DNA from: Candidatus Hermodarchaeota archaeon
Lineage (GTDB): Archaea; Asgardarchaeota; Hermodarchaeia; Hermodarchaeales; Hermodarchaeaceae
Direction of reading: 5' to 3'
Length of the DNA: 57,052 nucleotides
NCBI GenBank assembly: GCA_016839365.1
Contig: JAEOUH010000033.1
Span: 1-57,052, forward strand
Shown here: piece after piece, positions 1 through 57,052 of the stretch
How positions within the stretch are numbered: the stretch's first letter is position 1
Layout: the number at the start of each line of letters is the position of its first letter
Made by a program: the position numbers and the translations under genes
The notes under the pieces: generated by a model
Database searches by the model: none
What the model saw: only the letters and a program-made list of their open reading frames with translations
What the model was told of the DNA's origin: nothing

Positions 1-461
1 GTCTTCCAGCAGCAGGGCCAGTCGCCCTTGGAATCATCTTCGGTTTAGTCTTGGGGAAACAAATCGGAATCACACTATTTTCATGGTTGAGTGTTCGGTT
101 TCGAATTGTTAAAATGCCCAAAGATGTATCCTGGCGGCAGATACATGGAGTCAGTTGTCTTGCGGGAATGGGATTTACAATGTCCCTATTCATGGCAGAC
201 TTAACCTTCAGTGGAATGCCATTACTCGATGTCTCCAAAATTGCCATTCTTTGCGCTTCATTAATTGCAGGGCTTTTTGGTTTCTTCCTTTTAGGAGGAG
301 CTAGAATACTTACAAAATTACAAAAAGAAATTTTGAAAGGCATACAAGGGAAGATGAAATCAACTGGAGAAGCTAAGCACCCTATCACTGATATTCAGGT
401 TCTTCTTCATAGTTTCATTTGTTCTCACGCAAATATATCGCGTTCAGAATGTCATCCATGA
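1..461 (+). CDS. nhaA: Na+/H+ antiporter NhaA, C-terminal part (5' truncated by window edge)
   Basis: The frame is open from base 3 and ends at TGA 459-461, so only the last ~150 residues are present. The visible sequence has the NhaA C-terminal pattern: a glycine-rich helix ending in LGKQIGI, then the segment VSWRQIHGV, then GMGFTMSLFMADLTF, and a last helix rich in small residues (ASLIAGLFGFFLLGG). NhaA exports Na+ in exchange for H+ across the membrane. The tail after the last helix (about 50 residues, charged) is longer than in typical NhaA. The 3' end overlaps the convergent MscS gene by 47 bases. The catalytic Asp pair lies upstream of the window and cannot be checked. Confidence 0.85.
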   Translation, partial: LPAAGPVALGIIFGLVLGKQIGITLFSWLSVRFRIVKMPKDVSWRQIHGVSCLAGMGFTMSLFMADLTFSGMPLLDVSKIAILCASLIAGLFGFFLLGGARILTKLQKEILKGIQGKMKSTGEAKHPITDIQVLLHSFICSHANISRSECHP

Positions 462-1308
462 ATGCAGGTTTATACTCAAGGATTTTTCTTGCTTTGTCAG
501 AATAAAGGACAAAATTATACGTAAAGGAAAATTGATCTACCTCAGTGATTTCGTATTGAGGGCGAAATTCTAGCTTTTTTTCCCAGCGATCACAGACTCG
601 ATTAAAACTCGCCCGTAATTTCTGTAAATCTTGAGTGGTATGAAATGCCATTGAAAACACATACCGTACTACTTTCTCGTATTTGATGGCTTTACGGAGT
701 GTTTTGATTCGCGATTTTTCAGTTTGCTCTACTTGTTCCAACAGACTTTCCAGTTTTTGTTTTTCATACATGAAATTCGTAACATCCAAATCAAGAACTG
801 CATTATTCGGTACAAGCTTATCTGAACCATCGGGCTGTAGCAATTTCGTGTAGTTCATACTGATTTCTTTAACCACCCCTTCTATATTCCCAATGCGAAC
901 ATAATCCTCGACATGGAATGGCCTGGAAAAGATTACATACAATCCTGACACAAAATTCTTCACTGCTTGACCAATGGACAAACCGATTGCAGCACCAATA
1001 ATCAAGGAACTTGCTCCAAGTATAGCCGTGATGTAGGAAAAGATATCAGGTAGGGCAACGACAAAAAGAATAATACCAATGTAAAGAAGACCAAAGCCAA
1101 CTGCTAGATTCAACCCATTTATGGCATCAGGAGGTACTCCAGCTTTTCTTGCTCTTCGCTTCAGATATCGGCGAATCACCCCATAAGCAACAATTAAAAT
1201 CGCCCACCCGATAATGAGGCCGATTATTTGTAAAATTCGCAATCCCCCGCTTTCTAACCATACGGTGAATGCTTCAAGAAACGCGGCTAGTGGATCAGTC
1301 GGCTGCAA
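415..1308 (-). CDS. Small-conductance mechanosensitive channel, MscS family
   Basis: A 297-residue membrane protein with three predicted N-terminal helices. The pore-lining helix is the typical Gly/Ala-rich segment (GASSLIIGAAIGLSIGQ), followed by the beta-domain signature GLYVIFSRPFHVEDYVRIG and a VPNN loop. MscS channels open under membrane tension and release solutes during osmotic downshock. The C-terminal part is a soluble alpha/beta vestibule. The start is TTG at 1306-1308, with GGTG about 8 bases upstream. The gene converges with and overlaps the NhaA 3' end, so the two are separate transcription units. Family assignment is firm; gating properties are not readable from sequence. Confidence 0.9.
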   Translation of the reverse strand: MQPTDPLAAFLEAFTVWLESGGLRILQIIGLIIGWAILIVAYGVIRRYLKRRARKAGVPPDAINGLNLAVGFGLLYIGIILFVVALPDIFSYITAILGASSLIIGAAIGLSIGQAVKNFVSGLYVIFSRPFHVEDYVRIGNIEGVVKEISMNYTKLLQPDGSDKLVPNNAVLDLDVTNFMYEKQKLESLLEQVEQTEKSRIKTLRKAIKYEKVVRYVFSMAFHTTQDLQKLRASFNRVCDRWEKKLEFRPQYEITEVDQFSFTYNFVLYSDKARKILEYKPAFMDDILNAIYLRENK

Positions 1309-1483
1309 TATATTACACCTTCATACGAGATTATGGAAAGATGAGCAAATGCTCTTTCATTTGTTTCATGGACTCTCATTTATTTGTAGTTTGGTTTTCA
1401 GTGATATGAGTTCAAATGCTACTTATTTGAATCCAAATAGCCCCAGCGTTACCCTACCAACACCAGCAACCAATACTGAATAT

Positions 1484-2005
1484 TCAATCGGTTATTGAAA
1501 ATTCCCAAGCACACCACCATTCCTCGGGATGTGCGTCTGGTGGACAACCTAGACACCGAGTTGCTATTCGTGGATCGATTGCTTTCGCAAATTCAGTGTA
1601 TTCAACCAAACCTACGCCCTTGCACGGAAAATCAGGTAAACCCTTGCGTTTTCGTGCATCCTGGACACGGCATTTTTCCATCCGAAAAATGAAGCGAGCC
1701 GGGTCGATCTCCTCAATGGAATGCTTGTTTAGTCGTGCATATACCCGGAACTGCAGTGCTTGTTTCAATCCTTCCAATCCCGAATTTGGTGGAATCTCCA
1801 TCACTTTCATAATTCGCTGCGCTTCAACAGGAGAAAAACGCCGCCATGATTCAGTATCAAGTTCGATTGCAGTCTTCATATCAAATTTCTTTTCTGCTGC
1901 AAGAAACCATGTGCCGTCAATAGCTAGCCAGTTCTTAGCAAACATATCAATGATTTTCAGAAGCATTTCTTGGGAGAGTTCTTCAAAGATAATCGGTTTT
2001 GTCAA
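1484..2005 (-). CDS. DUF6125-like cysteine-containing protein
   Basis: A 173-residue soluble protein. It opens with a pattern FEELSQEMLLKIIDMFAKNW and has four Cys in its C-terminal half (CRVQDARKRKG, PCKGVG, RCLGCP) ahead of WWCAWEF. This layout matches my memory of archaeal and bacterial proteins labelled DUF6125, whose members look like metal-binding or L-2-amino-thiazoline hydrolase-like proteins; no activity is established. The start is TTG at 2003-2005 with GGAGGT about 10 bases upstream on the minus strand. It lies downstream of the first TFB gene on the same strand (66 bp gap) and could be co-transcribed with it. The family name is given with moderate certainty and the function is unknown. 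Confidence 0.6.
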   Translation of the reverse strand: MTKPIIFEELSQEMLLKIIDMFAKNWLAIDGTWFLAAEKKFDMKTAIELDTESWRRFSPVEAQRIMKVMEIPPNSGLEGLKQALQFRVYARLNKHSIEEIDPARFIFRMEKCRVQDARKRKGLPDFPCKGVGLVEYTEFAKAIDPRIATRCLGCPPDAHPEEWWCAWEFSITD

Positions 2006-2071
2006 AAAAAGTGAGACCTCCGCTCACTCCTTTCGCATGCAGTTATTTTAGTCTAGCTTGGTGGGATGACG

Positions 2072-3034
2072 CTAAAATTCTACAGCGAGATCGAGTTCGC
2101 GGACGAGTTCTTTGTAGCGATTACGCACCGTAACTTCAGTGACATGCGCGACTTCAGCGATTTCCCGTTGGGTGCGTCGTTCCCCTTCCATGATCGCTGA
2201 GATATACAAGGCCGACGCCGCAAGACCAGTGGGATCTTTACCAGTGGTGAAACCTTTACGCTTAGCATCTTCAAGGATTTGAACAGCCCGGCGTTGCACT
2301 CGGCTGCTGAGGCCGAGACTTTGAGCAAACCGTGGAATGAAGTTGGTTGGTTGGGATACAGGCATTCGGACATCGAGGCGACGGAGGAGTAATCGGTAAC
2401 AGCGACCTAATTCCTTACGATTAATTCGACTCTGCAGAGCGATTTCAACAAGGGTACAGGGAGCTTCGCGAAGTCGACAAGCCGCATACATGGCTGCGGC
2501 AATCATGGCATCTATACTTCGACCGCGGATTAGTCGACGTTCTAATGCCCGTCGATACATTACAGCGGCTGTTTCCTTGACTGTGCGAGATACACCAAGT
2601 TGACTGCTAAGTCGGTCCAATTCACTCATAGCACTGGCAAGGTTACGTTCGATGCTAGAGTGGACACGTGAGCGACGTTGCCATTTTCGGAGGCGATAGA
2701 TTTCAGCGCGCCGATTGGAGGTGATTTGGCGACCAGCGGCGTCACGATTCCGCCAGTCGATCATGGTGCTTAAATCATGATCTTGAAGCGCATAGTTAAT
2801 GGGGCTTCCTGTTCGTGCCCGTTTATCTCGTTCCTCACTGGTGAAGGCACGCCATTCCGGCCCAGAATCAATCGTATTGTCATCTAAGACTAAGCCACAG
2901 TTCGCGCACGCGACTTCACCTCGGCTCTCATCACGAATCGCTTGCTTTTCACCACAGTCTGGACATACTCGGTGTTCTTGCGAATCCGCAAATTGCCGAT
3001 GTTTTTCATGGATTGAGGAATTTTCTTCCATCAT
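2072..3034 (-). CDS. tfb: Transcription initiation factor B (TFIIB homologue), copy 1
   Basis: A 320-residue archaeal TFB. An N-terminal zinc ribbon has Cys24, Cys27, Cys43 and Cys46. It is followed by the B-finger/linker (GPEWRAFTSEERDKRARTG) and two cyclin-like repeats, the second ending in the DNA-binding segment TQREIAEVAHVTEVTVRNRY. TFB bridges TBP-TATA and RNA polymerase and sets the start site. The ATG at 3032-3034 has AGGAGA 9 bases upstream. A second, clearly paralogous TFB lies 285 bp upstream on the same strand; the two are alignable over nearly their full length. Two TFBs could give alternative promoter selectivity (inference). Promoter elements are annotated separately. Confidence 0.97.
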   Translation of the reverse strand: MMEENSSIHEKHRQFADSQEHRVCPDCGEKQAIRDESRGEVACANCGLVLDDNTIDSGPEWRAFTSEERDKRARTGSPINYALQDHDLSTMIDWRNRDAAGRQITSNRRAEIYRLRKWQRRSRVHSSIERNLASAMSELDRLSSQLGVSRTVKETAAVMYRRALERRLIRGRSIDAMIAAAMYAACRLREAPCTLVEIALQSRINRKELGRCYRLLLRRLDVRMPVSQPTNFIPRFAQSLGLSSRVQRRAVQILEDAKRKGFTTGKDPTGLAASALYISAIMEGERRTQREIAEVAHVTEVTVRNRYKELVRELDLAVEF

Positions 3035-3189
3035 ACATTCTTCTCCTAATATATGATCAGGGAAGTTTAGGATTCAGACGGTACCTTGCATACAGATTCA
3101 AGATGTTTCAGGATGACCAAGAGGTTCAAAAATGGAACCTGAGATAGCAGGATATGTCGCGGGATAGAGTTAATTTCACCGCGATGCTC

Positions 3190-3206
3190 ATCGATAACCT
3201 TTTAAA
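3190..3206 (-). promoter_or_regulatory. Probable TATA/promoter region of TFB copy 1
   Basis: On the minus strand a TTTAAAAGG box is followed by TATCGAT. A closely similar arrangement (CTTAAAAAAG then TTTCGAT) lies upstream of TFB copy 2. The box is about 170 bases upstream of the ATG, which would give a leader of about 140 nt, long for an archaeal mRNA. The role is inferred from position and similarity. Confidence 0.45.
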
Positions 3207-3319
3207 CTTTCCCATTATTTTACTACTTGAACAAGTATTTAAATGTATGCTTTTTCTTCGTAGTAATCTGTAAGATTCGCCCGTGGACCCAAGAGGCGGT
3301 GTGCAATCTCAATTGCCCA

Positions 3320-4291
3320 TTAGATTTCCACTTGGAGCTGCAAGACCCGAACCATTTCCTTGTAACGATTGCGGACAGTGACTTCAGTAACACGAGCAAC
3401 AGCGGCAATTTCGCGTTGAGTTCGTCGTTCACCCTCTTGAATGGAGGCAATGTAGAGGGTGGCCGCAGCCAGTCCGGTAGGGTCTTTCCCTGCTGTGATA
3501 CCTTTGGCTTTAGCTTTGTTAAGGATATCAATGGCGCGACGTTGCACGCGACTTGACAGTTCCAGGGCTTGAGCAAACCGGGGAACAAAGTCTGATGGTT
3601 GGGAAATTGGGACCCGCATGTCGAGTTTTCGAAGTAACAGCCGATAACAGCGACCAAGCTCCTTGCGATTAATTCGACTATGATGGGCGATTTCATCAAG
3701 GGTTCGGGGAACCTGGCGGAGCCGGCAGCCTGCATAGACACAGGCCGCGATCATCGCTTCGATACTGCGTCCACGAATCAGATGGCGCTCAACGGTGCGC
3801 CGATATAGGATTGCAGATGCTTCTTTCACAGGACGAGGAACGCTGAGCTGGCTTGTGATACGGTCCAACTCGCTCATAGCCCGGGCTAGATTTCGATCAA
3901 TACTAGAATGAACACGTGTACGGATTTGCCATTTGCGGAGCCGATATATTTGAGCCCGAAGACCCGGCGCCAGTTTTCGACCATTAGCGTCACGGTCACG
4001 CCAATCGATAGTGGTGCTAAGTCCCTTATCGTGGCGGGTGAAATCAATGGGTGCCCCAGTACGGGCTCGTCTATCCCTTTCTTCACTGGTGAAGGCACGC
4101 CATTCCGGCCCCTGATCGACCATATGGGAATCAAGGACTAGCCCACAACTTGTGCAGATAACTTCACCACGAATAGGATCGCGAATCACGTCGGAGGTTC
4201 CACAATCGGAGCAATTGACTACTACGGTGTCGGGTGCCTCCCGTTGACGCTGGGAGCGTATGAGTGTGTCAGGCTGGATAGTCTTTGCCAT
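3320..4291 (-). CDS. tfb: Transcription initiation factor B (TFIIB homologue), copy 2
   Basis: A 323-residue TFB paralogue with a zinc ribbon (Cys27, Cys30, Cys46, Cys49), the same B-finger motif GPEWRAFTSEERDRRARTG and two cyclin repeats ending in TQREIAAVARVTEVTVRNRY. The ATG at 4289-4291 was chosen over an in-frame TTG two codons upstream. Copy 2 differs from copy 1 mainly in the N-terminal 25 residues and in scattered helix-surface positions, while the ribbon and finger are strongly conserved, so both are likely functional. It lies upstream of copy 1 in the same orientation but has its own promoter-like box. A tandem duplication followed by divergence is the simplest origin. Confidence 0.97.
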   Translation of the reverse strand: MAKTIQPDTLIRSQRQREAPDTVVVNCSDCGTSDVIRDPIRGEVICTSCGLVLDSHMVDQGPEWRAFTSEERDRRARTGAPIDFTRHDKGLSTTIDWRDRDANGRKLAPGLRAQIYRLRKWQIRTRVHSSIDRNLARAMSELDRITSQLSVPRPVKEASAILYRRTVERHLIRGRSIEAMIAACVYAGCRLRQVPRTLDEIAHHSRINRKELGRCYRLLLRKLDMRVPISQPSDFVPRFAQALELSSRVQRRAIDILNKAKAKGITAGKDPTGLAAATLYIASIQEGERRTQREIAAVARVTEVTVRNRYKEMVRVLQLQVEI

Positions 4292-4609
4292 TTGCAATCT
4301 ACCAATGAGTTTGATGTTGCGCAGAGATAGGTCTCTCCTACATTATGCGGAAACATCTGAGGGGAGATATTACGATAGGTATTCGAACCAGAGGAGAACT
4401 CTCCATTACTCATGAAAAGGATCCATGGGGAGAGTGAGAGACGGCGTATTAAATCGAGGGCTAATCCCGCGCAAAGTATCGAAACTTTTTTAAGGTTACG
4501 AGTAGCGTTCGACACTCTCTTATCCTATAAAAATGTTATCCTTTTTATCAGTCCAATCGACTAATTCTTGGATAGCAATTCTCTGGATTACACAATCTAG
4601 CCCAGGTTG
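4292..4609. other. 318-bp intergenic region holding the long leader of TFB copy 2
   Basis: No coding sequence was recognised. On the minus strand it holds a promoter-like A/T box near 4487 and, between it and the TFB start, a 7-bp inverted repeat (ACTCTCC at 4398-4404 with GGAGAGT at 4429-4435) that could fold in the leader RNA. A second A/T-rich stretch (TTTTTATAGG on minus) lies near 4525-4535. Confidence 0.5.
4478..4494 (-). promoter_or_regulatory. Probable TATA/promoter region of TFB copy 2
   Basis: Minus-strand CTTAAAAAAG followed by TTTCGATA resembles the box upstream of TFB copy 1 at 12 of 17 positions. It lies about 196 bases upstream of the start codon. Assignment as promoter is inference; the A/T stretch near 4530 is an alternative. 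Confidence 0.4.
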
Positions 4610-5506
4610 CTAGAAGGATTTTCCACAGGCATTACAAAACTGTGAACCATGGATGATCGTAGCATTGCAGTGGGGACAGCGGGATTGGCCTTTAGGAACC
4701 TGTTGGCCAGTCCCCTTCAGGTGCTTTGTGACCTTTCCCTTCAGCGATGAGATGGCTTGGGCGCTTGGTGATCCACCTTTGGATGGCGGCGGTGGAGGTG
4801 GGTGAACCTCTTCAACGGGACGGGGTGCTGGCATCGGTGGTGGTGCTTCCATGGGCGTAGGAGGAGCCGGTGGTGGGGGGGGTGCATCGGCACTCTGTGC
4901 AGATAAGTAAGCTGGTGCTGCTTCAACAGCTTGTGCTGGTTGGCTGGTTGGTTCAGCGAATGATGAAACTTCAACGGTGGGTTCGGGAGCGGTGGCCACA
5001 TATAATCCTGGACCACGAGTGAAATGACCGCTAATTCCAGTAATCAGTAATCCAATGAAGCCAATGAACAGAGAGGCCACAAGGAATTGCAGAATAACCG
5101 CTAAAACGGATGTACCGCCGGTCAGGGCACTAAGCAAGGCGGCAATGTCAGAGAAAAACGTCAGAAATGGGATAAACGTGTTTACAAAAATCTGAAACGC
5201 ATCCCAAGCTTGAGAAATTTCGAAAAAGGACAACGGAGGTAGAATTACTCCGATTAGGAGCGTAGAACTCAAAGCGAGAAAGATCATGAGTCCCAAGTAA
5301 ATTAGGAATGAAATCAGTAACAGGTGCAACACACGAATCCGCCCACCGATTCCAACGATTAGACACGCGATAAAGAATCCCAAAGGGATTAACCACATAC
5401 GAATCAAGAGTGAAATTAGAGTAACTCCAGCAAGAAGAGTAAACACGATGACTGAAATTGCCCCACCAATGACAGCTGCAAGACTCCGATCCATTGGAAG
5501 CACCAT
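4610..5506 (-). CDS. Multi-TM membrane protein with proline-rich linker and C-terminal zinc ribbon
   Basis: About 298 residues. The N-terminal two thirds hold four or five hydrophobic segments (beginning IGGAISVIVFTLLAGVTLI). A cytoplasmic-looking linker rich in Pro/Ala follows (runs of PPPPP and APAPRP), and the protein ends in a C-x2-C / C-x2-C zinc ribbon (CPHCNATIIHGSQFCNACG). The ribbon is typical of archaeal membrane proteins with an N- or C-terminal double-Cys motif. The start was set at ATG 5504-5506 because a TATA box (CTTATAAAG, minus strand, 5527-5535) lies about 25 bases upstream, which suits a leaderless mRNA. A longer frame upstream to 5647 has no promoter support. I do not recognise a named family; function unknown. 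Confidence 0.7.
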   Translation of the reverse strand: MVLPMDRSLAAVIGGAISVIVFTLLAGVTLISLLIRMWLIPLGFFIACLIVGIGGRIRVLHLLLISFLIYLGLMIFLALSSTLLIGVILPPLSFFEISQAWDAFQIFVNTFIPFLTFFSDIAALLSALTGGTSVLAVILQFLVASLFIGFIGLLITGISGHFTRGPGLYVATAPEPTVEVSSFAEPTSQPAQAVEAAPAYLSAQSADAPPPPPAPPTPMEAPPPMPAPRPVEEVHPPPPPPSKGGSPSAQAISSLKGKVTKHLKGTGQQVPKGQSRCPHCNATIIHGSQFCNACGKSF

Positions 5507-5829
5507 ATTTAGTGTTCCCGAATTTACTTTATAAGGAGATTGTCGTGTTGCGAGGAAATGAAAAACTTTGGAGAGAATCACAATACCTAAATACAAGTAG
5601 GAAGAATGCGCGGGTAATCGATTCGATTGTAATGGAGGTGTAAGCAATATGCCGGTCTCAGTTCGTTTTCTACATTATTCGATTCTTTCTTCGAAGCAGG
5701 CATCATTGCTATCTCCGAAGAGAGGCACTAGCTGAACCCGTTTTTGTGGGATCACATCGGCCAATCTCCATTCCTATAACGTAGTATGGAGAACGGCACA
5801 CTAAAACAAAATCTCGAGTTAGAAAAACA
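5507..5829. other. 323-bp divergent intergenic region
   Basis: The region lies between the minus-strand zinc-ribbon membrane protein and the plus-strand RIO kinase. It contains the TATA box of the former and a CCTATAAC element near 5772-5780 that could serve the kinase. No gene, RNA or repeat was recognised in the rest. Confidence 0.4.
5527..5535 (-). promoter_or_regulatory. TATA box of zinc-ribbon membrane protein gene
   Basis: Minus-strand CTTATAAAG is centred about 25 bases upstream of the ATG at 5506, the spacing expected for a leaderless archaeal transcript. This element decided the start codon choice. Confidence 0.5.
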
Positions 5830-6645
5830 GTGCCGAATACACCAGCACCATACATTAGTAAGCGAAGTATCGCGCAGCGTCAAATGAGTAAAGATGATGG
5901 ACAACGAGGACGATTGGAAGATCTTCCTGAAATCACGTTGTCGTCTGTGCGAGCGGAAGCTATCGCAACCCAACTGGCCACCGATGTCCATGGCACAATA
6001 AGTGCCGGTAAAGAAGCGACGGTCTTCTATGCTTTATGGCGTGACTTTCCGCTTGCATTGAAGGTCTATCGTCTTTATGCCACCCCGCACGCAAAAGGGG
6101 GAAAACGTAAGAAAATGGGCGGAGGGAAGATCGGTTTCTCGAAGGACATAATGAGCTATTGGGCAGCCCGTGAATTCTGGATCTTGGACCGGATCTTTCG
6201 AGCTGGGGTCAAGGTTCCCACACCAGCCCGCCACATCGACAATATGTTCACTGCCCGGTTCTTAGGTAATAATGGGTCTGCCGCACCTCTTCTCAAAGAT
6301 GCAGTAATCGAGTACCCTCAGCGGATTTACGATGAGATTATTGAAGGAATCTTTGCACTATACCGAGTATTCATCATCCATGGTGACTTATCCGGATACA
6401 ACATCCTCTATTTCAACCACGAGCCATGGTTCATAGATTTTCCTCAGGCTATCGATTTTGCATCCAGAGTGGGACGACATCGGACGCTCAAGGAAGGACG
6501 GCATATATTACTCAGAGATATTACCAACATTGTCCGGTTCTTCCAACGATATGGAATCTATGCTGATCCCGAAGCCCTTTGTGAAGAATGCATGGAACAG
6601 GTCAGTGAAAGCGACAGCTTTGATCCGAAATCACTTCTTCGCTAA
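5830..6645 (+). CDS. RIO1-type atypical serine/threonine protein kinase
   Basis: A 271-residue RIO kinase. The nucleotide loop is ISAGKEATVFYA (about 57-68), the likely ATP-anchoring Lys is in ALKVY (78), the catalytic loop is HGDLSGYNIL with Asp186 and Asn191, and the metal-binding Asp203 sits in FIDFPQA. RIO1 proteins act as ATPases/kinases in maturation of the small ribosomal subunit. The start is GTG at 5830 without a clear SD; an in-frame ATG at 5884 would remove a short basic tail and leave the domain intact. The gene ends 4 bases into the convergent fdhD. Family assignment is firm, subfamily RIO1 likely from the motif spacing. Confidence 0.9.
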   Translation: MPNTPAPYISKRSIAQRQMSKDDGQRGRLEDLPEITLSSVRAEAIATQLATDVHGTISAGKEATVFYALWRDFPLALKVYRLYATPHAKGGKRKKMGGGKIGFSKDIMSYWAAREFWILDRIFRAGVKVPTPARHIDNMFTARFLGNNGSAAPLLKDAVIEYPQRIYDEIIEGIFALYRVFIIHGDLSGYNILYFNHEPWFIDFPQAIDFASRVGRHRTLKEGRHILLRDITNIVRFFQRYGIYADPEALCEECMEQVSESDSFDPKSLLR

Positions 6646-7463
6646 TCAGAAGTAATCAACAACCGATCAGGGTGTGTGTAGATATTCATCCTTGCACCCC
6701 GGACAAAACCAACCAAGGTAATCCCAGCGGCCTCCGCTAATTCAATACCGGATGAGACGCCTGCGCTAATAGAAGCAACATAGGGAATTTGGGCCACCGC
6801 GGCCTTCAACACCAAATCGCCAGTTAACCGTCCTGAACACAATAAAATTGATTCCGAGAGAGCCAGATTATTTTGTAGCGCTTTGCCGATAACCCGATCG
6901 ACTGCATTGTGTCGCCCTACATCTTCAGCTACTTCTTTCAGAGCTCCCTCAGTATCACTTAATGCAGCGCCATGCGTGCCTCCACTTTGCTGATAGATCT
7001 TCATCTCATCACTGAGATTCTGAATCCCCTTGCGAATCACAGACAGAGATAAAACAGGTGCGGATTCGATGGCTGGCACGTCACATGCTCGCCATGTACC
7101 TAATGCTCCTTCTTCAGGACCACAAATACCCATGATAATTCTTGCAGTTGGACGGATGGCATTGAGTTTTTCACGAAACGCACACTCATCGACCAAGTGA
7201 ACTTTAGCTAATCGGTTTTTAACCTGCAACTTCTTAATTTCAAATGGCCCGGCGATTATCCGGGAAGTAAATAGTAACCCGATGATGAGTGATTCATAGT
7301 CTATGGGAATCGTGTGAATGGCTGCAAAGCTCTCTTCCCCCTGTGAATCGATGAGTACGATTCGCAGCACCGATTCATGTGCAACAACATCCTCCATTTC
7401 TTCACACTTAGATTCTTTGCATTTTAGAATTGACACAGAACTGGTTACCTTCAACTCGCTCAA
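6642..7463 (-). CDS. fdhD: Formate dehydrogenase accessory sulfurtransferase FdhD
   Basis: A 273-residue FdhD family protein. FdhD transfers sulfur to the molybdenum/tungsten bis-MGD cofactor of formate dehydrogenase and related enzymes. Visible signatures are SGGTHGAAL (about 159-167), the strongly conserved EDVGRHNAVDRVIG, SGRLTGDLVLKAA and, at the C-terminus, GFVRGARMNIYTHPDR. The usual CxxC active-site loop is reduced to one Cys (MGICGPEEG, Cys114). The start is TTG at 7461-7463 and has only a weak SD; an ATG at residue 23 is an alternative. No formate dehydrogenase is in the window. The AOR-family enzyme and mobB further along also belong to Mo/W cofactor biology. Confidence 0.93.
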   Translation of the reverse strand: MSELKVTSSVSILKCKESKCEEMEDVVAHESVLRIVLIDSQGEESFAAIHTIPIDYESLIIGLLFTSRIIAGPFEIKKLQVKNRLAKVHLVDECAFREKLNAIRPTARIIMGICGPEEGALGTWRACDVPAIESAPVLSLSVIRKGIQNLSDEMKIYQQSGGTHGAALSDTEGALKEVAEDVGRHNAVDRVIGKALQNNLALSESILLCSGRLTGDLVLKAAVAQIPYVASISAGVSSGIELAEAAGITLVGFVRGARMNIYTHPDRLLITSD

Positions 7464-7469
7464 CTCTAC

Positions 7470-7679
7470 ATGAATGTCGAAGTATTAAGACTCAGATATG
7501 TTTTTTGTGGGGATGACGGTTCAACCGACATTGAGTCTATCAAATAGGTACATGAGAAGATCGATAAAATTGGTTTGGGTGCTTTAGAGTCATTAACAGC
7601 CCATGGTGTAGATGAATATGTTGATATTAGCTCCCTTGTGGTTATAACAATGCAATTGGTTCACCATCTTGCGTTTTAG
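7470..7679 (+). other. 68-codon reading frame interrupted by an in-frame TAG (possible small gene or remnant)
   Basis: Starting at ATG 7470 the frame runs 25 codons (...DGSTDIESIK), meets TAG at 7545-7547, then continues for 43 sense codons (VHEKIDKIGLGALESLTA onward) to TAG 7677-7679. It fills the gap between divergent fdhD and the following minus-strand gene almost exactly (6 and 4 bases left over). The peptide looks protein-like (amphipathic helix, mixed composition), but I recognise no family and see no SD. It may be a decayed gene, a chance open frame, a readthrough product or a TAG-encoded amino acid. Low certainty. Confidence 0.25.
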
Positions 7680-7683
7680 CGGC

Positions 7684-8127
7684 TTAAACTGGTTGAGTTT
7701 GTATCATTGCGTTATACGTGAAGATCAGGGGAATCAATACCAGGATAAGGATAGCGGTGTTTAGGAGGACATTGATGGTCACTCCAAACCACAGGGAGAT
7801 GCTTGTGTCCAAAAGAAACCAAAAGGCGACACTCACTATAACGCAAATCCAAGCCCACCGTTCACGTCGTCCGAAAGGAAACCAGGCAATGAATAACATA
7901 GTGATTCCCCACCCCATTACTGTGGCTCCCCAAGCGCCATAGACCCAAGCTTGAAAAGCTTGGGCGGGTAGAGCCACTGGATTCGGTCCCCAGAATACGG
8001 GGTTGATTTGGGCATTGAAGAACGCGAACACGATGGTTGTGTTGAGTAATGCCATGATAGCACCAAAGACAATGATGAATATGCTGACAACAAGTAACCA
8101 ATAGCGCCAGATTCGGTAATATGACAT
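7684..8127 (-). CDS. Four-TM integral membrane protein of unknown function
   Basis: A 147-residue hydrophobic protein with four predicted helices (LLVVSIFIIVFGAIMALL, AWGATVMGWGITMLFIAW, WICVIVSVAFWFLLDTSI, LLNTAILILVLIPLIFTY) and short polar loops, including a Pro-rich extracytoplasmic loop (FWGPNPVALPAQ). The ATG at 8125-8127 has AGAGGT about 8 bases upstream. It faces the divergent flavoprotein gene across 81 bp. The arrangement recalls small uncharacterised bacterial and archaeal membrane proteins; no catalytic or ligand motif is visible. Confidence 0.7.
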   Translation of the reverse strand: MSYYRIWRYWLLVVSIFIIVFGAIMALLNTTIVFAFFNAQINPVFWGPNPVALPAQAFQAWVYGAWGATVMGWGITMLFIAWFPFGRRERWAWICVIVSVAFWFLLDTSISLWFGVTINVLLNTAILILVLIPLIFTYNAMIQTQPV

Positions 8128-8208
8128 ATTGCAAAACCTCTTTTGACCCTATGGTATGTGAGGTGTTATAAGCGTGAATTTGATTGACTTTCTGACAAGT
8201 GATGAGTA

Positions 8209-8928
8209 TTGAGGATTCTAGCTTTAAACAGTAGTCCACGTAAAGAGCGAAGTGGCACTGCTACCATCCTAAATCTCTTTTTAGAAGGTGCAAAGGAAGC
8301 TGGTGCCGATATTGATTTAGTGTACCTCCATGGACGTGAGATAAAACCTTGTTTGGGATGTTTCGTATGCTGGATTAAGACTCCAGGCATCTGCGTTCAG
8401 AAAGATGAGATGGAAGAGTTATTGAGGAAACGTCGGAACGCGGATGCGTTAATCCTTGCCACGCCAGTCTATGTTGATGGGATGACGAGTACACTGAAGG
8501 CAGTTTTGGATCGGTCGATTCCGTTGGTGAAGCCTTTCTTTGAAGTCCGTGATGATCACTGTCGCCATCCACCCCGCTATGATCAAGGACCCGACAAAGT
8601 GGTGTTAGTGTCGGTGTCTGGATTTACGGAGCTGGATAACTTCGACCCTCTGGTTATGCATGTGAAAGCCTTCTGTAAGAACCTAAACGGAGAGTTCGCA
8701 GGAGCCATACTTCGTCCTTTAGGTGCTCAGCTGCCATTATTCAAAAAGATGGGATTGCCAGTACAGGACATCTATGATGCTATTAAGCAGGCTGGCAAAG
8801 AGTTGGTTGAGAACGGAAAGATCAACTCGGTTACGCAAGAAATAATCAGTCGAGAAATCGTTCCTCGCAGTGAATATGTGAAAAGGATTAATGAAGGATT
8901 TCAACAGGCACTGGATGCGAATAAATGA
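8209..8928 (+). CDS. Iron-sulfur flavoprotein / NADPH-dependent FMN reductase family
   Basis: A 239-residue flavodoxin-fold protein. The N-terminus ILALNSSPRKERSGTA is the FMN phosphate-binding loop. The compact motif C48-x2-C51-x2-C54-x7-C62 matches the [4Fe-4S] motif of Isf-type iron-sulfur flavoproteins, and ATPVYVDGMTSTLKAVLDR is the second flavin-contact segment. Isf proteins carry electrons between ferredoxin and acceptors such as O2, peroxide or quinone-like compounds; the partner here is unknown. The start is TTG at 8209. The C-terminal 70 residues extend past the minimal flavodoxin fold. Confident on family, not on role. Confidence 0.88.
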   Translation: MRILALNSSPRKERSGTATILNLFLEGAKEAGADIDLVYLHGREIKPCLGCFVCWIKTPGICVQKDEMEELLRKRRNADALILATPVYVDGMTSTLKAVLDRSIPLVKPFFEVRDDHCRHPPRYDQGPDKVVLVSVSGFTELDNFDPLVMHVKAFCKNLNGEFAGAILRPLGAQLPLFKKMGLPVQDIYDAIKQAGKELVENGKINSVTQEIISREIVPRSEYVKRINEGFQQALDANK

Positions 8929-8954
8929 CCTGCACCTTCTCTTCTTTATAGGTC

Positions 8955-9605
8955 CTATTTGTTCTCTTCTTCATCTTTGCGTCGGATTAGAGGAAAGAGC
9001 CGTCCGGCCTGTCTCATATATTTCCGATATTCATCGCCGAATTGTTCAATCATCATTTCTTCTTCCACCCGCATACGAGACGCGACAACGACCAGGCCTA
9101 GAAGAATAATAATCAAAAGTATGAGATTGAGCGTCATTAGGAATAATCCCAAATTGAATATGAAATAGACCAGATACATGGGATGCCGAATGTACTTGTA
9201 TGGGCCGCTGGTTACCAAGTTGTGGCCTTCCTTGATTTCCAGGGTCCCTGAGACCTGTCGGCCTAGATGGATTCCCACCCACATAATTCCAAATATCATC
9301 GTGATACAGATGATGAGGCCGATCCCTTGAATCCATGGCAAATTGATAAGGACGATTTGAGAATAGGGAGGAATGAGGAAGGGAAACAAACTCCAAACTA
9401 GAACGAATACAATCATTGCATAGACTAGGCCAATGCGCAGAATGACCAACCATTTACTTTCATATTTGACCTGCTCTGCCCAACGCTCTTGTCGGGTTCG
9501 TTTCTGTCCAGGAGGACGGGCTTTTCGCCCAAAATATGCACGGACTCCCATAAAGATCAGAAAGAGGAGGAGTAACAACAACCGAAGGAAGAGGTCTTCG
9601 TACAT
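8955..9605 (-). CDS. Isoprenylcysteine carboxyl methyltransferase-like membrane protein (ICMT/PEMT family)
   Basis: A 216-residue membrane protein with four or five helices. The C-terminal signature is the ICMT/phospholipid methyltransferase pattern: HNLVTSGPYKYIRHPMYLVY (SAM-binding), a hydrophobic hairpin, then RVEEEMMIEQFGDEYRKYM. Such enzymes methylate small-molecule or lipid substrates at the membrane using SAM; in prokaryotes the substrate is usually unknown. ATG 9603-9605 was preferred over an upstream TTG at 9623 because TTGGAG lies at proper SD distance before it. It converges with the flavoprotein gene across 26 bp. Confidence 0.85.
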   Translation of the reverse strand: MYEDLFLRLLLLLLFLIFMGVRAYFGRKARPPGQKRTRQERWAEQVKYESKWLVILRIGLVYAMIVFVLVWSLFPFLIPPYSQIVLINLPWIQGIGLIICITMIFGIMWVGIHLGRQVSGTLEIKEGHNLVTSGPYKYIRHPMYLVYFIFNLGLFLMTLNLILLIIILLGLVVVASRMRVEEEMMIEQFGDEYRKYMRQAGRLFPLIRRKDEEENK

Positions 9606-9769
9606 GATAACTCCAATCTCCAAGCCTTGAATTCTAGCGAGGTTCGGGCTCTTAAAGAGTGGCTAACATGCCAGGAAAAGACAATGCAAGTGACATAGGC
9701 GTTAGAGAAAATCACTTAAAGACTTCAACACCAAAGCTGCATTGCAGTTGAGGTTTTGGAAGGAGTATA

Positions 9770-11434
9770 ATGAAGCGTAAACCGATTCGAGCCTACCGGG
9801 GTACCACATTACATTGTAAGAATTGGCAAATTGAAGCTATCCTTCGGATGCTCCAGAACAACCTGGATCCAGACGTGGCAAAAGATTGGGAAAAGCTCAT
9901 CGTGTATGGCGGAAGTGGTCAGGCGGCTAGGAACTGGGATTGTTATGACAAGATTGTGGAAACCTTGCTCGCGTTGGAACCTGATGAAACCATGCTGGTA
10001 CAATCAGGGAAACCTGTAGCTGTGTTCAAAACGCACACCGATGCTCCTCGCGCCCTCATTGCCAACTCGTTGATTGTTCCCTTCTGGGCTACTGAAGAGA
10101 ACTTCCATGAACTGTACAGAAAAGGCTTGACTATGTTCGGCCAAATGACCGCAGGTTCATGGATTTATATCGCTACTCAAGGCATCCTTCAAGGCACCTT
10201 CGAAACCTTTGCCTCTGTTGCCGACCGCCACTTTGGTGGGACACTGAAAGGGACACTGACCCTTACAGGCGGCGTTGGTGCGATGGGTGGAGCACAACCG
10301 TTAGCCGTGACATTCAATGAGGGTGTTGTCATTGCAGTGGATGTCGATGCAGCAGCGATTGAAAAGCGGATAAGGGCGGGCTATTGTGAATTGAAAACTG
10401 ATAGCCTGGATGAAGCCTTATCCCTTGCAGAAGAGGCATTGGAAAAGAAGATTCCTCGTTCGATCGGCTTAATCGGGAACACGGCTGAAACCCACCCGGA
10501 AATTGTGAAGCGAGGAATAGGGGTAGATATTGTGACCGATCAGACAGCGGCACATGATCCCTTGACGGGTTATTATCCAGCCGGATTCAGCAAGGAAGAA
10601 GCAGACCAGTTGCGACAAAAGGACCCAGAGAATTACATTCGCCACTCGAAGGAGTCTATGCTTCATCACGTGAAGGCGATTCTGCAACTTCAAGAACGAG
10701 GAGCAGTCGCCTTCGATTATGGGAATAATCTGCGACAGCATGCTACCTCAATATCCTGGGACAATGAAGTGAATCGGTGGAAGTATCCAGGATTTGTTGA
10801 AGCGTATGTTCGTCCGCTATTCTGCGAAGGACGCGGTCCGTTCCGTTGGGTCGCCTTATCGGGAGAACCTGAGGATATTTACCGTACTGATGAGTTGGTT
10901 CTTGAACTCTTTCCAGACAATTACATTCTAAAGCGCTGGATGAAACTAGCCCATGAAAGGGTGCGCTTTGAAGGCTTACCAGCCCGAGTTTGTTGGCTAG
11001 GATTCGGTGAGAGGGCGAAGTTTGGGAAAGCCCTAAACGACTTGGTGGCTAGGGGTGAACTCAAGGCGCCAATCGTGATTGGACGTGACCATCTTGATGC
11101 GGGTTCTGTGGCTTCTCCCAATCGTGAAACCGAAGGAATGAAAGACGGGAGTGATGCGATTGCGGATTGGCCTGTTCTCAACGTCCTTATCAATGCGGTA
11201 GCGGGAGCGACGTGGGTCTCATTACACCAGGGTGGCGGCGTTGGAATCCCGTATGCTATTTCCGCAGGCCAGGTCTCTGTGGCAGATGGAACCCCTGAAG
11301 CTGAAAAGCGTCTTTTGCGGGTTCTGACCACAGACCCTGGCATGGGAGTTGTTCGCCATGTTGATGCCGGATACTCGGAAGCGATCAAGTTCGCAAAGGA
11401 AAAGGGTATCAAAATTCCATTCATGAAGAAATGA
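9770..11434 (+). CDS. hutU: Urocanate hydratase (urocanase)
   Basis: A 554-residue urocanase, the usual length of the family. It converts urocanate to 4-imidazolone-5-propionate using tightly bound NAD+. Typical segments are [51 protein letters not shown], the NAD-binding [14 protein letters not shown], and [13 protein letters not shown], ending in [20 protein letters not shown]. The ATG at 9770 has AGGAG 6 bases upstream. It is first of a plus-strand set hutU-ftcD-hutI (gaps of 10-16 and 57 bp), so the histidine degradation route is probably co-expressed. Confidence 0.97.
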
Positions 11435-11444
11435 AACTAGGTGG

Positions 11445-12395
11445 ATGATGATGAAACAAATCGTTGAATGTGTTCCAAATTTCAGTGTTGGTGATGAGCC
11501 GAAAACCATTGACGCCATTGTTGAGGCAATCAAACGGACAAAGGGGGTTCACCTTCTCGATTATGAACATGACACCGCATACAATCGATTAGTGGTGACC
11601 TATTTTGGTGAACCCGAGGCATGCAAGACAGCAATGCTGGCCGCAGGAAAAGTAGCCGTGGAACGGTTAGATATGCGGAAGCACAAGGGCCAACATCCGC
11701 GCATCGGTGCCCTGGATGTTGCACCTTTTGTTCCAATAAAGAACATCACCATGAAAGAATGCATTGACCTTTCCAAGGCGTTTGGAAAAGCTTTTGCACA
11801 AGCCCATGAGGTTCCCGTCTATTTGTATGGAGAAGCAGCCGAAACTCCAGAAAAAGGAGATGTGGATTGGATCCGGAAGGGAGAGTGGGAAGCGCTTGAG
11901 AAGAATATGCAGGATCCCGCCCGAAAACCAGCCTTTGGACCGAGTAAGCCACACCCGAGTGCGGGAGCCACGATGACGGGTGCTCGTGAAGTGATGGTGG
12001 GTCTCAACATCAACTTAGGAACAACGGATCTCCGGATAGCAAAAGCCGTGGCGAAAGCGATTCACAAGAAGAAAGGCGGGTTAATCCGCATTAAGGCGAT
12101 GGGGTGTTTGTGGGAGGACCGAGGAATCACTCAAATTGGCATCACGAACACTGATTACCTAAAGTCCCCATTATATCGGCAATTCGAATTAGTCAAAATC
12201 GAGGCTGCGCGATATGGGGTTCCAGTAGTGGGTGCAGAATTTTGTGGTCTTGTGCCCATACAAGCACTCGTCGACGTCGCCAATTACTACCTCCGCCTGG
12301 AAGGATTCAGCATGAAAGACCTCCTTGAGGTAGCTATTGATCGGACACTCGCAGAGATAGATCCAAAACATGCAAGCACACTTGATAGTGAATAA
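11445..12395 (+). CDS. ftcD: Glutamate formimidoyltransferase (single-domain FtcD)
   Basis: About 316 residues, corresponding to the formiminotransferase domain only; the cyclodeaminase domain found in bifunctional animal enzymes is absent. It moves the formimino group from formiminoglutamate to tetrahydrofolate, giving glutamate. Signatures are ECVPNFSVG at the start, GQHPRIGALDVAPFVP with the catalytic His, and the C-terminal domain beginning near GLNINLGTTDLRIAK. Three consecutive ATGs (11445, 11448, 11451) are possible; GGTGG at 11440-11444 best fits 11451. The C1 product must be processed by another enzyme; an F420-dependent C1 dehydrogenase (mtd) is in the window but uses H4MPT in known cases. 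Confidence 0.95.
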   Translation: MMMKQIVECVPNFSVGDEPKTIDAIVEAIKRTKGVHLLDYEHDTAYNRLVVTYFGEPEACKTAMLAAGKVAVERLDMRKHKGQHPRIGALDVAPFVPIKNITMKECIDLSKAFGKAFAQAHEVPVYLYGEAAETPEKGDVDWIRKGEWEALEKNMQDPARKPAFGPSKPHPSAGATMTGAREVMVGLNINLGTTDLRIAKAVAKAIHKKKGGLIRIKAMGCLWEDRGITQIGITNTDYLKSPLYRQFELVKIEAARYGVPVVGAEFCGLVPIQALVDVANYYLRLEGFSMKDLLEVAIDRTLAEIDPKHASTLDSE

Positions 12396-12452
12396 ACAAA
12401 AATCGCCTAAGATATGCTGATTTATTAGGCTCAACTCCCTTCAGTGGTTCTA

Positions 12453-13724
12453 ATGGAACGCTTGGATCTCGATATGGTTATTCTCAATGCTGCAGAACTC
12501 TTGACCTTGGAAGGAGCCAGCCATACCCCCAAAATCAAGGATAACCTCAACGAGCTAGGTATTATCGAAAAGGGCGGCGTAGCCATCCGAGGGAATCAAA
12601 TTTTAGCAGTGGATTCCACGAAGAACATTAAACGCCTCGTGAAGCCTGGAAGCCGTCCACAAATAGTTGATGCGAAGAACAAAACCGTGATGCCTGGTTT
12701 CATCGATTCCCATACCCACTTAGCCTTTGCTGGAAGCCGCGAACATGAATTTGTCCAAAAAATTCAAGGAAAATCCTACATGGAAATCCTTGAATCCGGT
12801 GGGGGAATTAACGTCACCGTCAATGCCACTCGCAAAGCAAGCAAAAACACACTTGTTCGGCTGACTCAACCGACCTTGTCTCGCATGCTCGAATACGGGA
12901 CCACAACAGTTGAAGGCAAATCAGGGTATGGTCTTGAAACAAATCATGAGATCAAGCAGCTACTAGCCCTCCGAGATTTGAATCTCATCCATCCCATTGA
13001 AATCGTCCCTACCTTTATGGGAGCACATGTAGTGCCCATCAAATACAAAAACAAGCCAGATGACTATGTCAAATTAGTAACTGAGAAAATGATTCCTAAC
13101 GTTGCTAAACGGGGTTTGGCGGAATTCTGCGACGTATTCGCTGAAAAAGGTGTGTTTGATATCGAGCAGTCACGGAAAATTCTCCAGGCAGGGAAGCACC
13201 ACGGTCTTAGACCGAAGGTTCACGCTGATGAAATGACTACCTTAGGTGGGGCAGAACTCGCCGCAGAAGTGGGGGCAGTGTCAGCAGATCATTTGCTAAA
13301 AGTATCCAACCAAGGTATCAAATCCTTGGCTGAAAAACAGATTGTGGCTGTCCTCCTACCAGCGACAGCGCTGGTGTTGATGAAAAAGGAGTATGCTCCA
13401 GCGAGAACTTTGATTAAGGCAGGGGTTCCGGTGGCCCTGGCAACGGACTATAATCCGAATTGTATGACTGAGTCGATGCAGTTGGTTCTCACTTTGGCCT
13501 GCTTAAATATGCGTATGACCCCTGCAGAGGCTATCTCTGCTGCTACTATAAACGCCGCTCACGCCATCAATCGGTCACATCTCGTGGGGAGCTTAGAACC
13601 CAATAAACAGGCAGATATCTTAATCATGGACGTCCCGAATCATGCCCAAATTCCTTATCATTTCGGTGTAAATCTTGTTCATAAGGTGATTAAAGCAGGG
13701 AAAGTTGTTTTTTCAACTCGGTAA
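12453..13724 (+). CDS. hutI: Imidazolonepropionase
   Basis: An amidohydrolase of about 423 residues that hydrolyses 4-imidazolone-5-propionate to N-formimino-glutamate. The metal site is visible: FIDSHTHLAFAG with the His-x-His pair, a middle His in FMGAHVVP, VHADEM, and the Asp of ALATDYNPN. The substrate-loop segment ESGGGINVTV matches HutI rather than other amidohydrolases. ATG 12453 was chosen over GTG 12444; neither has an SD, and the T/A-rich TTTATTA near 12421 suggests an own promoter with a short leader. It follows ftcD by 57 bp and completes the three plus-strand steps. Confidence 0.95.
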   Translation: MERLDLDMVILNAAELLTLEGASHTPKIKDNLNELGIIEKGGVAIRGNQILAVDSTKNIKRLVKPGSRPQIVDAKNKTVMPGFIDSHTHLAFAGSREHEFVQKIQGKSYMEILESGGGINVTVNATRKASKNTLVRLTQPTLSRMLEYGTTTVEGKSGYGLETNHEIKQLLALRDLNLIHPIEIVPTFMGAHVVPIKYKNKPDDYVKLVTEKMIPNVAKRGLAEFCDVFAEKGVFDIEQSRKILQAGKHHGLRPKVHADEMTTLGGAELAAEVGAVSADHLLKVSNQGIKSLAEKQIVAVLLPATALVLMKKEYAPARTLIKAGVPVALATDYNPNCMTESMQLVLTLACLNMRMTPAEAISAATINAAHAINRSHLVGSLEPNKQADILIMDVPNHAQIPYHFGVNLVHKVIKAGKVVFSTR

Positions 13725-13818
13725 AGAGATTCAAAACATTCTATCGTTTTATGCTAACTAATTAAATGGAAATAACAATAACTACAGCGAAATTAGCATT
13801 TTCTACGATGAGAAGGAC

Positions 13819-14289
13819 TTATTGGTTTAGTTTATGGTCTGTAATTACCGTTTCTAGTTTCTTGAAGGCAATCTTCCAAGCTTTCTCAAAATAGTTTCTG
13901 GCTTCAATCCATGCTTCAGAACTCCTCCAGCCTGAATGTACTAAGTGAACTTCGGTGCAGAGAGTTGAACCCTCAGTACAATCGACAAAGAGGATGACAA
14001 CATGAGTTAGTGGGTCAGCAGTATTCATGAACGCCTTGAACGTTATTGGCCCTTTCCATTCAAACGCCAACAATCTGTTTGGTGCAATGGCAGTCACCCT
14101 ACAGCCAAGAGTACTATTGATTTCGCGATCATTCGGGTCCCAAAATAGCTCATATCTACCGCCCACTTGTGCTTCAATTTCTGCACTGTTGGAAAGCCAA
14201 GAAGGCAGCAGTTTGTTATCCGTGAACATCTTAAATGCTTGTTCAGGAGAGCATTTCACTCGAATTGAACAATGAATGACTTTTTCCAA
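13819..14289 (-). CDS. SRPBCC / AHSA1-domain protein
   Basis: A 156-residue START-like fold protein. It shows the usual layout: CSIRVKCSPEQAFKMFTD, then PSWLSNSAEIEAQVGGRYELFW, then a strand pattern NRLLAFEWKG and a C-terminal helix AWIEARNYFEKAWKIAFKKL. AHSA1-type proteins bind hydrophobic ligands or act with Hsp90 in eukaryotes; prokaryotic members are mostly uncharacterised and are often paired with ArsR- or HxlR-type regulators, as here. The start is TTG at 14287-14289 with GAGGTG 8 bases upstream. It is divergent from the HxlR regulator across 101 bp containing repeated GTAAC elements. Confidence 0.85.
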   Translation of the reverse strand: MEKVIHCSIRVKCSPEQAFKMFTDNKLLPSWLSNSAEIEAQVGGRYELFWDPNDREINSTLGCRVTAIAPNRLLAFEWKGPITFKAFMNTADPLTHVVILFVDCTEGSTLCTEVHLVHSGWRSSEAWIEARNYFEKAWKIAFKKLETVITDHKLNQ

Positions 14290-14324
14290 TCTCTTTTCAC
14301 CTCGATAGAGATTTATTACTTTTT

Positions 14325-14379
14325 GTAACTCTGTTACTATAGGTAATAACCTTTAAATGGTTTGTAACCAGAAGGTAAC
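14325..14379. promoter_or_regulatory. Candidate operator between divergent SRPBCC and hxlR genes
   Basis: A perfect palindrome GTAAC-TCT-GTTAC lies at 14325-14337 and GGTT-TGT-AACC at 14359-14369, followed by another GTAAC at 14375-14379, 11 bases (one helical turn) from the preceding GTAAC. CTTTAAATGG at 14351-14360 may be the TATA of the regulator gene. The layout suits autoregulation by the adjacent HxlR protein; this is inference. Confidence 0.5.
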
Positions 14380-14390
14380 AAGACTAACCC

Positions 14391-14798
14391 ATGATGGCAA
14401 TTAAACAGATCAAACGTTGTCCCGTTGAAGTGACTTTGCAGTGTATTGGAAAAAAATGGGCGCTTCACATCATTCGAGACATGTTTCAAGGAAAAACGCG
14501 GTTTTCAGATTTCCTAAAAGTCAACCCAAAATTAAGCACCAAAAGCCTCGCTATTAGGCTTAGAGAGCTTGAAAAGATGGGGCTCATTGAAAAGACCATC
14601 AAGGATAAAACCCCCCTTTTAATTGAATATCACCTGACAGAAAAAGGGAAAGCCCTTGGAGCGACCATCCGTGAGTTAGCGATTTTTTCAATTAAACATA
14701 ATCCCTCAGATGTCTTTGAAGAGATGCCCGAATCCTTCGATGATGCCATAAAAGAGGTAACCCAGCGATTCTCATTCCAAAGCGATGCACCTGCATGA
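14391..14798 (+). CDS. HxlR-family winged-helix transcriptional regulator
   Basis: A 135-residue HxlR protein. CPVEVTLQCIGKKWALHIIRDM carries the conserved N-terminal Cys and the GKKW motif. The helix-turn-helix and wing follow (TRFSDFLKVNPKLSTKSLAIRLRELEKMGLIEK...LIEYHLTEKGKAL). HxlR proteins act as dimeric repressors or activators, some sensing electrophiles or redox state through the N-terminal Cys. Two ATGs (14391, 14394) are possible. The GTAAC repeats upstream are the likely binding site, so it probably controls itself and the divergent SRPBCC gene. Confidence 0.93.
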   Translation: MMAIKQIKRCPVEVTLQCIGKKWALHIIRDMFQGKTRFSDFLKVNPKLSTKSLAIRLRELEKMGLIEKTIKDKTPLLIEYHLTEKGKALGATIRELAIFSIKHNPSDVFEEMPESFDDAIKEVTQRFSFQSDAPA

Positions 14799-15130
14799 GA
14801 AGCTTGGTTCCGTCCCCTTATGTATGCAAACGAACAGTTGATTAACATAGTGAAATTAGATTTCTTATTTTTGAAACCCACACACGAAAGATAAGGATTA
14901 GTGTAGTGAACGGAGAAAAAGCTTCAACTGAATTGTTGTGTTTGTTTTGTTATTATTTGGAATTCAATTGGCTTTGAATAGATCTTTTCGTTGTACCTTT
15001 GATGGTCTTGGGGGCTCGAATCTTCCTAATAACCAGACCATCAACAGTCTTTTTTCAATCACTAGTCAAAACAAGTACCGCTCATGAGATAGTTGGAGTG
15101 TGGATTTACTTGAATTTGTATACAGGTAAA
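14799..15130. other. 332-bp intergenic region between convergent hxlR and hutH
   Basis: No credible gene was found. A perfect 10-bp inverted repeat (14999-15008 with 15035-15044) is the only clear structure and is annotated separately. T-rich stretches (for example 14860-14871 and 14936-14956) could end transcription from hxlR. Confidence 0.4.
14999..15044. repeat. Perfect 10-bp inverted repeat (stem-loop) between hxlR and hutH
   Basis: TTGATGGTCT (14999-15008) and AGACCATCAA (15035-15044) pair perfectly around a 26-base loop; two further G:C pairs are possible next to a one-base bulge. It lies between converging genes, so a transcript-end structure is plausible. A relic of inserted DNA is an alternative. 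Confidence 0.4.
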
Positions 15131-16990
15131 CTAGTATCTATAGGACTCGACTTGTTTTTGAACGTGATTCACAATTTTTCTTGAGTGCAGCAGTTGCCAG
15201 ATTTGGTTGATATCATGATGGATCAGGTAATCTTGGGTTAGCCGATCAATCTGAGGAATTTGCATCTTCGAATATCGAGGAATCGTTTTACGAATCACAT
15301 CATAGGCGATTTGGGAGCCCTTGCCCAAGGTGACAGATTTGTTTAATCTTCTAATATCAATACCTTGTATCGCACACAGTAATTCGATGGCGATAATTTG
15401 CTCAACATTAACAAGAATTTCTTGTGCATGCCTTGCAGCAATTGTTCCCATGCTAACATGGTCCTCTTGATTCGCAGCGGTTGGAATTGATCGTACACTG
15501 GCAGGGGTTGTTAATTTCTGACACTCAGCCGTTAGAGCTGCGGCCGTAAGTTGAGCCAGTCCCAGCCCGAAGTACACACCCTGGTCAGCGAGAGTAGGGT
15601 GAATGAGCAGTAAAGGCAACCCATTGCTTAGCTTATCATCAATTAACCGGGAAATCCGACGTTCAGCAATGGCTGCAATAGTCGTCAATGCGATCGCGAG
15701 AAAATCCATAGCACAAGCTATGGGTTGGCCATGAAAGTTCCCCCCTGAAAGGAATGTTTTCGTTTTGGGAAAGATCAAGGGATTATCCGTTGCGGAATTA
15801 CATTCTATGGTGATAATCTGTTCAGCGTACTTTATGGTATCTCGTACTGCCCCAAGTACCTGTGGCGTGCAGCGAATGGAGTAGGCATCTTGTACACGTT
15901 GTGTTATATGAGCAGCATTAATGGCAGCTTCAAAGGCGGCTTTCGAGACTCCCAGCGTCTCAAAGTGTTGTTGGATCTGTGCCCGTTTGGTTTTCAATTG
16001 AGCAGCTGATTTTGGTGGTTCAACCGGAATCTGCTTGTCGAGAGCAATTATTGTATGAATTGCTTGCTGTAGAATCGTAGAAAGAGCTTCTTGATCGCCC
16101 TCAGGTGTGAGTTCGTCATGGAGTTTTTTCATCGCTGCTTGTGCACGTTTCCTTCGTTGCCGTGATGTCAATACTTGGGAGCTACCCGCCAAAATGGAGG
16201 AAAGATTATGGGCTGTTTGCAATTGGCCGGGATGAGGACGCACTTGTTGAATACGTTGATCAAAGGCGTCTAGCACTGCTTCTAAAGCTTCCATTGACAG
16301 GGCTGCGGCGATTTCTGCTGATGCGATCAGATTTCTGGCATCAGCAGTTGTTAGGGCAGCAATAGCTGTCATGATTTGGGTGCCGTTAATCAGCGCTATC
16401 CCTTCTTTCGGTCCCAATACGATTGGTGTTAATCCTGCTTGTTTAAGGGCATCAGCGCCTAGTAGAATTTCGCCCTTATACTCAGCTTCTCCTTCACCAA
16501 TTAATACAAGGACCATATGGGATAAGGGAGCAAGATCTCCACTTGCGCCAACAGACCCCTTTTCCGGAATAATTGGGTGCACCTCTTTATTGAGGAGATC
16601 AATGAGAAGCTGTAAAGTTGAGAGGCGAACACCAGAATAACCCTTAGCCAAGGTATTTGCACGTAGGAGCATAGCCCCCCGGACTACTTCGGTTGGTAAG
16701 GGAGATCCCACCCCCGCGGCATGACTAATGATTAGGTTGCGTTGGAGGACCTGCGCTTTTTCCTCAGAAATTACTATTTCACTCAGAGGTCCAAATCCTG
16801 TCGTTACTCCATAAATCACTTCTCCGGAATCAATCCAATTTGATACAAATTGAGCAGCAGTTTTGACTTTTTGTTCCGCTGAGGTAGAGAGTTTAACTTT
16901 GGTCCTGTTTCGTGCAACAGATACCAGTTCATCTATTGTTAGGTTATCTCCATCAACGATTATGGCAGGTGGACTCATTTTACTCACCAT
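15131..16990 (-). CDS. hutH: Histidine ammonia-lyase with an internal insertion
   Basis: A 619-residue HAL/PAL family enzyme that deaminates histidine to urocanate. The cofactor triad Ala149-Ser150-Gly151 (in GSVGASGDLAPLSH) forms the MIO electrophile; Tyr60 in VIYGVTTGFG, the RVQDAYSIRC segment (365-374) and NFHGQPIA are also present. It is about 110 residues longer than typical HutH (around 510); most of the excess is a helical, charged stretch at roughly 272-363 between RPHPGQLQTA and RVQDAYS. The start is ATG 16988-16990; an ATG four codons later has GGTGAG just upstream. It is on the opposite strand from hutU-ftcD-hutI but within 1.5 kb. Confidence 0.93.
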   Translation of the reverse strand: MVSKMSPPAIIVDGDNLTIDELVSVARNRTKVKLSTSAEQKVKTAAQFVSNWIDSGEVIYGVTTGFGPLSEIVISEEKAQVLQRNLIISHAAGVGSPLPTEVVRGAMLLRANTLAKGYSGVRLSTLQLLIDLLNKEVHPIIPEKGSVGASGDLAPLSHMVLVLIGEGEAEYKGEILLGADALKQAGLTPIVLGPKEGIALINGTQIMTAIAALTTADARNLIASAEIAAALSMEALEAVLDAFDQRIQQVRPHPGQLQTAHNLSSILAGSSQVLTSRQRRKRAQAAMKKLHDELTPEGDQEALSTILQQAIHTIIALDKQIPVEPPKSAAQLKTKRAQIQQHFETLGVSKAAFEAAINAAHITQRVQDAYSIRCTPQVLGAVRDTIKYAEQIITIECNSATDNPLIFPKTKTFLSGGNFHGQPIACAMDFLAIALTTIAAIAERRISRLIDDKLSNGLPLLLIHPTLADQGVYFGLGLAQLTAAALTAECQKLTTPASVRSIPTAANQEDHVSMGTIAARHAQEILVNVEQIIAIELLCAIQGIDIRRLNKSVTLGKGSQIAYDVIRKTIPRYSKMQIPQIDRLTQDYLIHHDINQIWQLLHSRKIVNHVQKQVESYRY

Positions 16991-17264
16991 CGCAAATCAT
17001 GATTGCCTAACGCTCTTATAAAAACGATTCATTAGTTGAAGTCTTATCAGTTGTTGATGAAGGAAGTGGACGGCAACCAAGAAGGGGAGTGAATTAGTTC
17101 TTTCAGTGAAGAGTTAATATAATTTGACTTATCCCATCCCATTTAATTTCCTTCCCTGCGGGATAATGCATTTCAATGTTGATTGAATTACCGTTTTAAA
17201 TAAGCTCATTTGTATCATTTTTGAATAAACTTGGAGGAAAAAACTGAGGGTTTTCGTTGGGTAA

Positions 17265-18911
17265 TTATTCCTGTCTTAGGTAGGAATGAGCTGACCAACT
17301 AAGTAGAATAACCACGAGAAGAATAGTATAGGGGGTAATGAGCAGCGAGCTTACGAGCATGAGTGGGATCCCACTGGGAACGAAGCCAAGCTGAAAGAGT
17401 AGAACTGGGATGATGGCTATCCATGAGATGACAGGAAAGGTAATCATAAGAGCTATTGGTGTTTCATTTTTCGCTCGTGATGCAAAGGGATAGCGGCTAC
17501 CTAATCCCAAGCCGATGGCTGTGGCGATTGGAATAGAGTGGGGGAGGATAGCAAGGGCAATTGGAAGCAGAGAAAGGCTGCCTAAAAATACTGCAAAGTA
17601 AATCGCGAAAGGTATGGCTAGGGCAAAGGGGGTTAATAGGAGTTGTAGGTATTTGATGGTGGTGAAGTGTAAAGGAGTCAATGAGGACAAGCGTACAAGA
17701 TGGAATGTGCCTCTTTCACCATGAAAGGGATCTGATGATGAGATAGCAAGGAGTGGAATGATGACAACAAGCAATACAGCGTAAAGTGTTTCGATGAGCG
17801 GAAGATACTCAATAGGAAGAGGGAAAACGGAGCCAAAAGCAGGAGCTAGACCAATGAAAATCAAGGCGAAGACAAAGTTGACGATTAACCCACCCACATA
17901 GAACGCTTTACCGGGTTTACGGAGACCAGTTAGGAAATCCTTCTTGAGGAACGCTCGAAAAGGCGATTTTGTAGGAGCATATTTCACGGGGAGTCGACGT
18001 AAGGCGCCGATGTTCGTTCCTTTTCGCCGCGCCACCGTAGCGATTTCCTCATAGAGATCGATTGTAATCTTATCCGTGAACCATCTAGTCATAATCACGA
18101 CAAAACCATAAAGAATGAGCAACTGAATAAAGACCAAGGGAAGAGCAGGAAGGAGGAAGGCTGTAAAGGCCCCATCGGAGCCTGGTGCAGCCCCGCTGAA
18201 GAGCATGCCCACAAGCGTATTGGCCATATTAAGTGTCGGTGAGGGTACGTAAAGACCACCGACAACCCAAACCGGACTCAAAAGCAAGATGATGCCAATG
18301 ATCAAGACCACATAGAACATTGTTCGAAATATGCGCTGATGTGGACGGTTTTGGGAAACAAATTTTCGTAGAGCATAGAGACCTTGGGTAGCAACCGATC
18401 CGATTTCTCCCAAGAGAAATACGACAAGAAGGAACAAGAAAAAGATCTCCCAAGTTAATCCAAAGTGTGATCCAAAATACCACAGGATGGGTTGAACAGC
18501 GAGGATTACGTAGAGAAACAGCGTTATTCGCCTTGGAATAGCGCGTAGGTATTTTGCGGTATAAAATACATGCCCTTGCATGGGGGCTGGCAGGAGATAA
18601 TCGGCATCGGCGGGTTCAGTTTCAGAGCCTAAAGGGACGCCTAGGACGGCTTTGATGATTTGCTGAGCGATGAGGAGTGAAATAATTCCATAGACTAGCC
18701 AGATGGTGTTGACGCCAAGAAACCCACTGTCAACAATTATCCGATACATTGACCCACGAATTGATGTTGGCATCACGAAGATAAAGACCCAAAGCAACCA
18801 AACAACTAGTAGCACTATGGCTATAGAAACGATTTGCAAAGCGATAAAGGCGGGTTGGCGAATTGATTTACGTATGTAATTCCCCATCCGCCGAAATTCC
18901 CATCGTGTCAC
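17265..18911 (-). CDS. ABC-2-like exporter permease
   Basis: A 548-residue membrane protein with about 12 predicted helices in two clusters separated by a cytoplasmic segment (residues ~270-330, containing TDKITIDLYEEIATVARRKG). The arrangement, and its position 20 bp downstream of an ABC ATPase on the same strand, identify it as the permease of a two-gene exporter. The start is GTG 18909-18911. No substrate-binding protein is nearby, which supports export rather than import. I cannot name the substrate. The permease resembles large archaeal ABC-2-type permeases rather than the short bacterial form. Confidence 0.75.
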   Translation of the reverse strand: MTRWEFRRMGNYIRKSIRQPAFIALQIVSIAIVLLVVWLLWVFIFVMPTSIRGSMYRIIVDSGFLGVNTIWLVYGIISLLIAQQIIKAVLGVPLGSETEPADADYLLPAPMQGHVFYTAKYLRAIPRRITLFLYVILAVQPILWYFGSHFGLTWEIFFLFLLVVFLLGEIGSVATQGLYALRKFVSQNRPHQRIFRTMFYVVLIIGIILLLSPVWVVGGLYVPSPTLNMANTLVGMLFSGAAPGSDGAFTAFLLPALPLVFIQLLILYGFVVIMTRWFTDKITIDLYEEIATVARRKGTNIGALRRLPVKYAPTKSPFRAFLKKDFLTGLRKPGKAFYVGGLIVNFVFALIFIGLAPAFGSVFPLPIEYLPLIETLYAVLLVVIIPLLAISSSDPFHGERGTFHLVRLSSLTPLHFTTIKYLQLLLTPFALAIPFAIYFAVFLGSLSLLPIALAILPHSIPIATAIGLGLGSRYPFASRAKNETPIALMITFPVISWIAIIPVLLFQLGFVPSGIPLMLVSSLLITPYTILLVVILLSWSAHSYLRQE

Positions 18912-18931
18912 TGTTGCTGAATCAACTGTTT

Positions 18932-19705
18932 TCAGAGTCGTTCTCGCCCCTTCAGGGTTCTAATATAATAATTCTCTAAAGCGGCACCCCCGCCGACTTC
19001 ACGTCGAAGCTCTTCAACTGATCCCGAAGCAACCTTCACTCCTTCGGAGAGAATGGTGAATTCATCGCTGACTTCTTCAGCTACATTAAGATTATGGGTT
19101 GATAGAATGACAGTGTTTCCATTCTCAGCGAGTTCACGGATTATGCGTTTCAGAACGTAACCACCTTCAGGATCAAGTCCATATAGTGGCTCATCCATGA
19201 GTAGAACCTTAGGGTTTCGAATCAACAACGCGGTCAGCAGAGCTCTTTGGAGCATTCCACGTGACAGTTCACCAAGATATTTGTTTAGAAAACCGCTGAT
19301 TTCGAACCGCTCAATATATTCTAACCGACGCCGATGGAAGTCATCTTCCGGAACACTGAAGAGACTTCCAATGAATATCAGAAATTCATCGACAGTAAGT
19401 GTATCATATGCTGCTGGAGTATCTGGAAGAAAACCAAGATTAGTTTTAGCATTCCAAGATTCACGAAGCAAGTCGTATCCCATGATAAAGATGCTGCCCC
19501 GATTCGGGCGACTAAGTCCAGCAATTAACCGGAGTGTTGTGGTTTTCCCTGCTCCATTGGGACCAACTAGTGCGTGAACGACTCCTTGTGGAATCTTGAG
19601 GGTAAGTCGATTCACAGCCAAAATACCTGGAGGGAAGATTTTACTCAATCGATACGTTTCCATGGCTGGAGTTTGCCCTCTTGTTTTCCTTCGTGCATTT
19701 GCCAT
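18932..19705 (-). CDS. ABC transporter ATP-binding protein
   Basis: A 257-residue ABC ATPase. Walker A is GPNGAGKTT (48-56), the signature loop is a variant LSRGMLQR in place of LSGGQ, Walker B is KVLLMDEP followed by LYGLDPEG (D-loop), and the switch is STHN. It energises the exporter encoded immediately downstream. The ATG at 19703-19705 has GAGGTC 8 bases upstream. A short C-terminal domain (SEGVKVASGSVEELRREV) matches the CcmA/NatA-type drug and antibiotic exporter class. The Gly-Gly of the signature being Arg-Gly is somewhat unusual but occurs in exporters. Confidence 0.93.
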   Translation of the reverse strand: MANARRKTRGQTPAMETYRLSKIFPPGILAVNRLTLKIPQGVVHALVGPNGAGKTTTLRLIAGLSRPNRGSIFIMGYDLLRESWNAKTNLGFLPDTPAAYDTLTVDEFLIFIGSLFSVPEDDFHRRRLEYIERFEISGFLNKYLGELSRGMLQRALLTALLIRNPKVLLMDEPLYGLDPEGGYVLKRIIRELAENGNTVILSTHNLNVAEEVSDEFTILSEGVKVASGSVEELRREVGGGAALENYYIRTLKGRERL

Positions 19706-19861
19706 TCCTTTGACCTCGCTTTAGGCAAGTCATCCAGGCTGCTTTTTTAATCCTTTTTTCCAAGCCTGGATAATATTGCCAAATGCTATAGATTATCCTA
19801 TTATAACTTACTTAGATGGCAAATATGGGAATATTCGAAAGAACTGATGGTTGTTTGAGGC

Positions 19862-20122
19862 TCAATTAGCTTGTGGGCTATGCACTGGCTCGAGTAGTGG
19901 GGGTGTGGTGTTGGCAAGAACATATAAACCAACAAAAAAGAGGACAATGAAAATTGCTGAAGCAATAAAAAAGAAGCTGGTCTTGAAAAAATCTGAACCA
20001 AGAATCGGATATCCTGCTGGCCAGAAGGGAGAGGTCCAGCCAACTGCAAACACAATCGAAGCGATTGTTATGAGAACCATGCCCAGAATCCATCGACCGC
20101 GATCAGACCGAGGTTGTGTCAT
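19862..20122 (-). CDS. Small two-TM membrane protein
   Basis: An 86-residue protein with two hydrophobic helices (ILGMVLITIASIVFAVGW and FFFIASAIFIVLFFVGLYVLA), a short basic N-terminus (QPRSDRGR) and a polar tail. The helices and positive-inside charge make it a credible gene rather than a chance frame. It sits between the Ca2+-type ATPase (73 bp downstream) and the ABC ATPase. No family recognised. A regulatory micro-subunit of one of its transporter neighbours is possible but unsupported. Confidence 0.55.
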   Translation of the reverse strand: MTQPRSDRGRWILGMVLITIASIVFAVGWTSPFWPAGYPILGSDFFKTSFFFIASAIFIVLFFVGLYVLANTTPPLLEPVHSPQAN

Positions 20123-20195
20123 GCTTCAAACCACGTATAAGAAATACTATATGCGGAGGAGTCTGTTTTATCATATTTTGCCTTAACTGTTTCCC

Positions 20196-23051
20196 TTACT
20201 TGGCAGGTAATTTGGGTTTTATGGTCTCTGGTGAACCGCCTGGTTGCTGGGCTCGATGGCGAATGAATAATTTGAAGACCTCGACAACTAAGAATACTGA
20301 TGCAGACAGTAAAACAACCAGTGCCCAGTCCTGGAGCGTTAAGGGGACCGTGCGGAAGACTACTTGTAGAGGCGGGAAATACACAATAAGCAAGTGAAGG
20401 ACAATCGATATTCCAATTGCTACGAGAAGATATCGATTTTTCATGAATCCGACTTGGAAGAGCGAAAGATGCCCTGAACGTGAATTCAGTGCATGGACCA
20501 TTTGGGTCATGACAAGCACTGTTAATGCTAGTGTGCCTGAACGAAGAACCGCTTCATCAGGAGACAGCCCGAGTCCTGAAGGATTTGTAAGATTCAGCAT
20601 TGAAACGGTGTAGATCCAAAGTGTTGCAAAAGCTATCGTTATCCCCACTATCCATATGAGGGTCCAGACCTGTCTGGTGATGACCCCTTCTTCAGGATTG
20701 CGGGGTCCCCGTTTCATTACATCGGGTTCCATTGGGTCCATCCCAAGAGCGAGGGCTGGTAGTCCGTCTGTGACGAGGTTAATAAACAGAATTTGAATAG
20801 CCAACAAGGGAAGAGGCCATTGGAAGAAGACGGAAAGGGTAATGCTTGCAAGAAATATTACAAGAATTTCTCCTGCGTTACAAGAGAGTAGATAGGAGAC
20901 GAATTTGCGAGTATTATCGCCAATTCCACGCCCTTCCTCAATGGCATTGACGATGGATGCATAATTGTCATCCGTTAGAATCATGTCGGAGGCTTCTTTT
21001 GCCACATCTGTACCAGTGACCCCCATGGCGATGCCGATATCTGCATATTTGAGGGCGGGAGCATCGTTGACTCCATCTCCCGTCATGGCGGTGATGTGCC
21101 CTCGGGATTTCAGTGCTTGAACAATCCGCAGCTTATGTTCTGGTGAAACTCGGGCATAAACCCGGACTTGTGGAGCAGCATCAGTAAGGTCTTCATCAGA
21201 AAGGGCATCTAGGGCATTGCCTGTTAAGACAGCATCGTCTTCCTCAAACATCCCGAGTTCATTGGCAATCGCTACCGCAGTATATTGATTATCTCCCGTA
21301 ATCATGACTGATTTAATTCCTGCACCCTTAGCAATTTTTATGGAATCAAAGACTTCTGGCCGGGGTGGATCCATCATTCCCGCCAACCCAACAAAGATTA
21401 GATCAAACTCTACTCCTTCGGGAGAAATGTCGCTGAGGTCTTCGGGGCACACACGGTAAGCCATCGCAAGAACCCGTAAGGCCTTGTTTGCCATTTTATC
21501 ATTATTACTTAGAATCTCTGCTCGTTGCTCTTTGGAGAGTGGCTGAATGCCATTTCCTGTGAAAATATGTGTGCTCTGGTTAAGCACGACCTCTGGTGCT
21601 CCTTTCACATAAGCGATGGTTTCATTTTCTGGGGTGTCGTTCAAGGTTGACATCCGTTTACGTTCTGGATCGAAGGGAAGCTCGGCGATACGAGGATAGT
21701 CGTCATAGAGCTGATCGGAGTATCCTGCTTTTTGTGCCGCGACCACAAGGGCACCCTCCGTTGGATCTCCAATGATTTCCCATCCATCGTTATGCTGGCG
21801 AACAATTGCATTGCTACACAGAGAACCGATTCTAAGCAGCAAAGCGAGTTGTTCATTTTTCAGAGGCTCAATCTTTTCGTTCTCAAAAAAGAATTCACCT
21901 TTGGGTGAATAACCGGCTCCAGTGACAGACACCGAATAGCCTGGTACGAACAGCTCTCGGACAGTCATTTCATCCTTTGTGAGGGTTCCGGTTTTATCTG
22001 AACAAATAATATCAGCAGAGCCTAAAGTTTCCACTGCGGGGAGTCGGCGAATTATAGCGTTCCGTTTCACCATCCGTTGGACCCCCAAGGCTAGCGTAAT
22101 CGTAACAACAGCCGGTAATCCTTCAGGAATCGCGGCTACTGCCAAAGCGACGGCAATCACGAACAAGTCAAGAAAGGTTGAAAAGTCTAGATTCGCCATC
22201 AGCCAAGCTACTACAACTTGGACGGTGAGTACAACCATACAGATGATGAGAATGGCAATGCCCAGTTGTCTCCCCAATCGCCGCATTCGTTTCTGTTGCG
22301 GGGTTTCTTTTTCCCCGACTTCTGAAATGAACCCGGCAATACGGCCAATTTCCGTATTCATGCCGGTATTAGTTACCACCGCTAGCCCCCGACCCGATGT
22401 TATTGCAGTGCTGGCACGGACCATGTTGGCTTGATCGGCTAAGGGTATGTTCCGATCGAAGATTTTGTTGGCCACCTTCTTAGTTGGCATTGATTCACCG
22501 GTGAGCGAAGCTTCATCAGTGTAAATGTTATGTGATTCGATAAGACGTGCATCAGCAGGAAGTCGATCCCCCATCTCCAAACGTAGTATATCGCCTGGGA
22601 CCACTTCTGTAGCGGGTATATTGATCGGTTCCCCATCACGCAGAACATGGGCTTGTGGTGCTGCCATCTTCTGTAGGGCTTCAATGGATTTCTCAGCACG
22701 ATATTCTTGGGTGAAGCCCAAGATAGCGTTGATTACCACAATGATCATGATGACGATGGCGTCTATGGGTGGTTCGTTGTGGCCTGGGATGGTGAGATTC
22801 GCGTATACATTGACAACCAATGAGATGACTGCTGCGAAAATGAGAATAATAACAAGGGTTTCTTTGAATTGTGAGAGAAACATGGATAAGGGGCCAGGCC
22901 CTTTGATCTCTTCAAGGGTGTTGGGACCATATTCAGTCAATCGCTTTTGTGCTTCTTTCTGGCTTAGCCCTTCTTCTGTTACCTCGAGTTGTTTCATGAC
23001 TGTAGCAGCATCTTGGGTGTGAGGAAGAAGCTTTTCTGTCGTCAAGGACAC
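20196..23051 (-). CDS. Cation-transporting P-type ATPase, Ca2+ (P2) type
   Basis: A 951-residue P2-type ATPase. The actuator loop is TGES (184-187), M4 has PEGLP (309-313), the phosphorylation site is Asp352 in DKTGTLT, and the hinge is [13 protein letters not shown]5 has SCNAGEI and M6 [14 protein letters not shown], the Ca2+ site pattern of SERCA/PMCA-like pumps. It would expel Ca2+ (possibly Mn2+) using ATP. The N-terminus carries the usual cation-ATPase domain ([18 protein letters not shown]). The start is GTG 23049-23051. It is downstream of atpE on the same strand with 114 bp between; whether they share a transcript is unclear. Confidence 0.94.
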
Positions 23052-23165
23052 GTCCGTCCATATATCGCAGATCTAACGCAAGCGTTTTTCAATATGGCAT
23101 TCAGCACGTCTCATTTATTTAACGTTGTGCGTCATAAAGTTTTAAGCTTCAGCTCCGGGGTGAAC

Positions 23166-23819
23166 TTATTCACGGGGCTTTTCAGTTTTCACTTCGATTG
23201 GGAAGAGGATTTTGGCAATGGCGTTGCGGTATTTGACGTCAACTTGGGTTAGGAGCGTTTCAACTCGGTAATCGACGGTTATGTTGCCCTCCTTGTTTTG
23301 AACCATGACACCGCCAATCGCATCAATGGCCTGTTTTCCAACAGAAACCTTGGTAGTTTGCCCAGCTTGCTTTGAGATTGCTGTTCCGAGACCGGTGATT
23401 TTTAAAATAATGGGTTGATCCTCCTTGCGGACAAGGACGACTATATCCCCACCACCTATTTGGATTCCTGCGTTGGTGATGAGATTCTTGAGAAAAGTTT
23501 TGTATTGAGCTGACTCCCTTTCTTTCTCAAACTGCTTCCGAGCCTGTTGGAAAGCTTCATTGATCATAGCCGCTTTTGCATTCATGACCCGCATATGGGC
23601 ATCGTTTCGAGCCTTCCCGAGGATCCGGTCACCAGTTCCTTGAGCCATTTGTTTTCGACGGGCAGCCCAACCAGCTAGATTTGATTGAGCGTTCTCCAAG
23701 GCTTCTTCAGTGAGTTGCCGGGCGGCGACTTCAGCGTCCTCAACAATCTTTTTAGCTTGCGCTTTGGCTTCATCAATGATTGCCTTTTCAATTTGATCTG
23801 CAGGAGAAAACGCACTCAT
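23166..23819 (-). CDS. atpE: A/V-type ATP synthase subunit E
   Basis: A 217-residue peripheral-stalk subunit. The N-terminal ~100 residues are a long charged helix (IEKAIIDEAKAQAKKIVEDAE onward) that forms the right-handed coiled coil with subunit H. The C-terminal globular head has the expected strands (GGDIVVLVRKED, AIGGVMVQNKEGNITVDYRVETLL). It joins the A3B3 headpiece to the membrane part. ATG overlaps the end of the upstream H gene by 4 bases (translational coupling). This H-E pair is separated from the I-K and C genes, unlike the usual single archaeal operon. Confidence 0.92.
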   Translation of the reverse strand: MSAFSPADQIEKAIIDEAKAQAKKIVEDAEVAARQLTEEALENAQSNLAGWAARRKQMAQGTGDRILGKARNDAHMRVMNAKAAMINEAFQQARKQFEKERESAQYKTFLKNLITNAGIQIGGGDIVVLVRKEDQPIILKITGLGTAISKQAGQTTKVSVGKQAIDAIGGVMVQNKEGNITVDYRVETLLTQVDVKYRNAIAKILFPIEVKTEKPRE

Positions 23820-24142
23820 TTTGCTGCACCCCCAAACGAATAGATTGCAGAAACAATAAAGTCGACCGTTTTCTTAATATGCTTCTTTGCTTGCTCTTCA
23901 ATTGCAGCAGCTTCATTGTCCGCCTTGGCGAGTATCGTCTTCGCCTGAGTCTGGGCTTTCTTCTCGATTCCCTGCTGAAGGGCGGTAATTTCTTCGGTGA
24001 GCTGGCTCCGAACATTTGGTTCGGTTTCCCGAATCTTACGCTCAGCGTCTCGTTTGATTTCCTCAGCTTTACTTTGAGCTTTTTCGATTATTTTCGCCGC
24101 TTCAGCTTCAGCTTTTTGTACACCGTTTAAGACCTCGCTCAT
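23816..24142 (-). CDS. atpH: A/V-type ATP synthase subunit H (G-type stalk helix)
   Basis: About 108 residues, almost entirely helical, with heptad-like Ala/Glu/Lys repeats (AEAEAAKIIEKAQSKAEEI, and later NEAAAIEEQAKKHI) and a short C-terminal hydrophobic end. This is the pattern of archaeal subunit H / eukaryotic G, which pairs with E in the peripheral stalk. The ATG at 24140-24142 was preferred over TTG 24154 because GGTG lies 6-10 bases upstream. It precedes and overlaps atpE. Length fits AhaH (about 100-110). Confidence 0.88.
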   Translation of the reverse strand: MSEVLNGVQKAEAEAAKIIEKAQSKAEEIKRDAERKIRETEPNVRSQLTEEITALQQGIEKKAQTQAKTILAKADNEAAAIEEQAKKHIKKTVDFIVSAIYSFGGAAK

Positions 24143-24323
24143 TCTCAACACCAAAGCATCATTCAGTTTTGTTATTAGTCGCTTTTCAACGATGACCTTT
24201 CTTAATAAGCCTTATCATCAGTTAAAATTCCTAAAACCGGATAATCTTCCGAAACCTTAAGAATGGGATAATTATTATCGAACCCTTGTTGAGCTGTATT
24301 GATAACCGATTTTGGTGAGAACA

Positions 24324-24554
24324 ATGAGTGATGAACCCCCAAGCACAATGGGTAAAGCATTTCGATATACTACAATTGGATGCGAGATTCTTGTTTTTGC
24401 GTTGGTTGGATGGATTGTAGGACCGTACATCTTTGGTCAAAATGGGGATATTATCGGGGCATTGATTGGAGCCCTGATTGGGACATTCATGATGTTTTGT
24501 ACACTATTCTATCTTGCGGGCATGTTCGGGAGAAGAAAAGAAACCAAGGAATAA
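24324..24554 (+). CDS. Small two-TM protein resembling AtpZ/AtpI of ATP synthase operons
   Basis: A 76-residue protein with two helices (IGCEILVFALVGWIVGPYIF and GALIGALIGTFMMFCTLFYL) separated by a short loop QNGDIIG, and a basic tail. The Gly-spaced second helix and overall size recall AtpZ/AtpI, small membrane proteins of bacterial F-type operons linked to rotor assembly or Mg2+/Ca2+ uptake. ATG 24324 has GGTGAG 4-5 bases upstream. It lies 40 bp before the gene for ATP synthase subunit C and is divergent from the H-E genes. The resemblance is by pattern only. Confidence 0.6.
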   Translation: MSDEPPSTMGKAFRYTTIGCEILVFALVGWIVGPYIFGQNGDIIGALIGALIGTFMMFCTLFYLAGMFGRRKETKE

Positions 24555-24594
24555 GGAGAAGGCTTATCACAAAGAATAGGAGAGAAGAGGGGTA

Positions 24595-25644
24595 ATGTCA
24601 GTTGCGCGATATAGTTTCATCAATGCTAAAATTCGGTCTATGAAGGCAGATATCCTTACATCCGAACAGTGGGATGCACTTATTGGTGCTCGTGATATGT
24701 TCAGTGCTCTGCGGATTCTTGATTCTACTAGTTATGCTCAACTTGTTCAGGATATGGGTGAGGCAACTTCACCTATAGAAATTGAACGGGTCCTACAATC
24801 AGACTTCAACAAGGTGTTAATTGAAATTAAAAATGATATTCCCACTGCAAATCAGACCTTAATGACATGGATTACCAGGAAATTCCAAAAAGAGGTAGTC
24901 AAGAGCCTCCTCCGACTATATACTTCTGGATCAAATCAGGCTACCGCAGAAAGACTTCTCATTCCCCTAGAACCGTTTAGCACTAGTCGCCTAATGACTC
25001 TTCTCGAGGCGAAGGATTTACGGTCAATGGTTTCTGAAATCCCTGATCAATTCTTTCAACATGAAATAGAAAAAACATTACCTAAATATGAAGAAACAGG
25101 AAACCTGTTCATCGTTGAACACACACTAGATTCAATGGTATTTCAGAATCTGTTTCGAGAGGTCCAACAGCTTGAAGAACAAGATCGGGAAATCACTGCA
25201 AGACTTGTTGGCACCGAAATCGATTTGCTGAATCTTATGATTACTCTCCGCTCACATTTTCTCGGCCTTTCTTCAACTGAAACAGCAGAATTCCTGTTAA
25301 GGACTCCTTACCGATTGCCCTTGGATTTATGCCAAAGAGCCCTGCTGTCAAGAAACTTCGAAGAAAGAATTCGGATTCTCCAATCCAGTTATTATAAGGA
25401 TCTCATTTCTCGGAGCTGGGAAGCCTATGAACTAGATCAGGGTCTTGGAGCCTTCGAACACAATGCTCATATACTGATCCGAACGGATAGCGAAGAAGCC
25501 CTAATTGGGTATCCCTTTCACTTTGGCATTGTGCTAGGGTTTCTTAACTTAAAATGGTATGAAACGATTAACCTAAAAGCAGTCATGAACGGGAAAGCTG
25601 ACCAGCTTGACTCAAATATAATACGACGAGCCCTAATCCTTTAG
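24595..25644 (+). CDS. atpC: A/V-type ATP synthase subunit C (V-type d homologue)
   Basis: A 349-residue soluble, mostly helical subunit that caps the membrane rotor ring and couples the central stalk to it. Characteristic patterns are the N-terminal ARYSFINAKIRSMKADIL, the middle TARLVGTEIDLLNLMITLRS, and the C-terminal GYPFHFGIVLGFLNLKWYETINLKAVMNGKAD. Length matches the family (about 340-360). It follows the small AtpZ-like gene on the plus strand and is isolated from subunits I and K by six other genes. Confidence 0.9.
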   Translation: MSVARYSFINAKIRSMKADILTSEQWDALIGARDMFSALRILDSTSYAQLVQDMGEATSPIEIERVLQSDFNKVLIEIKNDIPTANQTLMTWITRKFQKEVVKSLLRLYTSGSNQATAERLLIPLEPFSTSRLMTLLEAKDLRSMVSEIPDQFFQHEIEKTLPKYEETGNLFIVEHTLDSMVFQNLFREVQQLEEQDREITARLVGTEIDLLNLMITLRSHFLGLSSTETAEFLLRTPYRLPLDLCQRALLSRNFEERIRILQSSYYKDLISRSWEAYELDQGLGAFEHNAHILIRTDSEEALIGYPFHFGIVLGFLNLKWYETINLKAVMNGKADQLDSNIIRRALIL

Positions 25645-25710
25645 GTTTTTAAAAATTTGAGAGGTCGATTTCAGGAAATACATAGTGGGCGAAACTGAAG
25701 GTGCTCAAAC

Positions 25711-26085
25711 ATGGATAAAAAAGAATTACTTTTTGATGAGAATCTAAGCACTTCTAGTAAAACGCTAGCTGGCCAACTTTATCAATTATTATTAGCCGAT
25801 AATTGGAAGTGTTACTCTGTCCATGATTTTCCCGAACTCATTGGCCACTCCGATGAAGAAATCATCGCCTACGCGAAACAACAGGGTTGGTCGCTTCTGA
25901 CCCTAGACAAACGAATGGCTTACCTATCTGTCAAAGACGATGTCCCTACATATCTTATTCTTCATGAAAAGCGTAGTGACGACGAAGAGGAGATCGAAGA
26001 ATACACCGTGGTCCATCTTGTACCCTTTGCAGCAGTTGAAGCCAGAAAAAGTTACGACGCCCGGCTCTCAGGAACCCGTGAGTAA
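25711..26085 (+). CDS. DUF5615-type PIN-like protein
   Basis: A 124-residue protein with the PIN-like/Mut7-C-like beginning LLFDENLSTSS, followed by VHDFPELIGHSDEEIIAYAKQQGWSLLTLDKRMAY. The spaced acidic residues (Asp in FDENL, DEEI, TLDKR) form the presumed metal-binding site of this ribonuclease superfamily. Many relatives are toxins of toxin-antitoxin pairs, but no antitoxin gene is adjacent here, so a solitary role is more likely. It starts 66 bp after atpC on the same strand and converges with the next gene. Confidence 0.8.
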   Translation: MDKKELLFDENLSTSSKTLAGQLYQLLLADNWKCYSVHDFPELIGHSDEEIIAYAKQQGWSLLTLDKRMAYLSVKDDVPTYLILHEKRSDDEEEIEEYTVVHLVPFAAVEARKSYDARLSGTRE

Positions 26086-26101
26086 CTCTAAGGATTGACG
26101 A

Positions 26102-26458
26102 CTAGATTATCCTTCTTTCATGGACAACCCCAATGAATTTGTCATAATCTCCTTTACTAACTGAGAAAATAAGAGTCTCTGTTCCGTCTTTAGCATCATA
26201 TGTCAGATACAGTGTCGTTGGACCACCACTCCACCGTTCATAGGCCTGCCCTGTTAGGGCCTCAACAGGAAAAGCACACCTTCGTGTTTTCTCTTTCTTG
26301 AATGTCCCCTTAACCTCAAGAAAAACGAACTCCTTCTCTGTGAGAACCAACTCACCTTTGGTCTTTTTCAGTGTACGAAATCCGCTATCATCTCGGATTT
26401 CGTGAGTGGCCTTAATGGAAACAATAACATTAGCTCCAGCAAACAAATCATCAGACAT
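26102..26458 (-). CDS. Uncharacterised protein, possible PH/GRAM-like fold
   Basis: A 118-residue protein predicted to be mostly beta strands (GELVLTEKEFVFLEVKG, TTLYLTYDAKDGTETLIFSV) with one C-terminal helix (KGDYDKFIGVVHERRII). The alternation and a terminal helix resemble PH/GRAM-type domains that bind lipids or proteins; this is inference from the strand pattern. The ATG at 26456-26458 has GAGGT about 9 bases upstream. No close family is recognised. Confidence 0.65.
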   Translation of the reverse strand: MSDDLFAGANVIVSIKATHEIRDDSGFRTLKKTKGELVLTEKEFVFLEVKGTFKKEKTRRCAFPVEALTGQAYERWSGGPTTLYLTYDAKDGTETLIFSVSKGDYDKFIGVVHERRII

Positions 26459-26548
26459 GGAGGATTACCTCACAAGCACCGCAACTAAGAAAGATAAAAG
26501 CCTTGGGAAGACATCAAACGATCTTGAAACCGTCTTCCCAACGGACTT

Positions 26549-27301
26549 CTAATTCTTTTTCAATGATTTTTGATGGCGAAAGATAACGGCTAATGAGAGA
26601 GAAAGGACAAGCCCTAAACTAATCGCTGCTATTGGAAATCCAGGAACGCCAGGCGGAACTGGCGTCTGGGGGCCATTTGTAGGTGTTGTGGCATCTTCAG
26701 AGTCATCGATTTCGATATTATCAATCGCGCAATTGGCGTTACAGTAAAAGACGAAATAATTGGAGGAGTCATGAGTTGTATCTGTAACATCGATTTGTTG
26801 GGTATCATTCACTAAAATTATAAAGTGCCCATTGGCGCTTCGAGTTATCTTGATATGTAGCCATCCTTCAATATTCTCAGCGGGATCATACGTGGCGAGA
26901 ACTGTGTTTTGGTAATTAGTGGATTCTAACAACCGCATATCGAACCGATTGATACGAAGACAGTAGCAGCTTGTCGAAATGCCATTACTAATTTCCCCCG
27001 CAATAAAACTGACATAGACCGCTGACATGCCCACAATCTCTGTATCAAAGGTCCAGGAACCATACGCCATCGACGAAGCATGACTTATAGCATTAGCACC
27101 ATCGGAACCCCGCAAGGATCCGTCCCCAACCGAGAAGGTTCCTAATTCGATAGTCCAGTCACTAAGTTCACCATCTTCAAAATTGTCCGACCAAACAACC
27201 GCTGCAGTACAGTAATTCTGTTCATTAAGACAAACAGCTGTTAGGAAGAAAGCTGTAATGAGGAGGAGAAAACCAATAGAACTAAATCGTTTGACATTCA
27301 T
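26549..27301 (-). CDS. Secreted/surface-anchored protein with ConA-like domain and PGF-type C-terminal anchor
   Basis: A 250-residue protein with an N-terminal signal peptide (FSSIGFLLLITAFFLTAV, ending before CLNEQNYC). The middle part opens with VVWSDNFEDGELSDWTIELGTF, the start pattern of concanavalin-A-like/laminin-G-like domains in glycan-binding or glycoside hydrolase-associated proteins. A Thr/Pro linker (TTPTNGPQTPVPPG) leads to PGFP plus a single TM helix (IAAISLGLVLSLSLAVIF) and a basic tail, the tripartite layout of archaeal sorting/anchoring signals. The protein probably sits outside on the membrane. No catalytic residues can be assigned. Confidence 0.75.
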   Translation of the reverse strand: MNVKRFSSIGFLLLITAFFLTAVCLNEQNYCTAAVVWSDNFEDGELSDWTIELGTFSVGDGSLRGSDGANAISHASSMAYGSWTFDTEIVGMSAVYVSFIAGEISNGISTSCYCLRINRFDMRLLESTNYQNTVLATYDPAENIEGWLHIKITRSANGHFIILVNDTQQIDVTDTTHDSSNYFVFYCNANCAIDNIEIDDSEDATTPTNGPQTPVPPGVPGFPIAAISLGLVLSLSLAVIFRHQKSLKKN

Positions 27302-27441
27302 TCAGACACATCCGGTAATGTTATGCGAGAATGATTCTAATAAGAATGAGAAACATTTTCTCATCAAGTTAGAATTATTCCTGGAGTATAAAATCATAAC
27401 GGTCACTGCAACCCAAGCAACGAACCGCGAAGTGATTAAGC

Positions 27442-28158
27442 ATGGCGAAGGAAAACCCACCCGAACATTATCAAGACATAATCACCTACGAAACCCCTCC
27501 AGTGAAGATCATCCGCGACCGAGATGCCATCGACCTCTTTTACATCCCCAATTACTATATCATGATCATTGCCCTACGGCAGGCACCAATGACTGTGCGC
27601 GACCTCAAGCAGGCCTTCAAAGACTATGCTGATAGATATGGTGGCATCAAACCGATCGGGATCAAATCCATCTATCGCTACCTCAAAGCCCTCGAAGAAG
27701 CCGGTCTCGTCGTCCCAGCCGGGCAACGCGTTGTCCCTGGCAAAATGGTTAACGAAACCCTCTTCGCCCGAACTGGACAGATCTTCCTACTCTTCAATTT
27801 GAAACCCGACTGGTGGCTCACCAACGAAGGCAAGCAAATAGCTTTGCGTATCGGTAAACTAATGGCGTTCTCCTTCAACGCTAAACCCCTTCCACTGAAA
27901 GCCCTTCAAGAATTGTTCATGGAGTACGAAACGAAACGCCAAAGCGTTCTTGAAGAAATCGCTACCAAGGGCGATAGAGAAATACTCGAAATCCTTGCTG
28001 GCTCAACACTTGAAGAACATTTTCGCATCGAAGCCTATGTCGGATCCTTCGTTTCCTTCATCACTCAACCAGCATTACTCGAAAAGCTGAAAAAAATCAT
28101 GAAACCAGAAGAAAGAAAGAAGCCTGCAGCAAATTCTATTGAAGGGCCTCTTGAATAG
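27442..28158 (+). CDS. Winged-helix transcriptional regulator (PadR/ArsR-like)
   Basis: A 238-residue protein. An N-terminal winged-helix region is suggested by PMTVRDLKQAFKDYADRYG, IKSIYRYLKALEEAGLVV and the wing around VVPGKMVNETLFARTG. The C-terminal half is helical and charged, perhaps a dimerisation domain. It is a likely DNA-binding regulator of unknown targets. The 3' end overlaps the convergent E1-like gene by 23 bp. C-rich third positions set its codon use slightly apart from its neighbours (many ATC, GCC, CTC codons), a mild difference only. Confidence 0.7.
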   Translation: MAKENPPEHYQDIITYETPPVKIIRDRDAIDLFYIPNYYIMIIALRQAPMTVRDLKQAFKDYADRYGGIKPIGIKSIYRYLKALEEAGLVVPAGQRVVPGKMVNETLFARTGQIFLLFNLKPDWWLTNEGKQIALRIGKLMAFSFNAKPLPLKALQELFMEYETKRQSVLEEIATKGDREILEILAGSTLEEHFRIEAYVGSFVSFITQPALLEKLKKIMKPEERKKPAANSIEGPLE

Positions 28159-29170
28159 TTGCAAGGATTTTGTGGTAAATCTTCTCAGCATCCTTTGCCG
28201 ATTCAATACCCTTGACAAGTATATTGCCTTCTCCAACTACGCTCACTTCGACACCCTCCGCGTATTGTATCTGCACACCCATATCACTTTGAGCGATAAT
28301 GGAGAATTTCTCACGAAGCAGTTCACTTGCTCTAGGGATGTCGATAGATACCGGATTAGTAGAATGCACCAGAAAGGTCTCTTCTGTGCACAAGTCCGTG
28401 ATTTCTAGTTTGGAATCTTGCTGAAGTTCTTTAGGAATCGCCTTGATTCCGCAGACAGGGCAATTAGCATGTGACTGTAGTGGGATCGTGTCTAGCTGAA
28501 ACAGATTAATATCAAACATGAGAAGTTGATTCGCAAGCAATGGGGGCTTGCCTAGAATGAGATGAAGCACCTCTTGCACTTGGAGATTCGCGATAACCCC
28601 CAGGATAGTGGGATAGATGCCGACTGTGGCACAAGTTGGCTGATCTTCATCCACACCACCAAACACACACTCAAGACATGCAGTTTCACCAGGAAGAATA
28701 GTCGTTATGTTACCAACGCCAGCTAGGGCTCCTGCAAATACGTAGGGCACTTTCTGACGCACACAAGCTCTGTTAATGGTATATCGGGGCTTGAAACTAT
28801 CTAACCCATCTACAACCACATCCATTCCCTCAACAACTCGGTTAGCTGTAGCTTCTGTCACAGACAACGCTAATGGTTCAACGTTCACATCCGGATTGAT
28901 TTGATGCAAGCGATTGAGCGCCACCTCCACCTTTGGCTTCCCTTCATCCTCAGCTGTGTATAACAACTGTCGTTGCAGATTCGAGAGCTCCACAATATCC
29001 CGATCAACTATCCGTAATGACCCCACACCGAGTGAAGCTAATTGAAGAGCTGAAACTGAACCAAGCCCTCCAACTCCCACCACCGCCACCTTCGCTTCGC
29101 GAATCCGAAACAAACCAGCCTCCCCAATATCAGCTAGGACACGAAATCGACTATACCGATCTTCATCCAT
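28136..29170 (-). CDS. E1-like adenylyltransferase (ThiF/MoeB/HesA family) with C-terminal extension
   Basis: About 344 residues. The Rossmann ATP site is VVGVGGLGSVSALQLAS, followed by RIVDRDIVELSNLQRQ (Asp and Arg for adenylation) and DGLDSFKPRY. Two Zn Cys pairs (CLEC and CPVC) and a candidate thioester Cys in QPTCATVG are seen. Such proteins adenylate the C-terminal Gly of ThiS/MoaD/ubiquitin-like proteins. The last ~95 residues are extra and contain EVSVVGEGNILVKGIESAKDAEKI, a strand-helix unit. The start was set at ATG 29168-29170 because GGTGAG lies 6 bases upstream. No ubiquitin-like or E2 gene is adjacent, so sulfur-carrier activation is more likely than ubiquitin-type conjugation. 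Confidence 0.88.
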   Translation of the reverse strand: MDEDRYSRFRVLADIGEAGLFRIREAKVAVVGVGGLGSVSALQLASLGVGSLRIVDRDIVELSNLQRQLLYTAEDEGKPKVEVALNRLHQINPDVNVEPLALSVTEATANRVVEGMDVVVDGLDSFKPRYTINRACVRQKVPYVFAGALAGVGNITTILPGETACLECVFGGVDEDQPTCATVGIYPTILGVIANLQVQEVLHLILGKPPLLANQLLMFDINLFQLDTIPLQSHANCPVCGIKAIPKELQQDSKLEITDLCTEETFLVHSTNPVSIDIPRASELLREKFSIIAQSDMGVQIQYAEGVEVSVVGEGNILVKGIESAKDAEKIYHKILATIQEALQ

Positions 29171-29476
29171 CTTAGATCTCACCACTAACCTGAATATCTA
29201 CTAGTAAAAAGCAATTCTTGACCTTTTCCCAAATCTCAATAATGGTTAAACTCAAGCTTTAAGGAAAAGTTCAGACATCCTTGATAATTAATCCCCACTA
29301 TCCAGAAGACACTCATCATGGGTTAAAATGATACCTTAGTCATTCATTCAATAGAGGTTATGTTCTAAAATCGAACCGAATGGAGCGGATTCATTCGAGA
29401 AAAGTGCACCTTGAGCGTAAATCCGAACTGACAAGCTTCCATGCAAATATAGGAAGCCAAAACAAGTTTAGAAAAT
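29171..29476. other. 306-bp intergenic region, divergent
   Basis: The region separates the minus-strand E1-like gene from the plus-strand MBL-fold gene. No gene, RNA or clear repeat was recognised. A/T-rich elements near 29256-29268 and 29311-29330 may hold promoters for the two genes. Confidence 0.3.
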
Positions 29477-30232
29477 ATGACTCTCTCGAAACGATCCAAG
29501 ATTTTTATCGGTATTGGAGTCATCGCAGTGATTGCGGTAGTTATTCCTCTTTCTGCGTTCACATTAGTGAACCAAAACTCAATACAATTCCAATTACTCG
29601 ACGTTGCAGGAGTAAAGATTGAAGCGTATGGATTGCGTATTTATGTGGATCCCTATAACCTTCCAGAGATTTTTGGAACATTACCCGCTGATATAATTTT
29701 GATTACTCATCCTCATTTTGATCACTATCAAATAACGTCTATGGACTTGTTGCAAAAAGAAGGAACCGTGAATGTATTCCCCGAATACATGTCGGATGCA
29801 ATTGCTCTATATGATGGTGTAGGTGTCAATCCTGGTGATGAACTCGAATTCGAATCTATCCATATCACTGCATTTTTTGCCTACTACCCCTCTGATGGAC
29901 CATTCCTTACAACACACGCTAAAGAGTATAATTGGACAAGCTACATAATCAATGTTGACGGATTTACCTTCTTTCATTCTGGAGACACCCAGAATATAGA
30001 CGAATATTCCCAGTTAACTGGCACAATTGACGTGGCGCTATTATGTATAGATTGTACAGATGGAAGTGACACCGTTGACGCTCTAAATGTTATTCAACCA
30101 CGTTACTTTGTCCCAATCCATTTCACAGGACTTAGTAAACAAAACTTCATTACCTACTATGCGACATCAATCACGAACTGTATAATAGTTAATCTCGAAT
30201 ATTACCAATCATATGCCTTCCCCCGATTTTAA
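29477..30232 (+). CDS. Membrane-anchored metallo-beta-lactamase-fold hydrolase
   Basis: A 251-residue protein. An N-terminal hydrophobic segment (IFIGIGVIAVIAVVIPLSAFTL) after a basic stretch works as a signal anchor. The MBL fold follows with the metal motif THPHFDHYQ (HxHxDH), HSGDTQ and a late His in PIHFTG. The overall layout resembles UlaG/lactonase-like members. It probably acts on the outer face of the membrane; the substrate is unknown. The ATG at 29477 has no strong SD. Confidence 0.85.
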   Translation: MTLSKRSKIFIGIGVIAVIAVVIPLSAFTLVNQNSIQFQLLDVAGVKIEAYGLRIYVDPYNLPEIFGTLPADIILITHPHFDHYQITSMDLLQKEGTVNVFPEYMSDAIALYDGVGVNPGDELEFESIHITAFFAYYPSDGPFLTTHAKEYNWTSYIINVDGFTFFHSGDTQNIDEYSQLTGTIDVALLCIDCTDGSDTVDALNVIQPRYFVPIHFTGLSKQNFITYYATSITNCIIVNLEYYQSYAFPRF

Positions 30233-30262
30233 CGGAGTCTGAGTTAAGGCCTAACTAGTTTT

Positions 30263-30295
30263 CCTCAGATTCACATGATGAGCATAAACGCCACA
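30263..30295 (-). repeat. Degenerate in-frame copy of the atpK 3' end
   Basis: These 33 bases match 30344-30376, the last codons and stop of atpK, at 25 positions without gaps, offset by 81 bases (27 codons, same frame). Read on the minus strand it would encode FMLIM, a stop in place of Arg, then Ile and a stop. It looks like a decayed terminal duplication lying just behind the real stop codon. Confidence 0.4.
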
Positions 30296-30345
30296 TACGC
30301 GATGAAAATAGGTAGAACTACCAACTTACGTCCCAATCAAATATC

Positions 30346-33300
30346 TCAAATCCGCATGATCAACATAAATGACACAAGCAGGGCATAAATGGCGAGCGCT
30401 TCTGCCAGCACCACAGGTACCATTGACTTACTAAAGATTCCTGGCTTCTTCGCAATCGCGCCAATCAACCCCGCTCCAGCCCAACCAATCGCAATACCAG
30501 CCATCAATGCCCCTAACCCGACCGTTGCCGCAGCCGCCACTCCCACAAACGCCCCGATATCCGTAATCGCATCCAACCGCATTACCAACATAAACGCTGT
30601 CAACAAACCATAGATGCCTAACGCTTCGGCTAACACTACGGCGACCAAGCCTTTACTAAAAGACTCCGGCGATGACCGGATTCCCGTGCACAACGCCTCA
30701 CCCGAATACCCGATACCCAAGCCGCCTCCAATACCTGCGACCCCAATCGCCAATCCAGCACCAATGGCCAGCCACCCCTGGGCTGCAAAAGTGGCTGAAT
30801 CAATACGCATCACCACCATGAAGCCGACCAATAATCCGTAAATCCCCAACGCTTCGGCAAGGACAACGGCAACAAGCCCTTTACTGAAGGCACTCGACTC
30901 CACGGATATAGTCCGAGCCAATGCAGCGCCGGCATGGGCAATACCAAAACCGGCCCCAAAACAGGCAAAGCCTACTGCCAAAGCTGTACCTAATGCCATT
31001 AGACCTTGGGTGAGAAGTGTTACCGCATCAATCCGCATTATCAACATGAAACTCATTAACAAGCCATAAATCCCAAGCGCCTCCGCCAAGACCACACTGA
31101 CCAAGCCCTTGGAAAATACCTCAGGAGCCGTGACTAGGCTCACGCAGAGTGCAGCACCAGCTAAAGCAATGCCAATACCGCCTCCGATGGCCGCAAGTCC
31201 GATTGCTGCCCCAGCACCGATTCCGACCAATCCCTGCCCGATAGCCGTTACAGATTCCATCCTCATAAGCAGCATAAAACTTGATAGCAGTCCATAGATT
31301 CCAAGGGCCTCCGCCAACACAACAGCAACCAAACCTTTGCTGAAAATCTCTGGACGATGGACTAAGCCTTCCGATAAAGAGGAGCCACTTTTCGCGATAC
31401 CTATACCTGCACCGATAGCAGCTAAGCCGATGCTCAAAGCTGCACCAGCAGCGAGAAATCCCGGTGTGATATCGGTGACTGTGTCAATACGCATCAAGAG
31501 CATAAAACTAGCCAATAATCCGTAAATCCCGAGGGCTTCGGCTAGCACGACACTGACAAGCCCTTTACTGAAGACCTCAGGACGTGCAGCAAGGCTTCGT
31601 GATAAAGCCGCCCCAGCAAGGGCAATACCGAATCCAGCCCCAATAGCTGCCAACCCAATGGCTAGACCAGCAGATATGGCTACAATACTCTGACCAATCT
31701 GAGTCACGGAGTCGATTCGCATCAGTAACATGAAGCTTGTGAGTAATCCATAGATGCCCAACGCTTCCGCTAAAACAACACTCACCAAACCTTTACTAAA
31801 CGATTCGGGAGCGTATACGATAGTTCGTGACATGCTGGCCCCTGCACGAGCGATGCCAATACCGGCACCAAAAGCGGCAAAACCGATTGCCATACCCGCG
31901 CCAATACCAACAAGACCCTGCGCAATTCCAACTGGGTCGACACTGATCGTGTCGATTCGCATCAAAAGCATGAAACCAGCAAGCAACCCATAGATTGCTA
32001 ATGCTTCAGCAAGGACCACTCCTATGAGCCCCTTGCTGAAGATTTCTGGACGTTCAGCCAGGCTTTCTGAAAGGGCACTTCCAGCAGCAGCAATACCAAT
32101 CCCTGCACCTATACCTGCTACGCCTACAGCGACCGCCGCAGCCAAACCCATGAAGCCTTGTCCTAAGCCAGTAATTGTATCAATCCGCATAAGCAGCATA
32201 AAACTAGCCAAGAGCCCATAGATTCCGAGGGCCTCCGCCAACACGACACTGACAAGTCCCTTGCTGAAAGCTTCAGGTGCAACAACCAAAGTCCGATTTA
32301 TTGCCGAACCCGCTTGTGCGATACCATATCCTGCACCGATTGCGGCAAGTCCTATCGCTAATGCTGCCGCTAACCCCACCATGCCCTGACCAATTATGGT
32401 AACTGTTTCGATGCGCATCAGCAACATGAAACTCGCGAGCAGCCCATAGATACCAAGCGCTTCAGCTAACACGACACTGACAAGCCCTTTACTGAAGACC
32501 TCAGGTCGATCAACAAGACTGCGTGATAAGGACGCGCCTGCAGCAGCAATACCGATACCAGCACCAAATGCAGCTAATCCCACGCCCAGGGCCGCAGCAA
32601 CGGCAATCAACCCTTGGGCATCGACAGCGACAGTATCAATCCGCATCAGGAGCATGAAACTTGCCAAGAGCCCATAGATGCCCAACGCTTCCGCTAAAAC
32701 AACACTCACCAAACCTTTACTAAACGATTCAGGAGCTTCCACCAGAGCCTTACTCAGTGCGCCACCGGCAGCCGCGATGCCGATACCTGCACCTAGACCT
32801 GCAATACCCACGGCAAGTCCTGCACCAATCCCCACGAGCCCCTGAGTAACAAGGGTTGATGTTTCAATGCGCATCAGCAACATGAAACTCGCGAGCAGCC
32901 CATAGATACCAAGCGCTTCAGCTAACACGACACTGACAAGCCCTTTACTGAAGACCTCTGGTCGCTTCGTTAGGCTCTCAGACAAAGAGGCTCCACTCTT
33001 TGCAATACCAATACCTGCGCCTAAGGCGGCTAGACCTACTCCTAATGCAGCTGCAATCGCTATTAATCCTTGACCAAGAAATGTCACGGATTCGATACGC
33101 ATCAAAAGCATGAAACTAGCCAGAAGCCCGTAAATTCCCAAAGCTTCGGCTAACACGACGCCGACAAGTCCCTTACTAAAGGATTCAGGGGCAATAACCA
33201 GGGCCTTATTGAGCGCAGCGCCAGTTTGGGAGATGCCAATTCCAGCACCTAGTGCAGCGAGGCCAATCCCGAGTCCAGCCGCAATTGCTACCAATCCCTG

Positions 33301-33786
33301 CCCAATGTTAGTGGCGGACTCGATACGCATCAGGAGCATAAAACTGGTCAATAACCCATAGATCGCTAAAGCCTCTGCGAGCACCACGGACACTAGTGCT
33401 TTGCTAAAGGTTTGGGGTGCAGCTGCGGTACTGGTTGCCATGGCGCTTCCTGCTTTCGCTATGCCGATGCCAGCACCTATGCAGGAGAGGCCAATTGCTA
33501 GTCCTGCACCGAGGGCAACCAGTCCTTGTGCCTCATTGGTGATGGCGCCTATCCGCATCAGGAGCATGAAACTTGCGAGCAGACCATAGATCGCTAATGC
33601 TTCCGCGAGAACAACGGTGATCATGCTCTTGCTGAAGGATTCGGGTTTCTCGGCGACGGCACTCACCATGGCGCTTCCGCTGAATCCGATGCCAATTGCG
33701 GCGCCAGCTGCTCCAAGCCCTGCCGCAAGCACAGCACCGAATGCTGTGAAGACTTGTCCAATGTTAAGGAGGACTGCTTGAAGCAT
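30346..33786 (-). CDS. atpK: Giant A/V-type ATP synthase proteolipid (subunit K/c) with 15 fused hairpins
   Basis: A single 1146-residue membrane protein built from 15 tandem copies of a ~76-residue two-helix hairpin (30 TM helices). Each copy has a Gly/Ala-rich first helix (such as GLAALGAGIGIAKSG), a loop (RPEVFSKG or APESFSKG) and a second helix with VVLAEALGIYGLL. The ion-binding Glu is kept in all 15: near 62, 138, 214, 290, 366, 442, 518, 594, 674, 750, 826, 902, 978, 1054 and 1129. Ordinary archaeal K has one or two hairpins; Methanopyrus is known for 13. The protein may form the whole rotor ring. AEALGIYGLL resembles the H+-type site of eukaryotic c subunits. A 4-residue insertion follows hairpin 8. 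It is encoded 15 bp downstream of subunit I. Confidence 0.97.
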   Translation of the reverse strand: MLQAVLLNIGQVFTAFGAVLAAGLGAAGAAIGIGFSGSAMVSAVAEKPESFSKSMITVVLAEALAIYGLLASFMLLMRIGAITNEAQGLVALGAGLAIGLSCIGAGIGIAKAGSAMATSTAAAPQTFSKALVSVVLAEALAIYGLLTSFMLLMRIESATNIGQGLVAIAAGLGIGLAALGAGIGISQTGAALNKALVIAPESFSKGLVGVVLAEALGIYGLLASFMLLMRIESVTFLGQGLIAIAAALGVGLAALGAGIGIAKSGASLSESLTKRPEVFSKGLVSVVLAEALGIYGLLASFMLLMRIETSTLVTQGLVGIGAGLAVGIAGLGAGIGIAAAGGALSKALVEAPESFSKGLVSVVLAEALGIYGLLASFMLLMRIDTVAVDAQGLIAVAAALGVGLAAFGAGIGIAAAGASLSRSLVDRPEVFSKGLVSVVLAEALGIYGLLASFMLLMRIETVTIIGQGMVGLAAALAIGLAAIGAGYGIAQAGSAINRTLVVAPEAFSKGLVSVVLAEALGIYGLLASFMLLMRIDTITGLGQGFMGLAAAVAVGVAGIGAGIGIAAAGSALSESLAERPEIFSKGLIGVVLAEALAIYGLLAGFMLLMRIDTISVDPVGIAQGLVGIGAGMAIGFAAFGAGIGIARAGASMSRTIVYAPESFSKGLVSVVLAEALGIYGLLTSFMLLMRIDSVTQIGQSIVAISAGLAIGLAAIGAGFGIALAGAALSRSLAARPEVFSKGLVSVVLAEALGIYGLLASFMLLMRIDTVTDITPGFLAAGAALSIGLAAIGAGIGIAKSGSSLSEGLVHRPEIFSKGLVAVVLAEALGIYGLLSSFMLLMRMESVTAIGQGLVGIGAGAAIGLAAIGGGIGIALAGAALCVSLVTAPEVFSKGLVSVVLAEALGIYGLLMSFMLIMRIDAVTLLTQGLMALGTALAVGFACFGAGFGIAHAGAALARTISVESSAFSKGLVAVVLAEALGIYGLLVGFMVVMRIDSATFAAQGWLAIGAGLAIGVAGIGGGLGIGYSGEALCTGIRSSPESFSKGLVAVVLAEALGIYGLLTAFMLVMRLDAITDIGAFVGVAAAATVGLGALMAGIAIGWAGAGLIGAIAKKPGIFSKSMVPVVLAEALAIYALLVSFMLIMRI
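31748..31806 (-). repeat. 59-bp exact repeat inside atpK (copy A of pair 2)
   Basis: The segment is identical over 59 bases to 32672-32730, offset 924 bases, equal to four hairpin units plus the 12 bases of the 4-residue insertion. Exact silent-site identity between distant units suggests recent gene conversion or unequal recombination. Confidence 0.85.
32411..32502 (-). repeat. 92-bp exact repeat inside atpK (copy A of pair 1)
   Basis: The segment is identical over 92 bases to 32867-32958, offset 456 bases (exactly two 228-base units). Other units encoding the same residues differ at many silent sites, so this identity is recent. Confidence 0.88.
32672..32730 (-). repeat. 59-bp exact repeat inside atpK (copy B of pair 2)
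   Basis: Partner of 31748-31806. Confidence 0.85.
32867..32958 (-). repeat. 92-bp exact repeat inside atpK (copy B of pair 1)
   Basis: Partner of 32411-32502. Confidence 0.88.
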
Positions 33787-33801
33787 TTTTGGTCACAGTG
33801 G

Positions 33802-35745
33802 TTATGTGGATGTGATGATCCAGTTTTCCCGAAACCGGAGTGGTTGATAGTCATAACCGGTGCCGGCATAGAATTTCAAGAACGCTTCCACCCAGTGGAG
33901 ACGTAGGGTGTGAATGAATGAGAGCAACCCCTCCATGAGGAGGACGAAGACGGTGCCAAGGATGAGCATGGCGACGAACATGACCAATGTCATGATGCCC
34001 CCTGTAGAGAGTTGGTAGATGATTGTATTGATTTCTGCTGCCACGATGCCGCCAAGGAAGAGGAAGGTTTTAGCGAAGCCGGCGTGGGCCATGTTGAGGG
34101 CGAGAATCCGGGAGTAGCTGATGGTGTTACTGATGCTTTCAATGAGGTGTTCAAGGCCTTCCATGAAGCCGTCCATGAAGCCGAAGAAAACCATCCCACC
34201 TACGAACATTATGATGGCGGGTAAGATGAGGAATAAGACCATTTCCACGATTGGCCACATCATGAAATTGATGCCAAATTGGAAGATCATGTAGGCAAGG
34301 CCCCAAAGGAAGAAGAGCCAGATGATAGGGCCGAAAATGGCGTGCTTCAAATCACGGTGTCGAAGTTTGTTGATGGCGGAGAAGCCGATGGCGATGCTGA
34401 GGTGAATAAATCCAATCATGATACTCAGGACGAATAATATCCATGTGGGGCTGGCGACAGTGGCGGGTAGGTGCTCTGGCATTTCAAACGCACTGAACCA
34501 GATGGGGGTGGTATGACCGTGTGCAGGGTCGAGAATCCAGGCATTATAGGGGCTGAGTGGATCGAGGAACCAATTGACGCCTCCATCGAAGTCAAAGAAC
34601 TGGAAAAGGGCGAGCAGACCGTTTTTCATGCCTTCACCAAAGGGCGAGTACTTTAGCGCTTGATACACATAAACCCCGTTGAGTTGTAGTCCCGTGATGT
34701 CAATCCCCATGAACTCGCCGTATAAGACACCAAAAAAGATCGATGCTAAGGCGATAACCATAATCATCCCAGAACCCTGAATGAAGTAATTAACCATCTC
34801 ACCCGCGTCGACCTTACGGCGTTTCGCAATGAAACCGAGGGATGCAAACAGGAAGAGTAAAATCCCGTGACCAATGTCGCCGAACATGAGCCCAAATATG
34901 ATTGGGAAGCCGAGGGCCATGAACCAAACGGGATCGATTTCGGTGTGGTTCGGGAACCCAAAGGCGTTGGTGAGGTTTTGGAAGGAGCGGAGCCAGCTGG
35001 GGTTGGTCTGTTTGGTGGGTGGAGCAGTGGATTCTTCGGGTTCAATAGCGCCCTCGAGTGGTCCGGTGTCGCCTGGGTAATGACCGTGCTCGGGTTTATC
35101 GGTGTGTTCGAGAATGGTAAGGGCTATGCTTAGAGCCTTTTGTTCTTCAATCGTTTTAGTGAATTTCTTAACCTTGTTGGTTGGAATCCAGCCATACATG
35201 ATGTAGGTTCGTTTGGTTTTGCCAAAGAGCGTCTTGGTTTCTTCGAGTTTGTGTTCGCGTAGAACGAGTTCTTCCGACCCTAAAAGATCGAAACGATGTT
35301 CCTCACCGAAGGCTTTGATTTCCTTTTTTACTGCCTTTGCTGCTTTTTTATCCTCTTTGGCTTCTGCAGTTGTAAGTCTTTGAGTAAGGTCGTTATAATC
35401 ATCTTCGATGGCTTTGAGGGTTATTTCCATTTTTTGGAAATGAGTCTCATCGGGAATAGCAGGAACTTCTAATGGATCTTTGACTTTGCCTCCGCGATTA
35501 ATGTTCATTTCAGCGATGAGACTTGTAATACGTGATTGAAGATTGGAGAGGTAGTAATACCGTTCGGAAGCTTCGACAGGGGTAAGAGATTTGAGATGCT
35601 TCTTTTGGCTTTCCTTCACATCTGCGAAATGGACAACCCCAGTACTTGCAATGAAGCGTAGTGCTGCATCCATTTCGGTGTCAATGACAACAGCCGTAAG
35701 GCAACTCATTTTCGCTGGTAACATCGGAGCCAATTGAAACACCAT
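33802..35745 (-). CDS. atpI: A/V-type ATP synthase subunit I (V-type a homologue)
   Basis: A 647-residue stator subunit. The N-terminal ~300 residues are soluble, with a long coiled coil (about 95-135, EMEITLKAIEDDYNDL-type) and FGKTKRTYIMYGWIPTNKVKKF. The C-terminal half has about seven or eight helices with MFGDIGHGILLFLF and EGLEHLIESISNTISYSRILALNMAHAG. The latter carries the essential Arg of the proton half-channel (in SYSRILAL). It pairs with the K ring to conduct ions. ATG 35743-35745. It lies directly upstream of atpK, a common archaeal order (I-K), but the next genes are unrelated. Confidence 0.95.
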   Translation of the reverse strand: MVFQLAPMLPAKMSCLTAVVIDTEMDAALRFIASTGVVHFADVKESQKKHLKSLTPVEASERYYYLSNLQSRITSLIAEMNINRGGKVKDPLEVPAIPDETHFQKMEITLKAIEDDYNDLTQRLTTAEAKEDKKAAKAVKKEIKAFGEEHRFDLLGSEELVLREHKLEETKTLFGKTKRTYIMYGWIPTNKVKKFTKTIEEQKALSIALTILEHTDKPEHGHYPGDTGPLEGAIEPEESTAPPTKQTNPSWLRSFQNLTNAFGFPNHTEIDPVWFMALGFPIIFGLMFGDIGHGILLFLFASLGFIAKRRKVDAGEMVNYFIQGSGMIMVIALASIFFGVLYGEFMGIDITGLQLNGVYVYQALKYSPFGEGMKNGLLALFQFFDFDGGVNWFLDPLSPYNAWILDPAHGHTTPIWFSAFEMPEHLPATVASPTWILFVLSIMIGFIHLSIAIGFSAINKLRHRDLKHAIFGPIIWLFFLWGLAYMIFQFGINFMMWPIVEMVLFLILPAIIMFVGGMVFFGFMDGFMEGLEHLIESISNTISYSRILALNMAHAGFAKTFLFLGGIVAAEINTIIYQLSTGGIMTLVMFVAMLILGTVFVLLMEGLLSFIHTLRLHWVEAFLKFYAGTGYDYQPLRFRENWIITST

Positions 35746-36017
35746 TAGCGTGATTTTTTGGGGGAACGGAGATACTCCAGTATCAGTGTGGGTAAAAAAG
35801 GCTTCCTCTAGTTTGGGCTCTGGTTAATTGCCAACCCATAACATTTATTACACGTCACGGATGCTGTCTGTGTTGGTGAATATCCATGGGGTATTTAGTT
35901 TGCTTCCATTAGCCCCTCGGTGACGCCAAGTTCCATCTCTTTTTCTAACATGATTACATCGAAAGTAATGATTAGGCTTAAGGCTAGAATAGGGAAGAGT
36001 AAGTGGAGGTGGATTTG

Positions 36018-37505
36018 GTGACACCGAGAGAGAAACGTCGAATATCCGCCAAACTTCGAATTTATAATTCGTTAACACGGAGCAAAGAGCCCTTTGTGCC
36101 ACTCGAGTCCAGAAAAGCGCGTATGTATACATGCGGGTTGACGGTGAATTATCTGATGCACGTGGGGCATGCCCGTACATATTTGGTCTGGGATGTGGTT
36201 GAAAGGTTCCTTGAATATCTGGGATACGAGGTCAGGCACGTCTCTAACATCACCGATATCAGTGTGGATGATAACATCTTGAAGAGGGTGCGTGAAAGTG
36301 GTGAGGCGTTTCAACAGTTGACGACCCGCCATACTAGAGACTACTATCGGGATCGCCAATTGCTGGGGATTCGTGACTCGTATACCTATGCAGTGGCGAC
36401 CCAGCATATTCAGGAGATGATTGAGCTGGTGCAGCAACTCATCGACCGGGGAGTGGCCTATGAAGCTGAGGATGGCGTCTACTTTCGAATAAGTGCTTTT
36501 CCACGATATGGTCGACTGGCTGGTATTGATCTTAGTACATTACAAGCGGGAGCCGGTGGCCGAGTGGACAAAGACGAATACGATAAACAGCATGTTGGGG
36601 ACTTTGTGCTCTGGAAAAAAGCTAAGCCTGGCGAACCATTTTGGCAGAGCCCTTGGGGACCCGGACGTCCCGGTTGGCACATTGAATGCAGCGCTATGTC
36701 CATGAAATACCTTGGAGAAACCATCGACATCTCAGGTGGCGGTGAGGATAACCTCTTTCCCCACCACGAGAATTCCATTGCCCAAGCCGAAGCAGCCACA
36801 GGGAAACCGTATGTTCGCTATTGGATGCATGTCCGTCACCTTAAGTTGGGTACTGAAAAAATGTCCAAGTCCACTGGGAACTTTCTCACTATTCGGGATG
36901 CCATCGACCAGTTCGATGCCCCCACCTTACGGTTGTTCCTCCTGTCCACCCATTACCGTAAACCTATCACCTTTGCGACTGACTCTCTACAACGAGCTCA
37001 ACTGCAGGTTATCCGGCTACGTCAGCTGCTCAGTCGGCTTACAGCCATCATAGCACATTCGACCAATGTTGCCGAAAATCAGTCCAAAGAAGACATGTTA
37101 ATGGAGAAAGCAAGGTCCCAGTTTGAACAGGGCTTATTGGACGATTTCAATACTGGACGCATGGTGAGCCAGCTGTTTCAAGTTGTCAACCATCTACAAA
37201 GGAGATTAGAAGCACAAGATGGATTGGATCCCGCACAAGCCCAGGTATGGCTTAAGTTCTTCGAAGATGTGGGTACAATTTTGTTTGGTGACCTCTACGT
37301 TTCTGAAGTCTTACCACAGATTGACCCAGTTGTTGTTTCACTTGTTGAGTTGTTGCTTAGTACTCGGGAACGGTTGCGGGAAGAAAAACGTTATGAAGAG
37401 GCAGATAAGATTCGTAGAGAGCTTGAACGAGCTGGATTCGAAATTACGGATACAAAGACAGGCACTAGCTGGTGGACTAAGTCTCTAAAGCGCGAAGAAA
37501 AATAG
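36018..37505 (+). CDS. cysS: Cysteinyl-tRNA synthetase
   Basis: About 495 residues, class Ia synthetase. The HIGH-like motif is HVGHA, the KMSKS loop is EKMSKSTGN, and Zn ligands appear as the Cys of MYTCGLTVN, the Cys of HIECSAMS and the His pair in FPHHENS. The C-terminal DALR-like helical domain and a tail typical of CysS follow (REEKRYEEADKIRRELERAGFEI). The GTG at 36018 was chosen because GGAGGT at 36005-36010 lies 7 bases upstream; a GTG at 36003 would put the SD inside the gene. It has its own unit, convergent with the oxidoreductase operon. Confidence 0.95.
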   Translation: MTPREKRRISAKLRIYNSLTRSKEPFVPLESRKARMYTCGLTVNYLMHVGHARTYLVWDVVERFLEYLGYEVRHVSNITDISVDDNILKRVRESGEAFQQLTTRHTRDYYRDRQLLGIRDSYTYAVATQHIQEMIELVQQLIDRGVAYEAEDGVYFRISAFPRYGRLAGIDLSTLQAGAGGRVDKDEYDKQHVGDFVLWKKAKPGEPFWQSPWGPGRPGWHIECSAMSMKYLGETIDISGGGEDNLFPHHENSIAQAEAATGKPYVRYWMHVRHLKLGTEKMSKSTGNFLTIRDAIDQFDAPTLRLFLLSTHYRKPITFATDSLQRAQLQVIRLRQLLSRLTAIIAHSTNVAENQSKEDMLMEKARSQFEQGLLDDFNTGRMVSQLFQVVNHLQRRLEAQDGLDPAQAQVWLKFFEDVGTILFGDLYVSEVLPQIDPVVVSLVELLLSTRERLREEKRYEEADKIRRELERAGFEITDTKTGTSWWTKSLKREEK

Positions 37506-37541
37506 GAAGCGCCCAAAAGAAATACGGGCGCTGGGGTGTAA

Positions 37542-39179
37542 TCAGGGAACAGGAAATAGTGGTCCTAAGGCCCCATATGCAGCTTGTGTAGCGAAGTCGA
37601 GGAATAAGCCGGGGAAGAGACCAAGAATGATGATGAAGAGCATGAGGACGCCAATGACGAAGAGTAGTGACCAGTGTGGGCGTTTCGCGGTGGCAGCTTC
37701 AGGACTGGGTTCGGCGAACATCAGAATTTGGATCATTCGGAGGTAATAGACAACGCTGAAGGCGCTCATCAGGACCATGATGATTGTTGCTAGATAGGTT
37801 TGGGCGACGATGGAGCCCCAGATGATGTAGAACTTACTGTAAAATCCGACCAGGGGGGGGACACCAGCGAGGGAGAGAGCAGCGATGGTGAAACAGAACA
37901 TCACAAAGGGCATTCGGCGACCCACACCTTGGAGTTTGTCAAAGTCTCGAGTGCCCATTTGGTGTAAGAAGATGCCGGCGATCAAGAAGAGCATCCCCTT
38001 GGCCAGCATATGGGCGAAAATGTGGGCTAAGCTTCCAGTCACTGAATAGAGTAGAGCGTTTTCAATGGTGGTCGAAGTGGGAAGCCAGAGAGCAAGGGGC
38101 ATCATGGCAATGCTAAACCCGAAGATAATGAAGCCAACATTGACGATGGTGGAGTACGCCAACAACCGTTTCAGGTCTTTTTGTGTCAGGGCCATTAGGT
38201 TTCCATAAATCATAGTGAAGAGAGCGAACCAACTTAGGACAGCGCCGAAGTAGGTGAATGTGTAGGGGTCGAAGAAGAGGACGAGGAGGCGGATGAGGGC
38301 ATAGGCGCCAGTCATGATGACGACACCACTAAGCATGGCGCTGATGCCACTGGGAGCAGCGGGATGGGCGTCGGGAAGCCATGTGGAGAGTGGTGCGATG
38401 GCAGCTTTGACACCAAAGCCGATAACAATGCCGACAATAGTGAAGATGAGCAGACCATAAATCCCCGCTGTTGCTGGTGGTGAACTTGCTAGCAGGGCGT
38501 TGATGGCGGCTCCGATTTCGTAAAGGTTGAGTGTGCCGGTCAGTCCGTAGAGAATAGACATGGTGAATAGGATTAGGGTTGACCCAACGGCGCTGAGGAG
38601 CAAGTATTTGATACCCGCTTCAAGAGGTTCATCTTCATCGCGGCGGAAGGCAACCAAGACATAGCTGCTGATGGACATGGTTTCCCAGAGGATGAACAAG
38701 GTGAAGAAGTCCCCAGCAAACACGACACCAATCATTCCACCAATGAGTGTCAGTAAAAGTGCATAATACAGGGGAATCCGGGTATCGTGCTCCATGTACT
38801 TGATGGAGTAAAGGGATACGAAGAATGCCAGGAAGAGGAAGATGACTGCCATGTAGACTGAGAGGATGTCGATACGGAAGAAGGTGGCACCTGTTGCGGC
38901 GTCAAAAGCACCTGGGGGCCAATACCAGATATCGATTGGTGTCCAGCTATTATGGAAAAGTTGCCAATACAGACCATAAGTTGATCCCCAAGGTGTCACA
39001 ATTTGGAAAGGCCACAATACCATAACCAGGCTCAAGATGAAGAAAACCGCTGCTAGAATGCCAAGTATTGTCTTTCGTCGATCTTGCCAGAATCGCCCTA
39101 GCAAGGCAATGATGAGTGCTCCGATGAAAGGGAGCCAGAGAGGTGTGAGTTGAATCCATTCTAAAGGTCCGATTGCCAT
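37542..39179 (-). CDS. nuoN: Complex-I-type membrane subunit N (antiporter-like)
   Basis: A 545-residue protein with about 14 helices. The helix-5 Glu is in FTLFILWETMSISSYVLVAF, and the conserved Lys/His region is KAAIAPLSTWLPDAHPAAPSGISAMLSGVVI. Together with L and M it forms a proton channel of the membrane arm in Nuo/Fpo complexes. It is the last gene of the operon J1-J2-K-L-M-N, 16 bp after M. ATG 39177-39179 has GGAGG upstream. It could equally be called FpoN or a hydrogenase antiporter subunit. Confidence 0.93.
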   Translation of the reverse strand: MAIGPLEWIQLTPLWLPFIGALIIALLGRFWQDRRKTILGILAAVFFILSLVMVLWPFQIVTPWGSTYGLYWQLFHNSWTPIDIWYWPPGAFDAATGATFFRIDILSVYMAVIFLFLAFFVSLYSIKYMEHDTRIPLYYALLLTLIGGMIGVVFAGDFFTLFILWETMSISSYVLVAFRRDEDEPLEAGIKYLLLSAVGSTLILFTMSILYGLTGTLNLYEIGAAINALLASSPPATAGIYGLLIFTIVGIVIGFGVKAAIAPLSTWLPDAHPAAPSGISAMLSGVVIMTGAYALIRLLVLFFDPYTFTYFGAVLSWFALFTMIYGNLMALTQKDLKRLLAYSTIVNVGFIIFGFSIAMMPLALWLPTSTTIENALLYSVTGSLAHIFAHMLAKGMLFLIAGIFLHQMGTRDFDKLQGVGRRMPFVMFCFTIAALSLAGVPPLVGFYSKFYIIWGSIVAQTYLATIIMVLMSAFSVVYYLRMIQILMFAEPSPEAATAKRPHWSLLFVIGVLMLFIIILGLFPGLFLDFATQAAYGALGPLFPVP

Positions 39180-39195
39180 CTTTTTTCAGCCTCCA

Positions 39196-40773
39196 TTATG
39201 GGGTTAGGGGGAACCCTGTTGGGTTAAGTGGGAAAGCAAAGGGGAACTGCTGTGTGAGTCCAATCAAGATCGGGTTGAGCACAATGAAGGGCAAAACACC
39301 GATGATTATGATGAGGGCAGCAAGTAGAAGCATGGGGAGTCGCATGGTCCATGGACTCTCTTCGATTTTTTCCATTTCAGTGGGCGTAGGTCCAAAGAAC
39401 ACACGTTTAATGAACCAGAGGACATAAGCGGCGGTGACAGCTGATCCTGCTACAGCAAAGATCACCAACCAGATCGTATAAGCAAAGGCAGCTCCAGCAA
39501 AGATGAAGAATTCGGAGAAGAACCCAGCCAATGGTGGAGTGCCCGCGATGCTAAGGGCAGCGATTAATGCAATGGTTGCGGTCCAGGGCATCTTCTTGGC
39601 TAGACCACCCATGGCGTTAATGTCACGTCCGCGCTCATGGCCTACTTTGACGATGAGGACGCCGGCGACCATAAACAAGAGACCTTTACCTAGGGCATGA
39701 GTGAAGATATGGAAGGTTGCTCCTGACACGCCAAGGAGCACTGCGGTTCCAAGTCCGAAGAAGATGTAACCCATCTGGGATATCGATGAATAGGCAAAGA
39801 GCCGTTTAGTATCCTTTTGGGCTAGCGCCATGGCTCCGCCATAAAACATCGTTATGAGCCCAAAGATCATAATAATTGGTATGAAGGTTGCGAAAGCAGG
39901 TAACAGATAACCCATCAGGATTCGGACAATCGCGTATGCGGCTGTGGCAATCATGACTCCGGATAAGATGGCACTGATAGGAGTAGGTGCTTCAGCGTGT
40001 GCGTCTGGAAGCCATGAGTGAATGGGAAAGATAGCCATTTTCACAGCAAACCCAATAGTGAGAAGAATAACCAAAATCTTTGTAATTTCAAAGAACGGTT
40101 GGGTAAACAAGGTGGGTATGCCACCGGGCCAGATCCAGTGCAAGTCGATTGTTGGGGTTAGCCCTGCTTGCGAGAAGTCATAAAGGTTGAGGGTCGCAAC
40201 TCCATTGTAGGCTGAAAGGGCATACATACCAGCGATTCCGACAATGATGAGAACGGCACCAACATGGGTATAGATGAAGTATTTGAGGGCGATATTGGTG
40301 GATTGGGGTTTTGTTCCCCATTCGGCGATGAGGAAGTAGCTGGGGATGAGCATGAGCTCCCAGAAGATATAGAACTGAAAGAGGTTGGTAGCAATGACAA
40401 CACCAAAGATCCCGGCGTTGTATAGAAGGAGCAAGGCGTAGTATTTCCCTTTACCATGTTCATCCTTCATGTAGGCCAGCGAATAAATAGTGGCCGCCAT
40501 CGTGAGAATGATGACTATTCCCGCAACGGTGACACTGAGTCCATCCAAGAGCCAGCCAAAGTGGAAGGGTCCCCAAATAAACTCTTCGAAATAGACGCCG
40601 CCGTTGATGAGATATTCATTCCATGCTAGGATATAGGTGACCATGCTGGCGAACATTATCAGGATCGCGAAGAAACCAGCAGAGCGTCCGTTTCGCCGAC
40701 CAATAATGTATGCGATGATCGAGCCGATTAATATGAGCAACATAGTAACTGTTAGCCAAGGTAAGAGCGCCAT
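39196..40773 (-). CDS. nuoM: Complex-I-type membrane subunit M (antiporter-like)
   Basis: A 525-residue protein of about 14 helices. Conserved Glu in FYIFWELMLIPSYFLIAEWG and Lys in AVKMAIFPIHSWLPDAHAEAPTPISAILSGVM mark the proton path; TKRLFAYSSISQMGYIFFG is the broken-helix region. It belongs to the operon between L and N, 11 bp after L. ATG 40771-40773 has GGTGA 6 bases upstream. Homologous to MrpD/A-type antiporter subunits, but the gene order and length favour NuoM/FpoM. Confidence 0.94.
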   Translation of the reverse strand: MALLPWLTVTMLLILIGSIIAYIIGRRNGRSAGFFAILIMFASMVTYILAWNEYLINGGVYFEEFIWGPFHFGWLLDGLSVTVAGIVIILTMAATIYSLAYMKDEHGKGKYYALLLLYNAGIFGVVIATNLFQFYIFWELMLIPSYFLIAEWGTKPQSTNIALKYFIYTHVGAVLIIVGIAGMYALSAYNGVATLNLYDFSQAGLTPTIDLHWIWPGGIPTLFTQPFFEITKILVILLTIGFAVKMAIFPIHSWLPDAHAEAPTPISAILSGVMIATAAYAIVRILMGYLLPAFATFIPIIMIFGLITMFYGGAMALAQKDTKRLFAYSSISQMGYIFFGLGTAVLLGVSGATFHIFTHALGKGLLFMVAGVLIVKVGHERGRDINAMGGLAKKMPWTATIALIAALSIAGTPPLAGFFSEFFIFAGAAFAYTIWLVIFAVAGSAVTAAYVLWFIKRVFFGPTPTEMEKIEESPWTMRLPMLLLAALIIIIGVLPFIVLNPILIGLTQQFPFAFPLNPTGFPLTP

Positions 40774-40784
40774 TTTGTTTCACC

Positions 40785-42959
40785 TCATGGTAAGAAGGGA
40801 ATGGGTATCATCAGCACGCCTCCTAGAAACTGAAACAGCAACAGGAGGATGATGAATAAGAGGGCACCGATGAGCAGCAGAATCATGTTCCAACTGTGGA
40901 CACCGGTTTGAATTCGACGCCACCGACGGCTCAACCCAACGGAGCCGTAAGCGATTGCATAATTTGCACGGTCAATACCTTTGATTTCAACCTTATTGAA
41001 CAGACCTCGGGCAAACCAGAGCCCGCCATTGACGAAGATCTTGTACATCAGGGCATTCCAATACCAACGACGGTCCAAGAACTTATAGAGCCCACCAAGG
41101 GCACCGCGGCCAACGAACTCGGGACTCCAACTTCGACGGATATAGAACATGTATCCAAGAAGGCCACCTAGCAGGATAACCCCTAAGGAGATGAGAAAGG
41201 TGGGAGAGATGCCATAGACAGGATTGGTGAAGACATGTTCGAAGAAGTAAATGTAGTCTTCAATTATTGTGCCAAAGTGGGGGTAGCCAGGAATCAGGTT
41301 AAATTGGTCGTGCCAGAAAGTGAAGAAGTACCGTTCAAACAGGGGTTGTAAGAATCCAATCACCAGGGTAATCCCGGCAAGAATGGCCAGGGGAATCCAC
41401 ATGACCCCGGGGGGATCGTGAGCGGGATGACCTTCAGATTCCAGGGACTTAACATGGGCACTGGGTTCACCATAGAAGGTAAGCCCAATCATTCGGAATG
41501 AATAGAAAATCGTCATTATGGCAGTGATTGCACCAAAGGCGAGGAAGATCCAGCCCCAGATACTGCCCATGGCGCCAAGTTCCCACGCTGAGGCGAAGAT
41601 GAGTTCCTTACTCCAGAATGCTCCAAAGGGTGGAACGCCACTAAGTGAGAGAACACCGATGAACATTACTATGAATGTAATAGGCATTAATTTTCGGAGC
41701 CCACCCATATCGGTCAAATATTTGGAGTGGACAGCATGGAGAACGGCACCTGCAGAGAGGAAGAGCAGGGCTTTGAAGACAGCGTGGGTGGCTAAATGAA
41801 AGACACCAGCGGTATAGCCGATAATTCCGTCAGCTGTGAAAGCGAAAATGCCTAGGGCCATGAACATGTAACCTAACTGGCTGATGGTGCTGAATGCCAA
41901 GACCTTCTTCAGTTCCTTCGATGTCAGGGCCATCGTTGCAGCCATAAACGATGTAAAGGTTCCGATGATGGCGATGATGAGGAAGAAGTTATTGAGCACA
42001 AAGGCAGTAATGGTCCCTGAAGTGGCAATAAATGCTGAAACCAGTATAGGTGCCATTCGCGCCACTAAGTAGACTCCAGCTTTGACCATGGCCGCGGCAT
42101 GGATAAGGGCAGATACGGTGGTGGGTCCGGCCATGGCTTCAGGGAGCCAGAACTGAAGTGGGAACTGGGCACTTTTTCCAATGGGTCCCAGGAAGAAGAG
42201 TAGAAATACACCCATAAGAAGTAGCCCGTTTAGGATTGCAGCCATATTATACAGCCAGGTGAAATCAGTCTGAAGCACCTGATAGTTTAGGGTCGGATTT
42301 CCTGCTGAAACTGTGAAGAATGCAATGAAAACAATCGAAATCAGGAGCCCAACGTCTCCAACTCGGGTAACGATGAAAGCCTTCATTCCACTGTGAGAGT
42401 TAAGTTTTCCTTCTGTCACTTCACCGAGTTGATCGTCCTTTACCATATTCTTTCGGTTATACCAGAAACCAATCAGGGCATATGAACAGAGACCGACGAT
42501 TTCCCAGCCAATGAATGTTACAAAGAGGGAGTTAGCCATCACCAACAAGGTCATTCCGCCAATGAACAATTGCATCAGGAACCAGTAACGGGTAAGGGAT
42601 TCATCTCCCTTCATGTAGCCTAGGCTGTAGACGAGAATGAGAAAGCCAATACCCGTTGCGATACAGGCCATGAAGACTGAGAGTGGATCGACAAGCACCC
42701 CAAACTGAATTGAGAAGTTAATGACTGGAACCGTAATCCATTCAATAGAGTGCTCATACCAGTAGAGTGGGGGGGTGCCGATCCAAGCAGCGCCACTCCA
42801 TATGAATGGCACCATGGCAAGGGCCATGATCATGCCTAATGCTCCGAAAATAACAGCTCCAAAGTCTCGGAGCCGCGGGTGTATTTTTGCGAAAATTGGT
42901 GTCAAGAGAGCCCCAATGAGTGGAAATAAGAAGCAAAGCCAAGCAATATAAGGAAGCAT
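40785..42959 (-). CDS. nuoL: Complex-I-type membrane subunit L (antiporter-like, long form)
   Basis: A 724-residue protein with about 16 helices and a long C-terminal part, as in NuoL/FpoL with the lateral helix (the stretch after AILAGITLVIGFLQPLF). Conserved Glu in FVTFIGWEIVGLCSYALIGFWY and the Lys/His region in FPLQFWLPEAMAGPTTVSALIHAAAMVKAGVY are present. It is the distal proton-pumping subunit. GGGTGA is upstream of ATG 42957-42959. The length exceeds typical MrpA-like Ech subunits, supporting the complex-I-type assignment. Confidence 0.94.
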   Translation of the reverse strand: MLPYIAWLCFLFPLIGALLTPIFAKIHPRLRDFGAVIFGALGMIMALAMVPFIWSGAAWIGTPPLYWYEHSIEWITVPVINFSIQFGVLVDPLSVFMACIATGIGFLILVYSLGYMKGDESLTRYWFLMQLFIGGMTLLVMANSLFVTFIGWEIVGLCSYALIGFWYNRKNMVKDDQLGEVTEGKLNSHSGMKAFIVTRVGDVGLLISIVFIAFFTVSAGNPTLNYQVLQTDFTWLYNMAAILNGLLLMGVFLLFFLGPIGKSAQFPLQFWLPEAMAGPTTVSALIHAAAMVKAGVYLVARMAPILVSAFIATSGTITAFVLNNFFLIIAIIGTFTSFMAATMALTSKELKKVLAFSTISQLGYMFMALGIFAFTADGIIGYTAGVFHLATHAVFKALLFLSAGAVLHAVHSKYLTDMGGLRKLMPITFIVMFIGVLSLSGVPPFGAFWSKELIFASAWELGAMGSIWGWIFLAFGAITAIMTIFYSFRMIGLTFYGEPSAHVKSLESEGHPAHDPPGVMWIPLAILAGITLVIGFLQPLFERYFFTFWHDQFNLIPGYPHFGTIIEDYIYFFEHVFTNPVYGISPTFLISLGVILLGGLLGYMFYIRRSWSPEFVGRGALGGLYKFLDRRWYWNALMYKIFVNGGLWFARGLFNKVEIKGIDRANYAIAYGSVGLSRRWRRIQTGVHSWNMILLLIGALLFIILLLLFQFLGGVLMIPIPFLP

Positions 42960-42978
42960 TTTTTCTTTTCACCCCAAG

Positions 42979-43314
42979 TTAATGGCGCAGTTTGTTGAGT
43001 TTTCGGATATCGAGGGTTCCGAATTTATTGTATGCTCGAATGAAAAAGGCTAAGGCAATTGCTATGACTCCACCGCCAATACAGATACTGACGATGACAA
43101 TCGCTTGAGCCATTAAGTCAATGTAAAAGCCCGACCAAGCCGTCGCAAATGTGATGAAGTTCAAATGGGCTCCGTCGAGTAGTAATTCCAACGCGATGAG
43201 GAATTTAATCATGTTCCGTTTCGTTGCCATCCCGTAGATACCCACAGCGTACAGGAAGACCGCCAAGATAAGAAATGCTTGCAATGGGACGCCTAAAATA
43301 TCAAGATATGTCAT
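42979..43314 (-). CDS. nuoK: Complex-I-type membrane subunit K
   Basis: A 111-residue protein with three helices (ILAVFLYAVGIYGMATKRN, then IKFLIALELLLDGAHLNFITFA with the functional Glu, then IVIVSICIGGGVIAIALAFFI). The Glu-containing second helix is the signature of NuoK/MrpC. The ATG is 6 bases after the J2 stop and its SD (GGAG) overlaps that stop, so it is translationally coupled. Confidence 0.92.
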   Translation of the reverse strand: MTYLDILGVPLQAFLILAVFLYAVGIYGMATKRNMIKFLIALELLLDGAHLNFITFATAWSGFYIDLMAQAIVIVSICIGGGVIAIALAFFIRAYNKFGTLDIRKLNKLRH

Positions 43315-43320
43315 CGTATC

Positions 43321-43632
43321 TTACTCCTTTTCCTCTGGTTTCGTCGATTCTTTCTTTACCTCGTAGAAGAACGCAGAGCTAGCTAGAGCAGCTGCCAGCA
43401 AAAACACACCAAGTAGGACCATATCGATCCCACGGAAATGCCAGAGCATATTCCCGAGCAACTGAATCATTGCATAAACATTATCAGGAGATGGGACAAA
43501 TCGGTGGACCCAAGATGCGGGGTTAACCACTACACTGGGATCCAAATAGAACCCAGTGGCCATTGCAATCACCCAGGCAGCAATAACGCCAAATAGGAAA
43601 GTGAGGATACAGCCAGCAACTTTGATTCTCAT
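43321..43632 (-). CDS. C-terminal half of split NuoJ/FpoJ-type subunit (J2)
   Basis: A 103-residue membrane protein with two helices (VAGCILTFLFGVIAAWVIAMA and DMVLLGVFLLAAALASSAFF) and a charged tail ending in KPEEKE. Its position between J1 and K, its start overlapping J1 by 4 bases, and the last helix equivalent to the end of NuoJ support its being the second half of J. Sequence alone is too short and variable to prove this. Confidence 0.6.
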   Translation of the reverse strand: MRIKVAGCILTFLFGVIAAWVIAMATGFYLDPSVVVNPASWVHRFVPSPDNVYAMIQLLGNMLWHFRGIDMVLLGVFLLAAALASSAFFYEVKKESTKPEEKE

Positions 43633-43997
43633 CGGACGTCCTCCTCTTCAATCTCCCCAGTGCCACGACGGGTTGTTAATGAAATCCCAGAAATAATAAT
43701 CACGGTAACAGCCCCAGCATAAATCGCAAGTTGAAAGAAGGCGACCCAGATGGCGAAGAGTAGCAGGTAAATGAGAGCTAAGGTTATGGCTGAGCCGGCG
43801 AGGTAGAGGGCGGCATGTAGGAGATCTTTATCTTCAATGGCGAGTATAGCGAAGACAGCGGTCATGACAATGAGGATATAGATGGTCATAACTCGGAGTC
43901 CTGGGATGAACTGGTCGAGTGCCACAAGTAAAATCATAATGATGCTGAGAAGTATGAGGCCTAGTAGGCCAACGACCGCGGTACGTGATATTGACAT
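43629..43997 (-). CDS. nuoJ: N-terminal half of split NuoJ/FpoJ-type subunit (J1)
   Basis: A 122-residue membrane protein with three to four helices. The segment DLLHAALYLAGSAITLALIYLLLFAIWVAFFQLAIYAGAVTVIII-like pattern (LHAALYL, QLAIYAGAVTV) is the conserved core of NuoJ/FpoJ. The protein ends after this core (TRRGTGEIEEEDVR), where full-length NuoJ continues for two more helices, here apparently encoded by the next gene. Methanosarcina also has J as two genes. It is first gene of the J1-J2-K-L-M-N operon. Confidence 0.85.
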   Translation of the reverse strand: MSISRTAVVGLLGLILLSIIMILLVALDQFIPGLRVMTIYILIVMTAVFAILAIEDKDLLHAALYLAGSAITLALIYLLLFAIWVAFFQLAIYAGAVTVIIISGISLTTRRGTGEIEEEDVR

Positions 43998-44011
43998 CGT
44001 TGGGTCTCTCC

Positions 44012-44022
44012 GTCACAGTGAC
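44012..44022. promoter_or_regulatory. Palindrome in the leader of the J-K-L-M-N operon
   Basis: GTCAC-A-GTGAC is an 11-base perfect palindrome, 15 bases upstream of the J1 ATG and about 35 bases downstream of a TATA-like TTTTAAG (minus strand, around 44055-44061). The position is suitable for a repressor site. Inference only. Confidence 0.35.
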
Positions 44023-44186
44023 TGAGGTATAGACCCGCCTTTTGCTGTGTTCTGCTTAAAAGTTTGACTACAAGTTTGAACTTTTGTCGTACTGACGGGA
44101 ATCGGGATTTTTCTTTGGTCATTTAATGAAAATGGTTATACGCGAAGAGCCTCCCATCTTCCTGAAGAAGCCTGTGTTCGGGAGGA

Positions 44187-44744
44187 TTGCTGACAGTATC
44201 GTTACCACCAACCATCTCAGTGTTTGGATACAAAGATTCGGGTAAGACTACAGTAACAACACACATTATTACTCACCTCGTTAAGCAAGGCCGGCGTGTT
44301 CTAAGCGCTAAACATGTTGGTGAACCTGAATTTTCACTTGATTCTCCAGGAACTGATTCATTTCGTCATTTAGAAGCGGGTGCGGAGGCGACATTTCTTC
44401 ACAGTAAAGCTTCAACGACCTTGCTGCTTCGCCAACCCATTGCCGATTTAAGACAACTTCTTCAGTATAGCATCTCGGTTGTACCTGCAGAGGTTGTTGT
44501 GTTGGAAGGATTTCGAGTTTGGACCCAGAAAGACCCACATATTGCAAAGATTATCTGTATCCGCACAATAGAGGAAATCGCTGAATTCCAGACAGAAACT
44601 GTGAGTCCGATTCTTGGCCAATGCACTCTTGATCCGAATATTACATCAGTGATTCATATTCCCGATGAGTTTCCATTCCTTTTGGAAGCAGTTGATAAGT
44701 GGCTTCTAAAAGCTCCATCCATTCCTATAGGTGAGAATGAATGA
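44187..44744 (+). CDS. mobB: Molybdopterin-guanine dinucleotide biosynthesis protein B (MobB)
   Basis: A 185-residue P-loop GTPase. Walker A is GYKDSGKTT, preceded by the strand PPTISVF. KHVGEPEFSLDSPGTDSFRHLEAGAEATFL and VVVLEGFR are the MobB hallmarks. MobB aids late steps of molybdenum/tungsten cofactor synthesis, which the AOR-type enzyme and FdhD-dependent enzymes would need. The start is provisionally TTG 44187; GGGAGG sits very close upstream, so the exact start is uncertain. The stop overlaps the ATG of a 55-residue ORF (ATGA). Confidence 0.9.
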   Translation: MLTVSLPPTISVFGYKDSGKTTVTTHIITHLVKQGRRVLSAKHVGEPEFSLDSPGTDSFRHLEAGAEATFLHSKASTTLLLRQPIADLRQLLQYSISVVPAEVVVLEGFRVWTQKDPHIAKIICIRTIEEIAEFQTETVSPILGQCTLDPNITSVIHIPDEFPFLLEAVDKWLLKAPSIPIGENE

Positions 44745-44908
44745 CATCTGATGAGAAAAAAATAACCCTGGTTGTATTTGGTCGTGAAATTGGTCTGAAC
44801 GAGTACGTTGACAAGCTCTTACAAACGGTGGTTCTGGCAGTAGTATCCACTCTTCGAGCACCCAAACCGAAGGGCACAGAGAAGGTCCGTATCGAAATCA
44901 GTGATTAG
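44741..44908 (+). CDS. 55-residue protein translationally coupled to mobB
   Basis: ATG at 44741 overlaps the mobB stop codon (ATGA), and the frame ends at TAG 44906-44908. The product begins MTSDEKKITLVVFGREIGLN, then has a hydrophobic helix (LLQTVVLAVVSTL) and a basic tail ending in KVRIEISD. The final strand plus coupling suggests a real, small partner of MobB or of cofactor synthesis. No family is recognised; confidence rests on the overlap, plausible composition and the fact that it fills the gap before the nuoA promoter. Confidence 0.55.
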   Translation: MTSDEKKITLVVFGREIGLNEYVDKLLQTVVLAVVSTLRAPKPKGTEKVRIEISD

Positions 44909-44950
44909 CTACAAGACTGAGCTTGAAAAAAATTCCTGCGGGAGCAAGCC

Positions 44951-44957
44951 TTTTAAA
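44951..44957 (+). promoter_or_regulatory. TATA box upstream of the A-B-C block
   Basis: TTTTAAA lies 40 bases upstream of the nuoA GTG start, giving a leader of roughly 15 bases. It is preceded by GCAAGCC, as a possible upstream BRE. Confidence 0.45.
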
Positions 44958-44996
44958 CAAAGCCATACCTTGAACTGCTAACGAGCCATAAAACCT

Positions 44997-45350
44997 GTGG
45001 TGAACGCTACAATGCAGGATTATTTCAGCTGGCTAAATAACATCAGCAACGTTGGCTGGTTCCTGACGGCCTTTGGCGTTGTCCTTCTCATTGTTCTTCT
45101 TATGTATTGGATAGGTAAACGTATTGCCCCTAATAATCCGACCAAGGAAAAGACCACTACCTATGCTTGCGGTGAAGACCTTGCCCCATCAAAGGCACAA
45201 TTTCACACGCACCTACTCCGTTACGCTGTCTATTTCACGATTTTTGACATCGTCGCCTTTGTGTTGGCGACATCAATGGGCGTCCTCGGATGGGTTCCAA
45301 TTATCTTCCTGGCTGTCGCGTTTCTGGCGATTATTATTCTGCGAAAATAG
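44997..45350 (+). CDS. nuoA: Complex-I-type subunit A
   Basis: A 117-residue protein with three helices. The loop after helix 1 carries KTTTYACGEDLAPSKAQFHTHLLRYAVYFTIFDIVAFVLA, with the YxCGE and FDIxxF patterns of NuoA/FpoA. NuoA links the membrane arm to the hydrophilic part and is not found in simple Ech or Mbh hydrogenases. The start is GTG 44997; ATG 45012 is an alternative. It is followed by B (17 bp) and C (32 bp). Confidence 0.9.
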   Translation: MVNATMQDYFSWLNNISNVGWFLTAFGVVLLIVLLMYWIGKRIAPNNPTKEKTTTYACGEDLAPSKAQFHTHLLRYAVYFTIFDIVAFVLATSMGVLGWVPIIFLAVAFLAIIILRK

Positions 45351-45367
45351 ACGAAGAGGTAATCGAA

Positions 45368-45802
45368 ATGGGTATCGTTGAAAAAATCGTAACCTGGGCT
45401 CGCATCAAATCCCCCTGGGTGCTTCATTTGAACTCTGGTGGATGCAACGGATGCGACATCGAAATTCTTGATGCGCTGACTCCCCGGTATGACTTGGAAC
45501 GCTTCGGCGTCCTCTTGAAGGGTAGTCCACGTCATGCTGATGTACTATTGTGTTCTGGTCCAATTACCAAGCAAACGGCCAAGCGGTTTCTGCGAATCTA
45601 CAATCAGACACCCGATCCGAAATTTGTTGTAGGGATCGGTTCCTGCACGATGTCCGGTGGAGTGTTCCGAGAATGTTACAATGTCATCGGTGGATTAGAT
45701 GGCGTCATTCCGGTGGACGCTTGGATTCCCGGATGTCCCCCGAAGCCTGAAGCGATTATATATGGTGTTGCTGCTCTACTCGGGAAATTAGCTGGTTCAT
45801 GA
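45368..45802 (+). CDS. NuoB-like / energy-converting [NiFe] hydrogenase small subunit
   Basis: A 144-residue iron-sulfur subunit. Cys ligands are Cys26 and Cys29 (SGGCNGCDIEILDALTPRYDLE), Cys93 (GSCTMSGG) and Cys123 (IPGCPPKPE). The C-x2-C with NGCDIE, plus the following PRYDLERFG and SPRHADVLL, match group 4 [NiFe] hydrogenase small subunits (EchC/MbhJ/HyfI type). Canonical NuoB/FpoB has an adjacent Cys pair instead. It carries the proximal/N2-like [4Fe-4S] cluster. The start ATG 45368 has GAGGT upstream. The genes for the matching large subunit (D) are not in the window. Confidence 0.9.
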   Translation: MGIVEKIVTWARIKSPWVLHLNSGGCNGCDIEILDALTPRYDLERFGVLLKGSPRHADVLLCSGPITKQTAKRFLRIYNQTPDPKFVVGIGSCTMSGGVFRECYNVIGGLDGVIPVDAWIPGCPPKPEAIIYGVAALLGKLAGS

Positions 45803-45834
45803 GTCTTTTACGGAATTGATGGAGGAAACAGATA

Positions 45835-46332
45835 ATGGCAAGTGAAGAGAAACCCCCAAAGAAGCCTACGAAAAAAGAAGGCGAAATGATGGCCGAGTTT
45901 GAAAAAGCCATGGGTAATGATTTTGTTTCTTCAGAATTTCTACGAGAACATAGCATCTATGTGACCGTTAAAGCTGAAGCTGTCCGAAAGGCTGTTGAAT
46001 GGATGAAGACCGAATGGGGACTTACCCATCTTTCCACCATTACCGGCATGGATCTCCGTGGTGAACTAGCGGTCATTTATCATTTTGAGGTCAAGGCTGT
46101 CTCAGTGAGCTTACACATACAGGTACCCACCTCTCATCCCGAAGTTGATTCTATTACCCCCCTAATTCCTGGTGCAGTCCTTTATGAACGCGAGGTCCAT
46201 GATTTGCTGGGAATCAAATTCAAGGGACACCCAAACCTCGCCCGGCTCATATTGCCAGAAGATTGGCCTAAGGACGTTTACCCACTTCGCAAAGATTGGG
46301 AATCACCACGACTTGATAAACCGGACAAGTAA
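45835..46332 (+). CDS. nuoC: NuoC / hydrogenase 30-kDa-like subunit
   Basis: A 165-residue protein. The core is LTHLSTITGMDLRGELAVIYHFEVKA, followed by the family signature YEREVHDLLGIKFKGHPNLARLILPEDWPKDVYPLRKD. An N-terminal extension rich in Lys/Glu/Pro (KPPKKPTKKEG) is unusual. It is a peripheral, cofactor-free subunit that contacts B and D. GGAGGAA lies 7 bases before ATG 45835. D is absent downstream, where the mtd gene converges instead. Confidence 0.92.
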   Translation: MASEEKPPKKPTKKEGEMMAEFEKAMGNDFVSSEFLREHSIYVTVKAEAVRKAVEWMKTEWGLTHLSTITGMDLRGELAVIYHFEVKAVSVSLHIQVPTSHPEVDSITPLIPGAVLYEREVHDLLGIKFKGHPNLARLILPEDWPKDVYPLRKDWESPRLDKPDK

Positions 46333-46410
46333 ACAGGCATGTCCATTAGTATCATCAGTCGTTTTTGATGCGAGTCGATAGTGATTAGAAGTTAGGGACA
46401 ACTGGTGAGT

Positions 46411-47259
46411 CTATTTAGTTTTCTCGGGTTTGGTTCCAAGTTTTGTGTGGGTGCCAACTGTTCCATTGTTGAAGTGCGGTGAGCGATGTAGGTTATCACC
46501 ATATTTTTCAATTTCCCGGGCTTCATCCGCAAGGAATGCGGCGGAGCGCATCATTTCATGGGCACTCGCTACGAGGGGAATGTAATTGGCATGGTCTTTT
46601 TCCTTGAAACAACCCTTCACGTTGATAGGGGCCACTGCAACCGCCATTTCGTACGCTGCCATTGCTTTTGCCTTTGCGTAAGGATTGGTGAAATTGCCAG
46701 CATTGACAGCGCTCGCAGCATTAACAACAAGGGTTGGAAGCTTGGGAACTTTCCCGGCCGTGATGGTAGCGATGACCTCGTCTAGGGCCAGTTGTACTCG
46801 TCGAAGGGCACCAGTTGCTGCTAAAACCCGAATCACATCCGCATTGAAGAGAGCCATCTCAGTGGGATCCAAGAATTCCCGTCGTGCTCCAATCATCGAG
46901 TCAGCAGGAAGGAGGATATATCCAAATCCCGCCTCCGCAAGGGATTCGCGTTGATCCTTGGGTAATAAATCAGAAAGTAAGATGACAGGGATGCCTGCTT
47001 CCTTGACGAGATCTCTGGCTTTCGCCGGCCCTTTGAGGGCCGCATTGGGGCTTGGAATGAGTACGAGATGCGGTTTTTGTTCGATAAGCAATTTCGCGCT
47101 GCGTTCTGCAGCAGCTTCGTCCATTTTGGCTCCCGAGCCAATTAATACAACGTCGAAGTTTTCACGTTCTGCTCGTTCATCGAATAGAAGTTCGAGTAAT
47201 GGTGATGCTCCGATGTTACCGAGTTTGAGGACACCGAGGAGAAAGGGTGAGGAACTCAA
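46411..47259 (-). CDS. mtd: F420-dependent methylenetetrahydromethanopterin dehydrogenase
   Basis: A 282-residue Mtd. Conserved parts are VLKLGNIGASPLLELLFDERAER, PHLVLIPSPNAALKGPAKARDL, DSMIGARREFLDPTEMALFNADVIRVLAATGA, NPYAKAKAMAAYEMA and SAHEMMRSAAFLADEAREIEKYGDNLHRSPH. The enzyme reversibly oxidises methylene-H4MPT to methenyl-H4MPT while reducing F420. It implies an H4MPT-type C1 pathway and F420. Start TTG 47257-47259 has GGTGG upstream. It is adjacent to an F420-oxidoreductase subunit on the same strand (108 bp). Confidence 0.94.
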   Translation of the reverse strand: MSSSPFLLGVLKLGNIGASPLLELLFDERAERENFDVVLIGSGAKMDEAAAERSAKLLIEQKPHLVLIPSPNAALKGPAKARDLVKEAGIPVILLSDLLPKDQRESLAEAGFGYILLPADSMIGARREFLDPTEMALFNADVIRVLAATGALRRVQLALDEVIATITAGKVPKLPTLVVNAASAVNAGNFTNPYAKAKAMAAYEMAVAVAPINVKGCFKEKDHANYIPLVASAHEMMRSAAFLADEAREIEKYGDNLHRSPHFNNGTVGTHTKLGTKPEKTK

Positions 47260-47367
47260 TGTTTAACCACCAATTAATTTTGATTAATTGTAGGGACTAG
47301 AAGCTTCTGTCGTGGTCTAATGAAAAAAGTGTTTACCTTCGAAGGAATAATCAGAGTAGAGTAAGGT

Positions 47368-48417
47368 TTAATGAGAGGTCTTGATTTTTGGCGTTGCGAT
47401 TTTTCGTAATCGGTTCAGTCCTTCATCAGCTAGTTCATCTTGCAACAACAGTCCTTTAGTGATCATCTCTTCAATTACGGCTTGTCCTTGCTCAGTACGG
47501 ATGAGAACTGAAGACCATTTGCTTGGAGTGCCTGCTCCACCTACGGAAATGTCAGCGAATTCGGAGGCGAAATCCTTGCATCCATGACAGCCTGGGTCAA
47601 TCCAGCCCTGCGCCTCAGTCAATGGGATTTCCAGCGATCCTTCGGCACCTCGAGGATAAACAAGGAGCTTGCCCTTGATATCGAGTTTCCGTAGGTTCGT
47701 CAAAGGAATGCCGAGTTCACCGACGATTTTGTCTTCCATCAGCTCCTTGAATTTGAACGTTTCACTGCAGAATAGCCCGATGGTCATGACCACGGTGCGA
47801 TCGACCTTCTTTAGTGGGGCTAGCCGCATTCGTTGGATAGCCTGGATATGACAGGGTGTGCCTACGACAGCAACTTGTTTGAGTTTCAGCTCTTTCATCG
47901 CTTCCTTAAGGGCTACAAGATTTGGTGATCGTGTGTATCGTGACTTGGTCGCAGAAATGATGGCTGTGCGGGTCATGGCAACCATTGGTTTGGGTTTCCA
48001 GGGCTCGTCGGGATGAATTCCAGAAACGATAGCTCCCTCAATGGCGCCGGTCTCAAGTAAGTGAAGGAGAATTGCGGTAACGACGCCACCATCTTGGGCT
48101 CGTTTTCGTATTGATTCATCCGCGTTTCGTAGGGCATAAGCTTGACGAAATACACCAAGGGCTGGATCCCGATTGACATTCTCTCCATATACAACTGGAT
48201 AGATAGTAGAATAATCGGCGATCATTCGGGGGCAGGATTTCCAGCAGAACTCACATTTCGTACAATCTTTCACAAGTGTAGGGGAAAGATTTTGGAGTTC
48301 AATGGCTCCGATGGGACAGGCTGCTTCGCAGCCACCACAACTGCAGCATTTTCCAGAATCAATTACATTGGCTTCGAGGTGCTCAAATCCCAGCTTTTCC
48401 TTACTCAACGGTTTCAC
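47368..48417 (-). CDS. F420H2 dehydrogenase/hydrogenase beta-like subunit (FpoF/FrhB family)
   Basis: A 349-residue iron-sulfur flavoprotein. Two N-terminal [4Fe-4S] motifs are Cys24-x2-Cys27-x2-Cys30-x3-Cys34 and Cys52-x2-Cys55-x2-Cys58-x3-Cys62. The FrhB domain follows, with QDGGVVTAILLHLLETGAI, VGTPCHIQAIQRM, CHGCKDFASEFADISVGG. Length and two ferredoxin motifs match FpoF/FqoF, the F420H2-oxidising subunit of the methanogen complex. Related FrhB-fold proteins serve sulfite, glutamate synthase or hydrogenase, so FpoF identity is inferred from nearby complex-I subunits. Start GTG 48415-48417. Confidence 0.85.
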   Translation of the reverse strand: MKPLSKEKLGFEHLEANVIDSGKCCSCGGCEAACPIGAIELQNLSPTLVKDCTKCEFCWKSCPRMIADYSTIYPVVYGENVNRDPALGVFRQAYALRNADESIRKRAQDGGVVTAILLHLLETGAIEGAIVSGIHPDEPWKPKPMVAMTRTAIISATKSRYTRSPNLVALKEAMKELKLKQVAVVGTPCHIQAIQRMRLAPLKKVDRTVVMTIGLFCSETFKFKELMEDKIVGELGIPLTNLRKLDIKGKLLVYPRGAEGSLEIPLTEAQGWIDPGCHGCKDFASEFADISVGGAGTPSKWSSVLIRTEQGQAVIEEMITKGLLLQDELADEGLNRLRKIATPKIKTSH

Positions 48418-48501
48418 CCTATTGCAAAGTGTTATTGTTCAGACAAAAAGGGTGTCGGCCTACTTAAACCTGTTAGACACACTGAACACGATAAAATCAG
48501 G

Positions 48502-48951
48502 CTAATCAAGTTGCATTATCTTCGGTTCAACATGCACGGTGCTGGCCACTGATCGGGTTACCTGACAGTATTTCTTGCTCAAGGCTACTGCTCGTTTGAC
48601 TTGTGCAAGCTTTGCTTCTTTGGGTATTATGATGTTCATGGTAACGTAAATGTCAGTGAAATGCCATCCTCCTTCAGGATGCGGACGTAGTATGGCCCGT
48701 CCCAAAGCCTGATGGGCAGTCAGTGGTTGTTTCATACGTTTCATCATAGTGGCAAAAGTTGTGATGTAACATCCGGTGACTGCTGACACAAAGAGATCCT
48801 GTGGTGAATAAGCATCGTGTTTCCCCTCCCAATGAACAGGTGAGCTCAGAGGTAACTCCGTTTTCTCATCTAAGTTAATGGTGCCTTCCTTACCTCCAGT
48901 CCAAGTGACAATTACATCAAATTCAATAGTTTTCGGTGTCTCGTCACTCAT
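48502..48951 (-). CDS. OsmC/Ohr-like peroxiredoxin-type protein
   Basis: About 149 residues with the OsmC layout: a strand FDVIVTWTGGKEGTINL, YSPQDLFVSAVTGCYITTF with the first Cys, and SKKYCQVTRSV with the second. The two Cys are the peroxide-reducing pair in OsmC/Ohr proteins, used against organic hydroperoxides. The start ATG (48949-48951) was chosen because the longer frame would run into the divergent hypD region. It is divergent from hypD. Confidence 0.85.
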   Translation of the reverse strand: MSDETPKTIEFDVIVTWTGGKEGTINLDEKTELPLSSPVHWEGKHDAYSPQDLFVSAVTGCYITTFATMMKRMKQPLTAHQALGRAILRPHPEGGWHFTDIYVTMNIIIPKEAKLAQVKRAVALSKKYCQVTRSVASTVHVEPKIMQLD

Positions 48952-49106
48952 TGATAATCCCTTTCTCGGCACTGACTTAGTTGAGGTTTTTAGCTCTTCG
49001 GGAGATTCGAACCACTTGTAAAGATGCAATTGCGAAAGAAGTATTAGGTATCCTGTTTGACAGAATGTGTAATTTAAAGAGAATTAGAATCATTGAGGAA
49101 CTTACG

Positions 49107-50228
49107 ATGACAGGAAGTTTCGCTAATATGGACCCCTTGGAGGTGCAAAAGGGCTTCCGAGATGCTGAGCTAGCTCGGAAAGCGGCGCAGAGGATCAAAG
49201 AACTAGCGAAGACGCGTCCCTTCAAGTTTATGCACCTGTGTGGAACACACGAGTATACTATTACACATTCAGGGCTTCGCCAGCTGTTACCCGAGAACGT
49301 GGAATTAATCGCTGGTCCAGGATGTCCTGTGTGTGTCTGCCCACCTGAAGATGTCGCATTGGCAATTATGGTGGCAAAGCAGCCCAATGCCCTACTCACC
49401 ACTTACGGGGATATGATGCGGGTCCCAGCAGGCGACCTTGGATCATTGAATACATCACGCACCAAAGGAGCCAATGTGCAAGTCGTTTACAGTATGATGG
49501 ATGCCATTATCGCCGCCAAAGAACACCCCGACAAAGAAGTCGTCCATTTTGCAATTGGCTTTGAAACGACCACACCTCCAACCGCTGCAGAAATTCTGGG
49601 AGATCCCCCCGCAAATTTCAGCGTCTTGGTGAGCCATCGTCTCATTCCACCCGCTGAAGAGTTTCTGCTTGAGCAAGGCGAGGTCGGATTGCACGGTTTT
49701 CTTTTACCAGGTCATGTATCTGTCATCATTGGTGAACAGGGATATGAGCACATATCCAAACGATGGAAAGTCCCTCAGGTTATTGCCGGGTTTGAACCCT
49801 TAGATGTGTTACTCGCCCTTGTGATGTTGTTACAGCAAGTCGAAGATGGCCGTGGAGAAGTTGAAAATGAATACACGCGGGCCGTCACCTTCGAAGGGAA
49901 TGTCCGCGCCCGAGAAATGATCGAGCAGGTGTTTGAGCCAGTAGACTCACGGTGGCGTGGAATTGGTGTCATTCCAGAGTCGGGTCTAGCCTTACGTGAA
50001 GAATACATGAATTTCGATGTACGAACACGGTTTGAGATAGAAGTGGAACCGCAAAAATATGAAATGCCTCCTGGATGCAAATGCGGTGAGGTGCTCCGTG
50101 GTATTATGCGGCCTGAAGAATGTCCACTCTTTGGGAACAAGTGTATACCGGAAAACCCAATTGGACCCTGTATGGTTTCTATGGAGGGGACTTGCAGTGT
50201 TGTTTATGGAGCGCAGATGGTTCCTTAG
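49107..50228 (+). CDS. hypD: [NiFe] hydrogenase maturation protein HypD
   Basis: A 373-residue HypD. Its Cys sites are Cys45 in MHLCGTHE and Cys73/Cys76 in GPGCPVCV, and the C-terminal [4Fe-4S] cluster Cys are in GCKCGEVLRG...CPLFGNKC...GPCMVSMEGTC. It assembles the Fe(CN)2CO group with HypC. The ATG 49107 (GAGG upstream) gives the normal family length; a longer frame from 48981 is not needed. HypD is found without other hyp genes here, but it means a [NiFe] hydrogenase is made by this organism. Confidence 0.95.
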   Translation: MTGSFANMDPLEVQKGFRDAELARKAAQRIKELAKTRPFKFMHLCGTHEYTITHSGLRQLLPENVELIAGPGCPVCVCPPEDVALAIMVAKQPNALLTTYGDMMRVPAGDLGSLNTSRTKGANVQVVYSMMDAIIAAKEHPDKEVVHFAIGFETTTPPTAAEILGDPPANFSVLVSHRLIPPAEEFLLEQGEVGLHGFLLPGHVSVIIGEQGYEHISKRWKVPQVIAGFEPLDVLLALVMLLQQVEDGRGEVENEYTRAVTFEGNVRAREMIEQVFEPVDSRWRGIGVIPESGLALREEYMNFDVRTRFEIEVEPQKYEMPPGCKCGEVLRGIMRPEECPLFGNKCIPENPIGPCMVSMEGTCSVVYGAQMVP

Positions 50229-50562
50229 GTTTATTCGAATGAGTTGCGGGAATGGTTTTCTGAAATCCTGGACTCTGAACCCATTTTTCTGCTAGCCGTT
50301 CAACTTCAACCACCTTTTCTCGGAGATAGCGGTCGACAATGATCTCTTGTCGAATATTTGAAATCCCTTTATTTTGCCAGAAGGTGTCCCGGATTTTTGG
50401 TGTGATTGATTGTGGAGTGTTGGTATTATCTTGCTCTAAGGTAAACCGGGCTAATTGTGCAGCGAGGAGCTTTGAGTCGGTGTAGAGAATTCTACCACGA
50501 ATCCAGAGTCGACATTTAGCACGTCCTACGCAAGGACCATTTGCAGTTGGGCAAAACACCAC
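50179..50562 (-). CDS. Uncharacterised Cys-containing protein overlapping hypD 3' end
   Basis: A 127-residue protein beginning VFCPTANGPCVGRAKCRLW, with three closely spaced Cys (spacing x6, x5), a possible metal site. A helical middle (EIIVDRYLREKVVEVERLAEKW) and a polar, low-complexity tail follow. GTG start 50560-50562 has GGTGA 6 bases upstream. The 3' part overlaps hypD by 50 bp on the opposite strand. No family recognised. The SD and Cys pattern argue for a real gene. Confidence 0.5.
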   Translation of the reverse strand: MVFCPTANGPCVGRAKCRLWIRGRILYTDSKLLAAQLARFTLEQDNTNTPQSITPKIRDTFWQNKGISNIRQEIIVDRYLREKVVEVERLAEKWVQSPGFQKTIPATHSNKPKEPSALHKQHCKSPP

Positions 50563-50635
50563 AATAGATCACCGAAAGGTATCGTCGCAAGGCCAAAGAT
50601 GAGATAAAACTCTTCTTATGATGGTTTCATGTCCG

Positions 50636-51553
50636 TTAGCCAATAGGCCAGTAGATATCTTCTGATGCCGTTGTCGCTTCAGCAAGATCACGCATCAATG
50701 TCATGAGGGTGAAGATGTCATAATTGATGCCTTCTCCGATTGTGACAAATCGTTGCGATTCATTTGTGAATGCTGTTTCAGGACGCCAATCGGAAGGCCA
50801 AGAAGGAACTGTTTCTAGTTGAATGATGGTTTGTTTTAAGCCATCAACACAGGTGACAATCAGGGGGACAGTTGGGAGTCGTAGAAGATAGCTCTCAGGT
50901 CGTAGGATATCGTCGATGCCGCTCCGCACGACTTGGATGGGAGGAAAGAAGCGTTTTCCCACCTCGCGTTCGATGGGAAATGGGATGAGTTGTTCAAGGG
51001 TGGCTACATCACGAAGGCTCAAAGAGCGAGTCTCCAAGGATTCACGTAGCAGCACCGACGCGGTAATAAGATCATTAGGTTTGGTAGCATGAGCTGGAAG
51101 GGTCGGTGCAGGCCCACGGGATGCGTTGAAGGCACCATCTGGATTGAAACCTTCATGTGTGATACCTGGATGGCTAGGATTGAGCGTCAACCATAAAGCA
51201 AATGGCAAGATAGGAGGCTGACTTGTGAAAATCGTGAGTTTGAGCTTATTGGAGAAAGGTCTTGTAAGATATAGGGTGTTGAAAGGTTCTTTTGACGAAA
51301 GGGGAACAACTAGCGTATAACCGCTGAAATCAATGGGCTCTGGCGTTTTTCCACGCATCTCTAAATCTACTGTAGCTTCAGAATATGATTTGATGCGGTC
51401 TAAGGCGTTGGGCATTAGGAGAAGATGGGGAGGTTCTTTAGTGTAGGGTTTGAGTTGTTCGAGGAAGGAGGAGAGTAATTGATTATGCTGATCGGTAGCT
51501 ACACGGTCTAAGAGTTTGAATAACGCTGGCTCTTGTTTTCGTAGACTTTCCAT
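50636..51553 (-). CDS. Uncharacterised soluble protein
   Basis: A 305-residue protein with no TM or signal peptide. It is rich in Pro, Leu and beta-type segments (GYTLVVPLSSKEPFNTLYLTRPFS, LPFALWLTLNPSHPG). A helix at the N-terminus (EPALFKLLDRVATDQHNQLLSSFLEQL) and a C-terminal helix are predicted. I recognise no domain. It is 37 bp downstream of the AOR-family gene on the same strand and might be co-expressed with it. Confidence 0.7.
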   Translation of the reverse strand: MESLRKQEPALFKLLDRVATDQHNQLLSSFLEQLKPYTKEPPHLLLMPNALDRIKSYSEATVDLEMRGKTPEPIDFSGYTLVVPLSSKEPFNTLYLTRPFSNKLKLTIFTSQPPILPFALWLTLNPSHPGITHEGFNPDGAFNASRGPAPTLPAHATKPNDLITASVLLRESLETRSLSLRDVATLEQLIPFPIEREVGKRFFPPIQVVRSGIDDILRPESYLLRLPTVPLIVTCVDGLKQTIIQLETVPSWPSDWRPETAFTNESQRFVTIGEGINYDIFTLMTLMRDLAEATTASEDIYWPIG

Positions 51554-51590
51554 GGTTCCATCCTACTTGGATCGCAGGAATCCTTTCTTC

Positions 51591-53435
51591 TTATAAATCA
51601 GCGAGTCCAACTTTTTTAAGGGCAACGGCTGAAGGACGACCCGTCTTCCGATCCCAGTCTCGGTAGGCATAGTAGTCATTTAGTTGTTTTTCAATGTCAG
51701 GAACCATACCGCGCGTTCCACCATCGGGAAGAGGTTGAAGTAGAATTTTGGGGAGCCGGTCATCCTCTGGCGTGAAACCCAGATTGAGGTTGATGAGCCG
51801 TTTCAGTGTGATAATCCGGTCTCCAATATGAAGCAATTCTTGGGGAGTCGTTTTGTGACCAACAACGAAACTATAGAACTGTGCGATCTCACCTACAGTG
51901 AAGGTTGGGAATTGACAAATTATTAACGAGTTGGACACCTGTCGCCAGCTTTGTGACTTAGCTGCAATTTCACCCATACCTTCGTCGGTTTGAGGGTCAT
52001 CAGCGTCGATTCCCAGCTCCATTTGAACCTGGCCTTGGAGAACCATGTACAAATCGCCGTCAAGATGGGTTCCTCCCCTTGGACTCGTAGCATAGCTAGT
52101 CGCCATACCAAAAAGTGCACGGGGATCCCAGCAGGATATTTCAAGACCCTTGACATGGGCCGCTAAGTCTTTGGCATCATAACGTTCTCCCATCGATCGC
52201 ACGCCTTCAGCGAGAATATCACCAAAGCCTTCCCGATGAGCGATCTGCTGGATCAGGTCAATAACTGGACCAGGGTTGCCCCATTCGAGGAGCATCCCTA
52301 CCTCTTTTGATGTCAGCTTATCTTGATCCATAAGGTAGTGGGCAAACCCGATGGAGTTTCCTGTACTAATCGTATCTAAACCCAAGTCATCACATAGGTG
52401 ACTCATTGTTATTACAGCATCGAGGTCATCGATGAGTAGCATAGAGCCCAGTGCTCCGAGTGTTTCGTACTCGGGTCCAGATACTCGAGGAAGTTTGTAT
52501 TTCCCGTCTGGTACTTCAACAACGCGGCCACATTGGATAGGACACCGGTGGCAGCCATCACGACCTACAAGCCGTGTTTCAGACATGGTGGCTCCGCTGA
52601 TGTTGTCATGTGTGGGAAATTCACCTTGAGTGAAGTATTTGTTAGGCATTGAACCGATTTCCTGTGAAGGACCTACTGCAGTTGCTGTGCCCATCCTACG
52701 GTAGCAGTCTGGTATGAAATCTTCCATCATAACTTTGTTTGCTGATCGAGCTAGTTCTACAATTGCACCATGATTTGCCACAGGAACTGCCTGATTTCCA
52801 ACTACGGCCAAGGCTTTGAGGTTTTTACTTCCCATCACTGCGCCAAGCCCCATGCGTCCGGCGGCTCTCCCACCTTCAGACATCATGTTTGCGTATTTGA
52901 CAAGATTTTCACCTGCAGGACCAATACTAAGGGTGAAAAAGCGTTTTTCATTGATGTCTTTACGCACCATTTGTTGCACTGTAGAAATGGTCTGAGTCCA
53001 AAGGTGGTCTGCACTGTGTATTTCTGCATTGCCGTAAAGAAGTGAAAGATAGACGGGCTTTTCTGCTCGTCCTAGAATGAGAATCCCGTCATATCCTGCT
53101 TGTCGCATTTCCGCACCGAAATATCCTCCAATATCCGATTCGCCCCATAACCGAGTTAATGGCGAACGGGCACAAATTGCCATGCGGCCAGAACTGGGCA
53201 CTGCTGTTCCAACACAGGGTCCTGCCATCAACAGCATAGGGTTGTTAGGACCCAACGGTTCGGTTTCCTTCGATAAGAGAGGATAAAGTATCCGGGCTGC
53301 AAGTCCAGCACCACCAATGAACTGGTCAGCCCAATTTAGCGGTGTGGGTGTGTCTTTCAAGATTCCCCTCGATAAATCGATGTGGAGCATTTTTCCGGTG
53401 AAGCCATTTCCCTTCTTCTTTGGCATTGGATTCAT
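51591..53435 (-). CDS. aor: Aldehyde ferredoxin oxidoreductase family tungstoenzyme
   Basis: A 614-residue AOR-family enzyme. The N-terminal domain has NWADQFIGGAGLAARILY and SGRMAICARSPLTRLWGESDIGGYFG (cofactor domain). Cys295, Cys298 and Cys302 (GRDGCHRCPIQCGR) plus Cys507 in LIICQF would bind [4Fe-4S]. The first cofactor motif DDLGLDT (349-355) is intact; the second (usually DxxGLC) is degenerate (NSLIIC). AOR oxidises aldehydes to acids, reducing ferredoxin. Neighbours are an alcohol dehydrogenase and an unknown gene. Substrate range cannot be read from sequence; a benzoyl-CoA-reductase-like member cannot be excluded. Confidence 0.9.
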   Translation of the reverse strand: MNPMPKKKGNGFTGKMLHIDLSRGILKDTPTPLNWADQFIGGAGLAARILYPLLSKETEPLGPNNPMLLMAGPCVGTAVPSSGRMAICARSPLTRLWGESDIGGYFGAEMRQAGYDGILILGRAEKPVYLSLLYGNAEIHSADHLWTQTISTVQQMVRKDINEKRFFTLSIGPAGENLVKYANMMSEGGRAAGRMGLGAVMGSKNLKALAVVGNQAVPVANHGAIVELARSANKVMMEDFIPDCYRRMGTATAVGPSQEIGSMPNKYFTQGEFPTHDNISGATMSETRLVGRDGCHRCPIQCGRVVEVPDGKYKLPRVSGPEYETLGALGSMLLIDDLDAVITMSHLCDDLGLDTISTGNSIGFAHYLMDQDKLTSKEVGMLLEWGNPGPVIDLIQQIAHREGFGDILAEGVRSMGERYDAKDLAAHVKGLEISCWDPRALFGMATSYATSPRGGTHLDGDLYMVLQGQVQMELGIDADDPQTDEGMGEIAAKSQSWRQVSNSLIICQFPTFTVGEIAQFYSFVVGHKTTPQELLHIGDRIITLKRLINLNLGFTPEDDRLPKILLQPLPDGGTRGMVPDIEKQLNDYYAYRDWDRKTGRPSAVALKKVGLADL

Positions 53436-53471
53436 TCCTTCTTAGAATTTGAACCGGAGTAATATTTACAG

Positions 53472-54641
53472 TTAGAAATCTATGGACTTGCCTTCATACA
53501 TATAGTGCCAGAAGCGTTCAATATCCTCGTTTGTCGGTTCGCGACAGTTGAATATATTGACAGCTGATTCTTGAGTGAATCGGATTAAATCATCATAATG
53601 TTTCTCGAATTTCTCCTTTGATATCCCGTAGGCTTTGAGGCTACGTGGAACTTCTAGCTCATCCATTATCTTCCACACAGCATCACGAAGTTTTAAGGTT
53701 GCTTTTATGTCATCGTCCTTTGAATCAGCCACGCCGATTGCCCGGGCAAGTTCACCGTACAAATTAGCACTCGTTTTCAGGGCAAACTCGATGGAGTAGG
53801 GCAGCACTATTCCTACGGTAATTCCATGGGGCATTTTGAAGATGGCACCCATAGCATGTCCAAAGGAGTGTGTGATACCCAAGAAGGAGTTGCTCCATGC
53901 TAATCCGCTGATAGTAGCCGCATTATGCAGTTTTTCACGTGCTTCGGAATCATCCGTGTTTTCATACACTTTGGGTAAATATTCCATGATCATTCGCGTG
54001 GAATGGATGCATAAGGCATTGCTAAAGTCATTCCGCCATTGAACAGTAAAGCCATCGATAGCCTGACCCAGCGCATCCATGCCTGACGACGCAATCACCT
54101 TTGGTGGCAACGACTTTGTTAGCGAGGGGTCTAGAATTGAGATATAGGGAATCAATTCGGGGTGGGTTAGTTCCATCTTATTACCATCCTTAGTATCTGT
54201 AATGACAGCAGCCCAAGTCGCATCAGCACCTGTACCAGATGTCGTTGGGATGGCAACAAGTATCGTTTTTGAAATGGTAATCGGGGTGAGAGGGGTGATG
54301 TCAATAATTGGATGATCCGGATGTTCGTTTAAAATCCGGGCGACTTTTGCGACATCCATCGCCGAACCACCACCCAAACCAATGATAATATCAGGATCAA
54401 ATGCCCGAACTTGCCTTGCACATGCCTGAGCTACTGTATCTGGAGGTTCAGAAGTAATATCATCGAAGTAGGCTACTTCTTTTTCGCTATCTTTCAACTT
54501 TTGCAGAACCTGCTTTAGAACGCCCAATTCTGAAAGGGTTTTATCCGTGACAACAAACACCCGTTGCCCTTCGAGTTCCTTGAGATGATCCAATGCATCT
54601 TCACCAAAGACGATGAGTCGTGGAGACCGGAAATACCACAT
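53472..54641 (-). CDS. Iron-containing alcohol dehydrogenase (group III)
   Basis: A 389-residue Fe-ADH. NAD(P)-binding is DIIIGLGGGSAMDVAKV; the metal region has GMDALGQAIDGFT and HSFGHAMGAIFKMPHG. In most members the second ligand is His (DALxHAIE); here it is Gln, as in a known subgroup. It probably interconverts an alcohol and an aldehyde; the aldehyde could be a substrate for the AOR-type enzyme encoded 36 bp downstream. ATG 54639-54641 has AGAGGT upstream. Confidence 0.92.
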   Translation of the reverse strand: MWYFRSPRLIVFGEDALDHLKELEGQRVFVVTDKTLSELGVLKQVLQKLKDSEKEVAYFDDITSEPPDTVAQACARQVRAFDPDIIIGLGGGSAMDVAKVARILNEHPDHPIIDITPLTPITISKTILVAIPTTSGTGADATWAAVITDTKDGNKMELTHPELIPYISILDPSLTKSLPPKVIASSGMDALGQAIDGFTVQWRNDFSNALCIHSTRMIMEYLPKVYENTDDSEAREKLHNAATISGLAWSNSFLGITHSFGHAMGAIFKMPHGITVGIVLPYSIEFALKTSANLYGELARAIGVADSKDDDIKATLKLRDAVWKIMDELEVPRSLKAYGISKEKFEKHYDDLIRFTQESAVNIFNCREPTNEDIERFWHYMYEGKSIDF

Positions 54642-54771
54642 AATTTACAACCTCTATCGTTTCATGAAATGATCACGAAGTGAATCCTTCGAGATTTGCA
54701 TTCACTGCTATGTTCCACTAAAAAAGTGAATAGGATAAGGAAATGCTAAGACCCTGTGAGTGCTTCCCAGA

Positions 54772-55179
54772 TTAGAATTCTGTTTTGATCATTTGTGCTG
54801 TTCTAACAAGTTCTTTTGCAGCTCGTGTTGCTCGCATGACTTTGGCACGATCACCGGTCAATTTCATCTTGCGTGTGAGCAGGGCTTTGATTGGATCTAA
54901 TCGACCTTCGATGATTTCCTGCCAGTTCGCTAGTTCACCTTCATAAATGAAAGCGGTTTCTTTTACACCCCGGTTCGATAATAGGGCGTGATCTCTGCAT
55001 TTCCCATGCCACAAATCCATCCACATCACCACCTCTTCATCAAAGCCAGCTTCTTTGTTTGGCCAAACAATGAAGAGGAAGTCACCTTCCCATGTTTCAG
55101 CGGCTTCAGCATAAGCTTCATTTTCGTTGAGGGTTTTAACAAATTGATCTATCCATTCAAGTGTACCAAATTGCACCAA
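54772..55179 (-). CDS. SCP2 sterol-carrier-like domain protein
   Basis: A 135-residue protein whose second half has ANWQEIIEGRLDPIKALLTRKMKLTGDRAKVMR, the SCP2-fold signature (LDP-kalltgk-k-GD). SCP2-like folds bind lipids or other hydrophobic molecules. TTG start 55177-55179 has GGTGA 6 bases upstream. It lies upstream of the alcohol dehydrogenase on the same strand with a 130-bp gap. Confidence 0.82.
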   Translation of the reverse strand: MVQFGTLEWIDQFVKTLNENEAYAEAAETWEGDFLFIVWPNKEAGFDEEVVMWMDLWHGKCRDHALLSNRGVKETAFIYEGELANWQEIIEGRLDPIKALLTRKMKLTGDRAKVMRATRAAKELVRTAQMIKTEF

Positions 55180-55321
55180 CTGTTTTCACCGGATTTTTCC
55201 AAGACTTAAAGAGCATTTAGCAAAATATGTGTTTAAATCCTGGGCTTTGTTCGAATAACTTGACCCGAATTGATTAATAGTAAGTGGAAAGGATGTTTGC
55301 AAGTTAAGTGGTGTGATTAAG

Positions 55322-56119
55322 ATGGCAAAATATACAATTGTCCAAATATCCGATCTACACGTGGGGGAATCTGGATATCGAAGAGACATGATTGTTTCTG
55401 CGGTTGATGAAATTAACAAGATGAAACCCAACCTAGTGATGGTATGTGGAGACCTCACTTGGAATGGCGTCCGAGAACAATTCAATGAAGCTCGTGATAT
55501 CCTCCAAAATATTGAAGCCCCCATCATATACACGATGGGTAATCATGATGCATCCAATGTGGGCTACTTGATTTTCGAAGAACTCTTTGGACCACGTTTC
55601 GTCCAATACCAAGACGATACTATATTCCTAATGGCGGCAGATAGCTCAGAACCTGACCTAGATACCGGCCATATAGGGCGTGAGGGTAGATCCTTCATTG
55701 ACAAAAGCTTCTCAGACGTCAATGAGGGCCTATTAAAGGTGTTCGCGTTACACCATCACCTTGTTCCGGTACCTCGTTCAGGCCGGGAACGAGATAATAT
55801 GGTGGATTCTGGGGATATGTTGGAGTTATTGATGCATAAGGGTGTTGGTTTGGTGCTGAGTGGTCACCGTCACTATCCGTGGGTATGGCGCCTGGAGAAT
55901 ATGGTGTTAGTGTACTCGGGGACCTGTGGTAGCATTCGACTTCGTGGAAGTCCCTGTCAAAATTATAACATCATCACTATTGGAAAAAGCACACTGGAAA
56001 TTTCCACTAAACTCATTGGTGGTCCTAGTCGACGACGCGGTCGCTATCGATGGGGTAAACGCGGTATCACCTCGCGAAGTGATTATTCTTTGGAATACAA
56101 AGACAATCCTGAAGAATAG
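55322..56119 (+). CDS. Calcineurin-like metallophosphoesterase
   Basis: About 265 residues. The metal-binding motifs are in order: QISDLHVG (DxH), VMVCGDLTWNG (GDLT), YTMGNHDAS (GNHD), FALHHHLVPVP and LSGHRHYPW (GHxH). The phosphodiesterase class III/CpdA-like fold acts on cyclic nucleotides, phospholipids or proteins; the substrate is unknown. The C-terminal 50 residues are basic. ATG 55322 was chosen over GTG 55313. Confidence 0.9.
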   Translation: MAKYTIVQISDLHVGESGYRRDMIVSAVDEINKMKPNLVMVCGDLTWNGVREQFNEARDILQNIEAPIIYTMGNHDASNVGYLIFEELFGPRFVQYQDDTIFLMAADSSEPDLDTGHIGREGRSFIDKSFSDVNEGLLKVFALHHHLVPVPRSGRERDNMVDSGDMLELLMHKGVGLVLSGHRHYPWVWRLENMVLVYSGTCGSIRLRGSPCQNYNIITIGKSTLEISTKLIGGPSRRRGRYRWGKRGITSRSDYSLEYKDNPEE

Positions 56120-56253
56120 AATAAAGAGAGGAAAGTTATTTCTTCAGTTCTTGCGTTTTCTCCATGACACTAATTTGAGGATTGAATGCTCCCACATTAC
56201 ATAATAGTAAAGAATCGAAGAACCGATGAGGAAGATATTCGAAAAATCTCAAT

Positions 56254-56463
56254 CTATTCTCTTTCTAAAAGGACACCCCATTCAGTGATTCCCACAACCC
56301 TCCAACCATATTTTGCCATCAGATTTGCTGCCTTAATGGGATTCGCTGGTGCGACGCGCTTAAGACCTTCGGCATGAACAAAGACATACCGTGATTGAAT
56401 TTTACCAGGATCAATTTTTCCAGAGAGAATATCTCTATCGTGGAACGTGACTTTTTCATCCAT
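56254..56463 (-). CDS. Small uncharacterised protein
   Basis: A 69-residue protein (MDEKVTFHDRDILSGKIDPG...), with a central basic helix (GLKRVAPANPIKAANLMAKYGW) and the C-terminal strand RVVGITEWGVLLERE. The ATG 56461-56463 was chosen over an upstream TTG. Composition and clean ends look like a real archaeal small protein; no family is known to me. Confidence 0.55.
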   Translation of the reverse strand: MDEKVTFHDRDILSGKIDPGKIQSRYVFVHAEGLKRVAPANPIKAANLMAKYGWRVVGITEWGVLLERE

Positions 56464-56742
56464 TTGAGTACCACTTTCCAAAAGTAACGAGGTTTCTACT
56501 TATTAGGCTTATTTTGGAGTAATTATGGATTTTGGCGGAGGATTGGGAAATGAATAGAGTTCTATGTAGCAGAGTAGGCATTTTGAATGACCAACGGAGC
56601 TCCGATTTATTAGTGCAACTTTTATTTAACTACATTTAAGCTCGAACAATGCTTAACGCACGAACAATTAATCGAACGAAAAGAACCGTACACATAATTT
56701 TTTTAAATTCAAAAAATCAGAGAATTCTTGTTGTTCTGAGGA

Positions 56743-57052
56743 ATGAGTGAAGCTAGAGATGGTGGTTTTTCCAATGCCACGGGGGTTGTCCTATATACTG
56801 CGGATATGAAACGATCAGAAAAATTCTACACAGAGATTCTAGGACTGAAGGTCGTGGAGTCGAAACCTTCATTCGTGACCTTGCAAGCAAAGAATCTAAG
56901 ACTATATCTGCACATTGCTGAAAAACCCCCAAAACATATGATGCAAAAAAGGTGAAAATCTTTCAAGTTACGTTTCAGATCGACGACATAGATATGACCT
57001 ACAGGCATCTAAAGCAAGCACAGGGGAACATCACCCACGGGATTGTCAAATA
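56743..57052 (+). CDS. VOC/glyoxalase-fold protein with a frameshift, truncated at window end
   Basis: From ATG 56743 the frame encodes GVVLYTADMKRSEKFYTEILGLKVVE, the typical VOC N-terminal motif, but stops at 56953-56955. The missing part continues in the -1 frame (VKIFQVTFQIDDIDMTYRHLK) and is open to 57052. The shift maps to a run of six A at 56945-56950; seven would restore one frame. An indel (sequencing error or true mutation) is likeliest. The VOC family includes dioxygenases, isomerases and resistance proteins; the specific role is unknown. Confidence 0.65.

Follow-up and report, generated by a model that had tools for sequence, protein, structure and literature searches.

A subunit K of fifteen hairpins in a Hermodarchaeota archaeon and its candidate role as a single-chain proton rotor

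A single gene of a Candidatus Hermodarchaeota archaeon encodes fifteen hairpins of the rotor proteolipid (subunit K) of an A/V-type rotary ATPase, and this one chain quite probably makes up a complete proton rotor of 15 sites working at 5 H+ per ATP, with the closure of the ring, its specificity for protons, the ratio and its activity all predicted. The gene lies in a 57,052-nucleotide stretch of DNA, contig JAEOUH010000033.1, which is referred to here as the window. An orthologue of equal hairpin number occurs on a separately assembled contig, and close relatives carry 8 hairpins in one gene or 7 and 3 hairpins in two.

The subunit K gene and its genomic context

The K gene is a single open frame of 1146 aa with an ATG start and a calculated product mass of ~112 kDa (Table 1). 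The initial annotation had described a c/K rotor proteolipid with 15 motif copies at 76-residue spacing, a Glu in each copy providing 15 potential ion sites, and 30 transmembrane helices in one chain. The motif VVLAEAL[GA]IY[GA]LL does occur 15 times in the frame, at residues 58, 134, 210, 286, 362, 438, 514, 590, 670, 746, 822, 898, 974, 1050 and 1125, the Glu of the second helix (the conserved carboxylate) is present in every hairpin (15/15), and the predicted AlphaFold model, of low confidence (pLDDT 62, pTM 0.51), contains 30 long helices. The motifs are 76 residues apart in 12 of the 14 intervals, the exceptions being 80 (hairpins 8-9) and 75 (hairpins 14-15). Cutting the protein at the conserved motif gave 15 units of a common form, with a first helix rich in GxGxGI, a loop that is mostly xxPExFSK and a second helix with VVLAEAL(G/A)IY, joined by short linkers of ~8-10 residues that vary from unit to unit. 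Fifteen stretches matched Pfam PF00137 (ATP-synt_C; E 1e-224), and the protein scores far above the cut-offs of several NCBIfam 'V-type ATP synthase subunit K' models. A 15-fold pattern of this kind cannot plausibly be put down to chance. A two-hairpin unit of duplication was considered and rejected, with no even/odd pattern in overall similarity (permutation p ~0.6-0.8).

K is encoded alongside other A/V-ATPase subunits, with I, E, C and a weakly matched G/H in the window and A, B and D elsewhere in the genome; the gene for subunit I (a) ends 15 bp upstream of K. A search of the genome (93 contigs, ~84% complete) returned one match each for A and B, both on contig C54, one for D and one for I, while no PF00137 domain was found outside K in this ~84% complete genome, all of its ATP-synt_C domains being the 15 in K. 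The single A, B, D and I set and the lack of further PF00137 domains point to one rotary ATPase with K as its sole visible rotor gene, and at 84% completeness another c gene could be absent from the assembly. Domain matches, gene context and the lack of another c/K gene thus support K as the rotor proteolipid of an A/V-type ATPase with 15 sites in one chain, and the initial identification is borne out.

Table 1. Rotary ATPase genes of the window and selected hairpins of subunit K
Feature	Position	Strand	Basis
Subunit K, rotor proteolipid, 15 two-helix hairpins	30346..33786	-	15 PF00137 stretches, NCBIfam subunit K models, split into units
Hairpin 1, N-terminal type, Glu62	33544..33786	-	Groups with hairpin 1 of 8- and 7-hairpin relatives
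Hairpin 15 and stop codon, C-terminal type, Glu1129	30346..30567	-	Groups with the last hairpin of relatives
Hairpin 9, 80-residue unit, sole lengthened linker, after hairpin 8	31939..32178	-	Also lengthened in the orthologue (81)
Subunit I (a), stator partner of the rotor	33802..35745	-	PF01496, E 1.8e-48
Probable peripheral-stalk G/H-type subunit	23816..24154	-	V-ATPase_G_2, E 9.9e-05, below curated cut-off
Subunit E, peripheral stalk	23166..23819	-	vATP-synt_E, E 1.7e-26
Subunit C (d, AC39), central rotor coupling	24595..25644	+	vATP-synt_AC39, E 1.9e-50

Directly beyond CysS from the I-K pair, in the window (37542-43997, -) and likewise in relatives, complex I-like membrane subunits are encoded in a row (three antiporter-type, one chain 4L-type and one chain 6-type), which places proton-pumping and ATP-synthesis genes together. 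Adjoining subunit C is an 80-aa glycine-zipper protein (24312-24554, +) with a weak match, below cut-off, to an ATP-synthase-associated family, and a 951-aa P-type cation ATPase (20196-23051, -) stands beside the subunit E and G/H genes.

Predicted ion type and the proposed rotor

Positions of the ion site were numbered by alignment to the Na+-type c subunit of Ilyobacter, a reference whose whole sequence was confirmed against PDB 1yce, and Na+ and H+ sites were distinguished according to PMC2359735. K lacks the Na+-type features, namely a helix-1 Gln and a Ser/Thr following the Glu: in all 65 hairpins examined in the family, including 15/15 of the window K, Gln32 is replaced by Ile, Ser66 by Ala and Thr67 by Leu. 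The Glu and the Tyr are retained in all 65, and K thereby displays the H+-type combination of a Glu that is kept and Na+ ligands that are absent. With the Na+ ligands replaced and Glu and Tyr kept, the sites of K are predicted from the sequence to be proton-type. The closest solved sequences to K are the proton-type c subunits of eukaryotic V-ATPases, and two-hairpin stretches of the predicted K model superpose on eukaryotic V-ATPase c with a target-normalised TM of ~0.9 and a best rmsd of 1.3 Å.

In the reading favored here, the K gene would supply the whole membrane rotor of the cellular A/V-type rotary ATPase as one polypeptide. Fifteen two-helix hairpins would stand side by side, the second helix of each bearing one proton-binding Glu, and hairpin 15 would close on hairpin 1 to give a 15-site ring that turns against subunit I; a full turn would then move 15 protons per three ATP, or 5 H+ per ATP. 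What a monomeric rotor needs in hairpins is present in K, with 15 hairpins, 15 Glu and a size within that of known rings. Known ring sizes are 8-15 and 17, and the rings of yeast and E. hirae comprise 20 hairpins (PMC5376962). That 15 falls inside the known sizes, and that the 30 hairpins of two chains would exceed even the 20-hairpin rings, favors one chain per ring. One chain closing a 15-site ring at 5 ions per ATP is the most economical reading.

Hairpin number among relatives and alternative readings

A 15-hairpin K orthologue is encoded on the separately assembled contig JABXGV010000028.1 (C282) of MAG H02S_Hermod_124 (G006), with 87% aa identity to the window K over the full length. A hairpin tree groups each hairpin with the equally numbered hairpin of the other protein in 14 of the 15 cases, the exception being hairpin 10, whose pairing the tree does not resolve. 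Between the two genes dN is 0.10 and synonymous sites are saturated (proportion 0.77), with a dN per hairpin of 0.03-0.17 that indicates purifying selection on every hairpin; conservation is highest in the two end hairpins, at 94% and 96% identity. The hairpin-for-hairpin correspondence and the saturated synonymous sites together suggest that the 15-hairpin state has been kept over a long divergence. The neighboring genes are 66-78% identical compared to the 87% of K, a difference that either strong constraint or a transfer of K between lineages could explain. Both 15-hairpin proteins have an Arg ahead of the Pro of the cytoplasmic loop in hairpins 4, 6, 8 and 10, the pattern behind the two-hairpin unit of duplication considered above.

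The same MAG carries a second CysS-I-K version, on contig C318 (JABXGV010000060.1), with an 8-hairpin K. In the tree of subunit I, C282 falls inside the genus of the window as sister of genome G001 and C318 falls with the other genus, and the placement of the two versions in two genera makes it probable that the MAG is a mixed bin. Eight hairpins in one gene are also found in genome G003 (YT2_032), mid-contig in a contig of 232 kb, while genomes G005 and G007 have a 7-hairpin K gene and, directly after it, a second gene encoding 3 hairpins. The K of G001 is interrupted, its two parts lying at the ends of contigs that have 348 bp in common (97.4% identity), and it has 8 hairpins if the shared 348 bp is one stretch, otherwise at least 10. 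The 8-hairpin (G003, C318) and 7+3 (G005, G007) genes share with the window K the family, the CysS-I-K context and the terminal hairpin types, but have fewer hairpins per chain. The comparison of hairpin number among homologues that the initial annotation had proposed thus yields 8, 7+3 and 15 among close relatives; this variation, the predicted proton type and the independent 15-hairpin orthologue were all absent from it. In a search of 228 Asgard genomes (E <= 1e-22), fusions of more than two hairpins occurred only in the Hermodarchaeota family that holds the window K, and the other frames examined had one or two hairpins.

The relatives also suggest how the long chain arose. Hairpins 1, 2, 13, 14 and 15 of the window K correspond to hairpins 1, 2, 6, 7 and 8 of the 8-hairpin proteins, and as eight hairpins are found in both genera, this is more likely to be the ancestral number. 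The 15-hairpin K probably grew from an 8-hairpin ancestor through duplication of about seven internal hairpins, with the terminal ones kept. A simple end-to-end duplication of the 8-hairpin gene (8+7), hinted at by the lengthened linker after hairpin 8, is not supported because hairpins 8 and 9 are not of the terminal type.

The 3-hairpin protein of G005 and G007 has features of its own. It is 539 aa long (L036 6519-8138, -, and L037 1839-3458, -, in each case directly after the 7-hairpin K gene) and consists of a signal-peptide-like start, ~290 residues rich in N-x-S/T sites and then three c hairpins. The ~290-residue N-terminal region, an extracellular-type domain, had no Pfam match, and the AlphaFold prediction of the G005 chain with this domain was uninformative (pLDDT 36). 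Such a domain would be an unusual feature of a rotor subunit.

The main rival to a ring made from one chain is that chain length differs from ring size in this Hermodarchaeota family. K would then be one component of a rotor that includes other c-type chains or a second copy of K, with a ring size other than 15, which is judged unlikely. The relatives with 8 hairpins, or with 7 plus 3 in two genes, indicate that rings of mixed composition or of several chains occur, or could occur, in the family, and the 8-hairpin proteins suggest that the size of the ring may differ from the length of the chain; two such chains might form a 16-site ring, near 15, of which the 15-hairpin form would be a fused near-equivalent. 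However, the terminal hairpin types occur only at the ends of K, which argues that it is not a plain end-to-end fusion of two 8-hairpin chains, no further PF00137 domain was found beside K in the ~84% complete genome, and a second copy of K would take the ring above any known size.

A single K chain per ring would also be wrong if the product were cut after synthesis into one- or two-hairpin units that form an ordinary ring. The linkers would be exposed outside the membrane, judging from the topology of V-type c, but they are short and variable and contain by eye no evident shared cleavage motif, and the order and identity of the hairpins are conserved across lineages, which would hardly matter once the chain was cut; processing of this kind is improbable. 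Still harder to credit is a K that has lost its rotor function and serves another membrane role, since although its size is far beyond the usual range of subunit K, all Glu and Tyr sites are kept, purifying selection is strong and the gene adjoins that of subunit I in a genome with no other rotor gene found. Lastly, an assembly artefact, the failing that the initial annotation had foreseen for its count of 15 repeats, is rejected and almost certainly not the explanation: both 15-hairpin records come from metagenome assemblies and the contigs of G001 break inside the K gene, but the repeat copies are only ~60-75% identical as DNA and exact internal repeats reach 92 bp at most, making collapse or expansion unlikely, and the independent orthologue matches one-to-one, so that the count is upheld.

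Comparison with known rotors and implications

Many-hairpin K chains are already known as a kind. The K of Methanopyrus kandleri has 13 fused hairpins, as the initial annotation correctly stated, is Na+-type and has been put forward as a monomeric rotor (Lolkema and Boekema 2003, described in PMC2359735). Compared by description rather than sequence, both proteins are single chains of many complete hairpins with an ion-binding Glu in each, but the methanogen has 13 where the Asgard window K has 15, and the full set of Na+ ligands, kept in all hairpins of M. kandleri though not needed for a single-chain rotor, is replaced in 15/15 hairpins of the window K. The c, c' and c'' subunits of eukaryotic V-ATPases share with K an AExLGxYG motif lacking the Na+ ligands and a matching two-hairpin fold, and differ in having two hairpins per chain, one active Glu for every two hairpins and a ring of several chains (20 hairpins in yeast). 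A precedent for a ring fused into one polypeptide comes from the Bacillus PS3 F-ATP synthase, in which ten c hairpins engineered into a single chain were active in both ATP synthesis and hydrolysis (Mitome 2004; PMC8809890); that c10 is artificial and F-type, with ten identical hairpins and designed linkers, unlike K.

The window K is the longest such fusion that could be found in this analysis, and no report of a 15-hairpin K, of a giant fusion of H+-type or of an Asgard multi-hairpin K was found in the open-access literature. What is new lies in the length, the proton-type sites predicted and, above all, the 8, 7+3 and 15 hairpins among close relatives. Ring size sets the ions paid per ATP, and in these archaea a single gene may fix that number covalently. 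It seems somewhat more credible than not that the window K is a natural, single-chain, proton-type 15-site rotor of an Asgard archaeon in a family where, even within a genus, rotor size is stepped (8, 7+3=10, 15) and a single gene sets the H+/ATP ratio and is where it changes. The relatives would provide a natural series for the evolution of ring size and its bioenergetic effect. Further, in a ring made of a single chain each of the 15 sites is free to diverge, which allows the rotor to become asymmetric. No known archaea are more closely related to eukaryotes than the Asgard archaea, and the K hairpins resemble eukaryotic V-ATPase c at the ion site.

In another Asgard family (L041-L043; genomes G021, G028 and G035), a 2-hairpin c gene precedes a separate gene of one hairpin whose motif, AEA(L/I)AIYG, is similar, and this 2+1 arrangement may stand midway between single and fused rotors.

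Follow-up and report, generated by a model that had tools for sequence, protein, structure and literature searches.

Where do the electrons of coenzyme F420 go in an archaeon that carries the gene for F420-dependent methylene-H4MPT dehydrogenase (Mtd) and a gene of the FrhB family next to the genes of a complex I-like membrane complex? The question is raised by a 57,052-nucleotide stretch of DNA from a Candidatus Hermodarchaeota archaeon (the window), which is the entire contig C91 of a 2.23 Mb genome (G000, here the own genome; 93 contigs, 83.7% complete). In its first-pass annotation, the FrhB-family protein was compared with FpoF/FqoF and suggested to pass F420H2 electrons to an adjoining proton-pumping cluster, with H2 evolution or quinone reduction as the outcome. 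We analysed the window together with its relatives (G000 to G007, the family), which comprise five genomes of one genus and three of another and are 74–86% complete. A contig scan with the 349-aa FrhB protein as the query retrieved three named relatives, all from Hermodarchaeota, with 75–83% identity. The genes in question are the following:

37542..39179, minus strand: HfoN / NuoN-like antiporter subunit with a VKAA motif (TIGR01770, 252.5 bits, below the cut-off)
39196..40773, minus strand: HfoM / NuoM-like antiporter subunit with a VKMA motif (TIGR01972, 332 bits; cut-off, 263.8)
40785..42959, minus strand: HfoL / NuoL-like antiporter subunit with a GKSA motif (TIGR01974, 472 bits; cut-off, 407.5)
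42979..43314, minus strand: HfoK / NuoK-like subunit (named from its sequence and its position between J and L rather than from a family profile; orthologues in the family)
43321..43632, minus strand: hydrophobic ORF of 103 aa between J and K (no Pfam or NCBIfam match)
43629..43997, minus strand: HfoJ / NuoJ-like subunit, N-terminal part (Pfam Oxidored_q3, 46.5 bits)
44997..45350, plus strand: HfoA / NuoA-like subunit (Pfam Oxidored_q4, 35.4 bits)
45365..45802, plus strand: HfoB / NuoB-like small subunit with a GCNGC motif (TIGR01957, 150.6 bits; cut-off, 142.7)
45835..46332, plus strand: HfoC / NuoC-like subunit (Pfam Complex1_30kDa, 112.6 bits)
46411..47259, minus strand: Mtd (PRK00994, 368.9 bits; cut-off, 297; profile positions 5–277 of 277; Pfam MTD, PF01993, 370.9 bits over the full length)
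47368..48417, minus strand: FrhB-family F420 oxidoreductase of 349 aa with an N-terminal 2x[4Fe-4S] ferredoxin domain (Pfam, NCBIfam, PDB match and AlphaFold fold)
48981..50228, plus strand: HypD, [NiFe] hydrogenase maturation protein (TIGR00075, 471 bits; cut-off, 192.8)

Elsewhere, the window encodes a V-type ATPase proteolipid (K subunit; 30346-33786, minus strand) whose single chain of 1146 aa contains 15 hairpin repeats in tandem, marked by 15 FSK and 15 VVLAEAL-type motifs; the Methanopyrus proteolipid has 13 such repeats. Genes that by eye resemble those for histidine degradation (urocanase, formiminotransferase, imidazolonepropionase and HutH) occupy positions 9770-16990, and two adjacent genes, likewise labelled by eye, encode TFB-like transcription factors (2072-4297, minus strand).

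The complex beside Mtd and the FrhB protein is, as judged from its sequence motifs and subunit set, an Hfo-type (Fpo-like) [NiFe] hydrogenase and not a quinone reductase. Subunits A, B and C match the NuoA, NuoB and NuoC families, and B, already noted as hydrogenase-like in the first-pass annotation, indeed carries the hydrogenase-type GCNGC motif, which is the same in the seven family members read. The genes for J, the 103-aa ORF, K, L, M and N diverge from A-B-C, and the channel Lys is present in the listed motifs of L, M and N. The 103-aa ORF, conserved in G001, G002, G003 and G005, is probably the second half of J. The proton-pumping cluster of the first-pass annotation is represented in the window by A-B-C and J-N; the window lacks D, H and I, and no NADH-module gene was seen in it. 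The own genome carries D at one end of contig C55 and H-I on contig C31 (with Pfam support); added to the eight subunit genes of the window, these complete the 11-subunit Hfo set. D was found in seven of the eight family genomes (not in G002); the search for H and I covered G000 to G005.

Both [NiFe]-binding motifs, L1 (CGICSQ[SA]H) and L2 (DPC[FM]SCTDR), occur in six of the seven family D proteins, the seventh being cut by a contig end before L2; where D is complete, all four [NiFe] cysteines are kept (cited motifs, CGICSQSH and DPCFSCTDR). Among PDB matches, D scored highest against the membrane hydrogenase subunit MbhL of P. furiosus (278 bits), ahead of HycE of FHL (256 bits) and NuoD (212 bits). 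From a D tree of 45 rows, which has several long branches and includes two proteins that are not D and look like group 3 hydrogenases (L165 and L190), we draw on nothing but the separation of proteins with [NiFe] ligands from those without: the family D proteins fall among the rows with [NiFe] motifs, and 13 NuoD-type rows without the ligands make up a clade of their own (100/100). D, H and I, though scattered, probably form one complex with the window genes. This is supported by three other Asgard genomes (G021, G028 and G035), in which A-B-C-D-H-I are contiguous and opposite J-N, with 65–69% identity to the family in B and 52–53% in D.

The Hfo of Bathyarchaeia (11 subunits, as described in PMC7886697) has the same A-B-C-D-H-I-J-K-L-M-N set and a D subunit with L1 and L2. 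A complex-I-like group 4 hydrogenase has also been described in Frey- and Atabeyarchaeia, in an account from 2024 that places Hermodarchaeia nearby (PMC11291895). The hermodarchaeal locus differs from both systems in that D, and H-I, lie away from A-B-C and J-N, that Mtd and the F420 oxidoreductase stand at the break, and that J appears to be split into two ORFs.

These data bear on the possibility of a genuine Fpo/Fqo that would deliver F420H2 electrons to quinone or methanophenazine. Its subunit set and the antiporter-like L, M and N are those of complex I, and Hermodarchaeota were annotated by Zhang et al. (2021; PMC8163825) with seven subunits of F420H2 dehydrogenase (fpo) and 11 of NADH-quinone oxidoreductase. 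Four family genomes, moreover, encode a separate C and a ligand-free fused I-B-D protein that could in principle share the membrane arm. However, no such fusion turned up in the own genome, the motif of B is of the hydrogenase type, the [NiFe] ligands of D are intact in the six genomes with a complete copy, and the FrhB protein scores far below the FpoF cut-offs (see below). Quinone reduction, one of the two outcomes initially suggested, is thus rejected as the main reading of the complex on account of the [NiFe] ligands on D, which largely refute an Fpo/Fqo; we regard it as very improbable.

The fusion protein (670 aa; L065:9204-11216, also at L066, L067 and L068) joins an I-like ferredoxin, a NuoB with a tandem-Cys GCC motif and a ligand-free NuoD. 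In G001, G003, G004 and G006 it is preceded by a C gene, with no membrane subunits recognised beside it, and it is possibly part of a second peripheral arm. The own genome also has a second group 4 hydrogenase beside a group 3b-like hydrogenase and Hdr-like genes (L069, G000:C46:12001-32000; labels by eye).

The FrhB protein has two CxxCxxCxxxCP motifs followed by FrhB_FdhB_N (PF04422, 85 bits) and FrhB_FdhB_C (PF04432, 127 bits), both above their cut-offs, in agreement with the two [4Fe-4S] motifs and the FrhB domain noted at first pass. In an alignment of 11 homologues, the FrhB-domain cysteines C189, C217, C277 and C280 are invariant, as are all four cysteines of ferredoxin motif 1 and three of the four in motif 2, whose first cysteine is replaced by Asp in the three sequences from the second genus. 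The two Pfam domains and the four FrhB-domain cysteines assign the protein to the FrhB/FdhB-fold F420 oxidoreductases. Within this fold, its highest-scoring NCBIfam model is PRK09325 of the FrhB subfamily (249 bits; cut-off, 269), and the FrhB equivalog TIGR03289 gives 214.3 bits against a cut-off of 331.5, which excludes it from that family; a genuine FrhB (the 3zfs_C stretch) scores 479.8 bits. The FrhB subunit of Frh (3ZFS, 6QGR) shares the FrhB domain but lacks the ferredoxin domain, which in Frh sits on FrhG and is matched by residues 14-70 of the window protein; unlike in Frh, there is no group 3 hydrogenase gene beside the window gene.

The likeness to FpoF/FqoF extends to length, the two N-terminal [4Fe-4S] motifs and the FrhB domain, but not, by model score, to the family: the two FpoF models give 165.3 and 159.2 bits (aligned region, 16-344) against cut-offs of 444 and 475, and the neighbouring complex is a hydrogenase. 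Seven other ferredoxin-FrhB proteins from Asgard archaea and an ethanotroph, CODH zeta and FwdI among them, score 123–198 bits against the same models, so that the resemblance to FpoF is one of layout. On these scores, we reject membership of FpoF/FqoF; no chain named FpoF appeared among the PDB matches of the protein.

Its best-scoring PDB match is an FrhB chain (190 bits) and covers the FrhB domain only (83-346); the nearest match over the full length is the CODH zeta chain 8riu_B (186 bits, residues 8-341). An AlphaFold model (mean pLDDT, 86; pTM, 0.88) matches FrhB and zeta chains with TMq values of 0.63–0.91, among them 0.91 for 8riu_B and about 0.71 for FrhB chains, and FwdI (8rja_E) with 0.84. 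In an FrhB-family tree of 34 rows, none of them FpoF or FqoF, the eight family proteins form a single clade (100/100) on a long stem, apart from FrhB, zeta and FwdI.

CODH zeta of Ca. Ethanoperedens thermophilum (8RIU) and the ethanotroph FwdI (8RJA) have been shown to be F420 reductases, and the features that they share with the window protein are the N-terminal 2x[4Fe-4S] part and the FrhB domain with its [4Fe-4S] cluster and FAD (PMC11493965). Since these closest structures are subunits of larger enzymes, the FrhB protein could likewise belong, as F420-reducing subunit, to another soluble enzyme, such as CODH, formylmethanofuran dehydrogenase or an Hdr-type enzyme; CODH and Fwd genes are taken here from Zhang et al. 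(PMC8163825). Its identity to zeta and FwdI is 34% and 29%, respectively. We consider such a role unlikely, given that no CODH, Fwd or Hdr partner gene was recognised beside the FrhB gene in the loci read and that the protein stands apart from zeta and FwdI in the tree. It also ends at residue 349, without the 350-370 dimer extension of zeta, which FwdI lacks as well (PMC11493965).

No PF04432 protein other than the FrhB protein was found in the own genome, so that any FrhB-type link between F420 and iron–sulfur carriers would have to use this protein; a second FrhB-type gene could be absent from the assembly because the genome is 83.7% complete. The query found a single match per genome in all five genomes of the genus, and the other genus has a second, distant match (27–31% identity). 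No relatives were found in the viral contigs scanned, and a plasmid search returned 29 records, every one below 60% identity. One of these, on a plasmid of Haloferax mediterranei, adjoins a gene annotated as ferredoxin-nitrite reductase. The four nearest FrhB genes from Asgard archaea outside the family (G013, G021, G014 and G016) had no Mtd or Hfo neighbours when these were compared with the window proteins.

The FrhB gene and Mtd are neighbours on the same strand in 8/8 family genomes; in G005, G006 and G007 the two are separated by a single ORF of about 338 aa. In the second genus, the inserted ORFs at L078:8924-9943 and L079:8789-9808 encode 339 aa, and the L078 copy (G006) has no Pfam match. 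Mtd faces gene C in seven of the eight genomes, the G005 contig ending 403 bases past Mtd. This arrangement is more than chance. However, many surrounding genes also keep their order across the family, so that the adjacency of FrhB and Mtd to the Hfo genes is real but not special. A-B-C (44997..46332, plus strand) converge on Mtd with a gap of 78 bp between C and Mtd, which places Mtd and FrhB outside the A-B-C transcription unit; the opposite strand and convergent orientation rule out an operon with A-B-C.

Conserved position could nevertheless mean that the FrhB protein serves Hfo as a dedicated entry point for electrons, with the ferredoxin domain docked on the I/B side in the way that FpoF docks on Fpo, for ion-moving H2 evolution driven by F420H2 or for F420 reduction driven by H2. 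Consistent with this are the place beside A-B-C, held in two genera, the FpoF-like domain layout, the proximity of HypD and the remaining Hfo genes, and the fact that no other FrhB-type protein was found in the genome. Against it, besides the separate transcription and the limited weight of adjacency among so many genes of conserved order, five related Asgard Hfo-like loci have neither FrhB nor Mtd within the 16–20 kb read, G028 has an Hfo cluster and no FrhB match at E 1e-10, and Hfo clusters are described in PMC7886697 without FpoFO. FrhB and Mtd also occupy the place that D-H-I have in the relatives, so that their position may be a by-product of rearrangement. We therefore hold docking on Hfo to be rather unlikely, if worth keeping in mind.

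The last of these points could be taken further: Mtd and FrhB might be Wood-Ljungdahl genes that landed at the D-H-I break and have no functional link to Hfo, with FrhB serving in some unrelated F420 reaction. C is directly followed by D-H-I in three relatives, and Mtd has different contexts in G011, G013 and G021. A purely incidental position appears highly improbable, however, as the two genes stay together in every family genome, even with an intervening gene, and both encode F420-type enzymes.

Use of F420 by the family is well supported. CofE is above the cut-off in all eight genomes (own genome, 279.8 bits; cut-off, 180.65), CofD in 7/8 (326.7 bits; cut-off, 257.45), and Mer in five of the six searched, which include all five of the genus. 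The FO synthase is the missing part: CofG was found in none of six genomes (G000 to G005) and CofH was above the cut-off in none of eight (best score, 26 bits against 374), the same search having detected CofH in 19 of 59 genomes. If misses are assumed to be independent, the chance that eight genomes with 74–86% completeness all lack one gene is about one in a million, a figure that a shared assembly bias would raise. A lack of F420 biosynthesis genes, named at first pass as grounds against an F420 circuit, was thus found for the FO synthase but not for CofE and CofD. Inspection by eye of the genes around CofE and CofD in the own genome showed no clear substitute for FO synthase. With CofG and CofH below threshold, the cells must obtain the core of F420 from outside or make it with an enzyme that was not recognised. 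For CofH, the same pattern of no match above threshold is seen in four other Asgard genomes: G010 (98% complete in one contig), G013, G021 and G028. A 2021 review lists several F420 genes for Odin- and Thorarchaeota genomes and all of them for Loki-, Heimdall- and Helarchaeota (PMC8498797). A limited search of titles on Asgard archaea, F420, CofG and CofH returned none on a gap in FO synthase, which is weak evidence.

Combining docking with scavenging gives a bolder version, an F420-coupled energy-converting hydrogenase in which FrhB, docked on Hfo and fed by F420H2 from Mtd, would couple C1 oxidation to ion-coupled H2 release, the deazaflavin core of F420 being scavenged from neighbours. If true, it would be an F420-fed form among the hydrogenase relatives of complex I; we think it distinctly unlikely.

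The reading that we favour, and to which we give about an even chance, is that the FrhB protein is a soluble ferredoxin:F420 oxidoreductase that ties Mtd and Mer to ferredoxin and thereby to Hfo. It would work on its own as an F420 oxidoreductase with an FrhB fold, in which electrons would pass between the two N-terminal [4Fe-4S] clusters, the [4Fe-4S] cluster of the FrhB domain and FAD, and FAD and F420 would exchange hydride. Soluble ferredoxin is its most likely partner. In the oxidative direction, F420H2 from Mtd and Mer would return electrons to ferredoxin, and Hfo would exchange ferredoxin electrons with protons and H2, presumably with ion movement, so that F420, ferredoxin and H2 would form one circuit. 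Soluble ferredoxin:F420 reduction by FqoF has been proposed for Archaeoglobus and Korarchaeia, the potentials given there being -420 mV (ferredoxin) and -340 mV (F420; PMC10667645).

In favour of a soluble ferredoxin:F420 oxidoreductase are the clusters of the FrhB protein, the match to 8riu_B, the constant neighbourhood of Mtd, the presence of Mer in the genus and the [NiFe] motifs on D. On the other side, the F420 enzymes with an FrhB fold that the PDB search returned are complexed with, or fused to, their redox partners, which makes a free, ferredoxin-dependent state less documented; the lack of CofG and CofH, the Asp in motif 2 of the second genus and the long-stemmed clade of its own also count against it. 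On balance, F420 and the Hfo complex probably meet via ferredoxin, and H2 is more likely to be the end product than quinol.

Taken singly, the F420 genes and the Hfo hydrogenase are each of a known kind; their pairing is real and conserved. The data also bear on the published F420H2 or NADH dehydrogenase label in Hermodarchaeota: a cluster of that kind retains a [NiFe] site. The retention of CofD, CofE, Mtd, Mer and FrhB with the FO synthase missing suggests that the family imports FO or has an unknown enzyme to make it. Finally, Loh et al. (2021; PMC7886697) did not settle how archaea that combine Hfo with the archaeal Wood-Ljungdahl pathway form F420H2, and no FrhB-type candidate for that F420 link other than the gene described here was found.
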